In this document: positions 1 through 64,000 of the stretch, piece after piece
Layout: each line of letters opens with the position of its first letter
How positions within the stretch are numbered: position 1 is the stretch's first letter
Origin: Rhodopseudomonas palustris
GTDB lineage: Bacteria; Pseudomonadota; Alphaproteobacteria; Rhizobiales; Xanthobacteraceae
NCBI GenBank assembly: GCA_016215605.1
Contig: JACRJB010000037.1
Coordinates: 1-64,000 of the forward strand
Direction of reading: 5' to 3'
DNA length: 64,000 nucleotides
The notes under the pieces: model-generated
The model's input: the letters and a program-made list of their open reading frames with translations, nothing else
What the model was told of the DNA's origin: nothing
Database searches by the model: none
Translations under genes and position numbers: made by a program

Positions 1-130
1 ACAGGGCCACCGCCTCGCCACTGCCTGACTTAGCTTGGCTGCCAGGCATGAACATCCCTCGCTGCAAAATATGCAGCGCCAAAGCTGCGGCCCCACGCCA
101 TCCCCACCGAAAACCCAAAAGGTTCACAGC

Positions 131-262
131 CTCTGAGGAGCGACCGCAGGTCGCGTCTCGAAGGATGGGCCGCGGGCATCGCGGCAGGCGCATCGCGCGC
201 GGCGCTCATGGTTCGAGACGCCCGGCTGCGCTGACGCTGCGCCGGGCTCCTCACCATGAGGG
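131..262. repeat. Dispersed palindromic repeat (family 1)
   Basis: An imperfect long palindrome. The left arm reads gaggagcgaccgcaggtcgc then tctcgaaggatgggcc. The right arm contains ggttcgagacgcccggc and ends in ctcctcaccatgagg. A second copy of the family lies at 34186-34290. The first 373 bases otherwise show no supportable gene. Confidence 0.7.
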
Positions 263-373
263 CTGCGGGTGTTGCACCGACCGGTTGCGAGGCGACCGCC
301 CCGGCCACGTCCGCCGCCCTTCAGATTTCATTAACCATGTTCGGCCACCCTGCAGGCTCACCCGGAGCCTGCC

Positions 374-691
374 ATGCCGCGCCTTGCCGTCCTGCTGATC
401 GCCCTCGCCGCCGCCGTGCCGGCGTGCGCGGCGGATCTGCCGATGCACAGCAAGATCGGCCGGATCTTCGCAGAGCCGGCGCCGCGCGGCCGCGTTCTGG
501 TCGAGGTGCCGCCGCCGCGCGACGTCGTCACCGCGTCGCCGGTCTATGCGCCGGAAGTGTACATCCCGCCGCTGGTCAACGGCTTTTACGGCAAGCCGAA
601 TTCCTATCACTACTTCAATTATTACGGCACCTCGCCGCTGGCGATCTACAGCCGCCTGCCCTACGCCTGCGGCTGGCACGGCTACTGTTGA
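374..691 (+). CDS. Small secreted protein of unknown function
   Basis: A 105-aa protein with a clear N-terminal signal peptide (MPRLAVLLIALAAAVPACA, cleavage likely near residue 20). The mature part is rich in Pro, Tyr and Gly (PPPRDVV near residue 45, then a Tyr-rich tail NSYHYFNYYG) and ends with two Cys in the last eight residues. I know no function for it. It resembles small exported proteins annotated as hypothetical in Bradyrhizobium and Rhodopseudomonas. It is monocistronic; the neighbouring gene is convergent. The start follows a TTAACCATG stretch and the CDS has normal GC-rich codon use. Confidence 0.7.
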   Translation: MPRLAVLLIALAAAVPACAADLPMHSKIGRIFAEPAPRGRVLVEVPPPRDVVTASPVYAPEVYIPPLVNGFYGKPNSYHYFNYYGTSPLAIYSRLPYACGWHGYC

Positions 692-803
692 GCCCGCGCG
701 TCCGCGGCCGAACGCCCGGCCCGCGCAACGCGCGCACCGCCGCTCCGCACGGCCTGCCCCCGCGTCCGAGACGGATGCCGTCGCCCCGCCCGATGCCGCG
801 CGC

Positions 804-1040
804 TCAGCGCCGCATCTTGCGTTTCGGTTTGCGCGGCGTGTCGACGCTCTGCCGCGGATACACCGCCGGCGGCGTCGTATACGGCTGTTGCAGCTGCTCG
901 CGGGATTCCTTCAGCCGCCGCTGATAGCCCGGCGAATCCATGATGTTCGCCGCGCCGCCGCGGGCGAAGGCCGGGCCGGTGTCGATCGCGACCAGCGCGA
1001 GCGCCGCACAGGCGGCGGACAGTGTGATCGTTCGCTTCAT
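804..1040 (-). CDS. Small secreted basic protein of unknown function
   Basis: A 78-aa protein starting MKRTITLSAACAALAL, with a signal peptide cleaved near residue 25 (AFA). The rest is polar, with a Gln-rich middle and a strongly basic tail (RKPKRKMRR). The start at 1040 is chosen because GGGAG lies 8 bases upstream and the signal peptide begins there; the frame stays open further upstream without exported-protein features. It is convergent with the gene at 374-691. Function unknown. Confidence 0.65.
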   Translation of the reverse strand: MKRTITLSAACAALALVAIDTGPAFARGGAANIMDSPGYQRRLKESREQLQQPYTTPPAVYPRQSVDTPRKPKRKMRR

Positions 1041-1139
1041 CCGGTTCTCCCTCGCAGCGGCAAATCCCGCCGCCCGCAATCGTTCCACGCCGCGGCGAGG
1101 CAGTACGTCGCGAAGCCGCGCCGACATCATCTCTCTACA

Positions 1140-1511
1140 TCATTCCGGCTTGAAGGTGCCATCGTCCAGAAAGGAGAGGCACATGCCGGCGTCGCCGGCT
1201 TGCGGAAACCACTTGGTAGCCGCGATCGCTTCGAGTTGCTGGCGCGCCTCAGTCGGCGCGACCGCGAGCGTCAGCTTGGCAGCCTGAAGCCGCACCTGCA
1301 TGTTGGGATACTCAAAGAGGCTCAACAGGGCAACCCGCTGATCGCCTTCGCGCCCCTTCAGTTCGTTCGAAATCTCTCGCATGACGTCGAACAAGCGCTT
1401 GAATCTCGCTCGTCGACTTCCGAGCAGGGCCTCGTCCTGTCCGACCGCGACTCTCGCAAACAGCGCCACAAGATCGGGCGTCGCCATTTGGCGAAGATCC
1501 TGTTTGCTCAT
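1140..1511 (-). CDS. DUF2019 protein, third copy of a tandem array (putative immunity protein)
   Basis: A 123-aa, helix-rich, single-domain protein of the DUF2019 type. It aligns end to end with the genes at 1650-2021 and 2182-2553 and shares the pattern MATPDLVALFARVAVGQDEA, LKGREGDQR, the YPNMQVRLQAA helix and the WFPQAGDAGM tail. It is the most diverged of the three. The biochemical role of the family is not established as far as I know. Here it lies downstream of an HNH-type toxin remnant (2550-2890), an arrangement that fits an immunity role (inference). The start at Met 1511 matches the N-terminus of its paralogs; Met 1529 is a possible alternative. Confidence 0.75.
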   Translation of the reverse strand: MSKQDLRQMATPDLVALFARVAVGQDEALLGSRRARFKRLFDVMREISNELKGREGDQRVALLSLFEYPNMQVRLQAAKLTLAVAPTEARQQLEAIAATKWFPQAGDAGMCLSFLDDGTFKPE

Positions 1512-1540
1512 GGTTGCATGACTTCGCATTTTCGCAGGCC

Positions 1541-1580
1541 CGTAGGGTGGGTTAGATTAGCACGCAGCGTGGTACCCACC
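1541..1580. repeat. Short palindromic intergenic repeat
   Basis: A REP-like sequence, gtagggtgggttag...cgcagcgtggtacccacc, whose two ends are complementary. It separates the first DUF2019 gene from the second. A related end (cctaacccaccgtaagg) occurs at 4627-4643. Confidence 0.5.
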
Positions 1581-1649
1581 GACTCGCCCCCGCGAGCGCG
1601 ATCGCGACGAATTTCAATCGCACTCCCCCCAAGCGCTCCGCACGTCCGG

Positions 1650-2021
1650 CTAAGTCGGTTTGAACGTACCATCGTCGAGCAAGTCGAGCGACATCCCCGC
1701 CTCTCCAGCTTGAGGAAACCACTGCGAGGCCGCAATCTCCTCAATTTGCCGCCGTGCTGCAAGCGGCGCGACCGCCAGCGTGTGCTTGGCTGCTTTCAAC
1801 CGCACCTGAATATTCGGATAGCTGAACAGCGCCAGCAGCGCCCGCCGCTGGTCGCCGTCGCGGCGCTTGAGCTCCTGCGACACATCGGCCATCTTTCTGA
1901 ACAGCCGATTGAACTCCTTGAACCTGAACCCCAGCAGCGCCTCGTCTTGCGCCACGCCGATCGCCGCGAAGCGCTGCACCAGCTCGTCGGTGGACATGGC
2001 TTCAAGGTCGATCTCTTTCAC
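1650..2021 (-). CDS. DUF2019 protein, second copy of a tandem array (putative immunity protein)
   Basis: A 123-aa DUF2019 protein. It is nearly collinear with the gene at 2182-2553: both begin with the eight codons for MK-x-IDLEAM, then STDELVQRF, and both end in DDGTFKPT or its equivalent. The start codon is GTG at 2021, with GGAGAGG 5 bases upstream. The high similarity to the 2182 copy suggests a recent tandem duplication. No catalytic motif is visible. As part of an array behind a toxin remnant, it may bind a nuclease toxin (inference). Confidence 0.78.
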   Translation of the reverse strand: MKEIDLEAMSTDELVQRFAAIGVAQDEALLGFRFKEFNRLFRKMADVSQELKRRDGDQRRALLALFSYPNIQVRLKAAKHTLAVAPLAARRQIEEIAASQWFPQAGEAGMSLDLLDDGTFKPT

Positions 2022-2181
2022 CGGCCTCTCCGTGAGGATGGACGGCCCGCGCCTGCCGTCTCATCCCCGACAAAGGATCTGCTCGATCGCTCGACGCGAA
2101 ACGTGGGTGCCCTCGTCGCGCGATGCCAACGGCCACCGAACTCCGGCTACCTTGGGCTCTCGATCTCGCTGAATCAATCTC

Positions 2182-2553
2182 CTACGTCGGTTTGAAAATG
2201 CCGTTGTCCAGGTTGACGAGTGACATGCCTGCATCGCCGGCCTGCGGATACCATTGCGACGCGGCGATCTCTTCGATTTGGCGACGAGCCTCGACGGGTG
2301 CGACCGCCAGCGCATGTATCGCCGCCTTCAAACGCACTTGCATGTTGGGATAGCTGAACAGCGCCAGCAGCGCGCGTCGCTGATCGCCCTCTCGCCTCTT
2401 CAGCTCCTGCGATACTTCCGCCATCTTATCGAAAAGCCGGTTGAACTCCCGGAGCCGGCCGCCCAACAGCGCATGATCCTGCGCCACGCCGATCTCGGCG
2501 AAGCGCTGCACCAGCTCGTCGGTGGACATGGCTTCAAGGTCGATCGTCTTCAT
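2182..2553 (-). CDS. DUF2019 protein, first copy of a tandem array (putative cognate immunity protein)
   Basis: A 123-aa DUF2019 protein. Its ATG at 2553 overlaps the stop of the upstream toxin reading frame by four bases (ATGA, 2550-2553), the classic layout of a translationally coupled toxin-immunity pair. The protein is a run of predicted amphipathic helices with conserved LKRREGDQRRALLALFSYPN and QWYPQAGDAGM segments. It would be the direct partner of the degraded toxin, and the two copies downstream would be duplicates. DUF membership is from recognition; the immunity role is inferred from gene order only. Confidence 0.8.
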   Translation of the reverse strand: MKTIDLEAMSTDELVQRFAEIGVAQDHALLGGRLREFNRLFDKMAEVSQELKRREGDQRRALLALFSYPNMQVRLKAAIHALAVAPVEARRQIEEIAASQWYPQAGDAGMSLVNLDNGIFKPT

Positions 2554-2890
2554 GAATCGAGCACTCCAGATAACCGCAAAGCCTCTAATCCTACTCGCCT
2601 GCGTTCAGCCCATTCCTTATTCCGCAAGTATTCTCTCGGCGACTGGCCGCCGTACTGTTCGTTACGAGTCCCATACCAACCAGTAATTTGCCAATGCTTC
2701 AGCCGTGGAATACTAACCAACTTTGACGGATCATCAATCTGTGATCGCGAAAAGCCAAATTATTCCGCCAAGTTCGTTCAGCGATATGGTGATTGTCGTA
2801 GCCGGGCCGCTTGTTGCCAACTTGATCGTGCAAGTGCTGCAGACTCATCGGCGGGTCGGTCGCCGCCTCGATCGCAGCCAGGCTTCGTCA
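2550..2890 (-). pseudogene. Frameshifted C-terminal remnant of an HNH-type polymorphic toxin
   Basis: On the minus strand two frames join into one toxin-like C-terminus. The first (2848 to about 2750) encodes MSLQHLHDQVGNKRPGYDNH followed by H-I, an HNH-style NHHI motif. After a run of four T the reading frame shifts and continues as IDDPSKLVSIPRLKHWQITG, then SPREYLRNKEWAERRR, ending in SGVLDS. The stop overlaps the start of the DUF2019 gene at 2553 (ATGA). The 5' part of the gene is missing; a terminator hairpin and a capsid-gene fragment lie there instead. It is invisible as a single open frame. The toxin assignment rests on the NHHI motif and the coupling to a putative immunity gene. Confidence 0.6.
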
Positions 2891-2944
2891 TGGTGCGGCA
2901 TGCGGAGGCATCCCCATCGAGGATCAAACCGAAGTCCGAAATGA

Positions 2945-2973
2945 AAACGGCGCGCCGACCGGGCGCGCCGTTT
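2945..2973 (-). terminator. Strong hairpin terminator behind the capsid 3' copy
   Basis: A perfect 12-bp inverted repeat AAACGGCGCGCC / GGCGCGCCGTTT with a 5-base loop. It is followed by T-runs on both sides (GTTTTC on the minus strand, GTTTG on the plus strand). It directly follows the degenerate capsid 3' end and may be the original terminator of the head-gene operon. Confidence 0.7.
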
Positions 2974-2994
2974 GTTAGTTCGCTGTACGTCTCG

Positions 2995-3220
2995 TCAGCT
3001 CACCGCGAACTTCAGCAGCTTGATCGCGTCGAAATCCCGGACGCCGCCGCCGACGCGCTTGGTGGTGTGAAACAACACTTAGGGTTTTGCGGAATAAGGA
3101 TCGCGCAGCACACGGACGCTCTGGCGATCGACGATCAGATTAGCCGCGGCGGAAATCACCGAACGCAATCGCTGATCGAATTCGCCGCGACATCGGCATA
3201 TCCCCGACGTCGGCGCGTGA
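2995..3220 (-). pseudogene. Degenerate copy of the major capsid gene 3' end
   Basis: Bases 2995-3170 align without large gaps to 4672-4849, the 3' end of the intact capsid gene. Weaker similarity continues to about 3220. The translation keeps LIVDRQSVRVLRDPYSAKP, but the next codon is TAA where the intact gene has TAC, so this copy is broken. Together the two copies form direct repeats around the phosphoribosyltransferase-SLOG cassette. This copy is more decayed and is followed by the terminator, so it may be the remnant of the original gene end. Confidence 0.85.
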
Positions 3221-3339
3221 GAGCCGATCATTCGGCTGCGTCCGGCAAGATCCCGTCTTGCCGTCACGCCGCCGATCAGAGACTCTACCCAAAGTTGATT
3301 TTTACGCTCGATTTCACCCAGGTTTCGCCCGGGGCCAAA

Positions 3340-3939
3340 ATGCAGGTATCGGTTCGGCGTTTGATGGGTAACTGGGATGTGGGCTACGCCCTACACACCC
3401 ACGTAATTTCCAGCGTCTACCTTGGACGAGACGAACACGGACGCGACCGGTTCGACAACACGAGATCGGAGCCGGGCGAGGCCTTATTCCAGCTCAAATA
3501 CCGATCCGATTGGGCACAAGTGCAACCGCTAGCCGAACAAGTTCGAGTGTCCCTGCTTCCACTATTCCCCGACGTCGGCCTGATCGTTCCGATGCCCGCG
3601 TCCGTGGCGCGACCGCGGCAACCCGTGACGGAGATCGCTCGGGAACTCGGGCGATTGGCGAATATTCCCGTCTTCGAGACGATTGTGACCAAAGCGTCTG
3701 CTCCCGTGGGCGCTCCGCAGCTCAAGAATTTGACCACGAAAGAAGAGAAAGCGGCTGCCCTCGTTGGCCGTTTCACGGTAAAAGATGTGATCGGGGGAGA
3801 CGGCAAATGGAACGCACTGCTGCTCGACGATCTGTTCGATACTGGCGCCTCGATGGAGGCCGTCTGCGACGCGCTGCGGACCTATCCCAAAATCGGAGGA
3901 ATCTACGTCGGCGCAATCACACAGGGACGTAACTCGTGA
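3340..3939 (+). CDS. ComF-like phosphoribosyltransferase (PRTase), first gene of a PRTase-SLOG cassette
   Basis: A protein of about 199 aa with a type I PRTase core. The PRPP-binding loop reads LLLDDLFDTGAS at about residues 162-173, and an upstream strand-loop GLIVPMPASVARPRQPVTEI resembles ComF/amidophosphoribosyltransferase-like proteins. No Cys-rich zinc finger of canonical ComF is present. Its stop overlaps the GTG start of the SLOG gene (GTGA, 3936-3939), so the two are translationally coupled. The frame is open for over 1 kb upstream; Met 3340 is chosen because recognisable protein begins there (MQVSVRRLMGNWDVGYAL), with Met 3364 as an alternative. Codon use is less GC-biased than in the neighbouring capsid gene. 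The substrate is unknown; PRTases paired with SLOG proteins are predicted to act in nucleotide-based conflict or signalling systems. Confidence 0.75.
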   Translation: MQVSVRRLMGNWDVGYALHTHVISSVYLGRDEHGRDRFDNTRSEPGEALFQLKYRSDWAQVQPLAEQVRVSLLPLFPDVGLIVPMPASVARPRQPVTEIARELGRLANIPVFETIVTKASAPVGAPQLKNLTTKEEKAAALVGRFTVKDVIGGDGKWNALLLDDLFDTGASMEAVCDALRTYPKIGGIYVGAITQGRNS

Positions 3940-4493
3940 CCACGGTCTTCATCGCAGGTTCGATTTCGATTAGCCGCCTCGACGCCAAGGTCAAACAGCG
4001 CATCGCGACCATCGCGGCATCCGACCTCGACGTCGTGGTCGGCGACGCGGATGGTGCCGATACGTCGATTCAGAGTTGTCTTGCTGAGCATGGCGCGCAG
4101 CGTGTGACGGTGTATTGCAGCGGAGATCAACCACGCAACAATCTCGGCGGATGGGTGGTGAGATCCGTGCATCCAACGGCGGCGCCGGGCAGTCGCGCGT
4201 TCTTCACCGCGAAAGATTTGGAAATGGCTCGTGTCAGTGACGTCGGCTTGATGATCTGGGACAGCAAGAGTACCGGGACGCTGAGCAACGTCATCGAACT
4301 CCTCGATCGCGGCAAGAAGTCCGTGGTGTTCGTCAACAAGATGAAGGATTTCGTGACCGTCGGCGATGTCGCGGGATTGGAACTTCTGCTGACGAAGATG
4401 TCGAATCAAGCGCGCGCCAAGGCCGAGGACAAGGTCGGACTCGACGCGCGATTGCAGGATCTGTCGCAGAAGCAACTTTCGTTGGCGATCTGA
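3936..4493 (+). CDS. SLOG-family (YspA/DprA-LOG-like) nucleotide-binding protein, partner of the PRTase
   Basis: A 185-aa Rossmann-type protein. It starts FIAGSISISRL, then has VVVGDADGADTSIQ at residues 33-46, the Gly-rich x-G-x-x-x-G-A-D signature of SLOG/DUF2493-type proteins that bind nucleotides or their derivatives. A later segment, VGLMIWDSKSTGTLSNV (about residues 105-121), matches the second conserved strand-loop with the G-T-x-x-N/M sequence. The C-terminal ~45 residues are helical and charged. The GTG start overlaps the PRTase stop. Known SLOG proteins include LOG phosphoribohydrolases and sensor domains of defence systems; which activity this one has cannot be told from sequence. 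Confidence 0.78.
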   Translation: MTTVFIAGSISISRLDAKVKQRIATIAASDLDVVVGDADGADTSIQSCLAEHGAQRVTVYCSGDQPRNNLGGWVVRSVHPTAAPGSRAFFTAKDLEMARVSDVGLMIWDSKSTGTLSNVIELLDRGKKSVVFVNKMKDFVTVGDVAGLELLLTKMSNQARAKAEDKVGLDARLQDLSQKQLSLAI

Positions 4494-4534
4494 TCAATTC
4501 GAGCGAGTGGCCCAGCCCATGGCCTGCCATGAGC

Positions 4535-4645
4535 GCAGCACTATGCGGAAGGATGAGTCCCGGATGGCGCTTCGCTTATCCGAGCTACGAGGTAGCCCGC
4601 GCCACGGTGGATTACGGCACTGTGCGCCTAACCCACCGTAAGGAT
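4535..4645. repeat. REP-like palindromic sequence
   Basis: A stretch reading ggatgagtcccggatggcgcttcgcttatccgagctacgaggt and ending in cctaacccaccgtaagg. It resembles dispersed palindromic repeats of this bacterial group. It lies between the SLOG gene and the end of the intact capsid gene, and no gene is supported here. Confidence 0.45.
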
Positions 4646-4671
4646 GCTGTGCCCGATGCGCGGCCGTGCTT

Positions 4672-4849
4672 TCAGCTCACCGCGAACTTCAGCAGCTTGA
4701 TCGCGTCGAAGTCCTGGACGCCGCCGCCGACGCGCTTGGTGGTGTAGAACAGCACGTAGGGCTTGGCCGAATACGGATCGCGCAGCACCCGAACGCCCTG
4801 GCGGTCGACGATCAGATAACCGCGGCGGAAATCGCCGAACGCGATCGAC
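4672..4849. repeat. Direct repeat, right copy (capsid 3' end)
   Basis: This right copy matches 2995-3170. The two copies bracket about 1.5 kb that contains only the PRTase-SLOG operon and a REP-like sequence. This copy is intact and forms the last ~58 codons of the working capsid gene. Confidence 0.85.
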
Positions 4850-5928
4850 AGCGAGCTCGCGGTGATGTCGGGCATGTCTTCCGCCTCGACCAGCGGAAAC
4901 GTCATCAGCGAGGCGCGGCCGCCCGCCTGCGCCGGCGGCTGCCACAGATAGCTGCCCGACGTGTCCTTGAATTTGCGGATCGCCGCCTGGGTCTTGCGGT
5001 TCATCACGAAGGCGCCGTTCTGGCGATAGCCGGCCTTGAGCGCGTAGATCAGGTCGACCAGAACGTCGGACGGATTGCTCGCCGGGAACGCGCCGGCGGT
5101 GCCGGTCGCGATGTAGCCGAGATTGCCCCAGCTCCACGAGCCGTTCGCGACCGCCGTTGCGGCGAGGAAGCCCTTCGGCTTGTTGACGCCGTCGCCGCTG
5201 ACGAACGCCGCACCCTCTTGCACCGCGAAGGTGAGTTCGACCTCGGACGCGATCCACTCGTCGATGTTCACCGCGCTGTCGTCGAGCAGTGTCGCGGTCG
5301 CCGCCGGCATCGCATACAGCTCCATCGCCGGAAACGACAACGCATCGAGCGTCGGCGAATTCGTCTGCGTGCGCGCATCGGTCTCGCCCACCCAGCCGGT
5401 GGCCGGCCCGGTGGTCATGAACGGCTTCTTGTAGATCGAGCCGGAGATTTCCCGCACCGAGGCGATCGCGCGGATCGGCGAGATCGCCGTGAGCCGCTGC
5501 GCGATCGCATGCTCGAGTTCGACCGGGACGAGATAACCGCCGTCCGGATTGGAGCCGATCGACATCGCCTTGGTCTCGATCGCGCGCAGCGGCGCGGCGT
5601 CGCCGCAGCGAACATAGGCCTCGAACGCGCTCTTGTGCTCGCGACTGCCGGCGAAGCTCTCGGCGCGGCGCCCGTCGAGCTGCGGCCGCGCCTGCTTCAG
5701 CGCGTAGTCCTCGATCCGTTTCAGCCGCAGATCGATCGCGTCGGAGATGCGGTCGACCTTCTCCTCCAGCAGCACGTCGCCGCGGCGGCGCTCGAGCGCG
5801 GCGAGGCGCTCGTCGTTGGCGGCCTTGAACTCGTCGTGCGTCCGCATCAGCTCGTCATGGGCGTCGCGCTCGGCGGACGCGAAGCCGGCCTTGGTCTCCG
5901 GCGCAGAGGTGTCGATGTCGTAGTCCAT
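4672..5928 (-). CDS. HK97-family phage/GTA major capsid protein
   Basis: A 418-aa major capsid protein of the HK97 fold family (phage_capsid). The N-terminal ~110 residues are a charged coiled-coil delta-domain (DAHDELMRTHDEFKAANDER, RLAALERRRGD) that the prohead protease would remove. The mature part starts near residue 120 and has the usual GGYLVPVELEHAI, PFMTTGPATGWVGE and DPYSAKPYVLFYTTKR segments. Start at 5928: AGGAGAA 4 bases upstream. It belongs with the protease (9430), portal (10681) and terminase (12583) on the same strand, the order of HK97-like phages and RcGTA orfg2-g5. It is separated from the protease by 3.5 kb of toxin/immunity genes. No head-tail adaptor gene follows. Confidence 0.92.
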   Translation of the reverse strand: MDYDIDTSAPETKAGFASAERDAHDELMRTHDEFKAANDERLAALERRRGDVLLEEKVDRISDAIDLRLKRIEDYALKQARPQLDGRRAESFAGSREHKSAFEAYVRCGDAAPLRAIETKAMSIGSNPDGGYLVPVELEHAIAQRLTAISPIRAIASVREISGSIYKKPFMTTGPATGWVGETDARTQTNSPTLDALSFPAMELYAMPAATATLLDDSAVNIDEWIASEVELTFAVQEGAAFVSGDGVNKPKGFLAATAVANGSWSWGNLGYIATGTAGAFPASNPSDVLVDLIYALKAGYRQNGAFVMNRKTQAAIRKFKDTSGSYLWQPPAQAGGRASLMTFPLVEAEDMPDITASSLSIAFGDFRRGYLIVDRQGVRVLRDPYSAKPYVLFYTTKRVGGGVQDFDAIKLLKFAVS

Positions 5929-6049
5929 GGGGTTCTCCTGGTGGGCGTTGAGTTGATATGTGCGCAGACGCAAACGCCGCGGCAGGAGGCCACGGCGGCA
6001 AGGTTGAGATCGAAGAATGCTTGTGCGGACCGCAATCCCGCCGCGGGCT

Positions 6050-6679
6050 TCAGCCGATCGCGATATCGACCTGATCGGGCTCGACAGCATGGTCGCACCA
6101 GATCCGAAGACGGATCTCCGTTTCCCGCACGAGGCGCGTCGCCAGCGTGCGATAATCCGGCGTGACAACGTCGAGCCTGCGGCTCGGCGTCGCGATCAGG
6201 CCGTCGAACAGCGGCCGGTCCGCATCGGCGCGGTCGTCGGCATCAAGCAGCCTCAGACAGGTCGTGCCATCCATGCCGGAACGACAACCGATGCTGACCC
6301 CAGCGGTCGAGGCGAACACGACCTTGCCGCGCTCCGCACGCGGCGGCTCGAACGTGTCCCGATCGCCGGTGACCAGAACGACCGCACTCGGCCGCGGCAG
6401 CCCCTCGCCCGCGAAGCCGTTCTTCCGGCGCAGCTCGAACACGTAGCCGGCCTGGATGCGCTGGCAGGTCAGGCAATGCGGGAAGATTCTCTGCGGCTTG
6501 CCTGAATGGTTCACGGCTGTCGGAGGTTGAAGATCGCCGATCCAGTTGCCCGAGCGCGTTTCGGGATCGCGGCGCCCACAGGTGTGGCAACCGGACGTCG
6601 CGCCGATACGGTTGATCGCCGCCACTTCATCCGCCGCAAAGACGTAAGCGTCATCGAACGCATTGTGCAGGACGATCAT
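6050..6679 (-). CDS. In-frame fusion of an inactivated HNH toxin domain to its immunity protein
   Basis: A 209-aa protein. Residues ~25-85 match the C-terminal HNH domain of the toxin at 8227-9141: C31-H-T-C34, SGNW, then D49-L50 where the other toxin has D-H, then C69-L-T-C72. The likely catalytic His is therefore replaced by Leu. Residues ~100-209 match the immunity protein at 7862-8230 along its length (IGCRSGMDGTT; ATPSRRLDV; RIWCDHAVEPDQ). The overlapping stop/start seen between toxin and immunity gene at 8227-8230 is missing here, so the two run as one frame. Start at 6679: GCGGGGA is 3-4 bases upstream. The toxin N-terminal part is absent. It may be a neutralised relic kept for immunity; function inferred. 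Confidence 0.75.
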   Translation of the reverse strand: MIVLHNAFDDAYVFAADEVAAINRIGATSGCHTCGRRDPETRSGNWIGDLQPPTAVNHSGKPQRIFPHCLTCQRIQAGYVFELRRKNGFAGEGLPRPSAVVLVTGDRDTFEPPRAERGKVVFASTAGVSIGCRSGMDGTTCLRLLDADDRADADRPLFDGLIATPSRRLDVVTPDYRTLATRLVRETEIRLRIWCDHAVEPDQVDIAIG

Positions 6680-6738
6680 CGTTCCCCGCAAACACTCATC
6701 GCAACGGTCGATCAGCCGGTGTCTGCCGGTCGCACCGT

Positions 6739-7185
6739 TCAGCCCGGCCTTCGCATCAGCCGCCGCACCTTTGCGGCCATCTCTTCGTTGTATTCGTCGA
6801 TCGTCGTCCCGAACCGCACCTGCCGCAGATGCTGCGGCAACAGATCGTGCTGCAGCCGATCGATGATGCGGTCGTGAGATATTTCGACCATCATGTCGCG
6901 CCAATCCCATGTGCGCTCCCCTTCCGGGGCGGCCACCTGGACTTCAATCGACCAGTCGCGATACTCGGCGAGCAACGTCTGCAACGCAGAAAGCATCTCC
7001 GGCCGCAACAATTGCATATCGTACATGATGATGGACTGAGAATAACAGTCCGGACTACGTTTCGAAGAAATCCAGACCGCGCGAGCCGCCTCCGCGAACT
7101 TGCAGACATAATTGTCGACCACCTGCACTATTTCATGGTGCAAAAGCCGCCATTCCCGTTTGTGGCCAGCCGCGTCGCCGCTCAT
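6739..7185 (-). CDS. Putative orphan immunity protein, paralog of the 7358 gene
   Basis: A 148-aa acidic/hydrophobic small protein. The region from MQLLRPEMLSALQTLLAEYR to DLLPQHLRQVRFG aligns with the protein at 7358-7759 (LLDPPVIYALRDLLQEYP ... SFLPPPYRNLHYLG), sharing the L-x-P-x-x-x-x-A-L-x-x-L-L-x-E-Y pattern and a W-x-x-M/G-x-x-x-x x I-I-D-x-L stretch. I recognise no family. It lies in one minus-strand series with the toxin and immunity genes, which suggests an accessory or orphan immunity role (inference). GGGCGGGA precedes the ATG at 7185. The gene ends about 60 bp before the toxin-immunity fusion begins. Confidence 0.6.
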   Translation of the reverse strand: MSGDAAGHKREWRLLHHEIVQVVDNYVCKFAEAARAVWISSKRSPDCYSQSIIMYDMQLLRPEMLSALQTLLAEYRDWSIEVQVAAPEGERTWDWRDMMVEISHDRIIDRLQHDLLPQHLRQVRFGTTIDEYNEEMAAKVRRLMRRPG

Positions 7186-7186
7186 C

Positions 7187-7332
7187 TCATTCCCGCCCGA
7201 GCCGCACCCTCGCGATGAACCTTAGCATCCGCATCGCGCGGTTGAAATCGCGGATCCGGTCGATCAGCGCGTCAGTGCCGACCGCTCACGCCGCTGGTTG
7301 GCTTCGCTGGCACCATCGAGCAACGCCTTCAC
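7187..7332 (-). pseudogene. Possible short broken gene between two immunity-like genes
   Basis: Minus-strand codons from GTG 7332 give VKALLDGASEANQRRERSAL and then a stop. A one-base shift at that point continues as LIDRIRDFNRAMRMLRFIAR and ends just before the ATG at 7185. The join reads like a single amphipathic helical protein with one frameshift. Identity and reality are both uncertain. Confidence 0.25.
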
Positions 7333-7357
7333 GTCTCACAACACCTCGCGGACGCAG

Positions 7358-7759
7358 CTATTCCGGACGCGATCCGAGGTAGTGCAAATTTCGATAAGGC
7401 GGCGGTAGAAAGGAGCGCTTCAGCCCGTCGATAATCTCGCCTTGAAACAGCGAGATGCCCATTCCGGGCCACTTGGCGCCATCAGGCGGCACCACCGACA
7501 CGGTAATGGCGAAGCCCGGATACTCTTGCAGCAAGTCGCGCAGGGCGTAGATCACCGGGGGATCGAGCAGGTCGAGGGTCATGATTTCGACTTGCACGAG
7601 CGCGACACCGATGTCCTCGTCGACGACCCAGAAATCCCTTTTCCCGAAAGGATCGATAATCTTACCCATGCTTTCGAAGTGAGCGATGATACGCTCGCGC
7701 AGCGCCGTCCAAAGCGGAACGAATTCTTCGCGACTGAAACGGATCCTGGAATTTGTCAC
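7358..7759 (-). CDS. Putative immunity protein, paralog of the 6739 gene
   Basis: A 133-aa soluble protein with alternating acidic and hydrophobic segments (ALVQVEIMTLDLLDPP; EYPGFAITVSVVPPDG). It is homologous along its C-terminal ~90 residues to the protein at 6739-7185. The start is GTG at 7759 with GCGGAGG six bases upstream, a strong ribosome binding site. It follows the immunity gene of the HNH toxin by ~100 bp on the same strand. The family is unknown to me. An immunity or accessory role is inferred only from position and from small size. Confidence 0.65.
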   Translation of the reverse strand: MTNSRIRFSREEFVPLWTALRERIIAHFESMGKIIDPFGKRDFWVVDEDIGVALVQVEIMTLDLLDPPVIYALRDLLQEYPGFAITVSVVPPDGAKWPGMGISLFQGEIIDGLKRSFLPPPYRNLHYLGSRPE

Positions 7760-7861
7760 AATCGCCTCCGCTATGTTCGAGCATAGTATAGCGGATCATC
7801 TGCCTTCGCACCTTCGACCTTGTGCACCGACAAACAAGGACCTTCATCGACTAACTTGGCG

Positions 7862-8230
7862 TCATCCAAACTCCGCCAAGATCTGATCCGGCTCACTCGG
7901 GTGGTTAGTCCAGATGCGCACAGGAGTTACCGCCCCCGCGACAGCAATGCGCAAAAGCACCTCGCGCTCAGAGGTCGATACTTCGATCGAGCCGCTCGGC
8001 GTCGCCATATCGCCAGAGAACGTCGGGACGGAACAAGCAACGTCTTCCGCTGAGTTCGAGGCGGTGAGCTCCGTCTCGCCATCCATAAAACTCAAACAGC
8101 CCACGATGATGCTGCGCTGCGACGCCCAAATTCGCGGCGTCCTCCCGTCGATTTGTGGCAGCGCTCCGCCAGCCGCATCTTCGATGAAGAACATCGAATT
8201 AGGAGGAGCGATTCGGCATGATTGTTTCAT
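7862..8230 (-). CDS. Putative immunity protein of the HNH toxin at 8227-9141
   Basis: A 122-aa protein. Its ATG (8230) overlaps the toxin stop by four bases (ATGA, 8227-8230), so the two are translationally coupled, as in toxin-immunity pairs. The sequence is mainly beta-type, ending VRIWTNHPSEPDQILAEFG. The second half of the fusion protein at 6050-6679 is its paralog, so this toxin domain and this partner occur together twice in the window. The frame is open upstream of Met 8230, but those codons lie inside the toxin gene. The family is not known to me. Confidence 0.75.
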   Translation of the reverse strand: MKQSCRIAPPNSMFFIEDAAGGALPQIDGRTPRIWASQRSIIVGCLSFMDGETELTASNSAEDVACSVPTFSGDMATPSGSIEVSTSEREVLLRIAVAGAVTPVRIWTNHPSEPDQILAEFG

Positions 8231-9141
8231 TGTGATCTCTTTAGCAGCAGCTGTTGCACGTAATATCCTTGCCGCAAGCTGCAACTGAGACATTGCGGAT
8301 AAAGTCGCTGCGCGCGGCCGTCGAAATTAAGACCGTTCGGCTCCTGATGATCGAGGCAAAAATTTCCACTCGCAGTACCGGGCTCCCGTTCACCACATGT
8401 ATGACAACCATACGTATACCCCATACGATTGCCCTCCCGCCGCTCCCAGACGTTAAAATTTCTTCCAGGTCCTCGAGCCGGGATAGACTCTACTACATAC
8501 CGCCCGGGCAGAGCTCCCCATTCTTTGAATTCGGCCATCTTCGCTTCTGCCGCAGCGATTACGCCCCGCTCTGCACTGATCATTCCTTCGACCGAACCAA
8601 TTGAAGAAACTGGCGGCTTCCAGGTTGGATCAACTCTGTTCACCCTGGCGATAGCCATGTCCGCTTGAGCTTCCAATGCTGTAAGGCTAACCGATTGGCC
8701 CAACGACAGTTCGAATTGCTGTCCATTGATGTAAACAGAATTGCCTACCCGACGTCCTCGCAACTGAGCGTATTGCTGCCCCGGCTTAACCGGTTCAGGA
8801 TCCGCATCGGAGATGACCCGCGGATCATTGCGCCCTGACTGAACGATCGGTTTGATGCCCGCTAATCCGACGCCGGTAAGATCGATCTCCCAACGGGAGC
8901 CCAGTCCCCCAAACGTCCACTGCCCGCCGTCCGGATTGCCCTTCGGTACCCGCGGCTGGTTCGGGTTGTACTTGCGATCGAGTGCTGGGAAGACGTCTTG
9001 CGGTCGGGCACCCGGCGCGAGAAATCGCGCGACGTCAGGCCTGATCCAACGCTCGGCGTCCGGACGCATCCAGCGCTCCGCATTTGGTTGCATGAAGCGC
9101 GCGCGCTGATGCGCGGCGGTGCTCGCGGTCGAGCTCCACAT
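8227..9141 (-). CDS. Polymorphic-type toxin with C-terminal HNH nuclease domain, inside the phage/GTA head cluster
   Basis: A 304-aa protein. Residues 17-37 carry three short repeats of the form (M/I)-x-P-(N/D)-A-E-R-W. Residues ~57-77 read KYNPNQPRVPKGNPDGGQWT, a linker-like motif I associate with phage-linked toxins of this bacterial group. The middle has no recognised domain. The C-terminus (244-304) is an HNH-type zinc nuclease: C246-H-T-C249, SGNF, D264-H265, N, and C284-L-S-C287. Start at 9141 with GAGG 8 bases upstream. It sits on the same strand between protease and capsid genes, and its stop overlaps the immunity gene. It lacks a signal peptide and a recognisable PAAR, RHS or MuF domain, so the delivery route is unknown. 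Confidence 0.72.
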   Translation of the reverse strand: MWSSTASTAAHQRARFMQPNAERWMRPDAERWIRPDVARFLAPGARPQDVFPALDRKYNPNQPRVPKGNPDGGQWTFGGLGSRWEIDLTGVGLAGIKPIVQSGRNDPRVISDADPEPVKPGQQYAQLRGRRVGNSVYINGQQFELSLGQSVSLTALEAQADMAIARVNRVDPTWKPPVSSIGSVEGMISAERGVIAAAEAKMAEFKEWGALPGRYVVESIPARGPGRNFNVWERREGNRMGYTYGCHTCGEREPGTASGNFCLDHQEPNGLNFDGRAQRLYPQCLSCSLRQGYYVQQLLLKRSQ

Positions 9142-9194
9142 CGGTTGTGCCTCGGTCGTTGATCAGTGATGTTGAGAAGGCGGCGCGCCGAGCT

Positions 9195-9410
9195 GCTCCC
9201 TCTCCCCGCCCTTCTGCGGGGAGAGGGCTGGGGTGAGGGGCCGGGCACGGCGCAAGCCGAGTACGCGTCGCCTTTGGGCCGGGATGTGCCCGGCACCGAG
9301 CCGACCCGAGCAGTCGTGATCAGCGCGACGCCGTGCCTGGCCCCTCACCCGGCCCGGCTTCGCTCCGCTTCGCCGGGCCGACCTCTCCCCGCGCAGGGCG
9401 GGGAGAGGTG
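9195..9410. repeat. Long palindromic repeat with Pyr-rich arms (family 5)
   Basis: The left arm is gctccctctccccgcccttc tgcggggagaggg. The right arm is ggccgacctctccccgcgcagggcggggagagg. The spacer carries ggggtgaggggc and its partner gcccctcaccc. One half of the same unit recurs at 10158-10207. The repeat fills the gap between toxin gene and prohead protease gene, and no coding sequence is supported there. Confidence 0.65.
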
Positions 9411-9429
9411 AGCGCGCCTTGCCGCGCCC

Positions 9430-10083
9430 TCACCGGCCGCGTCTGATTGCCGCGAAGGCCTGCTTGCGATCGGCGCGGGAGGACAGCGTCAGGGCCGTCC
9501 TCCCGCGCCGCGCGGGCAGCGCCGGTGCATCCGCGGCGCTGGCCGATCCCGTCGGTGCCGCCTGCAGGCTGCGCCAGGCCGCCTCGGCGGCGCGGCGTTG
9601 CAGCGACGGCGGCGGCGTCTGTTTGACCGTCGACACCCGCGCGCCGCTCAGCAGCGGAAAGGTGACGATCGAGATTTCCCAGAGGTCGACCTGATACAGC
9701 CGCCGCACCCGCGTCTTCGGATCGATCTGGCCGCGCACGGTGCGATAGCCGATCGACAGCCCGTCGATCGCGCCCTCGCGCAGCAGCGCCAGCAGTTCAC
9801 GGCCGCGCGCCACGTCGGGGATCAGCCGGCCGCGCGCGCGCAGCCCGCGAAAATCCTCGACCAGATCGAGCCAGATGCCGACCGGCTCGCTCGGGTCGTG
9901 CTGGAACAGCATCGGGATCTTGCGCAGGCCGCGCTGCTTCAGCGTCTGCGTGAACGCGCCCGGCATCACCATGTCGCGCGCCTGGTCGATCTCGCCGAAC
10001 AGGCTGGCATAGCCTTCCACGGTGCCGTCGGCAGCCAGCATCAGCCGCGCCGGCGGCACGGGATCGGACATCGGGGCAAGCAT
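9430..10083 (-). CDS. HK97-type prohead protease (peptidase U35), GTA g4-like
   Basis: A 217-aa protein of the HK97 prohead protease family. The core begins GTVEGYASLFGEIDQARDMV, then has MLFQHDPSEPVGIW with the conserved His, and LSIGYRT with the conserved Ser in the GLSIGY strand. It cleaves the delta-domain of the capsid protein during head maturation. The C-terminal ~60 residues are basic and low-complexity. The start at 10083 is preferred because GAGG lies 6 bases upstream; the frame is open further upstream only through repeat sequence. Its normal neighbour, the capsid gene, is displaced 3.5 kb downstream. Confidence 0.85.
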   Translation of the reverse strand: MLAPMSDPVPPARLMLAADGTVEGYASLFGEIDQARDMVMPGAFTQTLKQRGLRKIPMLFQHDPSEPVGIWLDLVEDFRGLRARGRLIPDVARGRELLALLREGAIDGLSIGYRTVRGQIDPKTRVRRLYQVDLWEISIVTFPLLSGARVSTVKQTPPPSLQRRAAEAAWRSLQAAPTGSASAADAPALPARRGRTALTLSSRADRKQAFAAIRRGR

Positions 10084-10157
10084 CGGCGGCCTCGCGGATG
10101 AAGTGAGGAATGGAAACGGATTTGAGAAAGGGGAGCTGATGAGATCAGCGGAAGCCC

Positions 10158-10207
10158 GCTCCCTCTCCCCGCCCTCCTGCGGGGAGAGGTCAAGACGCCC
10201 CCTCACC
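10158..10207. repeat. Half unit of family-5 repeat
   Basis: This unit reads gctccctctccccgccctcctgcggggagagg, nearly identical to 9194-9228. It lies between the small basic gene and the protease gene of the head cluster. Confidence 0.6.
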
Positions 10208-10226
10208 TGCGCAGGTCGGCAGCTTG

Positions 10227-10412
10227 TTACTTCGCCCGCTTCGCCGCGCGGCGGCGCGGCGGGGTGGCGGCCTTGAGCCGCGGCCGCTTCGCCGGCGGCT
10301 TGCGCTGCGGCGGGCCGAGGTGGCTGAGGAATTCGCGAAACACGCTGGTCGGGTCTTTCGCCGCCTTGGTCTCGGTGCGGATCGCGCTCAGCATCGCGTG
10401 CAAACGGTCCAT
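10227..10412 (-). CDS. Small basic protein of the head-gene cluster
   Basis: A 61-aa protein with a helical N-terminus (MDRLHAMLSAIRTETKAAKD) and a very basic Lys/Arg/Pro tail (KPPAKRPRLKAATPPRRRAA). Start at 10412 has TAGGAGG 5-6 bases upstream. It follows the 72-aa gene by 9 bp, so the two are likely co-translated. RcGTA-like clusters also carry very small genes between portal and protease, but I cannot equate them by sequence. Confidence 0.6.
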   Translation of the reverse strand: MDRLHAMLSAIRTETKAAKDPTSVFREFLSHLGPPQRKPPAKRPRLKAATPPRRRAAKRAK

Positions 10413-10421
10413 GACCGCCTC

Positions 10422-10640
10422 CTAATCGTGATCGTCGTCATGCGCGTCGCGCTCGCGGCGCCGCCGCGCGCGGCGATTGAACAATTCCAGCGCATGGACG
10501 AAATCGTCGAACCGCCGCGACGCCGCCGCCATCTCGCGCAGCGCGACCCACAGCCCGGCGGAGGCCGCGAAGGCCCACAGCAGCAGCGCCAGATGCGCAA
10601 GATCGCCCCGCTCGGTGAAGATCCTGATCAGATCGGACAT
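10422..10640 (-). CDS. Small single-TM protein between portal and protease (GTA g3.5-position)
   Basis: A 72-aa protein with one membrane helix (about residues 15-36, HLALLLWAFAASAGLWVALR) and a charged, Arg/Asp-rich C-terminus. Start at 10640 with GGGAG 8-9 bases upstream. It follows the portal gene by 40 bp in the same direction. Its position is that of orfg3.5 in RcGTA clusters; homology is not claimed. Confidence 0.65.
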   Translation of the reverse strand: MSDLIRIFTERGDLAHLALLLWAFAASAGLWVALREMAAASRRFDDFVHALELFNRRARRRRERDAHDDDHD

Positions 10641-10680
10641 CGGCGCTGCTCCCTTGCGCGTTGCACTGTCGTCATCGCCC

Positions 10681-11853
10681 TCACCCCAGCCGGTCGCCGC
10701 CCTCGAGCGGGGCGTAGCCGACGGCTTCGCGCTTTTCGTTCAGAGTCAGGAACGGCGCGGCGCTGACGCGCTCCCACAGCGCGACGCGGTCGCTCGCCAG
10801 CGCGTCGATGCGGTCGGTGTCGATGACGAGGCGGATGCCGTCGCCGAATTGCGGCGCCAGCCATTGCGCCAGCGCGTTGCCAATCCGGCTCGCCAGCGGC
10901 AGCACGCTCTGGCGCACGAAGGCGCGGTTGGCCTCCTGATAGTTCGCAAAGGTGTTGTCGCCCGGAATGCCGAGCAGCATCGGCGGCACGCCGAAGGCGA
11001 GCGCGATTTCGCGCGCGGCGGCGTGCTTCGCCTCCAGAAAGTCCATGTCCTTGGGCGACAGCGCCATCGGCTTCCAGTCGAGCCCGCCTTCCAGCAGCAG
11101 CGGCCGGCCGGCATTGGCGGCGCCCTCGTAGGTCGTCTCCAGCTCGCGCTTCAGCCGGTCGAACTGATCCTCGCTCAGCACCGCGCCTTCCGGCCCGGCA
11201 TACATCAGCGCGCCGGACGGCCGCGCCGAATTGTCGAGCAGCGCCTTGTTCCAGCGCGCCGCGGCGTTGTGAGTGTCGACCGCGACCGCGGCGGCCTCGA
11301 GCGGCGCCAGGCCGTAGTGATCGTCGAGCGGATGAAAGAACGTCAGATGCAGGATCGGCGGCAGCGGCGCGTGCTGATCGAACCGCACGCAGCGCGCGCC
11401 GACCGCGTAGTCGTAGGCCTCGGCCCAGCCGTCCGGCCCGGGCACCACCTTCATCCGGTCCGGCCGCAGCGCGTAGAGTTCGTGCACCGCGTCGCCGAGC
11501 GCGACGGCTTCGAGATACGCGTTGCCGGCGAGCAGCAGATGCGCCACCAGCGTCTCCAGCAGCGCCGCGCCGTCCTGCCGCGGGTTCGGCCGCGCCAGCA
11601 GCAGCGCCAGCGGATGCGCCTCCTTCTCCTGCGCGCCGTCGAACACCAGAAACGTGCACGCCGCCGCATTCTCGGCGATCAGCCGCACGCAGCGATGCAC
11701 CACGGCGTTGGACAGATAGCCCTGCCGAGCCAGCGCCGCATAGTCCCGCGGCGTCCACCGCGCAACGCCCCCGGATTCGATCGCAAGCAGCCGCGCCGTG
11801 CGCGACGCTTTGACTTCCGGCGGAGCGAGAAAGGCTTTGAGACGATCGAGCAT
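10681..11853 (-). CDS. HK97-family phage/GTA portal protein
   Basis: A 390-aa portal protein, the dodecameric DNA gate of the head. Family features are GYLSNAVVHRCVRLIAENAA near residue 45, HPLALLLARPNPRQDGAALL near residue 80, the NAYLEAVAL strand, YGLAPLEAAA, and GVPPMLLGIPGDNTFANYQE near residue 300. It is of full family length. The start at 11853 is the first Met and matches the family start MLDRLKAFL. It lies downstream of the terminase on the same strand, but a plus-strand GIY-YIG gene with flanking palindromes has come between them. Confidence 0.92.
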   Translation of the reverse strand: MLDRLKAFLAPPEVKASRTARLLAIESGGVARWTPRDYAALARQGYLSNAVVHRCVRLIAENAAACTFLVFDGAQEKEAHPLALLLARPNPRQDGAALLETLVAHLLLAGNAYLEAVALGDAVHELYALRPDRMKVVPGPDGWAEAYDYAVGARCVRFDQHAPLPPILHLTFFHPLDDHYGLAPLEAAAVAVDTHNAAARWNKALLDNSARPSGALMYAGPEGAVLSEDQFDRLKRELETTYEGAANAGRPLLLEGGLDWKPMALSPKDMDFLEAKHAAAREIALAFGVPPMLLGIPGDNTFANYQEANRAFVRQSVLPLASRIGNALAQWLAPQFGDGIRLVIDTDRIDALASDRVALWERVSAAPFLTLNEKREAVGYAPLEGGDRLG

Positions 11854-11889
11854 GTGGGTATCCGTTGATATGGAAAGTACTTTACCAAG

Positions 11890-11945
11890 CCGGCGTGCCC
11901 CGGACGCAGCGCAGCGCGCAGCGGTGCGCTGCAGAGCCGGGGCCG
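11890..11945. repeat. Palindrome flanking the GIY-YIG gene, left
   Basis: gtgccccggacgcagcgcag...ctgcagagccggggcc forms a hairpin. Its reverse complement resembles the element at 12499-12550 (gtcccggttctgcgcagcgg), so the two flank the GIY-YIG gene as an inverted pair. Confidence 0.5.
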
Positions 11946-12070
11946 TTGCGAAAAGGTGCCGAAGTTATTCGATGAAGCGGACGTCCCGCTCGCGACACAG
12001 TCCGGTTCAGCGCAGCGGCTTATCTCGCCGCAGCCCGCGACACCGAGCTCAGACCATGCGAAAGTCGGGC

Positions 12071-12367
12071 ATGGCGCACACTTACTTCGTCTACATTCTG
12101 GCGAACCGGCCCCGCGGCGTCTTGTATGTCGGCGTAACCAACGACGTCGCGCGGCGGCTCGCCGAACATCGAGCGAAGAGCACGCCGAGCTTCACTGCCA
12201 GATATGGCGTCACACGTCTCGTTCATGTCGAAGAATACGCCTCGATCCTCGAAGCCCGCGCGCGCGAGCATTCCCTGAAGCGCTGGCATCGCACGTGGAA
12301 ATTCCAACTGATCGAGGCCACCAATCCCGAATGGCGCGATCTGTCTGCCGATCTCTCGTTGGCGTGA
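12071..12367 (+). CDS. GIY-YIG nuclease family protein (UPF0213/YhbQ-like)
   Basis: A 98-aa protein that is all GIY-YIG domain: FVYILANRPRGVLYVGVTND holds the two core strands (VYI, LYVG) and the following V-T-N-D; ARRLAEHR provides the conserved Arg, and EAREHS-type helix EARAREHSLKRWHR carries the conserved Glu and basic residues. It lies between terminase and portal on the opposite strand, flanked by palindromes (11890-11945, 12499-12550). Small GIY-YIG proteins of this type are widespread; whether this one acts as a homing or DNA-processing nuclease is unknown. Start Met 12071 fits the domain start; Met 12056 is an alternative. Confidence 0.85.
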   Translation: MAHTYFVYILANRPRGVLYVGVTNDVARRLAEHRAKSTPSFTARYGVTRLVHVEEYASILEARAREHSLKRWHRTWKFQLIEATNPEWRDLSADLSLA

Positions 12368-12498
12368 CGGGATCTACTTATGCGGCCGGGTTGCCGCTTG
12401 GCGTACCCTGGACGCAGCCCGGCGTGAAGCGGTGATTGGAGAGCCGTGACCGCCGCGGCGACAATCGTCATGTCGGCGCGGCGATTCATTCCTCGTAA

Positions 12499-12550
12499 CG
12501 GTCCCGGTTCTGCGCAGCGGCACTACGTGCCGCGGCGCGCCCGGGACACG
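12499..12550. repeat. Palindrome flanking the GIY-YIG gene, right
   Basis: acggtcccggttctgcgcag...cgcggcgcgcccgggaca is an imperfect hairpin, related in inverted orientation to 11890-11945. The gap 12368-12582 otherwise holds no gene. Confidence 0.5.
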
Positions 12551-12582
12551 GCATTCATACGCGGTCGTTCACAATCCCATCT

Positions 12583-13956
12583 TCACAACACCCGCACCCG
12601 CGGCTCGGCGGCGCGCGGTGCCAGGGCCAGCGTCGTCACGGCCCACACCAGCGCGTCGAGCCGGTCGGGCGAGCGGCCGGTGGAGAGGCCGGAGGCGCCG
12701 AAGTCGCACATCTCGTCTTCCAACGCCGGGAAGCAGCCAGCGTGCTTGATGCGGCCCTGGGCGTACAGCGTCGCCACCGGTTCGGCGCGCAGCCATTTGC
12801 CGCGGAACGCCCGCACCGGCGTCACCGGCACGCCGGCCTCGATCTCGTGGATCACCGCCTTCACCATCTCGCCGCCCTGGTTGATCTCGACCACCAGCGC
12901 GTCGGCCTCGAGCCGGCGCCACAGTGCGATCGCCTTGCTGGCCCACAGCGTCGGCGTCGCCGCGGCGACGCTGTCGTCGGCGAGCACGTAAGTCACGCCG
13001 CTGTCGGTGATGCCGGCCGCGACGATGCCGCAGGAATCCGCGCGCCTCGTCGACGACGCCGGCGGGTCGACCGCGACGACGAGACGCTGCAGCGGCGGCG
13101 CGTCCGGCACGCGGCAGCTTTCGATCAGCGCCCGCGACCACAGCGCGTCGGGCCGGTCCTCGATCAGTTCGCCGTCGAGCTCCTGCCGCCCGAGCCGCGT
13201 GCCGGCATAGCGCGCCATCACGCCTTCGAGAAAGGTCGGCGCGAGATTCAATGCATTGGCGCGAGTCGGCGCGTGCGTGGTCACGGCGGACGCGTCAGTA
13301 AGTAATCGCTTCAGCAGCGTGGTCGGCCGCGGCGTCGTGGTGATCAATTGCCGCGGCTGGGTGCCGAGCCGCAGCCCGAATTGCAGCATGTCGAACGCGT
13401 CCTGCGCGTAGCGCCACTTCGCCATCTCGTCGGACCAGGCGCAGGAGAATTGCGGTCCGCGCAGACTCTCCGGATCGTCCGCCGAGAACGCCTGCGCCAC
13501 TGCGCCGTTGCTCCATTCCAGCCGCTTGCGCGACGGCTGCCAGCTCGGCCGCTGGTCGGGCGGATGCACCGCGAGCAGGCCGGAGACGCCCTCGATCATC
13601 ACTTCGCGGACGTCGTGCTCGGTCTCGCCGACCAGCGCGATCCGCGCCACCGGCTCGCTGGCGAACGGCGCCAGCCCGAGCGCCTGGCAGCGGATCCATT
13701 CGGCGCCGGCGCGGGTCTTGCCGGCGCCGCGGCCGCCGATCAAGAGCCAGGTCAGCCACGGCCGGCCGTTCGGCGCCAGCTGCGGCGGGCGCTGGTGATC
13801 GTGCGCGAACACGTCCCATTGCGCGTCGAGAAAGGCGAGCTCCGCCTCACTCATCCCCTGCAGCAGGTAGTTGCGCTCGGCCGTCGACCATCTGCTCCAG
13901 TCGTCGCGAAAGCGCGCGCCGCAGTTCGTCGAGGTCTCGGGGAATGGCGTCGTCAT
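12583..13956 (-). CDS. Phage/GTA large terminase subunit (DNA packaging ATPase-nuclease)
   Basis: A 457-aa large terminase of the RcGTA/HK97-like type. Walker A is G74-GRGAGKT81 followed by RAGAEWI. The Walker B-like strand and downstream segments IALVGETEHDVREVMIEG and QFSCAWSDEMAKW follow. The nuclease domain shows VAVDPPASSTRRADSCGIV near residue 290 and the acidic EDEMCDFG tail. It cuts and translocates DNA into proheads through the portal. The start at 13956 has AGGAGGT 7 bases upstream, although this makes a 110-bp overlap with the preceding gene; the internal Met 13854 has no spaced ribosome site. It appears intact. Confidence 0.92.
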   Translation of the reverse strand: MTTPFPETSTNCGARFRDDWSRWSTAERNYLLQGMSEAELAFLDAQWDVFAHDHQRPPQLAPNGRPWLTWLLIGGRGAGKTRAGAEWIRCQALGLAPFASEPVARIALVGETEHDVREVMIEGVSGLLAVHPPDQRPSWQPSRKRLEWSNGAVAQAFSADDPESLRGPQFSCAWSDEMAKWRYAQDAFDMLQFGLRLGTQPRQLITTTPRPTTLLKRLLTDASAVTTHAPTRANALNLAPTFLEGVMARYAGTRLGRQELDGELIEDRPDALWSRALIESCRVPDAPPLQRLVVAVDPPASSTRRADSCGIVAAGITDSGVTYVLADDSVAAATPTLWASKAIALWRRLEADALVVEINQGGEMVKAVIHEIEAGVPVTPVRAFRGKWLRAEPVATLYAQGRIKHAGCFPALEDEMCDFGASGLSTGRSPDRLDALVWAVTTLALAPRAAEPRVRVL

Positions 13957-14707
13957 CGCGCGACCTCCTGCGCTGCTCGTCGCTGCGCAGCTGACGAAGC
14001 GCGGCCAGCGTGCGGGCGAGCGACGCCAGCGTGCGGGCGCGCCGCTCGGCCTCGGTGCGTTGCTCGGGTTTGACGCGGTTGCCGCCGACGATCACTTCGA
14101 TCTGCAGGATCTCACGCTCGGCGGCCTGTCCGACGCGATCGATCAGCGGCAGTCCGCTCAGCGGCGGCGGATCGTTGCACCGGTCCACCGCTGTGCGGGT
14201 CACGCCGCTGGGCCCGCGGCGGCGCGGCGTCGAGGGCGACTCGCCGTCGTCGTGATCCGTGATGTCCAGGATGGGCGCGGTCTGTGCGACGGCCGGCTCT
14301 TCGACGGTTTCGGCTACAGTGGCCTTGGCGACAGAGGTCTTTGCTACAGAAGTCTTGGCGATCCTTGGCCGATCCGATTTCGCTGCGCTCGTCTTGGTAG
14401 CTCTCGCCTTGCCGGCGCTCGTCTTCGCGGCAGTCTTCTTCACGGCGGCCTTCTCGACCGTCGAGGTCGCCGCCTCGCGCTTTGCCGGCGGCGGTTTCGC
14501 GGGGCGTTTGGTTGCGGTGCGGCTCAGTATCCGCTGCGCGCGGGCCATGCCGTCCGCGTCGGACGGATCGATCCGGGTGGTCTCGTCGACCTTGCGGGAT
14601 GTCGCCTTGATGGTGGCGAGCCGGCGGCTGGCGGGCCCGTCGCCCGGTGCGCGCACGGCGGCGTGCGCCGCCGGCTTGGTCGCCGGCGTGCGTGAACGAA
14701 TGGCCAT
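13847..14707 (-). CDS. Putative small terminase / GTA g1-like protein with Lys-Ala-rich N-terminus
   Basis: A 286-aa protein. Residues ~60-140 are Ala/Lys/Thr-rich with short repeats (AVKKTAAKTSAGKARATKTS; a TSVAKTSVAKATVAE run), resembling histone-H1-like DNA-binding tails. The C-terminal ~110 residues are helical and charged (EREILQIEVIVGG; ERRARTLASLARTLAALRQLR; DLDELRRALSRRLEQM). It lies directly upstream of the large terminase and overlaps it by 110 bp, the place of a small terminase. In RcGTA-like clusters orfg1 is at this place. Start 14707 with GAGGG 9 bases upstream. Assignment is by position plus the helical DNA-binding-like tail, not by a clear domain. Confidence 0.55.
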   Translation of the reverse strand: MAIRSRTPATKPAAHAAVRAPGDGPASRRLATIKATSRKVDETTRIDPSDADGMARAQRILSRTATKRPAKPPPAKREAATSTVEKAAVKKTAAKTSAGKARATKTSAAKSDRPRIAKTSVAKTSVAKATVAETVEEPAVAQTAPILDITDHDDGESPSTPRRRGPSGVTRTAVDRCNDPPPLSGLPLIDRVGQAAEREILQIEVIVGGNRVKPEQRTEAERRARTLASLARTLAALRQLRSDEQRRRSRDDDAIPRDLDELRRALSRRLEQMVDGRAQLPAAGDE

Positions 14708-14838
14708 GGGGCGATGCCCTCGGGTTCGGGATCGGTTCGCGCGCGGCGGGAATTTAGCCGCCGAACGCGACAGCGGGCCGCGCGGCGCGGAAACTCCGCG
14801 CCGTTCGGCACCGCCGGATCGATGCAGGGCCGGCTGGA

Positions 14839-16518
14839 TCAGCCGGCGGCGATGCGCGCGGCCTCCGCGGCGGCGCGCTGCATGCTGGTCGTCATTTCGC
14901 CGGTCACAGTGCTCTGCTCTTCCACCGCGGCGGCGGTCGACGTCACGTATTCACTGACGTGGGTGATCGCTTCCTTGATGGCGTTCAGCGCGCCGGCGAC
15001 GTCGCCGGAAATCAGGTTCAGGCTGCTGATCTCTTCGCCGATCTTGTCGGTCGCCTGCTTCGCCTGGTTGGCGAGGTTCTTGACCTCGGCGGCGACCACG
15101 GCGAAGCCGCGACCGGCTTCGCCGGCCCGCGCCGATTCGATGGTGGCGTTGAGCGCCAGCAGATTGATCTGCCCGGTGATGTTGTTGATCAGCTCGACGA
15201 TGCCGCTCATCGCCTGCGCCGCGCTGGTCAGCCGCTGCGCCTGCGCGTCGGCATTGGCGACGCGTTCGACGGCGCCAGCCGCGGTTTCACGCGACTTGGT
15301 CATCGTCTCGGAAATCTCGCGCACCGACGCGTTGAGTTCCTCGGCGCCGGCGGCGACGGTTTCCATCATGCCGCGCACGCGCTCGTTGCCCATTCGGGCC
15401 AGCACCTGCTGGGTCACGTCGGTGGCGTATTTCACCACTTTGAAGGGCCGGCCGTTGAGATCGAGGATCGGATTGTAGGAGGCCTGGATGTAGACGTCGC
15501 GGCCGCCCTTGCCGATCCGCTTGTATTCCGCCGCCTGATACTGGCCGCGATTGAGCGCCGCCCAGAACTCGGCATAGGAGGTGCCGCGCTCCGACGGATC
15601 GACGAACATGCTATGGTGCTTGCCCTTGATCTCGCCGAGCGTGTAGCCCAGCGCGTGCAGGAAATTGTCGTTGGCGTTGAGGATCGTGCCGTCCATGCTG
15701 AATTCGATCACCGCCTGCGACTTGCCGATCGCTTCGATCTGGCCTGCCAGATCGGCGTTCCTCAGCTTCTGCTCGGTAACGTCGGTGGCGAACTTCACCA
15801 CCTTGGCCGGCTTGCCCTTGTCGTCGAAGATCGGATTGTACGACGCCTGGATCCAGACTTCCTTGCCGCCCTTGCCGATCCGCTTGTATTCCGCCGCCTG
15901 ATACTCGCCGCGGTTCAGCGCCGCCCAGAATTCACGATAGGCCGGGCTGTCGCGGAACTCCGGCTCCACGAACATGCTGTGGTTCTTGCCCTGGATCTCC
16001 TCGAGCGAATAGCCGAGGGTGCGCAGGAAATTCTCGTTGGCGGTCCGAACCGTGCCGTCCATGTTGAACTCGATCACCGCCTGGGAGCGGTTGGCGGCGG
16101 CGACCTGCCCCGCGAAATCGAGATTCTGCAGCCGGATCGCGGCGTCGGCCCATTCGACCACGACGCCGGCGCGGCTGCCGTCGGGATTGTTCAACGGCTT
16201 CGCGATCAGATCGAACATCCGCGGACCGATCTTGATGGTCGCGCGATGCTCGGCGCTGAGGTGCTTCAGCATGTGGCGCTGGTGCGACGGGTTCTTGTGG
16301 AAGCCGTCGATATTCGTGCCGATCAACGTGTCGACGTTGAAGTTCGGCATCTCCTTCTTCATGTCGGATTCGGCGTCGCGCAACAGCGCGGTCACCGAAT
16401 CGTTCATGTAGACGATGTCCAGATTGGCGTCGGACACCATGATGTTGGCACAGACCGTTTTGGTCGCCATCAGCGCCAAAGCGTCGGAATTGGTCTTCGA
16501 TTTGCGGCGGCCGAACAT
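14839..16518 (-). CDS. Soluble methyl-accepting chemotaxis protein with three PAS domains
   Basis: A 559-aa cytoplasmic chemoreceptor with no membrane segment. PAS1 is at residues ~15-130 ([19 protein letters not shown]). PAS2 and PAS3 (~145-260, ~265-385) are near-identical tandem copies, each with FWAALNRG[13 protein letters not shown] and the PAC end VKFATDVT or VKYATDVT. The signalling domain is ~400-559, with the conserved hairpin tip [20 protein letters not shown] and [20 protein letters not shown]. It should signal to CheA/CheW in response to an internal cue such as redox or energy state; no haem- or flavin-binding residue was assigned. Start 16518 has GAGGAG 4 bases upstream. No che genes are adjacent. 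Confidence 0.92.
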
Positions 16519-16809
16519 GGGTCTCCTCGCTCCAAATCACGACAGCCGCAAACCCACATGACTGTCGTTGTTAGAAGCGAGGTTATGAATGAGACCGGAA
16601 AAGAAATGCTTAATTTGTCCGGCTCGAAGATTACCAGATGTCGGGACCGCACCAACTAACTACCCAATCACTTCGATGCGCGGACGCCGATCTCGGGCGA
16701 TCTCCGCTCGGAAAGTGAACGCGACACAACCCTGCTAAGTCATCAATCTGCAACGCAACCCGAGCGAGTCGTATCGGGTTCCACAGCTGCGTTCCGCCCA
16801 GCAGAATCC

Positions 16810-16959
16810 CTACACCCGGAACCACACGAACCAGATCACGCCGAGTATCAGCACCGCGAGTCCGGTGCTCACCACCAGCAGCGCCAGGATGGTCGGTCCA
16901 CGTTCGCCCTGCCGGGCTTCGGTTGCAGTGGTCGTCTCGACGTGGTGCTGCTCGTTCAC
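16810..16959 (-). CDS. 49-aa single-TM membrane protein
   Basis: A small gene read from GTG 16959 to TAG 16810. AGGAGAGGG lies 6-12 bases upstream of the GTG. The N-terminal ~22 residues are polar (NEQHHVETTTATEARQGERG) and the rest is one long membrane helix (ILALLVVSTGLAVLILGVIW) ending FVWFRV. Topology is probably N-in. Function unknown. Confidence 0.55.
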   Translation of the reverse strand: MNEQHHVETTTATEARQGERGPTILALLVVSTGLAVLILGVIWFVWFRV

Positions 16960-17237
16960 GGGCTGCCCTCTCCTGCTGATCGTTGATGGATGTAATCGCC
17001 ATCATCGAACGGCCAACGCGCCATCATCTGCGATGTTCCGGATGGTTCGGGGCGGTCGGATGTCGTCCGAGGAACCTGGACAAAGCGAATCACCGAACGC
17101 GCCGCAACGGCGCTCTCGTCCCGCGAACCCAATTGTGGAGCATGCCGGAACCCTACTGCGGCAGCGTCACGCTGTCAAGGACTTTTTTCCTTCAACGGGT
17201 ACCGTCGCGCAGCACGCGCTCCCGAGCGCCGGGCGGC

Positions 17238-17372
17238 TCAGACGATCAGCAGCACCAGCAGGCCGATCACGGGAGACAGCAGCAACGTGACCGCGGCCAA
17301 AGCCAGCGCCACCACGATGTCGTGTCTGGTGAGTCCGCCGACTCCGCCGGCGTGAAGTTCGAGCTGCTGCAT
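17238..17372 (-). CDS. 44-aa membrane protein
   Basis: A small gene from ATG 17372 to TGA 17238: MQQLELHAGGVGGLTRHDIV, then a hydrophobic segment ALALAAVTLLLSPVIGLLVL that could span the membrane once or form a short hairpin. A GCGGGGG stretch lies about 5 bases upstream. It is similar in build to the 16810 gene. Function unknown. Confidence 0.5.
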   Translation of the reverse strand: MQQLELHAGGVGGLTRHDIVVALALAAVTLLLSPVIGLLVLLIV

Positions 17373-17541
17373 GGTGCCCCCGCACGTTGTTAGTTGCGGG
17401 GCTTGCATAGCGCTCGGGTCTGAAAATTATCGCCGCGAAATCCGGCGAATTCGAACGCGCCTGTTAGGCGTACTTAACCATCGGCCCGGCCCGCCATGAT
17501 CGCCCCGCTCGCGCTAGGCAGCGACGCCGCGGGCGGCACGC

Positions 17542-17706
17542 TCACCTGATCGCGGACTCGACCGAAGTGTATTTGGTGTTGAGCCGGGTGCCGAGTTCGT
17601 TGACGGCGACCAGGATGACGATGCTGATTCCGGCGGCGATCAGGGCATATTCGATCGAGGTGGCGCCGGTGGTATCGGAAATGAAGCGGGAAATCAGGCG
17701 TCGCAC
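17542..17706 (-). CDS. Flp/Fap-type pilin precursor (orphan)
   Basis: A 54-aa type IVb pilin, from GTG 17706 to TGA 17542, with AGGAG 6 bases upstream. After a short basic leader (RRLISRFISDTTG) the cleavage-site motif and helix G-ATSIEYALIAAGISIVILV appear, with the conserved Glu and Tyr at positions 5 and 6 after the Gly. The rest, NELGTRLNTKYTSVESAI, is the usual short tail. Flp pilins are processed by a TadV/CpaA peptidase and assembled by the Tad machine for adhesion. No tad/cpa genes are in the window, so this is a solitary copy. Confidence 0.85.
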   Translation of the reverse strand: MRRLISRFISDTTGATSIEYALIAAGISIVILVAVNELGTRLNTKYTSVESAIR

Positions 17707-17845
17707 CGTCGTCTCCTGTCATGCGCCCGTGGTCGGGCATCGCGGTTTCTTCCGCGCCGGGTGCGCGCAACATAAGGCCGATTGATTACTGGAGCATTGA
17801 CAGGGTTCCATCGGAACGGACCCGGATTCGCCCGAGCCGGTGCGG

Positions 17846-19243
17846 CTAAGCCCCCGGGACGCCGACCGCGTCCGGATGCGCCGGGGCGATGCCGGCGCTC
17901 GGCGTCGTCAGCGTCTTCCGCCGGTCTTCGACGGCGTGGTGGAATTGCTCGAGCACCAGGTTGAACGGCGCCAGATCGTCGATCGCGCCGTCGTCGTAGC
18001 AATCCAGCATGTCGCGCAGGATGTGGTCGATCTCGTGCTGCATGGCGTCGAGGTCGTCGAGCGAATGGGCTTTGCGCGCTTTTGCGACAAGCGCGAGCGC
18101 GCGGTCGCGCATCCTGGCGCCGGCGGCGCGCTCGTCGCGGGTGACGTAGGAGCGGAACCACGCCCCGGCCGAACCGAGGCCGGACAGCAGCACCACCAGG
18201 CCCCAGATGTAGTCGCTGTTGCGCTCCATGAAGGTGCGTTCGGTGCCGTCGATGAACGCCGCGGCGCCGCGATGCGCCGGCAGCGCCGCCGCCTTGTCGG
18301 TGTCGGGCGCCTCGATCTTGCCGGCGATCGGCAATTCGCGGGCGAGCTGCTGCCGCGCCGAGAAGATCTGCCGGGTCAGCTGCGCGATGGTGACACTGGA
18401 GAGCGCGCGCTTGGCGATGATCAGATGGTTGACGCTGACGGTGTCGACCTTGTCCTCCGGCCGCGCCGGCGCGGTCGAGAAGGTGCTGCCCGGAATCTCC
18501 TCGGAATCGTAGATCGGATATTTCTTGGCGATCGAATCGCCGACGTCGACCGGCAGAAACCGCGGCTCGCCGCGCGCCTTGGCGGTGGCGGCGATCGCCT
18601 CCGCGGTGGTCTTGCTGTCGAGCGGCCCGACCGCGATGTAGGCGGCGAGCTGCTCGTCGCGCGCCATGTCGGCGATCGCCGTGGTGGCGAACTGCTCGGT
18701 CTGGACCTTGTCCGGCGACACCCCGGATTCGGCCAGGATGACGTGCAGCAGCTTGATGTTGGCCGGCGTCCGCCCGACCACCCCGACCTTGCGGCCGGCA
18801 AGATCGGCGATGCTCTTCACGGTGCCGGACTTCTTGCCCTTGCCGGGCACCGACCACAGCGTCACGACGTTCTTGCGCAGCACCGCGACCGCCTGCGCAT
18901 CGGCCGGCAGATCGAGATCGCCGCGGGTGACGGCGAGGTCGGCGCGGCCCTTGCTCCATTCGCCGAGGCTCGGCGTCGCGCCGTCGGTGACCACCGGCGT
19001 CAGGCGCACCGAGCTGCGGTCGCGCGCGAAGGTCTGCGCCAGCGCCTGGATCAGCTTGAGGTCTTCGCTGCCCGGCGGCCCCACCGCGATCCGCAGCGTC
19101 ACAGGGCGCAGTTCGTAGATCAGCAGCCCCGCCGCGCCGGCGGCCAGCAGGACGACGGTCACCACCGTCGCCAGCATCAGCCGGGCGCGGTTGCGGCGCC
19201 GCCGCTTGCGGAGGGAGTCGCTGCTGCCGTCAGGCGAGGTCAT
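17846..19243 (-). CDS. TAXI-family TRAP solute-binding-like protein, membrane-anchored
   Basis: A protein of about 465 aa. One TM helix near the N-terminus (~residues 23-45, LMLATVVTVVLLAAGAAGLL) follows a basic stretch. The periplasmic part is a TAXI/NMT1-like binding domain: LRIAVGPPGSEDLKLIQALA, LAGRKVGVVGRTPANIKLLH, AAYIAVGPLDSKTTAEAI. A second TM near residue 345 (YIWGLVVLLSGLGSAGAWF) is followed by a helical cytoplasmic tail. Soluble TAXI proteins feed TRAP permeases, but no DctM-type permease is nearby, so a sensory or tethered role is possible. Start: ATG 19243 or GTG 19252; neither has a clear ribosome site. Confidence 0.8.
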   Translation of the reverse strand: MTSPDGSSDSLRKRRRRNRARLMLATVVTVVLLAAGAAGLLIYELRPVTLRIAVGPPGSEDLKLIQALAQTFARDRSSVRLTPVVTDGATPSLGEWSKGRADLAVTRGDLDLPADAQAVAVLRKNVVTLWSVPGKGKKSGTVKSIADLAGRKVGVVGRTPANIKLLHVILAESGVSPDKVQTEQFATTAIADMARDEQLAAYIAVGPLDSKTTAEAIAATAKARGEPRFLPVDVGDSIAKKYPIYDSEEIPGSTFSTAPARPEDKVDTVSVNHLIIAKRALSSVTIAQLTRQIFSARQQLARELPIAGKIEAPDTDKAAALPAHRGAAAFIDGTERTFMERNSDYIWGLVVLLSGLGSAGAWFRSYVTRDERAAGARMRDRALALVAKARKAHSLDDLDAMQHEIDHILRDMLDCYDDGAIDDLAPFNLVLEQFHHAVEDRRKTLTTPSAGIAPAHPDAVGVPGA

Positions 19244-19409
19244 CGCTGTCACCAGTGGTCTGCCATCGCCTTGCGGCCGGCGCGCGTCATGCCCGCCATT
19301 CGCGGACGCCCTGCGGCGCCGGGAAGGCGGATCTGCGGCAGACTACTCGTTTTTCCGTGACGGGAGTCGGAATTCCGGCGGGCGGCTTGAGCTCGGAAGG
19401 CTGTGCGGC

Positions 19410-21005
19410 CTACTCCGCCATCTCCAGCGGTGGCGGGGTGGTCTGCTCCGGTCCCGCGAGTGTGCGCTCTTCCATGATCGCCACGCAGGTCGCCGAGGCG
19501 GCCAGCATCACCGCCGCCGCGGCGAACACCCAGCGGAACGCCGCCACCATGTCGGCGGAGGCGACCGCGCCGATGGCGTGGCGATGCTCGGTGCCGCCGA
19601 GCTGGATCTCGCCGCCGAACGCGATCAGCAGCACCGCGGTGAACGCCGCCACCGTGAACGACGCCATCAGCGCGCGGAAGAAGTTCATCGCGCCGGTGGC
19701 GGTGCCGATCTGCGGCCGCGCCACCGCGTTCTGGATCGACACCACGGTGACCGGAAACACCGTGCCGAGCCCGATCGAGAACGCCGACAGCAGCCCGAGG
19801 AACAGCCACAGCGGCAGCGGCGTCAGCACCGCGATCGCCGCCGCCATCAGCGCCGAAAAGCCGGTGCCCATGATCGCGATCCGCTTGTAGCGCTCGACCT
19901 TCACCATCGCCCGGCCGGTGAACGCCGCGCCGAGCACCGAGACCGCGGCGATCGGGATCAGCGCCAGGCCGGACTGGCTCGCGGTCAAATGATACACCGC
20001 CTCGTAGTACAGCGGCATGTGCACGGTGAGCCCGATCATCGCGCCCATCGCGAAGCCGCCGGCGGCCATCGCCCACGGCACCACCGTGCCGCCCATCAAT
20101 TGCAGCGGCAGGAACGGCTCGCGCGCCCGCAGCGCGTGCCAGATGAACGTCACCGCCAGCACCACCGCGGCGCCGGCCAGCGCCAGGATCGTCGGCGACA
20201 GCCAGGAAAACCGCGTGCCGCCCCATGTCAGCACCAGCATCACCGCCATCGCCGAGGCCATCAGCAGCACGCCGCCGAGCCAGTCGACCTTGCGGCGGCG
20301 GTGATACACCGGGATCTTCGCCATCTTCGGCAGTAGCAGCGCCAGCGCCCCGACCGCCAGCGGCAGATTGATCCAGAAGATCATCGACCAGTGCAGATGC
20401 TCGGCGAACGCACCGCCGAGGATCGGCCCGCCGATTCCGGCCGACACCCAGACGCCGGAGAAATACGCCTGATACTGGCCGCGCTCACGCGGCGTCACCA
20501 CGTCGGAAATCACCGTCTGCACGATCGGCATGATGCCGCCGCCGCCGAGTCCCTGCAGCGCGCGGCCGAGGATCAGCACCAGCAGACTCGGCGCCAGCGC
20601 GCACATCACTGAACCGGCGATGAACAGGCTGAGCGAGACGATGATCATCGCGCGCCGGCCGTAGATGTCGGCGAGGCTGCCGAACACCGGCGCCACCGCG
20701 GTCGACGACAGCAGATAGGCGGTGATCACCCAGGACAGATTCTCGACGTCGCCGAACTGCCGGCCGATCGTCGGCAGCGCGGTGGCGACGATGGTCTGGT
20801 CGAGCGCGGCGAGGAACATCGCCAACAGCAGGCTCATCAGGATGGCGCGGACTTCGCCCTTCGACAGCGCGTTCGCCGGCGCCAGCGGCGGCGCCTCGCC
20901 GAGATCGATCACTTCGGTGGGAATGTGCGACAGTTCCGCCGCCGCTTCGTCGGACAACAGATGCCGACCGACAGGTTCGCGGCTTCGAGGCTCGGACATG
21001 CTCAT
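19410..21005 (-). CDS. MDR-type MFS transporter, DHA2 (EmrB/QacA) family
   Basis: A 531-aa inner-membrane proton antiporter of the 14-TM DHA2 group. It has a cytosolic ~55-residue N-terminus, then motif D1 region LAALDQTIVATALPTIGRQF, motif A GSLADIYGRRAMIIVSL, and motif C GVWVSAGIGGPILGGAF, all diagnostic for drug-type exporters. Likely substrates are hydrophobic drugs, but sequence does not define them. There is no adjacent membrane-fusion protein or TetR regulator. Start Met 21005; Met 20999 is equally possible. Confidence 0.93.
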   Translation of the reverse strand: MSMSEPRSREPVGRHLLSDEAAAELSHIPTEVIDLGEAPPLAPANALSKGEVRAILMSLLLAMFLAALDQTIVATALPTIGRQFGDVENLSWVITAYLLSSTAVAPVFGSLADIYGRRAMIIVSLSLFIAGSVMCALAPSLLVLILGRALQGLGGGGIMPIVQTVISDVVTPRERGQYQAYFSGVWVSAGIGGPILGGAFAEHLHWSMIFWINLPLAVGALALLLPKMAKIPVYHRRRKVDWLGGVLLMASAMAVMLVLTWGGTRFSWLSPTILALAGAAVVLAVTFIWHALRAREPFLPLQLMGGTVVPWAMAAGGFAMGAMIGLTVHMPLYYEAVYHLTASQSGLALIPIAAVSVLGAAFTGRAMVKVERYKRIAIMGTGFSALMAAAIAVLTPLPLWLFLGLLSAFSIGLGTVFPVTVVSIQNAVARPQIGTATGAMNFFRALMASFTVAAFTAVLLIAFGGEIQLGGTEHRHAIGAVASADMVAAFRWVFAAAAVMLAASATCVAIMEERTLAGPEQTTPPPLEMAE

Positions 21006-21216
21006 GCGGGCGCGGAATCTCGTCGGGCTGAAATTCGGGGGAAATCGCTATTGAACTTCAATAGCGGATTGCATCGCGCCGAGACAGCGGCTTCGGCGCA
21101 TGGGTGAAGCGCGTACATCGAGGGCATGTGGCCCGCAGAGACGCCAATCATCCCCCCGATTTCGCACTGCGGGATAACCAGCGACGAGCGCAGCCGGTGC
21201 TGCGCCTACGCCGCCG

Positions 21217-21516
21217 CTATTTCGCGAACGGAATGTACTTCTGATACTCCTTCGGCACAGAATTTCGATAGCGCGACGGCACCGTGCGGGTTTCGATGGC
21301 GTGCTCGATCTCCTGCCGCCGTGTCGCGGTCTTCGGCCGCTGCTGTTTCTCACCACCTTTGCGATCGGCCGTGGACGGCGGCGACGCCGGCGCGGCCGTC
21401 GCCGGCGCCGGATGCGCGGCGCGCGCATCGGAGGCGGTCTGCGCCAGGCCGGCCGCCGGGGCGGCGACAAGTCCCACGGCGACAACCAGGGCGGCGAGAG
21501 AACTGGAAACGTGCAT
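21217..21516 (-). CDS. Small exported protein of unknown function
   Basis: A 99-aa protein with signal peptide (MHVSSSLAALVVAVGLVAAP, cleavage near AGLAQ). A low-complexity Ala/Pro linker follows, and the C-terminal ~40 residues are charged and conserved-looking (TRRQEIEHAIETRTVPSRYR, ending VPKEYQKYIPFAK). Start 21516 with GGAAGGGA 6-7 bases upstream; the frame is open further upstream but without signal. Function unknown. Confidence 0.7.
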   Translation of the reverse strand: MHVSSSLAALVVAVGLVAAPAAGLAQTASDARAAHPAPATAAPASPPSTADRKGGEKQQRPKTATRRQEIEHAIETRTVPSRYRNSVPKEYQKYIPFAK

Positions 21517-21840
21517 CGAGAGTCCCTTCCAAATCCAATGCGGCGTGAAGCCTGGCGCAGAACAGGCCCGCGGTCGTGTGTCTTGCAGCGGAATCGCGGG
21601 CGGCGGCGTTGAAGGTATCATGCAGGGTGGCGCGCCGCTGATCCACACGAATCGTCGCCGCTCGCTGCCGATGACATCGACGAATCCTTAACTATCAGCC
21701 TTGTGTCGGATTGATTTGTTCCGCCGTCGTGCAACCCTCGCGCCCGGCGATCCAGAGACCCGCAGACGATCCGCCGCGCCAGGCCGCATCGGATCGATCG
21801 TTTCATCGACGGCAGTCCCTCTGTCCTCGGAGCCACGGCC

Positions 21841-22908
21841 ATGATCCCGTTCGAGCGTCGTTTCGTTGCCGCATCGTTTGCCGCGCTTCTGATCGGAGGC
21901 GCCCTGCTCTCGCCGGTCGCGCAGGCCTGCACCCGCCTCGTCTATCTCGGTGCCGACAATCAGGTGATCACGGCGCGCTCGATGGACTGGGCCCGCGACA
22001 TCGGCACCAATCTGTGGATCTTTCCGCGCGGCATGAAGCGATCCGGCGAAACCCCGCCGAATTCGCTGCAATGGACCTCGCGCTACGGCAGCGTGATCGC
22101 CTCGGCGTACGACATCGCAACCTCGGATGGCGTCAATGAGGCCGGCCTGGTGGCCAACGTGCTGTGGCTCGCAGAATCCAGCTATCCGAAATTCGACGGC
22201 AGCAAGCCCGGCCTCGCGCTGTCGCTGTGGCCGCAATACGTGCTCGACAGTTTCGCCACCGTGCCGGAGGCCGTCGATGCGCTGGCGAAGGAGCCGTTCA
22301 CCGTCGTCACCGCGCAGATGCCCGGCGAGGACCGGGTGGCGACCGTGCATCTGTCGCTGTCCGACCCGACCGGCGACAGCGCCATCATCGAATATATCGA
22401 CGGCAAGCAGGTGATCCATCACAGCCGGCAATATCAGGTGATGACCAACTCGCCGGTGTTCGATCAGCAGCTCGCGCTCAACGCCTATTGGAAGCAGATC
22501 GGCGGCACCGTGATGCTGCCCGGCACCAACCGCGCCGCCGACCGCTTCGCCCGCGCCTCGTTCTATGTCGATGCGATTCCGAAATCGGAAAGCCCGGTCG
22601 AATCCCTCGCCAGCGTGTTCGGCGTGATCCGCAACGCGTCGGTGCCCTACGGCATCACCACGCCCGACCAGCCGAACATCTCCTCGACGCGCTGGCGCAC
22701 CGTGGTCGACCACAAACGCAAGCTGTACTTCTTCGAATCCGCGCTGACGCCGAACGTGTTCTGGACCGACCTGACCAGGATCGATTTCTCCGCCGACAAG
22801 GGCACGGTGAAGAGGCTCGACCTCGGCCCCGGCCAGAGCAACACCTTCTCCGGCGCGGTCAACGATCAGTTCAAGCCGAGCCCGCCGTTCAAATTCCTGG
22901 GGTTGTGA
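21841..22908 (+). CDS. Choloylglycine hydrolase-family (linear amide C-N hydrolase) exported enzyme
   Basis: A 355-aa Ntn hydrolase of the bile-salt hydrolase/penicillin V acylase family. A signal peptide ends QA|C30, so cleavage itself exposes the catalytic Cys as residue 1. Counting from it, Arg17 and Asp20 (TARSMDWARD) match the family's catalytic Arg and Asp, and a later Asn lies in MTNSPVF. The enzyme would be periplasmic and cleave an amide, such as an acylated amino acid or N-acyl homoserine lactone; the substrate is not predictable. It is monocistronic. Confidence 0.9.
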   Translation: MIPFERRFVAASFAALLIGGALLSPVAQACTRLVYLGADNQVITARSMDWARDIGTNLWIFPRGMKRSGETPPNSLQWTSRYGSVIASAYDIATSDGVNEAGLVANVLWLAESSYPKFDGSKPGLALSLWPQYVLDSFATVPEAVDALAKEPFTVVTAQMPGEDRVATVHLSLSDPTGDSAIIEYIDGKQVIHHSRQYQVMTNSPVFDQQLALNAYWKQIGGTVMLPGTNRAADRFARASFYVDAIPKSESPVESLASVFGVIRNASVPYGITTPDQPNISSTRWRTVVDHKRKLYFFESALTPNVFWTDLTRIDFSADKGTVKRLDLGPGQSNTFSGAVNDQFKPSPPFKFLGL

Positions 22909-22944
22909 GGTCGTAGCAGAGGCACGGCTAACCGAGCGCGGCGC

Positions 22945-23247
22945 TTACTTGATCTTTTTGATCCGCCGCAGGTCGGCGTCGATGCGCGATTGCCAGCCGT
23001 CGCCGCCGGCCTTGTACTTGTCGATCACTTCGCGCGACAGCCGGAGCGACACCAGCTTCTTGGTCGGCGCCTTGTTCGGCCCGCGGCCGCGCCGGATCGA
23101 GGCGGCGAGATCGGGGAAGACGTCGGCGAACGGCTTCGCCTTGGCGAAGTCTTCCGCGGTCCATTCCGGGCTGTCGCCGACCTCGTCCCAATCCTGTTTG
23201 GTGTAGCCCCGGCCGGGCTGAAAGGTCTTCAATGTCTTCTTAGCCAT
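22945..23247 (-). CDS. brnA: BrnA-type antitoxin
   Basis: A 100-aa protein with the BrnA layout. The N-terminal half binds the toxin (QDWDEVGDSPEWTAEDF), and the C-terminal half has a ribbon-helix-helix-like DNA-binding part (KKLVSLRLSREVIDKYKAGG, then WQSRIDADLRR). BrnA neutralises BrnT and represses the operon. Start Met 23247 overlaps the end of brnT by 8 bp; the toxin gene comes first, as usual for BrnTA. Confidence 0.88.
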   Translation of the reverse strand: MAKKTLKTFQPGRGYTKQDWDEVGDSPEWTAEDFAKAKPFADVFPDLAASIRRGRGPNKAPTKKLVSLRLSREVIDKYKAGGDGWQSRIDADLRRIKKIK

Positions 23248-23491
23248 CGAACAGCTTCCTTTCGCGTCGGTTGGCGGGCCGCACACTGATGACGCTCACC
23301 GCTTCGCGGCCCAGCGGCTTGAACACCACAGCGATCGCATCGGCATTCAGTCGGCCGAATGCCAGATAGCGTCCCGAATGCGACGGGCGGATCACCGCGC
23401 TCTCGAAAAACGCAAGATCGAGGTCGGCAAAATCAAGCCCGTGGGTCGCGAGATTGACGAGCCGCTTCGGCTCGTCCCAAACGATCTTCAT
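23240..23491 (-). CDS. brnT: BrnT-type ribonuclease toxin
   Basis: An 83-aa RelE-fold toxin of the BrnT family: VWDEPKRLVNLATHGLDFAD near the N-terminus (the conserved W-D-x-x-K-x-x-x-N-x-x-K/x-H-G), and VISVRPANRRERKLFDG at the end, with the conserved Arg and E-R pair. BrnT cleaves mRNA when BrnA is lost. ATG 23491 is taken as start, with a GTG one codon upstream; no Shine-Dalgarno precedes it, and a TATATT box lies ~7 bases upstream, so the mRNA may be nearly leaderless. Confidence 0.88.
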   Translation of the reverse strand: MKIVWDEPKRLVNLATHGLDFADLDLAFFESAVIRPSHSGRYLAFGRLNADAIAVVFKPLGREAVSVISVRPANRRERKLFDG

Positions 23492-23500
23492 CACAATATA

Positions 23501-23512
23501 TCGTAGCTACAA
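23501..23512. promoter_or_regulatory. Palindromic candidate operator of brnTA
   Basis: tcGTAGCTACaa is an 8-bp perfect palindrome with matching T/A flanks, 10 bases upstream of the brnT start and next to a TATATT -10-like box. A BrnA repression site would be expected here (inference from known BrnTA autoregulation). Confidence 0.45.
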
Positions 23513-23601
23513 AATAATTGCGAGCGAAATCCATGTGGTGCCGAGCATGGACCGATCCGGCCCGGCCGCCTACATGACCCCGGCACCTTTCCGGAGACTT
23601 C

Positions 23602-24774
23602 ATGCCCTCACCTTCCCCGACTTCGCCGGACCACGCGTCCGGCGCGACGCTCGCCAATTGGCGCGAGCTGCCGTTCAGCCGCTGGGCGTTCCAGCACGTC
23701 GACGCGCTGATCCCGACCGCGCCGATCGCCAACGATCCCGGCCATGTCTGGCCGCTGCGCACCGCTGCGCGCGCCTTCGATGAGTTCCGCGTCCGCGCCC
23801 AGGGCGGCGCCATGCTCGACTTCGCGGGCTTCCTCGAAGCGACCGCGACCGACGCACTGGTGATCCTGCAGGACGGCGCGATCGTCTGCGAGCACTACGC
23901 CAACGGCGCCGCCGCGCAGACGCCGCACATCATCATGTCGGCGTCGAAATCGATCACCGGGCTGATCGCCGGCATCCTCGCCGCGCGCGGCGCGCTCGAC
24001 CTCGACGCCGCGGTCACCGACCTGCTGCCGGAGATCGCCGCCACCGCGTATCGGGACGCCACGCTGCGCCAGTTGCTCGACATGCGCACCGGCATTGCGC
24101 TCGACCTCGCGGCCACGCGCGACTACGCGGCCGCGACCGGGTGGGACGCGCTGCCGCCCGATCAGCCGGCCTCCGACCTGAAGAGCTTCTATAGCGGCCT
24201 CGCGATCGAACCGCAGCCGCATGGCGGCGCGTTCCGCTACGTTTCCGCCAACACCGATCTGCTCGGCTGGGCGATCGAGCGCGCGACCGGCGCCGCGTTC
24301 GCGTCGCTGGTGTCGGAGCTGCTGTGGCGGCCGCTGGGCGCCGAGCAGCCGGCGTCGATCACGCTCGAGCCGGGGGGCCTGGCGCGCACCACCGGCGGCT
24401 TCAGCATGGTGGCGCGCGATCTGGCGCGGATCGGCCGGATGATGCTCGACGGCGGCGCCCGCGACGGCCGCGCGATCGTGCCGGCCTCATGGGTGGACGA
24501 TCTGTGGTGCAACGGCGATCGCGACGCCTGGCGACGGGGCGAATGGCAGAAGCTGTTCCCGTACCGGAACTTCAGCTATCGCGCCGGCTGGTACGTGATT
24601 CACGACGCGCCGAGGACGATGTTCGCGATGGGCGTCCACGGCCAGAACCTGTTCGTCGATCCGGACAACCGGCTGGTGATCGCCAAGCTGTCGTCGCAGG
24701 GCGCGGCGGTTGACAATGCCGCCTGGGCGCTGACGCACCGGGCGCTGCCGGAACTGCGGCGCTGCCTCACCTGA
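23602..24774 (+). CDS. Class C beta-lactamase-fold serine hydrolase
   Basis: A 390-aa serine hydrolase. The nucleophile motif is S113-A-S-K116 (IIMSASKSITG), followed by the usual LDLDAAVTDLLPE and RQLLDMRTGI. The Tyr motif is Y213-V-S-A-N, and the third element is the H-G of MGVHGQNLFVDP. Such proteins are esterases or peptidases more often than true beta-lactamases. No signal peptide is visible, so it is likely cytoplasmic. Start Met 23602 follows CTTTCCGGAGA about 7 bases upstream. It is divergent from brnTA. Confidence 0.88.
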   Translation: MPSPSPTSPDHASGATLANWRELPFSRWAFQHVDALIPTAPIANDPGHVWPLRTAARAFDEFRVRAQGGAMLDFAGFLEATATDALVILQDGAIVCEHYANGAAAQTPHIIMSASKSITGLIAGILAARGALDLDAAVTDLLPEIAATAYRDATLRQLLDMRTGIALDLAATRDYAAATGWDALPPDQPASDLKSFYSGLAIEPQPHGGAFRYVSANTDLLGWAIERATGAAFASLVSELLWRPLGAEQPASITLEPGGLARTTGGFSMVARDLARIGRMMLDGGARDGRAIVPASWVDDLWCNGDRDAWRRGEWQKLFPYRNFSYRAGWYVIHDAPRTMFAMGVHGQNLFVDPDNRLVIAKLSSQGAAVDNAAWALTHRALPELRRCLT

Positions 24775-24813
24775 TGCGCTGACGCCCGTCATGGCATGCG
24801 CGACGCCGGGCAT

Positions 24814-24846
24814 AAAAAGGCCCGGTCGCCGATCGGCGCCCGGGCC
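24814..24846 (-). terminator. Hairpin terminator
   Basis: GGCCCGG ... CCGGGCC with an inner CGCCGATCGGCG palindrome. On the minus strand it is followed by TTTTT (24818-24814), so it would stop transcripts from the TauE/SafE gene. The rest of 24775-25054 shows no gene. Confidence 0.6.
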
Positions 24847-25054
24847 AAGTCAAGGGAGGAAACGCCCCAAGGAAGGGGACCACGACGCAGCGCGCCGCGG
24901 CTGTCTCGTTTGTCTCACAATCCGCGCGTGTGTGCTATTTGGGATAGTCCCGAGCCGTAGTTTTACGGAGGCGACACCGCTGTCACTGTGCAGTGAGATC
25001 ACACACGCGTAGCAATGAAGGAGCTGCACGCACCGGCCCGAGAGCGGCGAAGGC

Positions 25055-25798
25055 TCACAGCTGCCGCCAGAACAATCCCACCGTCAGCGCGATGCCGAGC
25101 ACGACGACGCCGATCCGCAGCGCCTTGTCGTTGACGCGGCGCAGCACCCAGACGCCGGCGAGATAGCCGACCGTCGACGACACCGCGAGCACCGCGGCTT
25201 CCAGCCACTTCACCTCGGGCGACAGCGCGAACATCGCCACCGCCGACGCGTTCATCGCCGCGGCGAGCGCGTTCTTGGTGGCGCCAGCGTTGCGCGCGTA
25301 CATCCCGGCGACCGACAGCGCCGCCATCATTAGAAAGCCGATGCCGCCGCCGAAGTAACCGCCGTAGATCGCGATGACGAACTGAATCGCGCCGAGCATG
25401 GCGACATTGATCTTGGCCGGCTCTGCCCGCGCGGTGCGGACGAAGCTGCCCCAGGCGAACACCGCAGTGGCGAACAGCACCAGCCACGGCATCATCCGCG
25501 CGAAGATCGTCGGCGGCGTGATCAGCAGCAGCACCGCGCCGACCGCGCCGCCGACCAGGCTGATCGCGATCAGCCACCAGAACGACAGCCGGCCAACGCC
25601 GAGCACCATCGAGCGTCCGGCGAAGCCGGAGGCGAGCTGCCCGGGAAACAGCGCCACCGTCGAGGTGATGTTGGCCGACAGCGGCGACAGCCCGGCGAGC
25701 AGCAGCGCCGGCAGCGTGACGAACGAGCCGCCGCCAGCCAGCGTGTTCTGCATCCCGGCCCACAGCCCGGCGACGGCGAGGATGATCAGTGCGGTCAT
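25055..25798 (-). CDS. TauE/SafE-family membrane transporter
   Basis: A 247-aa protein with about eight membrane helices. The family signature near the N-terminus is NTLAGGGSFVTLPALLLAGL (the N-T-x-x-G-G-G-x-x-x-x-P-x-L block), and the repeat half has AIYGGYFGGGIGFLMMAALS. TauE/SafE proteins export sulfite, sulfoacetate or related organosulfonates; no sulfonate genes lie nearby, so the substrate is open. A terminator lies 210 bp downstream. Confidence 0.9.
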   Translation of the reverse strand: MTALIILAVAGLWAGMQNTLAGGGSFVTLPALLLAGLSPLSANITSTVALFPGQLASGFAGRSMVLGVGRLSFWWLIAISLVGGAVGAVLLLITPPTIFARMMPWLVLFATAVFAWGSFVRTARAEPAKINVAMLGAIQFVIAIYGGYFGGGIGFLMMAALSVAGMYARNAGATKNALAAAMNASAVAMFALSPEVKWLEAAVLAVSSTVGYLAGVWVLRRVNDKALRIGVVVLGIALTVGLFWRQL

Positions 25799-25856
25799 GA
25801 AGCGTCTTTCGGATGCAGCCGGCGCGACGCGCAGCCGCTCGACGTGATGGATCGTC

Positions 25857-26369
25857 TCACGCCGGCCGCTTCTTCAGCTTGGCGCGCCTCGGCAGCAGCG
25901 CCGGCCAGGAGACGATGTGGTCTTCGAGCTCCTCGAGCGAGACCTCGGTCTCCATCGCCTCGACCCGGCCCTGCACCGAGACGCCGGCGTCGTGCACCGA
26001 ATTCGGATCGCCGGAAATCAGCGGATGCCACCAGTACAGGTCGCGGCCCTCGGCGACGAGGCGATAGCCGCAGCTCGGCGGCAGCCAGCTCAGCGTCCGC
26101 ACGTTCTCCGGGGTCAGCCGGACGCAGTCCGGCACGCGGTCCGACCGATTCGCATAGTCCCGGCACGCGCAGGCGTCGCCATCGAGCAGCCGGCACCCGA
26201 CATGGGTGAAATAGATCCGCCCGGAATCCTCGTCCTCGAGCTTCTCCAGGCAGCAGCGCGCACAGCCGTCGCACAGGCTCTCCCATTCGGCCCCGGACAT
26301 CTCTTCCAAGGTTTTGGTTTTCCAGAAGAAACCATCCTGGGGGGAGGCCTTCTTGGGAACTGCGGTCAT
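25857..26369 (-). CDS. YcgN-family cysteine cluster protein (UPF0260)
   Basis: A 170-aa protein with the Cys pattern CDGCARCC near residue 34, then C at the [15 protein letters not shown] segment and VPDC, a CxxCxxCC-type metal or Fe-S binding cluster (zinc/iron-sulfur protein family). Family length is ~150-170, so it is complete. Function is not known. Start Met 26369 fits the family start; frame upstream is open without family similarity. It shares a divergent intergenic region with the PBP1A gene. Confidence 0.88.
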
Positions 26370-26467
26370 GCCTCGGCTCGGCCTTGGGCGCTGCAACGAT
26401 GGGGCTAGGGAGGCCCTTCTAGGAGGAGTTACGTCGCCGGCGCAAGCGGTTAGCCGCGAACGCGCGC

Positions 26468-28909
26468 GTGCGGTCCGCTGCAACTTCCCGGCCGCGCTGG
26501 AAAATCCCTGCGCGGCCATTGGTTTATGGCCGGCGCTCGGGTAGAACAAACGAGATTCTCCAGGTGCGCCGCAAGCGCCTTGGGTTTGCCGTAACGCTGC
26601 CTCAAGACGGATCGAGGCGCCTGCCCGGCGTCATTTACGCGATTGGTCAAAGCCCGGTGCCGAAGATTCTGCCAGACAAGTGGACGCAGCGGATCCGGAA
26701 CTTCTTTCTGGACCTCGACGCGCGGATCGATTCGACGCTGTTCTCGTCCGGGGCCGGCATCCGCGAATTGTGGGAGCGCTTCGCCACGTTCATGGACCGC
26801 TTCTATGTCGGTCACTGGAAGCGCTGGGTGTTCATCGAGCCGCTGTCGGAAGCCGCCACGATGGGCGCCGGCGGGCTCCTGGTGCTGCTGGCGCTGGCGC
26901 AGCCGGCGTTCCGCGAGACCAATGACGAAGACTGGCTGAAGAAGTCCGACCTCGCCGTGACGTTTCTCGATCGCTACGGCAATCCGATCGGCAGCCGCGG
27001 CATCAAGCACAACGACTCGATTCCGCTGGAAGACTTCCCGGACAATCTGATCAAGGCGACGCTCGCCACCGAGGACCGCCGGTTCTACGATCATTTCGGC
27101 ATCGACGTCGCCGGCACCGCGCGCGCGCTGGTGACCAACGCGCAGGCCGGCGGCGTGCGCCAGGGCGGCTCGTCGATCAGCCAACAGCTCGCCAAGAACC
27201 TCTTCCTGTCGAACGAGCGCACCATCGAGCGCAAGGTCAACGAGGCGTTTCTGGCGATCTGGCTGGAGACCCGGCTGACCAAGAACGAGATCCTGAAGCT
27301 GTATCTCGACCGCGCCTATATGGGCGGCGGCACCTTCGGCGCCGACGGCGCGGCGCATTTCTACTTCAACAAGTCGGTGCGCGACGTGAACCTCGCCGAG
27401 GCCGCGATGCTGGCCGGCCTGTTCAAAGCGCCGACCAAATTCGCCCCGCACATCAACCTGCCGGCGGCGCGCGCCCGCGCCAACGTCGTGCTCGACAATC
27501 TGGTCGACGCCGGCTTCATGACCGAAGGCCAGGTCTTTGGCGCACGGCGAAACCCGGCTTCCGTGGTCGACCGCCGCGACGAGAACTCGCCGAACTACTA
27601 TCTCGACTGGGCGTTCGACGAAGTCCGCAAGGTGGTCGAGACCTTCCCGAAATCCTACACCGAGCGCGTCTTCGTGGTCCGCACCACGATCGACATGAAC
27701 GTGCAGCGCGCCGCCGAAGGCGCGATCGAAAACCAGCTCCGCCAGTTCGGCCGCGATTATCACGCGACGCAGGCGGCGACCGTGGTGTCGGATCTCGACG
27801 GCGGCGTGCGCGCGATGGTCGGCGGCCGCGACTACGGCTCCAGCCAGTTCAACCGCGCGGTCGACGCCTATCGCCAGCCCGGCTCGTCGTTCAAGCCGTA
27901 TGTCTACACGACCGCGCTGCTGAACGGCTTCAAGCCGACCTCGATCGTGGTCGACGGCCCGGTCTGCATCGGCAATTGGTGCCCGCAGAACTACGGCCAC
28001 TCCTATTCGGGCTCGGTGACGCTGACGCAGGCGATCACCCGCTCGATCAACGTCGTGCCGGTGAAGCTGTCGATCGCGATGGGCGGCAAGGCCGGGCCGA
28101 AGGCCGGCCGCGCCAAGATCGTCGAGGTCGCGCGTCGCTTTGGCATCAAGGCGCCGCTGATCGACACCCCGTCGCTGCCGATCGGCTCGACCGAAGTCAC
28201 CGTGCTCGAACACGCCGTCGCCTATGCGACCTTCCCCAACAAGGGCAAGGCGCCGACGCCGCACGCGGTGCTGGAAGTGCGCACCGGCGCCGGCGATCTG
28301 GTGTGGCGGTTCGACCGCGACGGCCCGAAGCAGAAGCAGGCGATCCCCGCCTCGGTCGCCGCCGACATGGCCGGCATGATGAGCCACGTCGTCAGCGAAG
28401 GCACCGCGCGCCGCGCCGCGCTCGACGGCATTCCGACCGCCGGCAAGACCGGCACCACCAACGCCTATCGCGACGCCTGGTTCGTCGGCTACACCGGCAA
28501 TTTCAGCTGCGCGGTGTGGTACGGCAACGACGACTACTCGCCGACCAACCGCATGACCGGCGGCTCGCTGCCGGCGCAGACCTGGCACGACATCATGCTG
28601 GCGGCGCATCAGGGCGTCGAGATCAAGGAGCTCGCCGGCGTCGGCATGGGGACCAAGCTGCCGGCGTCGCCGGCGCAGGCCAATGCCCGCGCCTCCGACG
28701 ACGATTCCAAGCCGGCGCCGCCGCCGGTGCTGACGCGGCGCGGCGCCGAAATTCTGGTGCGACTCGAGAAAATGCTCGACGACGCGTCGAAGGCGATGGA
28801 GAAGACCGAGCCCGGCAAGCCGGTGTCGTCGACCACCGTCGGCTTCCCGGACAGCTTCGCCGCGGCGACGCCGAACGGCGCGCCCGCATCCGCGCCGCGC
28901 AAGAACTGA
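26468..28909 (+). CDS. Class A penicillin-binding protein 1A (bifunctional transglycosylase/transpeptidase)
   Basis: A protein of up to 813 aa. One TM helix at ~133-150 ([17 protein letters not shown]) follows a cytoplasmic part. The GT51 domain follows with [16 protein letters not shown] (catalytic Glu), [18 protein letters not shown] and [18 protein letters not shown]. The transpeptidase domain has [11 protein letters not shown] (catalytic Ser, SxxK), TRSINVVPV (SxN) and [15 protein letters not shown] (KTG). It polymerises and cross-links peptidoglycan. The outermost start is GTG 26468; GTG 26564 and GTG 26657 are other in-frame choices and none has a good ribosome site, so the first ~60 residues are uncertain. 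Confidence 0.9.
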
Positions 28910-28940
28910 CGGCGACGGGTCACGCAAGGACGATTGCAAC

Positions 28941-29519
28941 GTGCGCCTGATCTTCTTCACTTTGCTGGCGCTGATCATCGCCGCGGGCGTCGGCGTCGGC
29001 GCGACCTGGATGACGGCGACGCGCGGCACCGATTTCGGCACGCTGACGATCGGCGCCTGGACGGCGCGGCCGCGCGCCGGCACCGCCGAGGTTGATCCCT
29101 ATGCCCGCGCCGCGATCGCACGCAGCGGCGAACTGCCGATCGGCGCCGGTGACGGCATCGCCTTCATCGCCGCCGCCGACGATAACAAACGCCCGCTCGA
29201 CGGCCGCTGCGACATCGAAGTCAGCGGCGTCACCCCGCCGGCGCGGTTCTGGACGCTGACGCTGTACGACCCGCGCGGCAATCTGATCGCCAACAGCCTG
29301 GAGCGCTACGGCTTCACCAGTCAGGAAATCCTGCGCGCCGCCGACGGCGCGTTCAAGATCCGCGTCGCGGCGCGCTCGCGCGCCGGCAACTGGCTGCCGA
29401 CCGGCGGCGTCGAGCGCTACATCCTGATGCTGCGGCTGTACGATACGCCGGTCGGCGTCGCCACCCGCACCCAGCGCGACGCGCCGATGCCGGCGATCGC
29501 CACGGTGGGCTGCCCATGA
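28941..29519 (+). CDS. DUF1214 domain protein
   Basis: A 192-aa protein with an N-terminal TM helix (RLIFFTLLALIIAAGVGVGA) and a periplasmic DUF1214 domain (PARFWTLTLYDPRGNLIANS; ILMLRLYDTP). Start GTG 28941 with AAGGA about 9 bases upstream. Its stop overlaps the next start (ATGA, 29516-29519), forming a pair with the DUF1254 gene. DUF1254 and DUF1214 are often found together in one protein; here they are two coupled genes. Role unknown. Confidence 0.88.
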   Translation: MRLIFFTLLALIIAAGVGVGATWMTATRGTDFGTLTIGAWTARPRAGTAEVDPYARAAIARSGELPIGAGDGIAFIAAADDNKRPLDGRCDIEVSGVTPPARFWTLTLYDPRGNLIANSLERYGFTSQEILRAADGAFKIRVAARSRAGNWLPTGGVERYILMLRLYDTPVGVATRTQRDAPMPAIATVGCP

Positions 29520-30079
29520 TCCGCTTCGTCACCACCATCATCGCCGGCATCGTGCTCGGCGGCATCGTACATCTGGTCAGCGTGCTGGCGCTGCCGCGGA
29601 TCGCCAGCCAGGACGCTTATGCGCGGCTGACGCCGCTGACCAAGGTCAACGAGGTCTCGCAACTGCCGCAGGCCTCGCCCGACAACGCGCCGCTGCCGTT
29701 CCTCGATCCCGCTTTCGCCGTCGCGATCTGCCGCTACGATCTGTCGAAGGGGCCGCTGAAGCTGACCGTGCCGGTCAGCCAGGCCTACACCGCGGTGTCG
29801 TTCTACACCCGCAACGAAGTCGCCTACTACGCGATCAACGACCGCTCCGCCGGCCGCAAGGTGATCGAACTCGATCTGATGACCGCCGAGCAGCACGGCA
29901 ACCTGCCCGAAGACGAAGACGTCACCGCCGCCGACCGCCTGATCATCGATTCCCCGACCAGCACCGGACTGATCGTGATGAAGGCGCTGGCCTCCGAGCC
30001 CGGCCTGATGCCGCAAGCCCGCGCGGCGCTGAACTCCGCGACCTGCAAGCTGCAACCGGAGCCGGCGGCGAAGTCGTAG
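29516..30079 (+). CDS. DUF1254 domain protein
   Basis: A 187-aa membrane-anchored protein: TM at ~5-25 (TTIIAGIVLGGIVHLVSVLA), then a periplasmic DUF1254-like domain with FLDPAFAVAICRYDLSKGPL and AVSFYTRNEVAYYAINDR. It is shorter than fused DUF1254-DUF1214 proteins, and the partner domain is encoded by the preceding, overlapping gene. Substrate and process are unknown. A dispersed palindrome follows 38 bp downstream. Confidence 0.85.
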   Translation: MIRFVTTIIAGIVLGGIVHLVSVLALPRIASQDAYARLTPLTKVNEVSQLPQASPDNAPLPFLDPAFAVAICRYDLSKGPLKLTVPVSQAYTAVSFYTRNEVAYYAINDRSAGRKVIELDLMTAEQHGNLPEDEDVTAADRLIIDSPTSTGLIVMKALASEPGLMPQARAALNSATCKLQPEPAAKS

Positions 30080-30117
30080 ATGAAGGCTCAGGCCGGGAAT
30101 ACTCAGCTTCTCACGGC

Positions 30118-30196
30118 GTCATTGCGAGGAGCGCAGCGACGAAGCAATCCACCGCAGTGCACGGAGCTGGATTGCTTCGCTGCGCTCGCAATGACG
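30118..30196. repeat. Dispersed palindromic repeat (family 2)
   Basis: gtcattgcgaggagcgcagc gacgaagcaatcca ... tggattgcttcgctgcgctc gcaatgacg; the arms are nearly complementary over ~35 bases. Other copies: 42520-42599 and 50627-50706. Confidence 0.8.
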
Positions 30197-30217
30197 ACAG
30201 CAGCGCTACGAGCCCCC

Positions 30218-30997
30218 CTACCCCTTCGACACCACCACATGCCCCTGCGCCGGGCCCATCGGCACGGACAGGTTCGCTGCCTGCGCGGCCAGTTCGGCGA
30301 TCAGGCGGTCGGCGTCGGCGGCCGCGGTGTCGGGGGCCATGATCACCAGCCGCTCCAGCGCCCAGCGATAGGACGAGACGCGGCGCTCGAGGCACTGCTG
30401 CACCCACTGCACGATCAGCGCGTTCTCTTCCATCCGGCCGACGGCGTCGGCGCGTTCGCGCGGCGACAGGTCGGAGACGTATTTCAGCGCGGCGCTGCGC
30501 TTGCGGTCGAGTTCGAGCACGCGCATCGCGGTGAATTTGAACGGCTCGAACCGGGTGAGGTCGTTGCGGACGTCCTCGTTGAGCGCGGCGTAGCGCGAGG
30601 CGTGCGAGCGGTGCGGCTCGTCGACCAGCATCTTGCCGTAGGCGGTGCGGTCGAACGGCGGCGCCTGCCGCCACGGCGCGGCGATCGGCTGATAATCGCC
30701 GAACACGGTCTTCCACGCCGGCCGCTGCCGCGGCGGCTCGATCAGCGGATAGGCCATGTCGCGCAGCGAGCGCTCTTCGTCGGTGAGCTGGAAGTCGGAC
30801 GAACGGGCGCCGACGCTGCCGGTGGCCTCGATCCCCATCCAGCGATGCATGTCGTCGGTCACGAAGTCGCCGCGGGTGCGGCCGAAATCGCCGCCGGCGC
30901 AGCCGCCGAGCAGCGCCGCGCCGAGCAGCGTCAGCAGAATCAGGGGAAACCGGGCGCGATCGCCCCGGATCGGGGCCGGACGGCGGATCGCATCCAT
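30218..30997 (-). CDS. Putative lipoprotein of unknown function
   Basis: A 259-aa protein. The lipobox is LLGGC at about residues 29-33 after a hydrophobic stretch (FPLILLTLLGAALLGGC). The mature part is alpha-helical and charged, with YVSDLSPRERADAVGRMEEN and CLERRVSSYRWALERLVIM. It would be anchored in the outer or inner membrane facing the periplasm. Start Met 30997 is chosen to give a normal lipoprotein signal length. It follows the small gene at 31011-31211 by 13 bp. Function unknown. Confidence 0.75.
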   Translation of the reverse strand: MDAIRRPAPIRGDRARFPLILLTLLGAALLGGCAGGDFGRTRGDFVTDDMHRWMGIEATGSVGARSSDFQLTDEERSLRDMAYPLIEPPRQRPAWKTVFGDYQPIAAPWRQAPPFDRTAYGKMLVDEPHRSHASRYAALNEDVRNDLTRFEPFKFTAMRVLELDRKRSAALKYVSDLSPRERADAVGRMEENALIVQWVQQCLERRVSSYRWALERLVIMAPDTAAADADRLIAELAAQAANLSVPMGPAQGHVVVSKG

Positions 30998-31010
30998 GGC
31001 AATGGCCGGG

Positions 31011-31211
31011 TCAGGAACGGGCGCGCGGACGGCGGCGGCGGCGCGGCGCATCGCCCTGCTCCGGCCCGCGGTCGTCACGCGTCTCGACGTGACGTTCGAT
31101 CCGGATCGCCGGCAGAATCAAGATCTTGGCCTGGTGGTCCGACGGCGGGACCATGGTTGAGCCCGACCTCCGCGATGCCGCGTCCGTCGGAAATTCAATG
31201 ATGGTGCCCAT
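31011..31211 (-). CDS. Small conserved-looking protein of unknown function
   Basis: A 66-aa protein starting MGTIIEFPTDAASRRSGSTM and ending in an Arg-rich tail (RRRRRPRARS). The start at 31211 has GAGGTCGAA directly upstream. The MGTIIEFP start is one I associate with short Rhizobiales proteins, but I know no role. It is probably co-transcribed with the lipoprotein gene. Confidence 0.55.
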   Translation of the reverse strand: MGTIIEFPTDAASRRSGSTMVPPSDHQAKILILPAIRIERHVETRDDRGPEQGDAPRRRRRPRARS

Positions 31212-31272
31212 TTCGACCTCTCGAAGCCCTTCCTGATTTGGAATGATGCCCGGTCATTAAGTCGCGTTATGG

Positions 31273-31287
31273 TTAATGCGCTGTTAA
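31273..31287. promoter_or_regulatory. Candidate CtrA-binding site
   Basis: TTAA-tgcgctg-TTAA is a perfect TTAA-N7-TTAA box, the consensus of the cell-cycle regulator CtrA. It lies 97 bp upstream of the coiled-coil gene at 31384 and 62 bp upstream of the divergent gene at 31211. Regulation is inferred. Confidence 0.55.
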
Positions 31288-31383
31288 TGGCCCGGCGCCG
31301 GACGGTTGCAACCGCAGCGGGCGAAGTGCTATTTCATGCGGGTGGGTGGGGAACTTCACACGGACGCGAGGCTTTGAACGTCC

Positions 31384-31899
31384 ATGACCGTGATTCCTCC
31401 GTCGGATTTCCGATCGCGCGCAATGGCGACGATCGGAGCGCAGCCGATCGCCGTCGCGACCGCTGCTCTGGTACTGATCGTCTCCGGCCTCGGCGCCATC
31501 CTGCTGTGGCGGATGGCCACCGGCATGGCGCCCGAGACCGAGCGAATCGTCGCCGGCCGCCAGGTGCAGGCACGCGTCGCGCAGACCTCTGAGCAGATCA
31601 TGGAGAAGGCCAAGGGCCTGGAGATGTCGCAGCAGGAGTCGATCGACCAGCTGCAGGCGGTCCAGGACCAGCTCCGCGCGATCCAGCAGATGGTCGCGGC
31701 GCAGCGCGCCGAGAACAAGAAACTGTCCGAGCAGGTCGGCGAGATCGGCAGCAGCCTCGACGGCCTGCGGCAGTCGTTCGCCTCGGCCCGCACCGCCGAC
31801 GTCGCCGAGCGACCGGCGGTGCGTTCCAAGCCGGCGGCGCGCAACGGCCGCGCCAAGGCGAAGAAGCCGTTCCGCAAACGAACGAAATCGCGTCGCTGA
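31384..31899 (+). CDS. Membrane-anchored coiled-coil protein
   Basis: A 171-aa protein with one TM helix (~residues 23-45, VATAALVLIVSGLGAILLWR) and a long coiled coil (~60-135, VQARVAQTSEQIMEKAKGLE ... QLRAIQQMVAAQRAENKKLS), then a basic Lys/Arg tail (GRAKAKKPFRKRTKSRR). It resembles small envelope-tethered proteins of unknown role. A CtrA-like box lies upstream. Start Met 31384; Met 31423 is possible. Confidence 0.7.
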   Translation: MTVIPPSDFRSRAMATIGAQPIAVATAALVLIVSGLGAILLWRMATGMAPETERIVAGRQVQARVAQTSEQIMEKAKGLEMSQQESIDQLQAVQDQLRAIQQMVAAQRAENKKLSEQVGEIGSSLDGLRQSFASARTADVAERPAVRSKPAARNGRAKAKKPFRKRTKSRR

Positions 31900-31979
31900 A
31901 TCTCCCCGCAAACCCGGGCTTAACCATTTTCCGAGCAAGTTGATCTCGGTTGGCGGGAGTTGGGTTCGGGAGTTGCGTG

Positions 31980-33014
31980 ATGCGTAGAGTTGCAATGTTG
32001 ACGGCCGGATGCAGTGCGCTGGCTGTGCTGGTCGGCCTCGGCGCGGGACGCGCCTATTTCTCGGCTCCGAGCGCGCCCACGGCAGCGGCCTCGTCCGAAC
32101 TCACCACCGGCGCGATCGCGTCGCGCTGGCCGGCGCCGGCCGGCGAAGCCTCCAAGGCTCCGGCCCCGTCGGTGCAGCCCGTCGTCGCCAAGGAGCCGGC
32201 GATGCCGGCCCCTGCCCCGGCGCCCGCGCCGGTGCAGCAGGCCTGCAGCAATCCGAACGCGCTCGGCATCTCGCGCACCGTCGAGATCGACACCACCGGC
32301 GGCCCCGGCCTCGGCCTGTCGCAATATCGCGACTACGATTTCCTGCAGCCCGGCGAAGTCGCGCTGACCTTCGACGACGGCCCGTGGCCGGTGAACACCC
32401 CGGCGGTGCTGAACGCGCTGGCGGCGGAGTGCGTCAAGGCGGTGTTCTTCCCGATCGGCAAGCACGCCAGCTGGCATCCGGCGATCCTCAAGCAGGTGAT
32501 CGCCGCCGGCCACACCGTCGGCTCGCACACCTGGTCGCACGTCAATCTCGCCACCAAGCCGTTCGCGGATGCCAAGACCGAGATCGAAAAGGGCATCAGC
32601 GGCGTGGCGCTGGCGGCCGGTCAGCCGATCTCGCCGTTCTTCCGCTTCCCGCAGCTGCGCCAGACCGCCGAGCTCAAGGCCTATCTCGGCGAGCGCAACG
32701 TCGCGGCGTTCTCGATCGACGTCGACTCCGAGGATTTCCGCATCCACAAGCCGGAGCAACTGATCGCCGGCACGATGGCCAAGCTGAAGAAGACCGGCAA
32801 GGGCATCCTGCTGATGCACGATTTCCAGAAGAGCACCGCCGAAGCGCTGCCGGAGTTGCTGTCGCAGCTCAAGGCCGGCGGCTACAAGATCGTGTTCATC
32901 ACCGCCAAGGACAAGATCGCGACGCTGCCGGAATACGACGCGATGGTCGCCCCGGCGCAGCCGACCGCCAGCAATGCGCGGCCGATCGCGAGCGTGATCC
33001 GCACCGTCAAGTAA
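31980..33014 (+). CDS. Polysaccharide deacetylase (NodB-homology domain), exported
   Basis: A 344-aa protein. An N-terminal hydrophobic signal is followed by a Pro/Ala-rich linker to ~residue 90. The NodB domain has motif 1 ALTFDDGPWPVNTPAVL (catalytic Asp-Asp), motif 2 TVGSHTWSHVNL (metal-binding H-x-x-x-H), motif 3 FFRFPQLR and motif 5-like ILLMHDF. It removes acetyl groups from N-acetylglucosamine polymers or peptidoglycan. Start 31980 has GGGAG ~7 bases upstream. A hairpin terminator lies at 33031-33063. Confidence 0.9.
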   Translation: MRRVAMLTAGCSALAVLVGLGAGRAYFSAPSAPTAAASSELTTGAIASRWPAPAGEASKAPAPSVQPVVAKEPAMPAPAPAPAPVQQACSNPNALGISRTVEIDTTGGPGLGLSQYRDYDFLQPGEVALTFDDGPWPVNTPAVLNALAAECVKAVFFPIGKHASWHPAILKQVIAAGHTVGSHTWSHVNLATKPFADAKTEIEKGISGVALAAGQPISPFFRFPQLRQTAELKAYLGERNVAAFSIDVDSEDFRIHKPEQLIAGTMAKLKKTGKGILLMHDFQKSTAEALPELLSQLKAGGYKIVFITAKDKIATLPEYDAMVAPAQPTASNARPIASVIRTVK

Positions 33015-33030
33015 TCACGGACGTTCAACG

Positions 33031-33063
33031 CGCCGCGCGGAGGCCTGGTGCCGCCGCGCGGCG
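33031..33063 (+). terminator. Hairpin terminator
   Basis: CGCCGCGCGG ... CCGCGCGGCG is a perfect 10-bp stem followed by ccttcgttt. It stands 17 bp after the deacetylase stop. Confidence 0.55.
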
Positions 33064-33101
33064 CCTTCGTTTCCAATACCGGCTTTAACAAAGCGTTTTA
33101 C

Positions 33102-33116
33102 TTAACGTGCCATTAA
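33102..33116. promoter_or_regulatory. Candidate CtrA-binding site
   Basis: TTAA-cgtgcca-TTAA, a perfect TTAA-N7-TTAA box followed by AC, 46 bp upstream of the DUF2336 gene start. Another TTAA-like element precedes it (tttaacaaagc). Confidence 0.6.
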
Positions 33117-33161
33117 ACTCGGCGCGCTAGTTTCGGCGGAGTTGTCCAGCTTCGCGACGCC

Positions 33162-34133
33162 ATGACCCAGCAGCTCCCATTTCCCGGTTTCGACGGCCTG
33201 ATGGCGCTCTCGCATCGCGAGGGCGTCGACATCCGTCCGACCCTGCTGCGGGTGCTGACCGATCTGTATGTGCAGAGCGCCTCGCACACCCGCGAGGAGG
33301 AATTGCAGTTCGTCGAACTGACGTCGCGGCTGATCGACGAGGTCGACGACGCCACACGCGCTGTGGTGCGGGCGCGGCTGTCGATCTATCCGCACACCCC
33401 GCCGGCGATCGCGATGCGGCTGGCGCTGCGCAATGCGCCCGAGCAGCGCGTGCCGCAGGCCGCGCAGATCGAGACCGCTCCGCCCGCGGCCCCGGCCCGG
33501 CCGTCGCGGCCGCCGACCGAGGCCGAGCAGCGCGCCTCCAGCCTGCCGATGCAGCCGGACGACGCCGCGCAGCTCAACGAAATGTTCTTCGCCGCGACCA
33601 CCCGCGAGCGCGCGCTGATCCTGCACAATCTCGCCGAAGCGCCGCTGCGCCCGGCGGCGCGGATCTCCGCGCCGCGCGCCGAGCGCGCGATCCAGACGCT
33701 GCACATGGCGGCCTACGCCTCCGACGCCGAGAACTTCACCCGCGAACTCGGCGATGCGCTGATCCTGTCGAGCAGTTGCGCCGAGCGCGTCGTCGCCGAC
33801 GCCAGCGGCGAGCCGCTGGCCTGCGCGATGAAGGCGATCGGGATGCGCGGCCCGGTGTTCGAACAGGTGCTGATGTTTCTCGATCCCGAGCTCGGCGCGT
33901 CGGTCGACCGCGTCTATCGGCTGTCGCGGCTGTACGACCGCCTCGACGAGCGCACAGCGCTGATCATGGTCGCGGCCTGGCGCGGCGCCACCGTGGCGAC
34001 GACGCGGGCGAAGTATCGCGCCGCGCTGTACGACGACGAACGCCACCGCGCCCGCGCCGCGACGCCGCTGAGCGGACGCCCGGCGGTGCAGCCCGGCTCG
34101 GCGCTACCGTCGCGCACCGGCACGGATCGCTAG
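33162..34133 (+). CDS. DUF2336 domain protein
   Basis: A 323-aa, largely alpha-helical soluble protein of the DUF2336 type. HEAT-like repeats are suggested by EEELQFVELTSRLIDEVDDA, RERALILHNLAEAPLRPAAR and ASVDRVYRLSRLYDRLDERT; a Pro/Ala linker lies at ~100-125. Function is unestablished. The CtrA-like box just upstream suggests cell-cycle control (inference). Confidence 0.85.
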   Translation: MTQQLPFPGFDGLMALSHREGVDIRPTLLRVLTDLYVQSASHTREEELQFVELTSRLIDEVDDATRAVVRARLSIYPHTPPAIAMRLALRNAPEQRVPQAAQIETAPPAAPARPSRPPTEAEQRASSLPMQPDDAAQLNEMFFAATTRERALILHNLAEAPLRPAARISAPRAERAIQTLHMAAYASDAENFTRELGDALILSSSCAERVVADASGEPLACAMKAIGMRGPVFEQVLMFLDPELGASVDRVYRLSRLYDRLDERTALIMVAAWRGATVATTRAKYRAALYDDERHRARAATPLSGRPAVQPGSALPSRTGTDR

Positions 34134-34185
34134 CGCGTTTTCATCGTTCGATTGAAGCGATACGGCCTCTCCAGAGCCACTGAGT

Positions 34186-34290
34186 CCTCATCCTGAGGAG
34201 CCCGGCGAAGCCGGGCGTCTCGAAGGATGGGCCACAAGTGCCTGCGGCCGATGGTTCGAGACGGCGCTTCGCGCCTCCTCACCATGAGGC
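34186..34290. repeat. Dispersed palindromic repeat (family 1)
   Basis: cctcatcctgaggagcccgg ... ctcctcaccatgagg, with the inner tctcgaaggatgggcc and ggttcgagacgg. It is related to 131-262. No gene lies in 34134-34359. Confidence 0.75.
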
Positions 34291-34359
34291 TTTACGTGTG
34301 GCAAGAGATCCGGATCGGCAGCTCAGATTCCATCAGAAGCAGGACTGTACGCGTATCAG

Positions 34360-34707
34360 TCAGTTCGGCTTGGCGAGGTCGAGGAAGTGGCGCCCGGCGC
34401 GGTCTTCGGTCTCGATGATCCAGACGTCGGGATCGAACCGGATTTCCTTGGCGAGGCGCTCGTCGATTGCGGCTTCGGGCTGCGGCTCCGCCGACACCGG
34501 CGCGAACACCCGCTCGAACGGCCGGCTGTCGTCGTAGGCGGTCTGCGGCGCCGGCGCGTACAGCATCGCGGTGCGGTCCGGCAGCACGACCTTGACGAAC
34601 ACCGCGCCCGCCTCCTCCGCGCCGCGCCGGCTCACCGCGCCGAACACGCCCTCGGATTGGCAGCGGCGCAGATAGGCCGACACCCAGATTGCACTCTTGA
34701 GTCTCAT
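34360..34707 (-). CDS. DUF1491 family protein
   Basis: A 115-aa protein with the family start LKSAIWVSAYLRRCQSEGVF, the GAEEAGAVFVKVVLPDRTA strand pair, and the end DPDVWIIETEDRAGRHFLDL. It is complete. The family is found in alphaproteobacteria and its function is unknown. It lies 32 bp after the peptidoglycan-binding gene's end on the same strand, so it may be read with it. Confidence 0.85.
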   Translation of the reverse strand: MRLKSAIWVSAYLRRCQSEGVFGAVSRRGAEEAGAVFVKVVLPDRTAMLYAPAPQTAYDDSRPFERVFAPVSAEPQPEAAIDERLAKEIRFDPDVWIIETEDRAGRHFLDLAKPN

Positions 34708-34739
34708 GAAACGGGTTTAGGCCGCCGGCCGCCGCAAAG

Positions 34740-35573
34740 CTAGTCGATCGGCCGGCCGGTCACCACGGCGAGCTCGCGCACCAGCCGCTCCGACATCTGG
34801 CCGGTGACCGGCAGGCGTCGCGCGCGTTCGAAACGCTGGATCGCGGCCTGGGTATCGGAGCCGACCGTGCCGGTCGGCTTGAGCTGGCCGTAGCCGTATT
34901 CGGTGAGCGCGCGCTGCACCGAAGCGATGCGGCGCGACGAGCTGATCATGTCGCCGACCGGATCGCGCGACGCGTTCGGAATCCCCGCCGGCGGACGCGG
35001 CACGCCCGGCGCGGCGGCCGGCGCCGCGGCTGCGACCGGTGCGGGCGCCGGCGCCGGCGCGCGCGACGGCGCGGTGGTGCGGACGAGATTGCCGAGCGGA
35101 TCGTTCGGGTCGGCGTCGGCGACGCGGACGCGCGGATGCGGATCGGCGCGCTTGGTCTCGGCCGGCCGGATCTCGACGTGTTTCGGTTCGGCCGGCTTCG
35201 CCTCTGCGGCTTTCGGCTCGGCGGCCTTCAGTTCGGTGGCGCTCGGCTCCAGCAGCGCGGAGTCCAGCGCCTTGGTGTCGGCGCGCACTTCGGCCGCCGT
35301 TCGCGGACGCGGCAGCGTGACCACCGACACCGACGACGACGCGGCGACGCTGCGGCCGAACATCGGCGACGGATGATGGCCCGCCTGCATGAACATCGCA
35401 TTGGAGACGATGGCGATCACCGCCGCGGAGGCGAACATCGCGGCGATGACGTCGCGCGGGCTCTGCGTCAGCAGACGCATCGCCAGGCCCTGCTCGTCGC
35501 CGCCCGCGACGGCGGCTGCGGCTTCACCACGGCGTCGCCGCGGCGCGTCGTCGTCCTTGCGATTCTTAGGCAC
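34740..35573 (-). CDS. Membrane-anchored peptidoglycan-binding domain protein
   Basis: A 277-aa protein. A charged cytosolic start is followed by one TM helix (~residues 41-62, VIAAMFASAAVIAIVSNAMF), then an Ala/Pro/Glu-rich periplasmic linker to ~residue 190 (short KAAEPKAAE-type repeats). A PG_binding_1 domain ends the protein (VQRALTEYGYGQLKPTGTVG ... AIQRFERARRLPVTGQ). Start GTG 35573 with AGGTGA 6 bases upstream; it overlaps the kinase gene end by 8 bp, so kinase and wall-binding protein are translationally coupled. Confidence 0.85.
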   Translation of the reverse strand: MPKNRKDDDAPRRRRGEAAAAVAGGDEQGLAMRLLTQSPRDVIAAMFASAAVIAIVSNAMFMQAGHHPSPMFGRSVAASSSVSVVTLPRPRTAAEVRADTKALDSALLEPSATELKAAEPKAAEAKPAEPKHVEIRPAETKRADPHPRVRVADADPNDPLGNLVRTTAPSRAPAPAPAPVAAAAPAAAPGVPRPPAGIPNASRDPVGDMISSSRRIASVQRALTEYGYGQLKPTGTVGSDTQAAIQRFERARRLPVTGQMSERLVRELAVVTGRPID

Positions 35574-37389
35574 TCTTCTTCACCTGATAGTCTGGCTGTT
35601 GCGGCTCGGCCGGCTGTGCGGGCGCGAGCGTTCGGACATTGTCGGTCGACGGCTGCGCCAACGGCAGCGATACCGTGACGGTCGTGCCTTGATCAACCTC
35701 GCTGGTGACGTCGATGTCGCCGCCGTGCAGGCCGACGAGACTCTTGACGATCGACAGGCCGAGGCCGGTGCCTTCGTGGCGGCGCTGATAGGTCTTGCCG
35801 GCCTGGAAGAACGGATCTCCGATCCGCTTCAGATCTTCCGCGGCGATGCCGACGCCGGTGTCGCTGACGCGCAGCACCAGCCGGGTGCCTTCCACCGCGG
35901 CCGCCACCGACACGGTGCCGCCGCGCTCGGTGAACTTGATCGCGTTCGACACCAGATTGAGCAGGATCTGCTTGAACGCGCGCGGATCGCCGACGATCTC
36001 CGGCAGGTTCTCCGGCGCGCGCGTCACCAGATCGATGCCGTTCTCGCGCGCCTTCAGTGCCAGCAGATTGCAGCAGTTCAGCAGCGCCGGACGCGGCGCG
36101 AACGGTTCCGGCGTGATCTCGAAATTGCCGGACTCCATCTTCGACATGTCGAGGATGCCGTTGACCACCGACAGCAGATGCTGGCCGGAATCGTTGATCA
36201 GTTGCGCGTATTCGGTGCGCCGTTCGGGCGCCAGCCGCAGCTCGTCCTCGTGCAGGATCATGTCGGAGAATCCGATGATCGCATTCAGCGGCGTGCGCAG
36301 CTCGTGGCTCATGGTGGCGAGGAACCGGCTCTTGGTGGCGTCGGCGCGGCCCGCCTCGGCGCGCGCCTGTTCCAGCGCCTGTTCCTGCAGCTTGCGGTCG
36401 GTGACGTCGCGCATCACCGCGACCACGTCGGTCTCGCCCGACTCCGAGGTCGGCACGCCGGGCTCGAACGGACGGCAGCGCATCTCGAGCCAGATGAATT
36501 CGGGAGCGGTCGGCCGGCCGCGATCGTCGCGCGGCACTTCGCGGCGGACGCGGAACTCGACGCTGCGGGCTTCGCCGCCGCGCCCCGCATCCGACAGCGC
36601 CTTCAGATAGGCCGGACGATCGGCGACGTGGACGCGATCGAACAGGCCGTGCCCGACCAGCCGCGATGCCGGCAGACCGACCAGCGCTTCCACCGCGGGT
36701 GAAATGAACTGCACTGCGCCGTTGCGGGTGTGGCGCGAGATCACGTCGCTCATGTGCCGAGCGAGCAGCCGGTAGCGTTCTTCCTCGACGCTGAGCAGCG
36801 TATCGCTGGTGCGGACCAGCGACTCGGTTCCGAACGCGAGGCCGGCGGCGTAGAGCGTCGCCGAGACGACGCTGAGCGCCATCAGCGCGCCGTGCGACAC
36901 GTCCGCGGCCGCGGGCGTCGGAAGCCATCCGACGTAACCGAGAGTCATCAGGGCCGCGGCGCAGCCCAGCGCCAGCGCCACCGCGAAGCCGACCACCCGG
37001 CGCGACGCCGACAGCGCCGCCTCGAACGGCACCAGCACCAGCCAGATCGCGGCGAACGACGACGTGCCGCCGGTGAACAGCGCGACCACCATGATCAGAA
37101 CGGTCAACGCCAGCGACGACAGCACATGCGCGCTCTCGTAGCGGCCGGTGCGCGACAGGAACCACGACAACAGAATCGGCGCGATCAACCAGGCGAACGC
37201 CAGCGCCTCGAGCGCGGACGGCGCGCCGCGCAGCGCCAGATAGATCGGGAACGCGGCGAAGGCGGCGAGACTGCCGAGCAGGCGAGGCGCGATGAAGGCG
37301 CGATGCCGCGCGCTCGTCAGCGCATCGTAGCGCGCCGACGGGTGCAGCAGTGCATCGAGACACTCGCTGATGATCTTGGATACTGCCAC
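35566..37389 (-). CDS. PAS-containing sensor histidine kinase, polytopic membrane protein (DivJ/PleC-like)
   Basis: A 607-aa kinase. About six TM helices fill residues ~28-195, followed by a PAS/PAC domain (~205-335; YRLLARHMSDVISRHTRNGA to VVAVMRDVTDRK). The dimerisation/His domain has SHELRTPLNAIIGFSDMI (phosphorylated His) at ~375, and the HATPase has N-box LVSNAIKFTERGG, G1 DTGVGI and G2 GTGLGLSIVKSLVGLHGG. The layout matches alphaproteobacterial cell-cycle kinases. Start is GTG 37389. A near-consensus CtrA box lies 78 bp upstream. No response regulator is adjacent. Confidence 0.88.
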   Translation of the reverse strand: MAVSKIISECLDALLHPSARYDALTSARHRAFIAPRLLGSLAAFAAFPIYLALRGAPSALEALAFAWLIAPILLSWFLSRTGRYESAHVLSSLALTVLIMVVALFTGGTSSFAAIWLVLVPFEAALSASRRVVGFAVALALGCAAALMTLGYVGWLPTPAAADVSHGALMALSVVSATLYAAGLAFGTESLVRTSDTLLSVEEERYRLLARHMSDVISRHTRNGAVQFISPAVEALVGLPASRLVGHGLFDRVHVADRPAYLKALSDAGRGGEARSVEFRVRREVPRDDRGRPTAPEFIWLEMRCRPFEPGVPTSESGETDVVAVMRDVTDRKLQEQALEQARAEAGRADATKSRFLATMSHELRTPLNAIIGFSDMILHEDELRLAPERRTEYAQLINDSGQHLLSVVNGILDMSKMESGNFEITPEPFAPRPALLNCCNLLALKARENGIDLVTRAPENLPEIVGDPRAFKQILLNLVSNAIKFTERGGTVSVAAAVEGTRLVLRVSDTGVGIAAEDLKRIGDPFFQAGKTYQRRHEGTGLGLSIVKSLVGLHGGDIDVTSEVDQGTTVTVSLPLAQPSTDNVRTLAPAQPAEPQQPDYQVKKSA

Positions 37390-37466
37390 GCTGTCCGCGC
37401 TCGCTGTCGCCTCGTGACGGGAGATAACGCCCCCGTTTCTGGTTGGCTCAACGTGTCAGAGCCACC

Positions 37467-37481
37467 TTAAACGAACGCTAA
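37467..37481. promoter_or_regulatory. Candidate CtrA-binding site (one mismatch)
   Basis: TTAA-acgaacg-CTAA, i.e. TTAG-N7-TTAA on the kinase strand, 78 bp upstream of the kinase start. Confidence 0.4.
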
Positions 37482-37790
37482 GGCAGTCGATGCCGGCGCG
37501 GCACACCCCGATTTGTGAGGCGATCGTCACCGCATTCGACACGGATGGTGAATGCAACGTTTCGAAATCGGCGACGATATGGTTTCGAAATGGTGGACGC
37601 GAAATTCGCACGCTTTGGAATACCGAGTTTCATCAATCGAATATTTACGCCGAATCGCTTCGCCGCGCTGTTTTTACGGATTTTCCTCGAATTGTAAGTA
37701 ACCAAAACACTCCGAATTCATTGGCGAAAGCTAGGAAGGATTTCGATTGCGAGGCCAATCGCAACGGGATTTGGACGACGGGGTCGCGAG
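37482..37790. other. Lower-GC intergenic stretch
   Basis: About 300 bases, clearly richer in A and T than the flanks, between the divergent kinase and DUF5330 genes. Short open frames exist here, but with poor codon use and no ribosome site. I see no supportable gene; it presumably holds promoters. Confidence 0.5.
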
Positions 37791-38201
37791 ATGTTTTTCC
37801 TGCTTCGAATGGTGTTCTGGCTGGGGCTGGTGCTGGTGTTACTCCCGCGGGAGAAGACTCCGGAAGCCGAGAATCTGCCGCAGGTGGGCGCGTCCGAGGC
37901 CGTGACCGCCGCCACTGCCGCGGTGTCGGATTTCAGCCAGTTCTGCAAGCGCCAGCCGGCCGCCTGCGAGATCGGCGAACACGCCGCGACCGTGATCGGC
38001 CATCGCGCGCAGGAAGGCGCGCGCAAGGTCTACAAGCTGATCATCGACAAGCGCTCGAACGACCAGACCGGATCGATCGGCGGCGTCGAAGGCGTCGACG
38101 AGCCCGCGATCGGCTACGCGCCGCGCGACACGCTGAGCCCCGACGACGTCAAGCTGGAATGGCGCCCACCCGGCGCCGACGCCAGCGCCGGCGCGAACTG
38201 A
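37791..38201 (+). CDS. DUF5330 domain protein
   Basis: A 136-aa protein with a signal/TM helix at its start (FFLLRMVFWLGLVLVLLP), then a small domain with two Cys (FSQFCKRQPAACEIGEHAAT) and VIGHRAQEGARKVYKLI, as in DUF5330 proteins of Rhizobiales. Probably periplasmic, membrane-tethered. Function unknown. Confidence 0.82.
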   Translation: MFFLLRMVFWLGLVLVLLPREKTPEAENLPQVGASEAVTAATAAVSDFSQFCKRQPAACEIGEHAATVIGHRAQEGARKVYKLIIDKRSNDQTGSIGGVEGVDEPAIGYAPRDTLSPDDVKLEWRPPGADASAGAN

Positions 38202-38320
38202 CCGCGGGCCGTCCGACTTTCAGCCGACGGCCGGCAATATCGCTTTCGAGCGGTCGCAATCCCATATATCTGTGAGACACGGGTTCCGCCGCGAGCCGCG
38301 ACGCACAGATACGGGTCACG

Positions 38321-38749
38321 ATGACGATCGACGAAATCAGGGACAATTTCGCGCTGCTGGACGATTGGGACGATCGCTATCGCTACGTGATCGAACTCGG
38401 CCGCACGCTGGATCCGATGCCCGAGGACGAGCACTCCGCCGCCAACAAGGTCCAGGGCTGCGCCAGTCAGGTCTGGCTGTCGCGCCGGCTGACGCGCAAC
38501 CAAGCCGGCGAGCCGGTGCTGAACTATCTCGGCGACAGCGACGCGCACATCGTGCGCGGCCTGATCGCGATCCTGCTGACGCTGGTGTCCGGCCGCACGC
38601 CGACGCAGATCCTCGCCGCCGAGCCGATCGCGGTGTTCGACGAACTCGGCTTCCGCGAACACCTGACGCCGCAGCGCTCCAACGGTCTGCGCTCGATGAT
38701 CGAGCGGATCAAAGCCGACGCCCACGAAACGCTGGCCGCGCCGAACTGA
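38321..38749 (+). CDS. SufE-family sulfur acceptor protein
   Basis: A 142-aa SufE protein, of family length. It starts IDEIRDNFALLDDWDDRYRY, followed by IELGRTLDPMPEDE and the active-site loop NKVQGCASQVWL, whose Cys accepts persulfide from the SufS desulfurase for Fe-S cluster assembly. The suf operon itself is not in the window. Start Met 38321 matches the family. Confidence 0.92.
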   Translation: MTIDEIRDNFALLDDWDDRYRYVIELGRTLDPMPEDEHSAANKVQGCASQVWLSRRLTRNQAGEPVLNYLGDSDAHIVRGLIAILLTLVSGRTPTQILAAEPIAVFDELGFREHLTPQRSNGLRSMIERIKADAHETLAAPN

Positions 38750-38789
38750 TCACCAGCGGCCTGGCTGCAGCATCTCGCACCGAACCCGA

Positions 38790-38948
38790 GTTCGTCATTC
38801 CGGGGCGCGCGTCTTCGCGCGAACCCGGAATCCATACGCGCTGTGTCCGCGTGATCGGCACAGCCGTGGTCGAGACTGGTATCGAGACGATAGCACCGGG
38901 GTTAGGGATTTCGGGTTCGCGAGTTGCGCTCGCGCCCCGGAATGACGA
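38790..38948. repeat. Dispersed palindromic repeat (family 3)
   Basis: gttcgtcattccggggcgcg ... cgcgccccggaatgacga, with inner gaacccggaatcc and ggatttcgggttcg arms. It fills the gap between sufE and the DUF6456 gene. Other copies: 39780-39903 and 42751-42911. Confidence 0.8.
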
Positions 38949-38974
38949 GCGAGAGGTCTTGCTCGGGCCGCCAA

Positions 38975-39580
38975 CTACCCCACCACGAATTCCGCGCCGT
39001 CGGCGAGCCAGCTTCGCAGCTTTGACCGCGCGGGGCCGGATGGCGGCGCGAGGCCGTAGTGCCGGGCCAGCCGGTCGAGCGCGAGTTGCAGCACCACCTT
39101 GGCCGAGCGCGACGGCCAGCCGCGTTCGCGCTCGACGTCCTCGAGCCCGCGCAGGAAACAACAGACGTCGAGCAGGACGCCGGAAAACTCCGGCCCGCAG
39201 GCGGCGATCGCGTTCTGCACACGCTGCCGCGAGGCCACCACCAGATCGGTCATCTCCCCGGCCCCGCCGCCGCCCGCGCGTCCGGTCGGCGCACCCCAGT
39301 TCGAGGTCACCCGCGGCGTCAAATTGGCGCGGGTGAAATCGGCGCGCAGCCGCTCGCCGGCGACGAACTGATGCGCGCTGATCAGGCTGCGGCCGTCGCG
39401 GCCCTTGCGCCGCGCCAGCCACGCCAGCGGGCTTTCGCCGTCGTCGACGGTGACGCTGGCGAGGCCGTCGTCGGTCATGATGGCACGCTCCGCCAGCGAC
39501 AGATGCTGAGCGCGGAATGCATCGAGTTCGGCCTTGCCGGCATCCGGCCGGGCGCGCGCACTGCGATCCCGGCGCTTCAT
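38975..39580 (-). CDS. DUF6456 domain protein
   Basis: A 201-aa protein. The N-terminal ~85 residues are charged (AELDAFRAQHLSLAERAIM). The C-terminal DUF6456 region begins ESPLAWLARRKGRDG and runs through QFVAGERLRADFTRANLTPR and CCFLRGLEDVERERGWPSRS to the end. It may bind DNA, as it looks like a winged-helix-rich protein, but this is not proven. Start Met 39580 has GGGAG about 7 bases upstream. Confidence 0.82.
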   Translation of the reverse strand: MKRRDRSARARPDAGKAELDAFRAQHLSLAERAIMTDDGLASVTVDDGESPLAWLARRKGRDGRSLISAHQFVAGERLRADFTRANLTPRVTSNWGAPTGRAGGGGAGEMTDLVVASRQRVQNAIAACGPEFSGVLLDVCCFLRGLEDVERERGWPSRSAKVVLQLALDRLARHYGLAPPSGPARSKLRSWLADGAEFVVG

Positions 39581-39779
39581 CGGACGGCTCCCATCCGCCG
39601 GGAAACCGCCGCAGCCGGTGCGGACAGAGCAGCGGCGGAGCTCCGCCGAAGAGTTGCAATCACCATGGAGCCGACCTTTCCGAGAACATCCGTAACAGGA
39701 ATATATTCTCATACGATCGGAACTGCAATCCCCTCCGGAAGAGTTATCGGACTTTTTTCCTCGCCGGGCAAGCCCTCAA

Positions 39780-39903
39780 GTTCGTCATTCCGGGGCGCGC
39801 GAAGCGCGAACCCGAAATCCATAGCCCCTGGCCTGAATGATGTGAGCGCAACGAAGCGAGATTCCGGGTTCGCCGCTGCGCGGCGCCCCGGAATGACGAA
39901 CGA
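39780..39903. repeat. Dispersed palindromic repeat (family 3)
   Basis: gttcgtcattccggggcgcg cgaagcgcgaacccgaaatcc ... gattccgggttcgccgctgcgcggcgccccggaatgacgaac. The gap 39581-39929 holds this repeat and no gene. Confidence 0.8.
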
Positions 39904-39929
39904 GACGATGATAGAAACTCTCGCCCCGC

Positions 39930-40349
39930 TTACTTGCTGCGGCGGCGGCGCTGCTGGCCGAGGCCCATCTTCTTGGCGAGCTGCGAGCGCTCCACCGCGT
40001 AATTCGGCGCGACCATCGGGTAGTCGGCCGGCAGGCCCCATTTCTCGCGGTATTGCTCCGGGGTCATCTTGTACTGCGTGCGCAGATGCCGCTTCAGCGA
40101 CTTGAAGCGTTTGCCGTCTTCGAGACAGATCAAATATTCCGGCGTCATCGACTTCTTCAGCGGAACCGCCGGCTTCGCCGGCTCCAGCGACGGCGTCTCG
40201 GGGCGGCCGCCGGACAGCCGCTGCAACGCTGCGTGCACCTGCCCGATCAGGCCGGGAATGTCGCCGGCCGGAGTCGGATTGTGGCTGACATAAGCCGACA
40301 CGATGGTCGCGGTCAGTTCGATGAAACTCTTGCCCGCCAGGTCGCTCAT
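39930..40349 (-). CDS. mucR: MucR/Ros-family transcriptional regulator, zinc ligands partly lost
   Basis: A 139-aa MucR protein. The N-terminal helix (FIELTATIVSAYVSHNPTPA) drives oligomerisation, and the C-terminal DNA-binding region reads LICLEDGKRFKSLKRHLRTQ then YKMTPEQYREKWGLPADYPM. The Ros zinc site Cys-x2-Cys-x9-His-x4-His is here Cys-x2-Asp-x9-His-x3-Gln-Tyr, so the second Cys and last His are absent. Some rhizobial MucR homologs are known to fold without zinc. MucR proteins control envelope, motility and cell-cycle genes. Start Met 40349 chosen by family start; upstream Met 40403 adds unrelated sequence. Confidence 0.9.
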   Translation of the reverse strand: MSDLAGKSFIELTATIVSAYVSHNPTPAGDIPGLIGQVHAALQRLSGGRPETPSLEPAKPAVPLKKSMTPEYLICLEDGKRFKSLKRHLRTQYKMTPEQYREKWGLPADYPMVAPNYAVERSQLAKKMGLGQQRRRRSK

Positions 40350-40523
40350 GAAGGATCGTCCAATCGGCTCGTGGCCGGGCAGCGGAGGGTCCGTGCGCCG
40401 CACCAGTCGAATCTTGTCGGTTACGCTGTGAAGATCGGCAGGCGGAGTCGCGAACGCAACAAAGACTTGCCGAGGCCGAACTCTATTTCGCGAAGCTTTG
40501 TCGAAGCAAGGTAGACCAACAGA

Positions 40524-41417
40524 TTAACTGCGCTGATCGAGATGGGCGCGGAGTTCGTCGATCGACGCGAACCGCATCATCCCTTCCGGCATCTGGGCCT
40601 CGATCGAGCCGTCGGAATACAGCGAGTAGGCCATTCCGTCGACGACGCCGGACTTCAGCACCGTCACCTCGGTCATCTCCTCGCTGCGCGGCGCGGGCGA
40701 GCGCTCCAGCAAAGCCGAACGCTCCGGCGCGGCGGGCGGCTCGCGCTCGTCATTGCCGGTGGGCGGCCGGTTGCGCCGCGCGCCGAGGTCGCCGCGCGGC
40801 CGCTCCGCTTCCGGCCACGCCTCCTCGAAGGTGCGGGGCGACACCGGCGGCATCCCGGCGGCGGGCTCGGTCGCGGCGCGATCGCCCTCGGCGTCGCCCG
40901 ACTTGGCGGCGCGTTCGCGCTCTTTCCGCGAACTGGAGAACAGCAGATTGCGCTTCTTCGGCGCCGGTTCTTCGTCCGGTGGCGGCGGCGCCACGACCGG
41001 TTCGCGCGGCCGCGGACGCAGCCGATCGCGCGCGGCCGCTTCGTCCTGCCACGGCATCGGCGCCGCGGTGGCGCCTGCGGGCGATGGCTCGGCGGGCGAC
41101 GCCGCCGGCTCCGGACGATCGCCGGGGAACAGCAGCTCGTCCTTGCTGTCGGCCGGAGCGGGCGACGCCGGCGGCGGGAACACCGGCCGCGTCTTCGCCG
41201 CCGGGCGCTCGACCGCATCCCCGGCCAGCGCGCCCATCGCGCGGATCTCGCGCACGACCACGTGCAGGCCGAGCAGCATCGCGCCGGTGCAGCCACCCGC
41301 GACGCCCGACAGGATCAGCGTATTGCCGAAGCTGAATTCCTTCACCGGGATGCCGAACAGGATCGACACCAGCCCGGCCAACAGGAAGCCAATCCCAGCC
41401 ACCAGCAGAAAAATCAT
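40524..41417 (-). CDS. Membrane protein with long low-complexity cytosolic region
   Basis: A 297-aa protein. Two TM helices lie at ~2-24 and ~32-54 (MIFLLVAGIGFLLAGLVSIL; LILSGVAGGCTGAMLLGLHV), followed by a ~180-residue Pro/Ala/Glu/Arg-rich region and a conserved-looking C-terminal ~45 residues (VTVLKSGVVDGMAYSLYSDG; MPEGMMRFASIDELRAHLDQ). Start 41417 with GGAG 7 bases upstream. The C-terminal motif resembles those of other alphaproteobacterial proteins of unknown function. Confidence 0.7.
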   Translation of the reverse strand: MIFLLVAGIGFLLAGLVSILFGIPVKEFSFGNTLILSGVAGGCTGAMLLGLHVVVREIRAMGALAGDAVERPAAKTRPVFPPPASPAPADSKDELLFPGDRPEPAASPAEPSPAGATAAPMPWQDEAAARDRLRPRPREPVVAPPPPDEEPAPKKRNLLFSSSRKERERAAKSGDAEGDRAATEPAAGMPPVSPRTFEEAWPEAERPRGDLGARRNRPPTGNDEREPPAAPERSALLERSPAPRSEEMTEVTVLKSGVVDGMAYSLYSDGSIEAQMPEGMMRFASIDELRAHLDQRS

Positions 41418-41731
41418 CCCAAACTCCAGTCCGCCGCTGCTCGCGCGGCGGTCGCCCGCCACACGATAACGTCATCTGATCGACATCGGCAATCGCCGTT
41501 CCGCTTTGCAAACAACTTGTTGGAGGTGGATTCGGCGAATTTCAGCGAGCGCGAGCAGGCCGCTTACCGGCCGGCGGCGGCCTCCGAAGCCGCGCGGCGC
41601 CTCGCCGTGCCCCGCTTCCGCGCGGCCGCCGGCGCCAAATCATGACTGCTGCGCGCACGGCGACTTGCTGCGAAACATTCGCACGACTAACCTCGCCGCC
41701 AACGCCACCAAGCAAACCAGAGGAAACGCCG

Positions 41732-42511
41732 ATGTCCCCAGCCGAAGCCCGCCTGAGAGAAGTCCCGTCGGATATGACCGAGGCGGAGTGGGAGCAGCGG
41801 GTCAATCTCGCCGCCTGCTATCGCCTGGTCGCCTATTACGGCTGGGACGATCTGGTCGACACCCACATCTCGGCGCGGGTGCCCGGCCCCGAGCATCACT
41901 TCCTGATCAATCCCTACGGCCTGATGTTCGACGAGATCACCGCGTCGAGCCTGGTCAAGGTCGACCTCGACGGCAATCAGCTCACCCAGAGCCAGTACAA
42001 GATCAACCCCGCCGGCTTCACCATCCATTCGGCGATCCACGAGGTGCGCGAGGACGCCGGCTGCGTCATGCATCTGCACACCGCCGACGGCACCGCGGTG
42101 GCGAGCTGCATGGAGGGCCTGCTGCCGCTGAACCAGACCGCGCATTTCGTCACCGGCGACCTCGCCTATCACGACTACGAAGGCGTCGCGCTCGATCACG
42201 ACGAACGCCCGCGGCTGCAGCGCGACCTCGGCGCCAAGAACCACATGCTGCTGCGCAATCACGGCACGCTCACCGTGGGCCGTTCGGTCGCCTCGGCGTT
42301 CGAGCGGATGTATCACCTCGAGCGCGCCTGCACGATGCAGGTCCGCACCCGGATGCTCGGCCCGACCGCCTATCCGGTCGAGAACGTGGTGATCGACAAG
42401 AACCACAATCTGATCGCCAACCAGGACGCGATGGAGCTGCGCTCGACCAAGCTGGTCTGGCCGCCGCTGCTGCGCAAGCTCGACCGCATGGACCCGAGCT
42501 ACCGGAATTGA
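41732..42511 (+). CDS. Class II aldolase/adducin family protein
   Basis: A 259-aa class II aldolase-fold protein. Metal-binding His come from the VMHLHTADGTA segment (H-x-H) and LLRNHGTLTVG further on; DDLVDTHISARVPGPEHHFL and INPYGLMFDEITASSLV form the substrate loop. Such enzymes cleave or epimerise phosphorylated sugars or handle aldehydes; the adducin-like short forms have unknown substrates. Start 41732 has AGAGGAA 7 bases upstream. It is monocistronic, with a repeat and a terminator downstream. Confidence 0.88.
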   Translation: MSPAEARLREVPSDMTEAEWEQRVNLAACYRLVAYYGWDDLVDTHISARVPGPEHHFLINPYGLMFDEITASSLVKVDLDGNQLTQSQYKINPAGFTIHSAIHEVREDAGCVMHLHTADGTAVASCMEGLLPLNQTAHFVTGDLAYHDYEGVALDHDERPRLQRDLGAKNHMLLRNHGTLTVGRSVASAFERMYHLERACTMQVRTRMLGPTAYPVENVVIDKNHNLIANQDAMELRSTKLVWPPLLRKLDRMDPSYRN

Positions 42512-42519
42512 GCCTTCCT

Positions 42520-42599
42520 CGTCATTGCGCGCGAAGCGAAGCAATCCAGAGCAGTGCACTGGGCTGGATTGCTTCGTCGCTTCGCTCCTCGCAACGACG
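42520..42599. repeat. Dispersed palindromic repeat (family 2)
   Basis: cgtcattgcgcgcgaagcga agcaatccag ... ctggattgcttcgtcgcttc gctcctcgcaacgacg, a variant of the unit at 30118-30196. Confidence 0.75.
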
Positions 42600-42674
42600 G
42601 CAGCATTGTAGATGTTGAAATTCTGGCGCCAGGTGCTACACCAATTGCATCACCCTCTACGCTTCTCGGAATTC

Positions 42675-42705
42675 AAACGCCGCCCAATTCCGGGCGGCGT
42701 TTTTG
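42675..42705 (+). terminator. Strong rho-independent terminator
   Basis: AAACGCCGCCC aattcc GGGCGGCGTTTTTG: an 11-bp stem, 6-base loop and five T. It would end plus-strand transcripts from the aldolase gene. Confidence 0.85.
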
Positions 42706-42750
42706 CGTTAAACGTTCCGACGTGCTGATCGAGCCGGCGCCTCGCCCTCT

Positions 42751-42911
42751 CGTTCGTCATTCCGGGGCGCGAGCGCAGCTCGCGAACCCGGAATCCATAA
42801 CCGCCGCACTTTCGTTTCGATAACACCTTCGACACCGGCTGTGCCGACAACGCGAACACGGAGCGTATGGATTCCGGGCTCGCCGCTGCGCGGCGCCCCG
42901 GAATGACGAAC
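42751..42911. repeat. Dispersed palindromic repeat (family 3)
   Basis: cgttcgtcattccggggcgc ... gcgccccggaatgacgaacg. It lies between the terminator and the end of the DUF3325 gene. Confidence 0.8.
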
Positions 42912-42947
42912 GCTGAGGCCGCAGAGGTCGGCCGCGCACATCCCGCT

Positions 42948-43241
42948 CTACGATCGCGCGCGGCGCGCGACGGCCTGCACATAGCCGATCAGCGCGCCGT
43001 AGACGATTGCCGCCGCCAGCGTGGTGTGGCCGCTGAAGGCGACCAGCCCGAGGCCCCAGTCCTTCCCCTCGACCAGCACGGCGAGCGCGATCAGCAGCGC
43101 GGCGGCGCCGGCGAGGCGCAGCGTGCTGACCGGGCCGCGCGGCAGCGACCGGCCGATGATCTCGTGCTGCGGACGACGGGTGGCGAGCGCCAGCGCGGCG
43201 AAGCCGATCAGGCAAAGCGCCTGCGCGACGGCGTGCATCAT
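42948..43241 (-). CDS. DUF3325 membrane protein of the iron-uptake operon
   Basis: A 97-aa protein with three predicted membrane helices (AQALCLIGFAALALATRR; LAGAAALLIALAVLVEGKDW; TLAAAIVYGALIGYVQAVAR). Its ATG 43241 overlaps the stop of the PepSY gene (ATGA, 43238-43241). DUF3325 proteins occur in TonB-receptor operons next to PepSY and DUF3649 genes, as here. Function unknown. Confidence 0.85.
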   Translation of the reverse strand: MMHAVAQALCLIGFAALALATRRPQHEIIGRSLPRGPVSTLRLAGAAALLIALAVLVEGKDWGLGLVAFSGHTTLAAAIVYGALIGYVQAVARRARS

Positions 43242-44890
43242 CGCGCCGCCTCGCCGGTCGCCGCGGCGGCCGCAGCACCTCGATCGTCGCTGCGCGGCTC
43301 GGCGTTGCGCGGCCGGGTGGTGCGTCCGAAGCCGACGCCGTGCCGGGCGGTGCGCAGCGCCAGCACGCCGTGCAGCGCCGCCAGCGCCCAGCACATCAGG
43401 TCGACGCCGGCGAACACCCAGTCGCCGGTGGCCAGGCTGTGCCACAGCGGCCGCTGCGTCGTGAGCGCGTTGAGCACCGGCAGCAGCGCCAGCAGCGCCG
43501 CCGCCGCCCACAATTGCTCCACCCACGCCGCCTTCGCCGGGCGCAGCAGCGCGTGCAGCAGCGTCAGCGCCCAGACCGTGAAGAACAGATCAATCTCCGC
43601 ATAGGCCCGGTTCTCCAGCGTCAGCGGCAGCAGCCGATTGCCCCACAGGAACGCCGTCATCGCGATCGACAGCCCGGCGATGCTGGCGATGTTGAGCCGC
43701 TCGACCAGACGGAAGCCGAGATGCGGCCGCGCCGGATCGGCCAGCTTGGCGCGGCGCTTGACGGTCCACATCACCAGGCCGGTGCCGACCATCGCGGTGC
43801 CCATCAGGCTGACCAGGAAATACAGCCAGCGCGTCGTGACGTCGCTGAACCGGCCGAGATGCAGCGCGTACAGCACGCCGCGGGTTTCGGCGGCGGCGCC
43901 GACGCCGTCGTGCACCGCCAGCAATTTCCCGGTGGCGCCGTCGAATTCCATGTATTGCGGGCTCATCGAGACGCGGGCGTCGTCGCCGCGCGTCACCGCG
44001 ATGCGCGCGGTGGCGTCGCCGGGATTGTTGGCGTTGACGCGCCCGACATTGTCCCGGCCCCAGCGCGCCTGCGCCTGCCGCACCATCTCCTCGACCGAGG
44101 CGAGCGGCAGCTTGTCGCCGCTCGGCTTGCCGGGCTGGCTGAAGGCGCTGAGTTCGGCGGCGAGCTGCTGGCGCTCGGCCGGCGTCTTGAACGCGGCGCG
44201 CTCGCCCCACGGCATGTACAGCGCCATCAGCGTCACCAGCCCGGTGTAGGTGATCATGATGTGGAACGGCAGCCCGAACACCGACAGCGCGTTGTGCGCG
44301 TCGAGCCACGAGCGCTGCCCCCTGCCCCAGCGGAAGGTGAAGAAGTCGGTGAAGATCTTCTTGTGGGTGATCACGCCGGCGACGATCGCCACCAGCATGA
44401 ACATCGCGGCGATGCCGGCGAGCCAGCGGCCCCACACCACCGGCATGTAGTAGAACTGGAAATGGAAGCGATAGAACACCTCGCCGCCCAGCGTGTCGCG
44501 CGACACCACCTTGTGGCCGGTGACCGGATCGAACCGCGCTTCCTCGAAGCCGCGCTGGCCGGGGCCGCGCGCCGAGGTGCGCCAGAACGCGTTGACGGCG
44601 TTGTTGCGCGTGTCCGGCAGGCGCAGGCTCCATTGCGCGGTGCCCGGCGCGAGCATGCCGATCTCATCGGCGACGCGCTGCGCCACCACCGCCGGATCGG
44701 GCAGTTGCGCCAGCCGCGGCAACTCCGGCCGCATCCATTGCGACAGCTCTTCCTTGAAGTAGGACACCGTGCCGGTGAGGAACATCGCATACAGCAGCCA
44801 GCCGAGCAGCAGCCCGGCCCAGGTGTGCAGCCCGGACATGCTCTGCCGCAGGCCGCGGCCCGCCACGCGCTGATCGTTGTCCGTCTTCAC
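43238..44890 (-). CDS. PepSY-associated TM helix protein (putative ferric-siderophore reductase component)
   Basis: A 550-aa inner-membrane protein with PepSY_TM segments: MSGLHTWAGLLLGWLLYAMF near the N-terminus, a periplasmic part with TGHKVVSRDTLGGEVFYRFH, a central TM cluster (AGIAAMFMLVAIVAGVITHK), conserved WLDAHNALSVFGLPFHIMIT, and C-terminal helices. The His in the helices could bind haem, and such proteins are proposed to reduce imported ferric siderophores. Start GTG 44890 with GAGGG 7 bases upstream, inside the tail of the DUF3649 gene region. Confidence 0.88.
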   Translation of the reverse strand: MKTDNDQRVAGRGLRQSMSGLHTWAGLLLGWLLYAMFLTGTVSYFKEELSQWMRPELPRLAQLPDPAVVAQRVADEIGMLAPGTAQWSLRLPDTRNNAVNAFWRTSARGPGQRGFEEARFDPVTGHKVVSRDTLGGEVFYRFHFQFYYMPVVWGRWLAGIAAMFMLVAIVAGVITHKKIFTDFFTFRWGRGQRSWLDAHNALSVFGLPFHIMITYTGLVTLMALYMPWGERAAFKTPAERQQLAAELSAFSQPGKPSGDKLPLASVEEMVRQAQARWGRDNVGRVNANNPGDATARIAVTRGDDARVSMSPQYMEFDGATGKLLAVHDGVGAAAETRGVLYALHLGRFSDVTTRWLYFLVSLMGTAMVGTGLVMWTVKRRAKLADPARPHLGFRLVERLNIASIAGLSIAMTAFLWGNRLLPLTLENRAYAEIDLFFTVWALTLLHALLRPAKAAWVEQLWAAAALLALLPVLNALTTQRPLWHSLATGDWVFAGVDLMCWALAALHGVLALRTARHGVGFGRTTRPRNAEPRSDDRGAAAAAATGEAAR

Positions 44891-44904
44891 GCCGCCGCCC
44901 TCGC

Positions 44905-45186
44905 TCAGGAGACCGACCACGCCAGCGGCGCCAGCGCCGCGGCCACGATCAGCAGGCCGGCCCAAGCCTTCCAGGCGCTGCGCACCGCGAACACCCAGAT
45001 CACCGCCGCGGTGTAGACCGCGAAGCTCGCGAGCTGGCCGGTCAGCACCGCCTGCGGCTTGCTGATCGGCAGCGCCAGCGCGGCGACGCTGACCAGCGCC
45101 GCCAGCGCGTAGCCGCCGAGCAGCGCCGCGACGATGCGCGCCAGCAGCGCGCCGGTCGACCGGGCCCGATGCGTCAGCGCGATCAT
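44905..45186 (-). CDS. DUF3649 membrane protein
   Basis: A 93-aa protein with three membrane helices (ARIVAALLGGYALAALVSVA; QLASFAVYTAAVIWVFAVRS; WAGLLIVAAALAPLAW), matching DUF3649. Its ATG 45186 overlaps the stop of the DUF4198 gene (ATGA, 45183-45186). It precedes the PepSY gene by 14 bp. Confidence 0.85.
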   Translation of the reverse strand: MIALTHRARSTGALLARIVAALLGGYALAALVSVAALALPISKPQAVLTGQLASFAVYTAAVIWVFAVRSAWKAWAGLLIVAAALAPLAWSVS

Positions 45187-45917
45187 TTCGGCGGCGTCGG
45201 CGCCGCCGCCGGCCCCGCCGGGATCGGTGCCAGGCCGTCGGCCTTCAGATAGGTCAGCGTGGTGCCGTAGACGACCGCGTCGTATTTCTCGGCGCCGCTG
45301 GCGCCCGCGCGCTCGCCGGGCGTGCGATCGGTGAAGCTGACTTCGGCGACATAGACGCCCTGCCACGGCATCTCGAAGCTGACCAGCCCCTGCGCGTCGG
45401 TGTGGGCTTCCTTCGCCCAGCCCGATTGCGTCACCAGCGTCACCTTGGTCTTGGGCTTGGGCTGATCCTTGAACACCAGCTTGAACTGACCGTCCTTGCC
45501 CGTCGGCACCAGGTCCAGCACCAGTTTCGGCGGCTGCGCCGCGAAGCCGGTGATCAGCCGCGCCGCGGGGAAGAACCAGTTGCGGTTCTCCTTGTCCTGC
45601 TGCTTGAAGGTGTAGAGCGGGTAGTTGGCATCCTGCGCGACGATGCCGTCGCCCGGCTTGGCGGCGAACGGCAGCGTGAAGCCGGTCGCGGTCTTGCCGG
45701 CCTCGGCGCTCTGCTCGCCCTTCGGCGACAGCAGCGTCGCCGTCACCTTCGAGAACTTGTCGAGCAGCCCCGGCGACGCCTCGCGCAGATTGTCGCCGAA
45801 CTCGCCGAAGCGAACCACCGCGGTCTGCCCGTCGGCCTGCTCGATCCAGATCTGATGCGCCTGCGCGGAATTCATCGCACCGAGCAGGGCAATGACGGCG
45901 ATCGTGAGCTTGTTCAT
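45183..45917 (-). CDS. DUF4198 periplasmic protein of the iron-uptake operon
   Basis: A 244-aa exported protein. The signal peptide (KLTIAVIALLGAMNSAQA) is followed at once by HQIWIEQADGQTAVVRFGEF, the metal-binding-type His of DUF4198 proteins, then a beta-sandwich domain with FTDRTPGERAG. DUF4198/NikK-like proteins are thought to handle metal ions in the periplasm. Start 45917 with GAGGT 7 bases upstream. It lies 267 bp after the receptor gene, the gap being filled by a palindrome. Confidence 0.85.
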   Translation of the reverse strand: MNKLTIAVIALLGAMNSAQAHQIWIEQADGQTAVVRFGEFGDNLREASPGLLDKFSKVTATLLSPKGEQSAEAGKTATGFTLPFAAKPGDGIVAQDANYPLYTFKQQDKENRNWFFPAARLITGFAAQPPKLVLDLVPTGKDGQFKLVFKDQPKPKTKVTLVTQSGWAKEAHTDAQGLVSFEMPWQGVYVAEVSFTDRTPGERAGASGAEKYDAVVYGTTLTYLKADGLAPIPAGPAAAPTPPK

Positions 45918-46030
45918 GGCAGATACCTCGGAGCTGGTTTCAAAACGCTTCATTACGAGTTGGGAGCGGCGTATGGCCGAACAACAGGATTGAACGTGGT
46001 CGACGCAGCGGTCTGCGATGCCTCTCCTTT

Positions 46031-46149
46031 GTCGTCCCCGCGCAGGCGGGGACCCATACGCCGCAGCATCTCGACTGAACCTTTGCAGCAGAGGCCTTCC
46101 TTCACTCGGGAGACCAGGGGTTATGGGTCCCCGCCTGCGCGGGGACGAC
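46031..46149. repeat. Long palindrome (family 4)
   Basis: gtcgtccccgcgcaggcggg gacccata ... tatgggtccccgcctgcgcggggacgac; near-perfect 28-base inverted arms around a ~60-base centre, within the operon between receptor and DUF4198 gene. Confidence 0.8.
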
Positions 46150-46184
46150 TCGTTGCTGCCGCAGCGGCTTCCCGCGGCCTCCGC

Positions 46185-48476
46185 TCAGAAATCGAACGCC
46201 GCGGAGAGCACGTAGGTGCGCGGCGCGCCGACGGTGACGTAGGTGCCGGTGGTGAGCCAGTAGTTCTCGCCGGTGACGTTCTCGATGTTGGCGCGGAACG
46301 TGACCGGCTTGCCGGTGAGCGCGGTGGTGGTGTAGCGCGCGCCGATGTCGAGACGGGTCCAGTCCGGGAAGCGCACCGTGTTCGCGGTGGTGAGATAGGA
46401 GCCCGAGGTGTAGATGACGCGGCCGTTGAGCGCGAGCCCGCGCACCCACGGCGTATCCCAGTCGAGGCTGGCCGAGAACGTCTTGTCCGGCACGCCGGCG
46501 GCGTCGTTGCCGCGTTCCAGCGGGTTGCTCGGGTTGGTCAGCTCGGGCTTCAGGAACGTCGCGCTCGCCATGCCGCGCAGGTTCGGCAGGATCAGGCCGT
46601 AGACCGACAATTCGACGCCGCGATTGCGCTGCTCGCCGTCATAGAGCCGCGCGTTCGCCGCGGTCGTGATCAGGCTGGGGCGCTGGATCTGGAACACCGC
46701 GGCGGTGGTGGTGATCACGCCCCAGTCGACCTTGACGCCGGCTTCCTGCTGCTTCGACTTGTACGGCGCCAGCACCGCGCCGGTGTTGGCGAAGCCGGGG
46801 CCGACGATGCTGCCCTGGCTCAGCCCCTCGGCGTAGTTGGCGTACAGCGAGACGTTCTGCCACGGCTTGACCACGATGCCGCCGAGCGGCGACGTCGCGC
46901 TGGCGTCGTAGCCGCTGGTGAACGCGCCGGTCGTGGTGCTGAAGCTGTCCTGCTTGACGTTCTGCTGGCGGACGCCGCCCGTCAGCAACACGGTGTCGTT
47001 CAGGAACGACATCGTGTCGACGACCGCCGCGCTCTGCAGCGTGGTGTCCTGCGAGTGTTGCGGCGCGGTCCGGGCCGCCGTGATGCTCGGCAGCGGCGAC
47101 GGGTTGTAGATGTTCGACGCCACGGTGTTGCCGACGATGTAGGCGTAGCCGAATTCCTGCTGATAGCCGGTGTAGACGAAGTTGAGTTTGTGATGGATGA
47201 AGCCGGTGTCGAATTGCGAGCGCAGCCCGACATTGCCGCTCACGGTCTTGGTATAGGAGTCGTAGTAGGTGTTGCGCACGGTGAAATTGCCGAGCGCATC
47301 CACCGCCGTCGCCGAGGTCGGGAAGGTCTGGTAGTTCGAGCCCTCGCGATAGCCGACGCCCGCATAGGCCGTCAGCCAGTCGGTCAGGTCGTATTCCGCC
47401 GCGGTCGCGATGGTGTTGTCCTTCTGCCGCAGCTTCGTGCCGGGGTACCAGTTGCTGCGCGCGTCCGGCGCCGCCGGAATGACGTTGCCGATCGACGACA
47501 GGCTGACCTGCGGGCGGAAATTGTCGGTGTCGTCGTTCTGCGAGAACGCGTCCAGCGTCCAGCGGAACCGCTCGCCGCGATAGTCGATCGCCAGCGCGCC
47601 GAGACCGCTGCGGAAATTGCCGTCGTTGATCGACGCCTCGCCGTTCTGGCCGACGCCGTTGAAGCGGACGCCCCATTCCTTGTTGGCGCCGAACCGACGG
47701 CTGGTCTCCAGATGCACGCCGTAATGCGCCGAGCTCATGAAGAACGGCGTCAGCCGCGCAAAATCCTGCTCGGTGGCGCGCTTGGTGACGATGTTGATGC
47801 CGCCGCCGATGCTGTTGCCGGGCGCGATGCCGTTGATCAGCGCGCCCGGCCCTTTCAGCAGTTCGATCCGCTCGATGATCTGCGCCGGCACGCGCTGCGA
47901 CGACGCCAGCCCGTACAGGCCGTTGAGGCCGACGTCGGTCGCCCTGACCTCGAAGCCTCGGATCTGGAAAGTGTCGTCGAAGCCGTTGGCGCCGGTGGTG
48001 GTGCGCACCGAAGCATCATTGATCAGCGTGTCGGCCGCGGTGCGCGCCTGCTGGTTCTCGATCAGTTGCGAGGTGAAGTTCACCGTCGAGAACGGCGTGT
48101 TCATCACGCTGGTCGAGCCGAGCAGGCCGAGCGTGCCGCCCCGCGCCACCTGGCCGCCCGCGTAAGCCGGCGCCGGTGCGCCGATCGTGCGCGTCGACCC
48201 CATCGTGGTCGGTGGCGGCAGCGGAGCCGCCGGCGGTCGCTCGGCGCTCTGCCACGGCGTGACGCGTGCGGTGCGCGGCGCGGCGCTGCGGGTCCGTGCG
48301 GCCGGCGCCACGCGCGCGCGCTGCTGCGGCGCATCGACGGAAACGGGCGGCAACACGCGCGGCTCCGCGCTTTGCGCGCGGCTCTCCGACAGTCCCGCAC
48401 CAGTCAGGCAGATCGACATCACGCTGGTCGCGACGCCGAAACACCAAAGATTTTTCTTGTTGTTGAAGTAGTTCAC
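46185..48476 (-). CDS. TonB-dependent siderophore receptor
   Basis: A 763-aa outer-membrane receptor. The signal peptide is about 35 residues, followed by a Pro/Ala-rich stretch. The plug (~120-240) has DTLINDASVRTTTGANGFDD, IIERIELLKGPGALINGIAP and GGGINIVTKRA. A 22-strand barrel runs to the C-terminal AAFDF with terminal Phe. It imports a ferric siderophore with TonB-ExbBD. Extra Pro-rich residues (36-110) before the plug do not form an obvious secretin-type signalling domain. It heads an operon with DUF4198, DUF3649, PepSY and DUF3325 genes. Confidence 0.93.
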   Translation of the reverse strand: MNYFNNKKNLWCFGVATSVMSICLTGAGLSESRAQSAEPRVLPPVSVDAPQQRARVAPAARTRSAAPRTARVTPWQSAERPPAAPLPPPTTMGSTRTIGAPAPAYAGGQVARGGTLGLLGSTSVMNTPFSTVNFTSQLIENQQARTAADTLINDASVRTTTGANGFDDTFQIRGFEVRATDVGLNGLYGLASSQRVPAQIIERIELLKGPGALINGIAPGNSIGGGINIVTKRATEQDFARLTPFFMSSAHYGVHLETSRRFGANKEWGVRFNGVGQNGEASINDGNFRSGLGALAIDYRGERFRWTLDAFSQNDDTDNFRPQVSLSSIGNVIPAAPDARSNWYPGTKLRQKDNTIATAAEYDLTDWLTAYAGVGYREGSNYQTFPTSATAVDALGNFTVRNTYYDSYTKTVSGNVGLRSQFDTGFIHHKLNFVYTGYQQEFGYAYIVGNTVASNIYNPSPLPSITAARTAPQHSQDTTLQSAAVVDTMSFLNDTVLLTGGVRQQNVKQDSFSTTTGAFTSGYDASATSPLGGIVVKPWQNVSLYANYAEGLSQGSIVGPGFANTGAVLAPYKSKQQEAGVKVDWGVITTTAAVFQIQRPSLITTAANARLYDGEQRNRGVELSVYGLILPNLRGMASATFLKPELTNPSNPLERGNDAAGVPDKTFSASLDWDTPWVRGLALNGRVIYTSGSYLTTANTVRFPDWTRLDIGARYTTTALTGKPVTFRANIENVTGENYWLTTGTYVTVGAPRTYVLSAAFDF

Positions 48477-48598
48477 CGAATGCCCCCGTTCATAGTCGAG
48501 CCGTGACTAGAGGAGCGGGTGAAGCGGCACAACGCACGCCACTTTAGAATGCGTTGATGTTGGAGCGGGATCGTCGAGAGCGCCGCGACTCCGAAATC

Positions 48599-48615
48599 AT
48601 TAGAACGAGTCTACA
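48599..48615. promoter_or_regulatory. Candidate Irr-box (ICE-like) upstream of the receptor
   Basis: ATTAGAA-CGA-GTCTACA resembles the rhizobial iron control element TTTAGAA-N3-TTCTAAA (11 of 14 positions). Perfect TTTAGAA half-sites are also at 48543-48549 and 48717-48723. The 48477-48811 region holds no gene. Iron control of the operon would fit. Confidence 0.4.
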
Positions 48616-48811
48616 TCGGCGCGAGACGTCCGCTGCGACCGCGCGCCGCCGGCCGGGTCCGCGCGAAAACACGCGCGACATCAACCGCGCGCGACGCATT
48701 GGAACTTTCAGACATGTTTAGAACGATTCCGCCGATGCACGCGAAGGCGGAGGTGCGACACGCGCCTCGCGCAATGCGCGGCGACGTTGTGACGCGGCGC
48801 GCGAGTGCCTG

Positions 48812-49174
48812 CTAGCGCGCCGTGATGTGGACGACGTTGCGGACACGAAACTCTTTCCTGGCGCCGTTGATGATCTCGGTGCTGATGTACTCGAAATAGT
48901 CGTCCCCGGGTCGTGAACCGGCTTGATAGGCCATCTGCGACACCGACGCCGTTCCAAACCGGCCGAGCTTCGGCCGCATGGTGATGCGGACGCTCAAAAG
49001 TTCGCGGCCGGCAATCTGGCCCTTGCTGATCCGGCAAGACGAGTTCACCGGCAGGCTGAATTCGCGTTGCAGGGTGAACGCGCTGCCGAGAACGCAGTCG
49101 GCCTCGGCTGCCGAGACGCCTGCCGCAGTCGCCGCGACCAGGATCGCAAGTGACAAAAGCGCCGGCGCCCTCAT
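48812..49174 (-). CDS. Small exported protein of unknown function
   Basis: A 120-aa protein with signal peptide (RAPALLSLAILVAATAAGVS, cleavage near AEA). Two Cys in the mature part (ADCVLGSAF; NSSCRISKG) could form a disulfide. The rest is beta-rich, ending EFRVRNVVHITAR. Its ATG 49174 overlaps the stop of the M20 peptidase gene (ATGA), so it is coupled to it. Function unknown. Confidence 0.75.
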   Translation of the reverse strand: MRAPALLSLAILVAATAAGVSAAEADCVLGSAFTLQREFSLPVNSSCRISKGQIAGRELLSVRITMRPKLGRFGTASVSQMAYQAGSRPGDDYFEYISTEIINGARKEFRVRNVVHITAR

Positions 49175-50565
49175 GCCAACTCACCGAGAATCCGCACCCA
49201 CGAGCGAATCCCCTTCTGGAAACTGCGCAGGTCGTATTTCTCGTTCGGCGAATGGATGTTGTCGTCGTCGAGACCGAAGCCGATCAGCACGCTGTCGAGA
49301 CCCAGCGTACGCTTGAAGTCGGCGACGATCGGGATCGAGGCGCCGGAGCCGATCAGCACCGCATCCTTGCCCCATTCCTCGGTCAGTGCGCGCCGCGCTG
49401 CGCTCAGCGGCTTCATGTTCCAATCGAGCGCGATCGCCGCGCCGTTGGAATGATCGAGGAACTCGGCACGGCAATCGCCCGGCAGCCGGGCCGTGACGTA
49501 GGCACGGAATGCGTCGCGGATCTCGAGCGGGTCCTGGCCTTCGACGATGCGGAACGAGACCTTCGCCGAGGCCTCCGCGGCGATCACCGTCTTCGAGCCC
49601 TCGCCGGTGTAGCCGCCGACGATGCCGTTGATGTCGCAGGTCGGCCGCGAGATCAGTTGCTCGATCAACAGACGATCGTCCTCGCCGGCCGGGATCGACA
49701 GCCCGATCGGCTTGAGGAAACTCTCGGCTGTCAGGTTCAGCCCCTTCCACTGTTCCAGGATGTCCGGCGGCAGGTCCTTCACGCCGTCGTAGAAGCCCGG
49801 AATGGTGACGCGGCCGTGCGCGTCGTGCAGGCCGCCGAGAATCCGCGTCAGCACGCGGATCGGATTCTGCGCACCGCCGCCATAGACACCGGAATGCAGA
49901 TCGCGATTGGCCGCCTTGATCTTGACCTCTTCATAGACGAGGCCGCGCAGCGAGGTGGTGATCGCCGGCGTCGACGGGTCCCACATCCCGGTGTCGCAGA
50001 CCAGCGCGAAGTCGGCGGCGAGATCGCTCTTGTTCGCCTCGAGGAACGGCACGAAATTCTTCGAGCCGACCTCTTCTTCGCCTTCGATCACGATGGTGAG
50101 GTCGATCGGCAGTTCGCCGGTCGCCGCCTTCCAGGCGCGGCAGGCCTCGATGAAGGTCGAGAGCTGGCCCTTGTCGTCCTGCGCGCCGCGCGCGACGATG
50201 ATCTTGCGGCCGTCGGCGTGATCGGTCACCACCGGCTCGAACGGCGGCCGATGCCACAGCTCCAGCGGATCGACCGGCTGCACGTCGTAGTGCCCGTAGA
50301 ACAGCGCGTGCGGGCGCTTGCCGGTGTTGCCCTTGGCTTTCGCGACGATCGCCGGATGGCCGGCGGTCGGCCGCACCTCGGCGTCGAAGCCGAGCGAGGC
50401 GATGTCGGCGCACAGATGCGCCGCCGCCGCCTTGCAGTCCGCGGCGAACGCCGGATCCGCCGAGATCGACTTGATCCGCAGCAGCGCGAACAGCCGCTGC
50501 AGCGCGGCCTCGAAATCGGCATCGGCGCGATCGAGCACCGCTTGAACGTGAGAGCTGGCGGACAT
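49171..50565 (-). CDS. M20-family metallopeptidase (dipeptidase-type)
   Basis: A 464-aa di-zinc M20 peptidase. Metal and catalytic motifs are LFYGHYDVQPVDP (H-x-D), the ARGAQDDKGQ loop with the bridging Asp, IEGEEEVGS (catalytic Glu-Glu), CDTGMWD and the late His near HSPNEKYDL. A lid/dimerisation domain lies at ~215-370 (DLHSGVYGGGAQNPIRVLTR). It is cytoplasmic and likely cleaves dipeptides or related amides. Start Met 50565 has AAGGA 10 bases upstream. A small exported protein gene is coupled at its end. Confidence 0.92.
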   Translation of the reverse strand: MSASSHVQAVLDRADADFEAALQRLFALLRIKSISADPAFAADCKAAAAHLCADIASLGFDAEVRPTAGHPAIVAKAKGNTGKRPHALFYGHYDVQPVDPLELWHRPPFEPVVTDHADGRKIIVARGAQDDKGQLSTFIEACRAWKAATGELPIDLTIVIEGEEEVGSKNFVPFLEANKSDLAADFALVCDTGMWDPSTPAITTSLRGLVYEEVKIKAANRDLHSGVYGGGAQNPIRVLTRILGGLHDAHGRVTIPGFYDGVKDLPPDILEQWKGLNLTAESFLKPIGLSIPAGEDDRLLIEQLISRPTCDINGIVGGYTGEGSKTVIAAEASAKVSFRIVEGQDPLEIRDAFRAYVTARLPGDCRAEFLDHSNGAAIALDWNMKPLSAARRALTEEWGKDAVLIGSGASIPIVADFKRTLGLDSVLIGFGLDDDNIHSPNEKYDLRSFQKGIRSWVRILGELA

Positions 50566-50626
50566 GGCTATGTGTTCCTTGTTATGACTTGTGGTGCCGA
50601 GCGGCACGACTGTCGCGCGTTTGCTC

Positions 50627-50706
50627 CGTCATTGCGAGGAGCGCAGCGACGAAGCAATCCAGCGGGGTGCACGGAGCTGGATTGCTTCGCTTCGCTCGCA
50701 ATGACG
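50627..50706. repeat. Dispersed palindromic repeat (family 2)
   Basis: cgtcattgcgaggagcgcag cgacgaagcaatccag ... ctggattgcttcgcttcgctcgcaatgacg, almost identical to 30118-30196. Confidence 0.8.
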
Positions 50707-50746
50707 TTGAAAGTTCGTCATGCGACGGCGCAACGCGCATCGTCGC

Positions 50747-52360
50747 TCACCGCCGCAGCATCCCGCCCAGCGTCCCCCGCACGATCGAGCGGCCGACCGA
50801 GCTGCCCATCGAGCCGCCGACCTTCTTGCCGAGTTCGGCCGCGAGACCGCCGACCACGGTGGTGGCGACGGTGCGGGCGACGCTGCGCGCCACCACTTGC
50901 CCCGTCGTGAGCTTGCCGCGCGGCGTGTTGGTGCCGAACACGGTCGAGACCAGGCTGCCGAGCTGGCCGAACAGGCCGCCGCTCTCGGCCGGCTCGGCGC
51001 CCTCGCCGGCGGCCTTGCCGTTCAGCCGGTCGCGCAGCTTCTCGAACGCCGATTCCGAGTCGATCGCGGTGTCGTATTTGCCGCGCAGCGGGCTCGCGGC
51101 GACGATCGCCTTGCGCTCCTCCGGCGTGATCGGCCCGATCCGCGCCGACGGCGGCCGGATCATCACCCGCTCGACCATCGCCGGCGTGCCGTTGCCTTCG
51201 AGGAACGACACCAGCGCCTCGCCCTTGCCGAGTTCGGTGATCGCCTTCGTCGTGTCGAGCTTGGGATTGGGCCGGAACGTGGTCGCCGCCGCCGCCACCG
51301 CCTTCTGGTCGCGCGGCGTGAAGGCGCGCAGCGCGTGCTGCACGCGGTTGCCGAGCTGCGCCAGCACGCGGTCCGGCACGTCGATCGGATTCTGCGTGAC
51401 GAAGTAGACGCCGACGCCCTTGGAACGGATCAACCGCACGACCTGTTCAATTTTGTCCATCAGCGGCTTCGGCGCGTCGTTGAACAACAGATGCGCCTCG
51501 TCGAAGAAGAACACCAGCTTGGGCTTGTCGGGATCGCCGAGTTCGGGCAGCTCCTCGAACAGCTCGGACAGCATCCACAGCAGGAACGTCGCGTACAGCC
51601 GCGGATTGGTCATCAGCTTGTCGGCGGCCAGGATATTGACCAGGCCGCGGCCCTGATTGTCGGTGCGAATGAAATCTTTCAGCTGCAGCGCCGGCTCGCC
51701 GAAGAAGCTTTCGCCGCCCTGGTTCTCCAGCACGAGCAATTGCCGCTGGATGGTGCCCACCGTCTGCTTGGTGACGTTGCCGAGCGCCTGCGCGGCCTGG
51801 CGGATGTCGGCATTGACGTCGCCGTTCTCGGCGACCTTGGCGGCGATCGGCGCGATCGCGTCGAGCATCGCGCGCAGATCCTTCATGTCGACCAGCGGCA
51901 GACCCATGTCGTCGGCGACGCGGAACGCGACGTTGAGCACGCCTTCCTGCACGTCGTTGAGATCGAGCATCCGCGACAGCAGCAGCGGCCCCATCTCCGA
52001 CACCGTGGCGCGCACCGGATGGCCCTGCTCGCCGAACACGTCCCAGAACACCGTGCTGAACTGGTCGGGCTGGAACGCCAGCCCCATTTCCTTGGCGCGC
52101 TTCAGAATGAAGTCCTTCGCCTCGCCGGTTTCGGCGATGCCGGAGAGATCGCCCTTGATGTCGGCGGCAAACACGGGCACACCGGCGCGCGCGAAGCCTT
52201 CGGCCATCACCTGCAGCGTCACCGTCTTGCCGGTGCCGGTGGCGCCGGTGACGAGGCCGTGGCGATTGGCGAGGCCGAGCGTCAGCCACGCCGGCTGTTC
52301 GCCCTTGCCGATGAAGATCTTGCCATCGGTATCATCGTTACCGGTTTCGCTCGCCGCCAT
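50747..52360 (-). CDS. HerA-like helicase/ATPase (DUF853, YjgR type)
   Basis: A 537-aa ATPase of the HerA/FtsK fold. Walker A is GATGTGKTVTLQVMAEGFAR near residue 37, Walker B is KLVFFFDEAHLLFNDAP near residue 290, and the sensor/Arg-finger part is FVTQNPIDVPDRVLAQLGNR. The C-terminal ~100 residues have a Gly-rich tail (GSMGSSVGRSIVRGTLGGML). The DUF853 group is bacterial and its role is not defined. Start Met 52360. It is monocistronic and not linked to NurA, so it is not the archaeal-type repair pair. Confidence 0.9.
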   Translation of the reverse strand: MAASETGNDDTDGKIFIGKGEQPAWLTLGLANRHGLVTGATGTGKTVTLQVMAEGFARAGVPVFAADIKGDLSGIAETGEAKDFILKRAKEMGLAFQPDQFSTVFWDVFGEQGHPVRATVSEMGPLLLSRMLDLNDVQEGVLNVAFRVADDMGLPLVDMKDLRAMLDAIAPIAAKVAENGDVNADIRQAAQALGNVTKQTVGTIQRQLLVLENQGGESFFGEPALQLKDFIRTDNQGRGLVNILAADKLMTNPRLYATFLLWMLSELFEELPELGDPDKPKLVFFFDEAHLLFNDAPKPLMDKIEQVVRLIRSKGVGVYFVTQNPIDVPDRVLAQLGNRVQHALRAFTPRDQKAVAAAATTFRPNPKLDTTKAITELGKGEALVSFLEGNGTPAMVERVMIRPPSARIGPITPEERKAIVAASPLRGKYDTAIDSESAFEKLRDRLNGKAAGEGAEPAESGGLFGQLGSLVSTVFGTNTPRGKLTTGQVVARSVARTVATTVVGGLAAELGKKVGGSMGSSVGRSIVRGTLGGMLRR

Positions 52361-52678
52361 CGTGCCGTTTCCCCGCGTGCAGAAACAATCGAGCCGTCAG
52401 CGGCTCCGTTCGCTCCGCATATCCTGCATATCGATGAAAACTGTTCAACGATCATTCGGCGCCGCCGCAATCTCGCGGAACGGCGGTGCGAAATGCGCCG
52501 TCTTAATCTCTTGGTAGAGCCGGCCGGGTCAGAACCCTCGTGCAATGTTGCAACACTCGCGAATCGAATCCGGCGGAACAGCGGCTTCTCGCGCGCGCGT
52601 TGCTTGTGTTTCGGAAATTGGAAGATCAGGATAAATGCGACAAGTACAATCCGGCAGACGACCGGCGGCGGGGGCGTA

Positions 52679-53047
52679 ATGGACGAGTTGATTGAACGGC
52701 TGGCCGACAAGGCCGGCCTGGAGAAAGCCGTTGCCGGCAAGAGCGTCGGCATCATCCTCGGCTTTCTCCGCAACGAGGGTCCGCAAGAACCCGTCCAGGC
52801 CCTGATCGACACCATCCCCGGCGCCGAAGCGGCGATCGAATCCGCCAATGAATCGCGCGGCGGGCTCAGCAAACTGATGGGCGGCGGCGTGATGGCGATG
52901 GGCGCGCGGCTGATGGGGCTCGGCCTCGGCATGGCCGACATCCAGAAGCTCGCGCACGAGCTGTTTCACATCGGCCGCGAAAAGATCGGCGCGGATCGGA
53001 TGAAGACGATCATCGCCGAGACGCCGGGCCTTCGCCAATTCACGTGA
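52679..53047 (+). CDS. DUF2267-like small protein
   Basis: A 122-aa protein: DELIERLADKAGLEKAVAGK, then a helical region LGFLRNEGPQEPVQALIDTI, a Gly/Met-rich central part (LMGGGVMAMGARLMGLGLGM), and an end like DUF2267 proteins (IGADRMKTIIAETPGLRQF). Start 52679 has GGCGGGGGCG just upstream. It precedes the DUF4332 gene by 19 bp. Function unknown. Confidence 0.7.
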   Translation: MDELIERLADKAGLEKAVAGKSVGIILGFLRNEGPQEPVQALIDTIPGAEAAIESANESRGGLSKLMGGGVMAMGARLMGLGLGMADIQKLAHELFHIGREKIGADRMKTIIAETPGLRQFT

Positions 53048-53066
53048 CACGTCAGTTCCGAGTCCA

Positions 53067-53474
53067 ATGACATACCCCATCTCCCAGATTGACGGCATGA
53101 CCGCAGCGGCAGCCGCCAAACTGAAATCCGTCGGCATCCGCACCACCAAAGCCCTGCTCGAAGCCGCAAAGACGATGCGCGGCCGCAAGGCGCTCGCCGC
53201 CAAGACCGGCCTGCCCGAACAGCAATTGCTGGAATGGGCCAACATCGCCGACTGCATGCGCATCCCCGGCATGGGCAAGGCCAAGGCCGAACTGCTGCGC
53301 GCCGCCGGCGTCTCGACGCTGCGCGAATTCACCCACCGCAACCCGGCGCGGCTGGCGCAGACCATGAAAGAAGCCAACCTCCAGCGCAAACTGGTCCGCG
53401 CCCTGCCGTCCGAGAAGGAAGTCGGGCAGCTGATCGAAGAGGCGCGGAAGTTGCCGTTGAAGATTAGTTATTGA
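53067..53474 (+). CDS. DUF4332 helix-hairpin-helix protein
   Basis: A 135-aa protein with two HhH-like units: QIDGMTAAAAAKLKSVGIRT and IPGMGKAKAELLRAAGVSTL, each with the G-(M/x)-x-x-A-x-x-L-x-x-x-G-(I/V) pattern, as in DUF4332. HhH folds bind DNA or protein; its partner is unknown. The N-terminus MTYPISQIDGM is typical. It is likely co-transcribed with the gene before it. Confidence 0.85.
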   Translation: MTYPISQIDGMTAAAAAKLKSVGIRTTKALLEAAKTMRGRKALAAKTGLPEQQLLEWANIADCMRIPGMGKAKAELLRAAGVSTLREFTHRNPARLAQTMKEANLQRKLVRALPSEKEVGQLIEEARKLPLKISY

Positions 53475-53929
53475 GGGGGATGCGCGAAGCTTGGCTGACT
53501 GCGGAGTATCACCCCTTCCGGGCGTTCGGCTATCGTTTACTCGCATAACTTTAAGCTGCTTAGTGTTCTAGAACTACAACGGGTGCGCAGCCGACCTGAA
53601 TTGTCGCAGCATGTTCATTTGAATCGGCTTCCGCTTTCTGCGGATAACGAACGATCCCTTCCTTTCAGTGACGGCAATGTCGCCAATTGACAAAAAGTGC
53701 ACCTTAGCGACCGAGTTGCCGGCGTCCGCCTTTAGCCCTTAACGGACGTCGGCCCGCACTTTGCTGCCCCAAGGCGGTCGAGTATAAAATGAATTCAGGC
53801 AGAACTGTGCGCCGCCGCAAGCGCCAAATTGCATCTTCCAAAAGCGCAACGTCGGTGTTTGGGGGCGTTCTTAGACGAGCATGCCGACAAAGACAGCTTA
53901 TTTCGGCCTGGAGGCGTGAGGGAGGAGAG
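53475..53929. other. Intergenic entry to the folP-side island
   Basis: About 450 bases. From ~53520 the sequence is clearly richer in A and T than the core genome (tttactcgcataactttaag, ttagtgttctagaac), marking the left edge of transferred DNA. An open frame continues from 53789 into the next gene, but its first 47 codons have no ribosome site. No integrase or tRNA is visible. Confidence 0.5.
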
Positions 53930-56116
53930 ATGAGCGACAAACTTGAGCCGATCATCCGAACAATCGAACGGCGCGCACAGTGCCGGCCAGGCCGCATGGT
54001 CGTTGCCATAAATCCGAGAACGGGTAAGTCGCTGTCGAACGCCGGCCTCCTGAATATCACGATCAACCGGATCCTGAACGATGAGGTCCTGTACGAGATA
54101 AAATCAGACGAATGGGTGTGCATCGAGGATTCAATCGTCACGATCGCAGCATTCCCGACCAACGAGCGCTCCGATTCCACCTTCCAAATCCGCGTTAGGG
54201 CATCAAAGGAAAACGTGACGCGGATTGCCGAGGCCCTACACAGTAAAGAGTTCAGTCCGACTCAGATTCTGCTCCAGTTAATCAATTACTCTCTCCGCGA
54301 CTTGCTCAATGAATCGGCGAGGCAAGGCGAGATGTCGGCAATTGAGCTAATCGGGATCAACCGGTCAGCATGGGAAGCGGAAATTGTCCGGGCAATCGCA
54401 GGCAGGCTAAGCTTGGACGCCGAAATCGTGCTGCCGATGCAACGTCCGATCATCGATACCGACGTGGTGATCCGCGCTGTGGCAATACCGATTAGTCCGA
54501 GCGACGCGCCCCACGCGACCTTTCCGATCACGTTCTCGGTTGTTCTGGCTCGCGCCCAATTGCGATCGAGCGAGCCGCTGCCACGTTCGGCGCGCGATGG
54601 CGAAGCGCTGGTGCGCATCATCATAATCAAGGCCTTTCGCGACCTCATCTCGCTCTACACCTATTGGTATCAATCTGAGGAGATGAAGAAGCAACTCACT
54701 GGCGCTCTGTCGGAAGAGTTGGGCCGCTATGCCTATTCACTGAAATCGATCGTGATGGATCCGATTGCACCTCCAATTCCGGCAGAGGATTTGATCGCCA
54801 CCGATATCAACTGGACCGGCTCGCATGCACGGCCGATCTCCTTCCGTGTGCAAGCCATGGTTCGCATGAATACGGACGGCGCCGGTGTTTATCACGCGCG
54901 AAAGCTGGACCGAAACGATTGGATCAAGGCGGAGATTTCACGAGCCCTGGAATTCGCAATGCATGGCCGCAATTTGATCGAATTCACCGCGGAAGCCGAG
55001 CACGAGTTGCATAAGGCCGTGCATCGCCGGCTCGAGGATAGCGCACGCTGGATAGGCCACGAGGTTGCCTCACTCGAATTGGTTCCGCGAACTGAAATTC
55101 AACCGCCGCAGATACCCACGCAAGGCTACGGACCCCACTTTGAGATCAGTGACAATGGAATCATCAACTTTGCTCCAGCCCGGGCGCTCGATCGCCATGG
55201 CAACAATATTGTCCGCCTTTCGAAATTACATCCCATCCTATGCACATTGACGTCAAACCTTGTTGAGGCGCTGGGCCACGGCAACATTCCCCACTGCTAT
55301 CTAAAAGATAGAGCAGAGGCATATCGGGAGCTCATCGAGCATAGCATCGATACTATCGACTTCGCCAGGCTCTACGTGGAGGGTACTCGGCTTGCAAACG
55401 CGATGAAAACAGCCCTAGCTGACGAAGATTTGCCGCAACTCGCGCATCCTGTTCAAGAAGCGTTAGATTCGCTACTTCAATTGCACGGCACTTTTGTGCT
55501 GGCGACAGCCGAAGGTATTGAAATTATCGCCGCCGAGGAGCGATACCGACGCACGCCGCAAGAAGAGGCTGAACACCGGGCCGCAGCTATCAGCTTTGCG
55601 GAGAGTTTACAGAATGAACCAAACCTGATTGATCCGAAGGCCGCCTCATTTGTCCTTGAAACAGCGAAGGAAATCGGGAGAGGCGCCAATCCCGAGCGCA
55701 GCAGCGTTATTGCGAGCGGCACAGTAAAGAACGTATCTATCGTTGTCTCAACTCTTGGAACGCTCGGAGCAGCCTCCACCGCGGCGGTAGCATCGGGCAT
55801 ACCGGCTTTGGTCGTAGCGAGCGGCATCTCGGCGTTGGTCGTTGGAGAGAGTCTGAAGAAGTCAAAGCCCTTCGCTGCCCTCACTGGATTGATTACCAAG
55901 GGACTTGATAAAGCATCTGACACGGAAGTCACAAGCGTACTTAGCACTCTCAGCGAAAGATTCAGGCTACAGCTTGAGCCTGTACTTAGGATTGAACCTC
56001 AACTACGGCGTCTCGCAAATCAACGCGAATTCAGTTGGCTCAACCGAACGCTGGACTGGTTACAGTATGAGCCCTCCGTTGTCGATCGTTTCTCTTCGGA
56101 AACGGAGAACCGTTAG
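53930..56116 (+). CDS. Large membrane-associated protein of unknown function with repeated SPFH-like modules (tentative)
   Basis: A 728-aa protein. The start at 53930 has GGGAGGAGAG directly before ATG. Three stretches look like repeats of one alpha/beta unit: FQIRVRASKENVTRIAEALH; FPITFSVVLARAQLRSSEPL with RDLISLYTYWYQSEEMKKQL; and ISFRVQAMVRMNTDGAGVYH with DWIKAEISRALEFAMHGRNL and ELHKAVHRRLEDSARWIGHE. The pattern of strand, amphipathic helix and coiled coil recalls SPFH/band-7 proteins, but this is my reading, not a firm match. A hydrophobic Ala/Gly/Val-rich segment (~600-645) could be membrane helices. GC and codon use are lower than in neighbours, consistent with transfer. Neighbours are a folP fragment and a toxin-antitoxin pair. 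Confidence 0.7.
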   Translation: MSDKLEPIIRTIERRAQCRPGRMVVAINPRTGKSLSNAGLLNITINRILNDEVLYEIKSDEWVCIEDSIVTIAAFPTNERSDSTFQIRVRASKENVTRIAEALHSKEFSPTQILLQLINYSLRDLLNESARQGEMSAIELIGINRSAWEAEIVRAIAGRLSLDAEIVLPMQRPIIDTDVVIRAVAIPISPSDAPHATFPITFSVVLARAQLRSSEPLPRSARDGEALVRIIIIKAFRDLISLYTYWYQSEEMKKQLTGALSEELGRYAYSLKSIVMDPIAPPIPAEDLIATDINWTGSHARPISFRVQAMVRMNTDGAGVYHARKLDRNDWIKAEISRALEFAMHGRNLIEFTAEAEHELHKAVHRRLEDSARWIGHEVASLELVPRTEIQPPQIPTQGYGPHFEISDNGIINFAPARALDRHGNNIVRLSKLHPILCTLTSNLVEALGHGNIPHCYLKDRAEAYRELIEHSIDTIDFARLYVEGTRLANAMKTALADEDLPQLAHPVQEALDSLLQLHGTFVLATAEGIEIIAAEERYRRTPQEEAEHRAAAISFAESLQNEPNLIDPKAASFVLETAKEIGRGANPERSSVIASGTVKNVSIVVSTLGTLGAASTAAVASGIPALVVASGISALVVGESLKKSKPFAALTGLITKGLDKASDTEVTSVLSTLSERFRLQLEPVLRIEPQLRRLANQREFSWLNRTLDWLQYEPSVVDRFSSETENR

Positions 56117-56186
56117 CGCTTGGACCTGTAGATAAGCATTTGCTCGATTACAGAGCGCTACGGGGCAAGACCAGCCGTTCCCCCAT

Positions 56187-56313
56187 CCGCTTGACTCCCC
56201 GCCGCTTCCCGCGCAAAGCGCTGGCCATGAGCGCAGTGCAGCAACCCCCAGCGCCTCCCACCGCGACCGGCGGCGCCGCCGCGTTGCGGGTGCTGCTCGC
56301 GCGCCCAGTGCCA
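56187..56313. repeat. Direct repeat, left copy (folP upstream/5' end)
   Basis: About 125 bases matching 58265-58391 with few differences: ccgcttgactccccgccgct tcccgcgcaaagcgctgg ... ctcccaccgcgaccggcggc gccgccgcgttgcgggtgct gctcgcgcg. The two copies bracket the toxin-antitoxin pair. Confidence 0.9.
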
Positions 56314-56400
56314 GCAGCACAAACGCAGGCCGCAAATTCCTCCTTGGTCGGCGCCACAGTTGCCGCTCCATTGACCCGGCAATCAGGTGGTCTATCTTGA
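56227..56400 (+). pseudogene. Truncated 5' fragment of folP
   Basis: The first ~29 codons match the start of folP at 58304: MSAVQQPPAPPTATGGAAAL versus MSAAQQTPAPPTATGGAAAL, then RVLLARPVPA versus RALLARPVPA. After that the sequence is unrelated and soon stops (56400). It is the left half of a partial duplication caused by insertion of the TA cassette. Confidence 0.85.
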
Positions 56401-56547
56401 GAGCGAGACAGCTCGGTCGGCGCAGGGCCTCGTTGAAATTCAGGCCTGTCGCACTGCGTTCTACGGCGAGCGGTCTATCTGGCGGGCGACTGGAAGTTCA
56501 GCCCGTCGCCTGACGACCGGGATCGAATTTTCCGGGGAACGCGGAAG

Positions 56548-57720
56548 ATGGCGAAGAGCGTGAAGGCGCTGATTAATCCGGCCATGCTGGCATGGGCGCG
56601 GGAGCAGGCCGGGTTCAGCCCGGACGAAGCCGCGCGCCGTCTCCACATCGACGAAGATCGCCTGCTCGCGCTCGAAGCCGGCGACGAGACATTGACGTTC
56701 CCCAAGCTGCTCGATCTCGCCGACCTCTACAAACGGCCGGTCAGCTTGTTTTACCTCAAGGCGCCGCCGAAGGGTTGGCAACCGATTCAGGATTTCCGGC
56801 GTCTTCCGGGCGTCGATGACGGCTTTTCCCCGCAACTGATCTACGCCATTCGGCTTGCCAGGGAACGGCGCGAGATCGCGTTGACGGTCCGCGATCAGCT
56901 CGGCGAGAAGGTCCGGGATTTCGATCTCGAAGCCACGCTCGAATCCGATGTCGAAAAGCTCGGCGAAACAATCCGCGACTATCTCGGCATCACCGAGACC
57001 GGTCAACAGAAGTTCCGCCGCAAGGCGTTCGACGGCTGGCGCATCGCGATCGAGGCGAAGGACATTCTGGTCTTCGTCGTCCCCCGACTTAAAATCCGCG
57101 AGATGCGCGGCACGGCGCTGGCCGAGCGGACGATGCCGGTGATCCTCATCAATGGGAAGGACCGCGGCAACGGCCGCGTCTTCACGCTGCTGCACGAGTT
57201 CTGTCATTTGGCGCTGCGTCAGAGCGGCGTCAGCAACATGGGTGGGGACCGCAACGACGCCCCTCACCCCGAGGTCGAGAAATTCTGCAACGCCGTGGCC
57301 GCGGCGGCGCTGATGCCGCGCGACTGGTTGCTCGGGGAGCCGCTGGTCGCGCAAAAGGGCAGTCAGAACAGCTGGCGCGACGACGAACTGGAGGCGCTGG
57401 CGTTGCGCTTCGGCGTCAGCCAGGAAGCCGTGCTGCGCCGCCTGCTGACGCTCGGCCGCACGACGCAGGCGTTCTACGACAACAAGCGGGCCGAATTTCA
57501 GAAGATCTATGCCCGGCTCGACGAGCGGAAGGAAGCCGCCGAAGGCGGCCCGAAGTACCACCATGTGGTGCTGAGCCAGCTCGGCCGCACCTTCACACAG
57601 CTCATTTTCCAAGGCTATCACGATCGATATTTCACGCTGCGCGATGTCGCAGGTCTTTTGAACATGAAGGTTACCACCGTTCCTGTGATGGAAAAGGCGG
57701 CCTTTGGCATTGCAGGCTGA
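56548..57720 (+). CDS. Xre-ImmA/IrrE family protein (HTH + zinc metallopeptidase), antitoxin of the PIN toxin
   Basis: A 390-aa protein. The N-terminal HTH_XRE reads LAWAREQAGFSPDEAARRLH and LEAGDETLTFPKLLDLADLY (~residues 12-60). The ImmA/IrrE domain follows with the zinc motif LLHEFCHLALRQSG (HExxH, ~216-220) and the downstream VEKFCNAVAAAALMPRDWLL (third ligand Glu/Asn region). This COG2856-type protein is typically encoded just before a DUF4411 PIN toxin, as here (gap 6 bp), and acts as antitoxin/repressor. Start Met 56548 follows GGGGAACGCGGAAG. Confidence 0.88.
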   Translation: MAKSVKALINPAMLAWAREQAGFSPDEAARRLHIDEDRLLALEAGDETLTFPKLLDLADLYKRPVSLFYLKAPPKGWQPIQDFRRLPGVDDGFSPQLIYAIRLARERREIALTVRDQLGEKVRDFDLEATLESDVEKLGETIRDYLGITETGQQKFRRKAFDGWRIAIEAKDILVFVVPRLKIREMRGTALAERTMPVILINGKDRGNGRVFTLLHEFCHLALRQSGVSNMGGDRNDAPHPEVEKFCNAVAAAALMPRDWLLGEPLVAQKGSQNSWRDDELEALALRFGVSQEAVLRRLLTLGRTTQAFYDNKRAEFQKIYARLDERKEAAEGGPKYHHVVLSQLGRTFTQLIFQGYHDRYFTLRDVAGLLNMKVTTVPVMEKAAFGIAG

Positions 57721-57726
57721 GCCGAC

Positions 57727-58194
57727 ATGGCTGCAAAGATCTATTGCATCGATACGAGCGCGCTGATCGCGGCCTGGTACGAGCGCTACAAGCCCAACCG
57801 CTTTCCGAAGCTGTGGCAGCAGCTCGACCAGCTCATCGCAAGTGATCGTCTGGTTTCCTCGACGCTGGTGCTGCGGGAATGCAGCAAGCGGTCCGAAGAA
57901 TTGCACGGCTGGCTGAAGCCGCGCGAAGCCATGTTCATCATGCCTGACGAAGCCGTGCAGTCGCAGGTCGACCATATCGTCAACACCTACACCGGCCTGG
58001 TCTCTGCAGGGAAAGAGAAATTCCAGGCCGACCCGTTCGTGATCGCCCTGGCCAAGGCGCAAGGCTACACGGTCGTCACCGAAGAAACCGGCATTGGCAG
58101 CCTCGGCAAGATTCCCGGTGTCTGCAACGCCATGAAGGTCGATTGTATCAACCTGATGCATTTGATCGACGAAGAGGACTGGGTGCTCGGATAG
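57727..58194 (+). CDS. DUF4411 PIN-domain ribonuclease toxin
   Basis: A 155-aa PIN-fold protein: YCIDTSALIAAWYERYKPNR (first catalytic Asp), LVLRECSKRSEELHGWLKPR (Glu), FQADPFVIALAKAQGYTVVT (third Asp) and a late acidic MHLIDEEDWV. DUF4411 proteins are predicted VapC-like RNases paired with Xre-ImmA proteins. It is 6 bp after the antitoxin gene and ends 70 bp before the right direct repeat. Confidence 0.9.
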   Translation: MAAKIYCIDTSALIAAWYERYKPNRFPKLWQQLDQLIASDRLVSSTLVLRECSKRSEELHGWLKPREAMFIMPDEAVQSQVDHIVNTYTGLVSAGKEKFQADPFVIALAKAQGYTVVTEETGIGSLGKIPGVCNAMKVDCINLMHLIDEEDWVLG

Positions 58195-58264
58195 CTTGCT
58201 CGCACGCTTGCAGATTTGAACAAGTTGGTAATGCCGCTGACCCCGCCGTTCGACCAGTTGATCC

Positions 58265-58391
58265 CCGCTTGACTCCCCGCCGCTTCCCGCGCAAAGCGCT
58301 GGTATGAGCGCAGCGCAGCAAACACCAGCGCCTCCCACCGCGACCGGCGGCGCCGCCGCGTTGCGGGCGCTGCTCGCGCGTCCCGTTCCCG
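58265..58391. repeat. Direct repeat, right copy (folP upstream/5' end)
   Basis: The partner of 56187-56313. It includes ~39 bases upstream of folP and its first ~29 codons; this copy is continuous with the complete gene. Confidence 0.9.
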
Positions 58392-59173
58392 CGGTGATGG
58401 GCATTCTCAACGTCACCCCCGAGTCCTTCTCCGACGGCGGCGACTTCGTCGCGCCCGAGCTTGCGCGGGCGCATGCGGCGCGGATGATTGCGGACGGCGC
58501 CGACATCATCGACATCGGCGCTGAGAGCACCCGGCCCTACGGGTCGACGCCGGTCTCGGCCGAGCAGGAGTTGCAGCGGCTGCGGCCGGTGCTGGACGCG
58601 GTCGCGGCGCTCGGCACGCCGGTGTCGATCGACAGCATGAAGGCCGAGGTGGTCGCCTACGCGCTCGACCACGGCGCGTCGATCGCCAACGACGTCTGGG
58701 GCCTGCAGCGCGATCCCGCGATGGCCGATGTCGTCGCCGCGCGCGGCGCGCCGGTGATCGTGATGCACAATCGTGACGCCGCCGATCCGGCGATCGACAT
58801 CGTCGCCGATATCGACGCCTTCTTCGAACGCTCGCTCGACATCGCGTCGCGCGCCGGTATCGCGCGCGAAAACATCGTGCTCGATCCCGGCATCGGCTTC
58901 GGCAAGACGCCGCAGCAGAGCATGATCACGCTGGCGCGGCTTGGCGCCTTCGCGCATTTCGGCCTGCCGATCCTGGTCGGCGCCTCGCGCAAACGATTCA
59001 TCAGCACGGTGGTGCCGTCGGAGCCGAAGCAGCGGCTCGGCGGTTCGATCGCCGCGCATCTGATGGCGATGCAGAACGGCGCGCGCATCATCCGCGCCCA
59101 CGACGTCGCCGACACCGCGCAGGCGCTGAAAGTCGCCCACGCCATCCGCGCCAGCAGCGAGGACCCGACATGA
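58304..59173 (+). CDS. folP: Dihydropteroate synthase
   Basis: A 289-aa TIM-barrel enzyme joining p-aminobenzoate to 6-hydroxymethyl-dihydropterin diphosphate. Motifs are VMGILNVTPESFSDGGDF (pterin/PPi loop), GADIIDIGAESTRPYGSTPV, VSIDSMKAEVV, NDVWGLQRD, VIVMHNRD, VLDPGIGFGKTPQQS and LVGASRKRFI. The sulfonamide target is complete. Codons 1-29 also exist as a fragment 2 kb upstream. The stop overlaps folB (ATGA, 59170-59173). Start Met 58304 has no strong ribosome site. Confidence 0.95.
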   Translation: MSAAQQTPAPPTATGGAAALRALLARPVPAVMGILNVTPESFSDGGDFVAPELARAHAARMIADGADIIDIGAESTRPYGSTPVSAEQELQRLRPVLDAVAALGTPVSIDSMKAEVVAYALDHGASIANDVWGLQRDPAMADVVAARGAPVIVMHNRDAADPAIDIVADIDAFFERSLDIASRAGIARENIVLDPGIGFGKTPQQSMITLARLGAFAHFGLPILVGASRKRFISTVVPSEPKQRLGGSIAAHLMAMQNGARIIRAHDVADTAQALKVAHAIRASSEDPT

Positions 59174-59547
59174 ACGACACCATCTTCATCACCGGCTTGG
59201 TGCTGCACGCGCGGCACGGCGTGATGGATCACGAGACTGAAGTCGGCCAGCGCTTCGTGATCGACCTGGCGCTGACCGCCGACCTCACCGAGTCCTCGCG
59301 CACCGATCGCCTGTCGGACACCGTGTCCTATTCCAACGTGGTGGCCTGCGCCACCGCGGCGTTCAAGGACGCCAACTACAAACTGCTGGAGCGCGCCGCC
59401 GGCGCGGTCGCCGACGCGATCCTGTCGGCGTTTCCGAAGATCACCGCGGTGAAGATCACCGTGCACAAACCGCACGCGCCGATCGCGGCGATCTTCGACG
59501 ACGTCGGCGTGATCATCACCCGCGCGCGGCAGCCCTCGCATGGCTGA
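59170..59547 (+). CDS. folB: Dihydroneopterin aldolase
   Basis: A 125-aa FolB: TIFITGLVLHARHGVMDHET, the family motif with conserved Glu and His; GQRFVIDLALTADLTESSRT; and LSDTVSYSNVV with the active-site Tyr; the end has KITVHKPHAPIAAIFDDVGV. It converts dihydroneopterin to hydroxymethyl-dihydropterin and glycolaldehyde. It overlaps folP (4 bp) and folK (8 bp), so the three are translationally coupled. Confidence 0.95.
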   Translation: MNDTIFITGLVLHARHGVMDHETEVGQRFVIDLALTADLTESSRTDRLSDTVSYSNVVACATAAFKDANYKLLERAAGAVADAILSAFPKITAVKITVHKPHAPIAAIFDDVGVIITRARQPSHG

Positions 59548-60031
59548 GGCGCTGATCGCGCTCGGCGGCAATGTCGGCGACGTCCGCGCGACGTTCGACA
59601 AAGCCATCGCCAACATCTACGGCATGACCCAGGGCGAACTTCTCGCCCGCTCGTCGGACTACGCGACCCCGCCCTGGGGCGAGACGCAGCAGGACCGCTT
59701 CGTCAACGCCTGCGTGGCGATCGACACCGCGCTCGATCCGCACGCGTTGTTATTTACGCTGCACAAGATCGAGAAGCGCTTCGGCCGCGACCGCGCGCAG
59801 GAGCGCCGCTGGGGTCCGCGCACGCTCGACCTCGATCTGATCGCCTATGCGGACGCCGCGATCGACCGGCCCGACCTCAAGCTGCCGCATCCGCGGCTGT
59901 TCGAGCGCGCCTTCGTGCTGGTGCCGCTGGTCGAGATCCGGCCGGACGCGACGATCGGCGGGCGATCGCTGAAAGACGCCCTCGCCGGCCTCTCCACCGA
60001 CGGTATCGAGCGGCTGCCGGACCGCGTCTGA
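59540..60031 (+). CDS. folK: 2-amino-4-hydroxy-6-hydroxymethyldihydropteridine pyrophosphokinase
   Basis: A 163-aa HPPK: ALIALGGNVGDVRATFDKAI (N-terminal GSN-type motif), YATPPWGETQQDRFVNACVA (P-x-G-x-x-x-Q-x-x-F-x-N), LHKIEKRFGRDRAQERRWGP with RTLDLDLIAYAD (catalytic R-x-x-D-x-D), and LPHPRLFERAFVLVPL. It makes the substrate of FolP. It ends the folP-folB-folK operon. Confidence 0.95.
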   Translation: MAEALIALGGNVGDVRATFDKAIANIYGMTQGELLARSSDYATPPWGETQQDRFVNACVAIDTALDPHALLFTLHKIEKRFGRDRAQERRWGPRTLDLDLIAYADAAIDRPDLKLPHPRLFERAFVLVPLVEIRPDATIGGRSLKDALAGLSTDGIERLPDRV

Positions 60032-60212
60032 GCCGCGGCCGCGTTGCGGCGGCGCCGCGGCCGGGCCGCCGCAGCTTTGCCACCGGTTTGCCTCAGCCCG
60101 TGCGGCCTGTCGGCCTCGTCCCTTTGGCCCGAAACAACCGTTTGGCAGGACGGTCCGCACGTGGCATTTTCCGCTCCAATCAAGTTTTCGTACCGGGAGT
60201 CCGATTTCCAAA

Positions 60213-62084
60213 ATGTCTTCTGCAATCAAGGACCTGCCGCTCGCCGCCGAGTTTCCTCCGGCCGGCTACGAGGCCTGGCGCAAGCTGGCCGAGGGCGTGC
60301 TGAAGGGCGCGCCGTTCGAGAGACTGGTCGGCAAGACCTCCGACGGGATCGCGATCGATCCGATCTACCCGCGTGCGATCAAGGCCTTAGCGATCCCCGG
60401 CCGCGCCCTCGGCGCGCCGTGGCAGATCATGCAGCGGATCGACCATCCCGACGCGACGGAAGCCAACAAGCAGGCGCTGCACGACCTCGAGAACGGCGCC
60501 ACCGGCCTCGTGCTGGTGTTCGCCGGCAGCGTCGGCGCGCGCGGCTTCGGCCTGCCGGCGACCCAAGAGGCGGTCGAGAAAATGCTGCAGGACGTGCATT
60601 TGGACGCCGGTATCGGCATCGAGCTGCAGTTCCCGCCGCAGTCCTGCGACGTCGTCCGCCACCTCGCCGCGCTGATCAAGAGCCGCGGCACTGATCCTGC
60701 CGCCTGCGACATCCGCTTCGGCATCGACCCGCTCGGCGCCCGCGCCGTGCAGGGCGCAAGTTCGTCGGACTGGAGCGAGATCGCCCGCGGCGTCGCCGAA
60801 GTCGCCACCGGCCTCGCTGCGATCGGCTTCAAGATGCCGATGCTGGCCGCCGACGGCCGCGTCGTCCACGATTCCGGCGGCTCGGAAGCGCAGGAATTGG
60901 CCTATGTACTGAGCTCCGCCGTCGCCTATCTGCGCGCGCTGGACGCGGCCGGCGTGCCGCTCGATCAGGCCCGCGGCATGATTTTCGCGCGCCTCAGCGC
61001 CGATGCCGACCAGTTCCTGACGCTGGCGAAATTCCGCGCGCTGCGGCTGCTGTGGGCGCGGATCGAGCAGAGCTGCGGCCTCGCGCCAAAGCCGCTGTTC
61101 GTCGCCGCCGAAACCGCGTGGCGGATGCTGACGCAGCGCGATCCCTCGGTGAACATGCTGCGCGCCACCGTCGCGACCTTCTCGGCCGCGCTCGGCGGCG
61201 CCAACTCGCTGGCGGTGCTGCCGCACACGCTGGCGCTCGGCCTGCCCGACGCCTTCGCCCGCCGCGTCGCCCGCAACACCCAGCTGGTGCTGCTCGAAGA
61301 GTCGAATCTGGAGAAGGTCGCCGACCCCGCCGCCGGCTCCGGCGGCATCGAGGCGCTGACCCGCGAATTGTGCGACGCCGCCTGGACGCAGTTTCAGGAG
61401 ATCGAAACGGCCGGCGGAATGTTCGCTGCGCTCGCCGCCAATGCGATCCAGCCCAAGGTCGCGGCGACCCGCGCGGCGCGCGACAAGGCGATCGGCAAGC
61501 GCCGCGACGTGCTGACCGGCGCCAGCGAATTCCCCAATCTGCACGAGGCGCCCGCCGCCGTGCTCGACGTCCGACCGATCGCGGTCCCCGCTCCGGGCGC
61601 GGCCAGGATCAGCTTCGCGCCGCTCGCGCCGATCCGGGTCGCGACGCCGTTCGAAGTTCTGCGCGACAAGTCCGACGCCGTGCTGGCGCGCAAGGCGGTG
61701 CGGCCAAAAGTGTTCCTCGCCAATCTCGGCAGCGCGGCCGATTTCACCGCGCGCGCCACCTTCGCGAAGAGCTTCTTCGAGACCGGCGGCATCGAGGCGA
61801 TCGACACCGAAGGCTTCACGGATGCCGCGGCGCTGGCGGCCGCCTACAAGGCCTCCGGCGCGGCGTTCGCGTGCCTGTGCTCCTCCGACAAGGCCTACGC
61901 CGTCCACGCCGCTGCGGCGGCGCAGGCGCTGCGTGACGCCGGCTGCAAGCGGATCTATCTCGCCGGCCGTCCCGGCGATCAGGAGGCCGCCTATCGGGAC
62001 GCTGGGGTGCAGGAGTTCATCTTCGCCGGCAGCGACGCGCTGGTGCTGCTGAACGACGCCTGGCAACGCATCGAGGCGGCATGA
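60213..62084 (+). CDS. mutA: Methylmalonyl-CoA mutase small (beta) subunit
   Basis: A 623-aa MutA-type subunit. The TIM barrel starts at ~55 (LVGKTSDGIAIDPIYPRAI) with ENGATGLVLVFAGSVGARGF, and LPHTLALGLPDAFARRVARN. The C-terminal B12-like flavodoxin domain (~500-623) lacks DxHxxG: the segment is VFLANLGSAADFTARATFAK, as in the non-cobalamin-binding subunit. It pairs with the large subunit at 62610. Start Met 60213; it follows an ~180-bp gap that contains the promoter. A GFA gene overlaps its stop by 4 bp. Confidence 0.92.
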   Translation: MSSAIKDLPLAAEFPPAGYEAWRKLAEGVLKGAPFERLVGKTSDGIAIDPIYPRAIKALAIPGRALGAPWQIMQRIDHPDATEANKQALHDLENGATGLVLVFAGSVGARGFGLPATQEAVEKMLQDVHLDAGIGIELQFPPQSCDVVRHLAALIKSRGTDPAACDIRFGIDPLGARAVQGASSSDWSEIARGVAEVATGLAAIGFKMPMLAADGRVVHDSGGSEAQELAYVLSSAVAYLRALDAAGVPLDQARGMIFARLSADADQFLTLAKFRALRLLWARIEQSCGLAPKPLFVAAETAWRMLTQRDPSVNMLRATVATFSAALGGANSLAVLPHTLALGLPDAFARRVARNTQLVLLEESNLEKVADPAAGSGGIEALTRELCDAAWTQFQEIETAGGMFAALAANAIQPKVAATRAARDKAIGKRRDVLTGASEFPNLHEAPAAVLDVRPIAVPAPGAARISFAPLAPIRVATPFEVLRDKSDAVLARKAVRPKVFLANLGSAADFTARATFAKSFFETGGIEAIDTEGFTDAAALAAAYKASGAAFACLCSSDKAYAVHAAAAAQALRDAGCKRIYLAGRPGDQEAAYRDAGVQEFIFAGSDALVLLNDAWQRIEAA

Positions 62085-62545
62085 CCGCGACCGGCAAAGC
62101 GGTGCTCACCGGCGGCTGCCAATGCGGCGCTATCCGCTTCGCGCTGTCGGCGCCGCCGCTGCGGATCACGCTGTGCCATTGCCGGATGTGCCAGAAGGCC
62201 ACCGGCGCGCCGTTCGCATCGATGGCCGAGATCGCGCGCGACGCCTTCGCCTGGACCCGCGGCAAGCCGGCCTCGTTCCGCTCCTCGTCGCTGGCGGAGC
62301 GCGATTTCTGCAAGGCCTGCGGCACGCCGCTGAGCTATCGCCAGAACGATGCCGCCAGCATCGAGATCATGACCGGAACCTTCGACCGGCCCGACCGCGT
62401 GGTTCCGACCGTGCAACTCGGCGCCGAATCCCGGCTCGGCTGGGTCGGCGCGATCGCGAACCTGCCGAGCAAGACCACGTTGCAGATCTACGGCTCCGAA
62501 AAGCTGGCGCAGGTGTTCAGCTATCAGCAGCCGGATCACGATTGA
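62081..62545 (+). CDS. GFA (glutathione-dependent formaldehyde-activating)-family zinc protein
   Basis: A 154-aa GFA-fold protein: GGCQCGAIRF (first C-x-C), CHCRMCQKATGAPFASMAEI (C-x-C-x-x-C), and DFCKACGTPLSYRQNDAA (C-x-x-C), the ligands of structural and catalytic zinc. Family members bind glutathione adducts, though most are uncharacterised. Its ATG overlaps the mutA stop (ATGA), and mutB follows by 64 bp, so it is embedded in the mutase operon; the link to the pathway is unclear. Confidence 0.92.
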   Translation: MTATGKAVLTGGCQCGAIRFALSAPPLRITLCHCRMCQKATGAPFASMAEIARDAFAWTRGKPASFRSSSLAERDFCKACGTPLSYRQNDAASIEIMTGTFDRPDRVVPTVQLGAESRLGWVGAIANLPSKTTLQIYGSEKLAQVFSYQQPDHD

Positions 62546-62609
62546 CCTTCGAAATGACGCATCATTGTGGCCGTGCTAGAATGGCCTGCACAGAGAATAG
62601 ATCAATAAA

Positions 62610-64000
<1,391 letters not shown>

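What the first reader, a model, noticed from the sequence alone, without database searches (positions are those of the whole stretch)
3340..4493. Two-gene PRTase + SLOG cassette inserted at the end of a phage/GTA capsid gene
Seen: a ComF-like PRTase with an intact PRPP loop (LLLDDLFDTGAS) overlaps by GTGA a Rossmann SLOG protein with a GDADGAD nucleotide site. The pair is the only content between two copies of the capsid 3' end. Known: SLOG domains and PRTases occur in predicted nucleotide-signal conflict systems, and LOG proteins release bases from nucleotides. Inference: the pair makes and senses, or destroys, a ribosylated nucleotide, and may be a compact defence or signalling system carried by a mobile cassette. 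I know no described system with just these two proteins.
Basis: partly seen in the sequence, partly recalled or inferred. Interest (0 to 1): 0.78.

Follow-up and report, generated by a model that had tools for sequence, protein, structure and literature searches.

The report
Mobile two-gene toxin–antitoxin-like pair
Two overlapping genes beside a relic phage capsid gene in a Rhodopseudomonas genome form a recurrent mobile pair, found on plasmids, in viral contigs and in bacterial genomes, that most resembles known toxin–antitoxin phage-defence pairs but looks like a separate branch of them.

Summary
A ComF-like phosphoribosyltransferase (PRTase, 3340-3939) overlaps by GTGA a small SLOG protein (3936-4493), and the pair is the only content between the capsid gene's 3' end and a second copy of that end. 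The pair is not unique to this genome. PRTase-seeded scans gave 67 genome and 7 viral loci, and all 74 have the SLOG gene directly behind; a SLOG-seeded viral scan gave 23 of 23 testable strong loci. It also sits on plasmids. All 73 PRTases scanned match the PsyrT model and 67 match ShosT (E <= 0.01), but the window pair fails defining features of both: no helicase, no full DprA, scores far below true members. I call it a new variant: a minimal PRTase toxin with a SLOG antitoxin, the SLOG carrying a C-terminal helix-turn-helix in about a quarter of relatives. In a sister species the same capsid slot holds DarT. Only one of 50,697 phage records gave a (partial) match. Toxicity, neutralisation and phage defence are inferred, not shown.

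The parts
3340..3939 (+). ComF-like phosphoribosyltransferase, 199 aa, inferred toxin/effector; PRPP loop LLLDDLFDTGAS at residues 160-171
   Evidence: Pribosyltran E 0.0012, below the curated cut-off; PsyrT model in 73 of 73 family members at E <= 0.01; profile match to ShosT and to the PsyrT C-terminal domain
3936..4493 (+). Minimal SLOG (Rossmann) protein, 185 aa, inferred antitoxin/sensor; GDADGAD and WDxKSxGTxxN motifs
   Evidence: phrog_289 E 5e-8; profile match to ShosA, prob 87, E 3.9e-6; invariant positions
3936..3939 (+). GTGA overlap of PRTase stop and SLOG start
   Evidence: overlapping or within 10 nt in 69 of 70 loci measured, one at 43 nt
4672..5931 (-). HK97-type major capsid gene, intact 3' end at 4672
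   Evidence: (Phage_capsid 2e-89)
2995..3171 (-). Second copy of the capsid 3' end (displaced fragment, 89.8% over 177 nt; weaker to about 3202)
4494..4671 (.). Spacer between the SLOG stop and the capsid stop, part of the inserted segment
   Evidence: the segment from capsid end through the cassette into the fragment is collinear with G011 and G005 at about 81%
1140..2553 (-). Three DUF2019 genes (1140-1529, 1650-2021, 2182-2553) beyond the fragment, part of the same accessory region

Best explanation
The pair is a mobile toxin–antitoxin module of abortive-infection/addiction type. The PRTase is the toxin; by analogy with RqlH/PsyrT it acts through its PRPP site, using PRPP to modify or deplete a nucleotide or nucleic-acid target. 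The downstream SLOG protein is the antitoxin. It holds the PRTase in check, probably by direct binding, and releases it when its nucleotide pocket or a partner senses infection or DNA stress; falling SLOG levels after plasmid loss would release it too. In many relatives, mostly Alphaproteobacteria, the SLOG carries a C-terminal helix-turn-helix that would autoregulate the operon. In this genome the pair entered a relic phage head cluster at the capsid 3' end, bringing a new copy of that end and displacing the old one. Shown here: constant pairing from the PRTase side, co-divergence, purifying selection, invariant sites, homology of the PRTase to PsyrT and ShosT and of the SLOG to ShosA, decay seen only in the PRTase, mobile and some defence contexts. 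Supported but not proved: the displaced-end reading of the capsid site. Inferred: toxicity, neutralisation, trigger and target.
For: Pairing: SLOG follows the PRTase in 67 of 67 genome loci and 7 of 7 viral loci, in 6 of 6 plasmid loci opened of 61 plasmid records hit, and in 7 of 7 family PRTases in 397 genomes of the order. From the SLOG side, 24 strong viral loci: 23 have the PRTase directly upstream (22 full, 1 partial) and the last is cut by its contig end. Co-divergence: Mantel r 0.69, p <= 0.0002, 51 of 67 loci after dereplication. Kinship: PADLOC PsyrT in 73 of 73 PRTases (best 8.9e-18), ShosT in 67 of 73 (best 5.6e-11), at E <= 0.01; profile comparison PRTase–ShosT prob 95.6, PRTase–PsyrT C-terminus prob 96.1, SLOG–ShosA prob 87.2; mismatched controls prob 0.06-0.17. 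[quoted passage not shown] Decay: PRTase broken or truncated in 5 of 74 loci, SLOG in 0 of 74; in G355 the PRTase match has an internal stop and the SLOG match none. Antitoxin features: SLOG of 270 aa or more in 20 of 74 loci, HTH_37 in 21 of 80 SLOG proteins scanned and an addiction-module-antidote domain in 1 of 80; several plasmid relatives are annotated 'addiction module antidote protein'. Context: near ParA/ParB or RepA genes on plasmids, directly behind a SIR2 gene with HNH and nucleotidyltransferase genes before it, HamB model in 2-3 of 116 first neighbours scanned; DarT in the same capsid slot in G001.
Against: No toxicity or defence test exists for this family that I know of. The window SLOG has no HTH, no full DprA and no PADLOC family at E <= 1. 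Among 80 SLOG proteins the ShosA (3) and PsyrA (2) model matches are weak and outnumbered by equally weak matches to other models (HEase 12, PDC-M38B 7), so only the profile comparison carries the SLOG–ShosA link; SLOG versus PsyrA is not significant (prob 1.1). SLOG occurs without a family PRTase in 4 of 11 SLOG-positive genomes of the order, and 95 plasmid records match the SLOG against 61 for the PRTase (not resolved locus by locus), so the SLOG has other settings too. The 5-to-0 decay ratio is small and the losses may not all be independent. Only 1 of 50,697 phage records matches the PRTase, partially at 30%. In the SLOG-seeded viral scan three further weak matches had no PRTase. No structure could be obtained. 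I did not count how many of the 116 neighbours match any defence model; no defence family in the shown list was in more than 3.
Confidence: 0.62

Rival explanations
1. Nucleotide-signalling pair: the PRTase makes a ribosylated nucleotide and the SLOG protein senses or destroys it.
For: Intact PRPP loop and invariant SLOG pocket; SLOG domains sense cADPR variants or cleave N-glycosidic bonds in other systems (passages).
Against: In the related RqlHI system the DprA-like partner restrains the PRTase-bearing protein, and the PRTase domain itself is toxic (passages). Among first neighbours no third effector gene is common (the commonest Pfam family is in 5 of 116), so a signal would have no obvious receptor other than the SLOG itself.
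Confidence: 0.18
2. Counter-defence or metabolic accessory of mobile elements: the pair remodels nucleotide pools for the element and is not toxic.
For: In a viral contig the pair lies before genes that I read by eye as terminase genes, and Terminase_2 is in 2 of 116 first neighbours; 38 of 61 plasmid records hit are typed conjugative.
Against: Decay seen only in the PRTase, with the SLOG kept; the antitoxin-type HTH in some relatives; the slot is shared with DarT in a sister species.
Confidence: 0.12
3. Competence (DNA-uptake) accessory, ComF plus a DprA-like protein.
For: ComF-like PRTase; the SLOG is distantly DprA-like.
Against: The ComF zinc finger is absent (0-2 Cys in the first 60 residues of 67 rows), while HpComFC carries a 4-Cys finger (passages). 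The own genome has another PRTase-type match, and the pair is patchy: 7 of 397 genomes of the order.
Confidence: 0.04

Closest known systems
ShosTA (and the P2-hotspot DprA–PRTase anti-phage system)
   Same: Two adjacent genes, a PRTase toxin and a DprA/SLOG antitoxin; the P2 version is phage-carried; both halves detectably homologous.
   Different: Three true ShosT score 155-158 bits on the model against 13.8 for the window PRTase. ShosA is a DprA-like protein of about 280-330 aa and lies upstream of ShosT in 3 of 3 loci; here the SLOG is 185 aa, downstream, and the window copy has no ShosA match.
PsyrTA / RqlHI
   Same: Gene order (PRTase-bearing gene first, partner behind: passages and three loci) and PRTase homology (73 of 73 match the PsyrT model).
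   Different: No RecQ helicase is fused here; the partner is less than half the size (185 against 425-455 aa in three loci) and shows no significant profile match to PsyrA.
Type III-A retron PRTase effector
   Same: PRTase as effector; two PRTase_III-A models each match 1 of 73 relatives weakly.
   Different: No reverse transcriptase is commonly beside the pair (RVT_1 in 2 of 116 first neighbours); ncRNAs were not searched; the partner is a SLOG, not a winged-helix protein.
ComF/ComFC competence PRTase
   Same: PRPP loop and PRTase core.
   Different: No zinc finger; family PRTases score at least 142 bits on the family profile against at most 66 for other PRTases in the same 397 genomes.

Membership tests
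ShosTA | PRTase matches the ShosT model at the level of true members | tested here: not met
   13.8 bits, E 0.0099 against 155-158 bits for three true ShosT; distant homology only
ShosTA | Partner is a full DprA-like ShosA | tested here: not met
   No PADLOC hit for the window SLOG at E <= 1; ShosA in 3 of 80 relatives, best 5.7e-4; profile match over 108 columns
ShosTA | Gene order: DprA gene upstream of PRTase gene (as in the three loci read here) | tested here: not met
   PRTase (or its remnant) first in 74 of 74 loci; ShosA first in 3 of 3
ShosTA | PRTase toxic, partner neutralises, phage defence | not testable with these tools
   needs bench work
PsyrTA / RqlHI | RecQ-like helicase fused to a C-terminal PRTase domain | tested here: not met
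   Window PRTase is 199 aa; the PsyrT match covers model positions 574-672 of 689 only
PsyrTA / RqlHI | PRTase domain homologous to the PsyrT C-terminus | tested here: met
   prob 96.1, E 3e-9; 73 of 73 relatives at E <= 0.01
PsyrTA / RqlHI | Partner homologous to PsyrA/RqlI | tested here: inconclusive
   Profile comparison with three PsyrA not significant (prob 1.1, E 0.047), though the register looks sensible; PsyrA model in 2 of 80, best 0.0019
Type II toxin–antitoxin module (general) | Small two-gene operon, overlapping or closely spaced, constant partner | tested here: met
   SLOG behind PRTase in 74 of 74 loci; 69 of 70 overlapping or within 10 nt; SLOG without PRTase in 4 of 11 genomes
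Type II toxin–antitoxin module (general) | Antitoxin carries a DNA-binding domain | tested here: inconclusive
   SLOG of 270 aa or more in 20 of 74 loci, HTH_37 in 21 of 80; the window copy has none
Type II toxin–antitoxin module (general) | Toxicity neutralised by direct binding | not testable with these tools
   needs bench work
Type III-A retron | Reverse transcriptase and ncRNA adjacent | tested here: inconclusive
   No RT among the window ORFs given to Pfam, but not every ORF was scanned and ncRNA was not searched; RVT_1 in 2 of 116 neighbours of relatives
ComF (competence) | N-terminal 4-Cys zinc finger | tested here: not met
   0-2 Cys in the first 60 residues of 67 rows; finger described for HpComFC (passages)
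LOG phosphoribohydrolase | PGGxGTxxE catalytic motif (recalled) | tested here: not met
   S112, G114, T115 and N118 invariant in 72 of 72: no PGG, and Asn in place of Glu; the LOG motif is from memory

The most novel reading that the evidence does not exclude
A ligand-gated minimal toxin–antitoxin class: a stand-alone PRTase toxin whose antitoxin is a bare SLOG domain. Its invariant nucleotide pocket is itself the infection or stress sensor, a nucleotide or PRPP-derived ligand replacing the DNA sensing proposed for DprA-type partners, so that toxin product and antitoxin ligand form a closed loop. The class would be spread by mobile elements across Proteobacteria and be missed by defence annotation. 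In Rhodopseudomonas it would be loaded at a capsid-3'-end slot that swaps such cassettes.
Probability: 0.28. Interest if true: 0.72.

Novelty: new variant of a known kind. Interest (0 to 1): 0.52.

Why it matters
In the passages I read, PRTase toxins (RqlH, ShosT, retron III-A effectors) have no established chemistry. This family is the smallest version seen here, one 190-200 aa enzyme with one partner that can be as short as 185 aa, so target and off-switch can be tested directly. It recurs on plasmids (61 records, 38 typed conjugative, 21 from Klebsiella) and is annotated mostly as 'ComF family protein' beside a hypothetical protein, XRE regulator or addiction antidote; the 2023 PADLOC library has no model that I would expect to call it. 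The capsid-3'-end slot, holding DarT in one species and this pair in others, suggests that relic phage head clusters act as exchange sites for toxin–antitoxin or defence cassettes.

Tried and rejected
Rejected: the standard ComF reading (no zinc finger; another PRTase-type match in the genome). Rejected: degraded LOG enzyme (invariant pocket, no LOG motif). Rejected: 'found only here'. Rejected: filing as ShosTA or PsyrTA (defining features tested and not met).

Led nowhere: searching solved structures with both profiles gave no useful relative. A tblastn of the phage collection gave one partial hit in a record without annotation, which I did not open. The promoter/terminator scan found nothing above shuffles. 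HicB_lk_antitox gave no match at the HicB-like ORF that I read by eye in G010. The DefensePredictor paper names a PRTase in a figure legend on validated systems (passages), but the system's other parts are not given in what I saw, so I cannot say whether it is this family. The paper that defined PsyrTA (PMC3644417) is not held. The first ShosTA search matched unrelated words and was repeated as a whole word. A paper search on Rhodopseudomonas gene transfer agents, capsid and toxin was used as a listing only. Before, 18 of 134 first-neighbour proteins were left out as near-duplicates by eye, and the 129 second neighbours were not scanned. Loci were fetched but not used.

Full report
WHAT IS THERE. 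The window lies in a Rhodopseudomonas genome: it is contig C18 of a 5.79 Mb assembly, and four same-genus contigs holding the pair or its remnant have the same lengths as contigs titled Rhodopseudomonas. At 3340-3939 lies a 199-aa PRTase and at 3936-4493 a 185-aa SLOG-type protein, overlapping by GTGA. The PRTase matches Pfam Pribosyltran only weakly (E 0.0012, below the curated cut-off) and the SLOG matches no Pfam family at E <= 1; the SLOG matches phrog_289 at 5e-8. The pair lies between the 3' end of the HK97 capsid gene (4672) and a second copy of that 3' end (2995-3171, 177 nt, 89.8%).

THE PAIR IS RECURRENT. A profile of 11 PRTases found 67 loci in species-level genomes and 7 in viral contigs. 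A SLOG reading frame follows the PRTase or its remnant in all 74; the two genes overlap or lie within 10 nt in 69 of 70 loci where the spacing was measured, the other being 43 nt. In the plasmid collection 61 records match the PRTase (56 over at least 80% of it), 38 of the 61 typed conjugative and 21 from Klebsiella; I opened six and all six have the SLOG gene next. The SLOG alone matches 95 plasmid records, so some plasmids may carry it without the PRTase; I did not resolve this. A search with the Klebsiella pair, sensitive only to near relatives, found it in 5 of 5426 complete E. coli genomes, all on plasmids. Among 50,697 phage records only one matched the PRTase, partially at 30%. In 397 genomes of the order, 7 hold a family PRTase (at least 142 bits; the next best PRTase scores 66) and all 7 have the SLOG beside it, while 11 hold the SLOG, 4 of them without a family PRTase. 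Starting from the SLOG in viral contigs, 24 of 27 loci match strongly: 23 have the PRTase directly upstream (one partial) and the last is cut by its contig end. The three weak SLOG matches have no PRTase. Distances within the two families rise together (Mantel r 0.69, 51 loci kept of 67, p <= 0.0002). Host relatedness contributes to that figure, so it supports but does not prove partnership.

ACTIVE SITES AND SELECTION. In 68 PRTases D163, D164, G169 and A170 of the PRPP loop never change. In 72 SLOG proteins G8, S9, G36, D37, A38, G40, D42, Q46, R67, N69, W73, K93, D94, W108, D109, S112, G114, T115 and N118 never change. Among the Rhodopseudomonas copies dN/dS is 0.13-0.19 for the PRTase (four copies) and 0.10-0.24 for the SLOG (five copies). 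The PRTase is broken or truncated in 5 of 74 loci and the SLOG in none, although the loci were chosen by PRTase pattern, which should favour intact PRTases. L147 in that count is the G004 place where only a PRTase remnant accompanies an intact SLOG. In G355, outside that count, the PRTase match holds an internal stop and the SLOG match none.

KINSHIP. PADLOC's PsyrT model matches 73 of 73 PRTases (best 8.9e-18) and ShosT 67 of 73 (best 5.6e-11) at E <= 0.01. I fetched three true ShosTA loci (ShosA 311-326 bits, ShosT 155-158) and PsyrT loci from a phylum search (7 of 150 genomes at E <= 1e-180); of these I used five PsyrT C-termini and the three partner genes that read through as complete ORFs in the right place. 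Profile comparisons: PRTase–ShosT prob 95.6, E 1e-8; PRTase–PsyrT C-terminus prob 96.1, E 3e-9; SLOG–ShosA prob 87.2, E 4e-6 over 108 columns; SLOG–PsyrA prob 1.1, E 0.047, not significant. Mismatched controls gave prob 0.06-0.17. Direct model scans of 80 SLOG proteins gave only weak matches, ShosA 3 and PsyrA 2, fewer than equally weak matches to other models such as HEase 12 and PDC-M38B 7. So the PRTase half is securely related to known PRTase toxins, and the SLOG half is distantly related to ShosA. Neither half is a family member by model score: the window PRTase scores 13.8 bits on ShosT.

WHAT IS KNOWN OF SUCH PAIRS. Passages of PMC9122126 describe a DprA–PRTase pair in P2-like phages that protects against T7 and lambda, and name shosTA, syrTA and rqlHI as toxin–antitoxin systems with DprA-like antitoxins. 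[quoted passage not shown] A passage of PMC11878078 gives the same toxin and antitoxin roles for ShosTA. I found no paper describing this minimal pair in the listings of searches and the passages I opened from them; these cover only the open-licence library. A PRTase named in a figure legend of PMC13092281 (passages) could be related; I could not tell.

ANTITOXIN FEATURES. In 20 of 74 loci the SLOG protein is 270 aa or longer. Pfam HTH_37 matches 21 of 80 SLOG proteins, and one matches a 'probable addiction module antidote' domain. Annotators named several plasmid relatives 'addiction module antidote protein'. The window SLOG lacks the extension.

CONTEXT. On plasmids the pair lies near partition or replication genes, in Sinorhizobium directly behind a SIR2 gene preceded by HNH and nucleotidyltransferase genes, and in a viral contig before genes that I read by eye as terminases. 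Of 116 first-neighbour proteins scanned (of 134), ResIII, Helicase_C and HTH_17 were the most frequent Pfam families in the shown list (5 each); HamB models matched 2-3, RVT_1 2, Phage_integrase 4, Resolvase 2 and Terminase_2 2. I did not count how many match any defence model. In L105 the neighbouring helicase scores best against DpdF models.

THE CAPSID SLOT. All 16 Rhodopseudomonas genomes hold the capsid; by tblastn 7 of 16 have one or more extra capsid 3' ends nearby (in two others, G015 and G006, the capsid lies at a contig end, so its downstream side is unseen). By blastn of each genome's own 3' end, 6 of 14 loci examined have a copy starting more than 600 bp away. G007 lacks the cassette: there the match to the window's fragment runs about 55 nt past the capsid stop, against about 12 nt for the match to the window's intact end. 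This suggests that the cassette came with a fresh capsid 3' end and displaced the old one. The segment is collinear in G011 and G005 (about 81%), so it is old in this group. In G004 and G006 the SLOG lies farther from the capsid, beyond a DUF2019 gene (G006 on a separate contig). In G001 the same slot, between capsid and 3' copy, holds DarT (PF14487, E 6.8e-59 at 533301-533942) with a macro-domain protein that I read by eye as DarG-like. A homology-driven displacement at the capsid 3' end is my inference.

VERDICT. A new variant of the PRTase + SLOG/DprA toxin–antitoxin kind, minimal and mobile. The toxin–antitoxin reading is a homology and genome-context inference (0.62).

Noticed in passing
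L043 (G001) 9250-10970: A DarT gene (PF14487, E 6.8e-59) with a macro-domain, DarG-like neighbour (by eye) lies between the capsid gene and its 3' copy, the same slot as the PRTase–SLOG pair in the window.
   Followed up: partly
window 1140-2553: Three tandem DUF2019 genes. In the genus 9 of 16 genomes have DUF2019, 11 matches: 10 within a few kb of the capsid on the same contig and one (G006) on the contig that holds the cassette, as if DUF2019 were an accessory or immunity gene of the head cluster.
   Followed up: partly
window 4672-13956: A phage head cluster (terminase, portal, protease, capsid), with the capsid present in all 16 Rhodopseudomonas genomes and accessory ORFs between the head genes; no tail genes noticed, not searched.
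   Followed up: partly
window 8227-9141 and 6050-6910: The ORF 8227-9141 has a YNPNQPRVPKGNPDGGQW-type N-terminal part that recurs among the head genes in 9 of 15 sister genomes, and a Cys-rich C-terminal part that ORF 6050-6910 shares. It looks like a polymorphic toxin-like array by eye; no Pfam match for 8227-9141.
   Followed up: no
L044 (G010) 9815-11207: Two successive copies of the capsid 3' end, with a HicB-like ORF (read by eye, no PF15919 match there) between capsid and first copy and a DEAD-type helicase (by eye) beyond.
   Followed up: partly
L043 (G001) 11459-15823: A 1454-aa NACHT/STAND-like NTPase (by eye) directly beyond the second capsid 3' copy, possibly another defence gene in the region.
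   Followed up: no
L164, L165, L166, L167: SLOG relatives without a family PRTase in 4 of 11 SLOG-positive genomes of the order; at least two (L164, L166) carry, by eye, a C-terminal addiction-antidote-like HTH, possibly solitary antitoxins.
   Followed up: partly
L059 (Sinorhizobium meliloti plasmid pMl2) 806-6435: The pair sits directly behind a nucleotidyltransferase, HNH endonuclease and SIR2 run that resembles a CBASS-type island (annotation only).
   Followed up: no
G000:C56:90506-90991: A DarT match with an in-frame stop elsewhere in the window's own genome.
   Followed up: no
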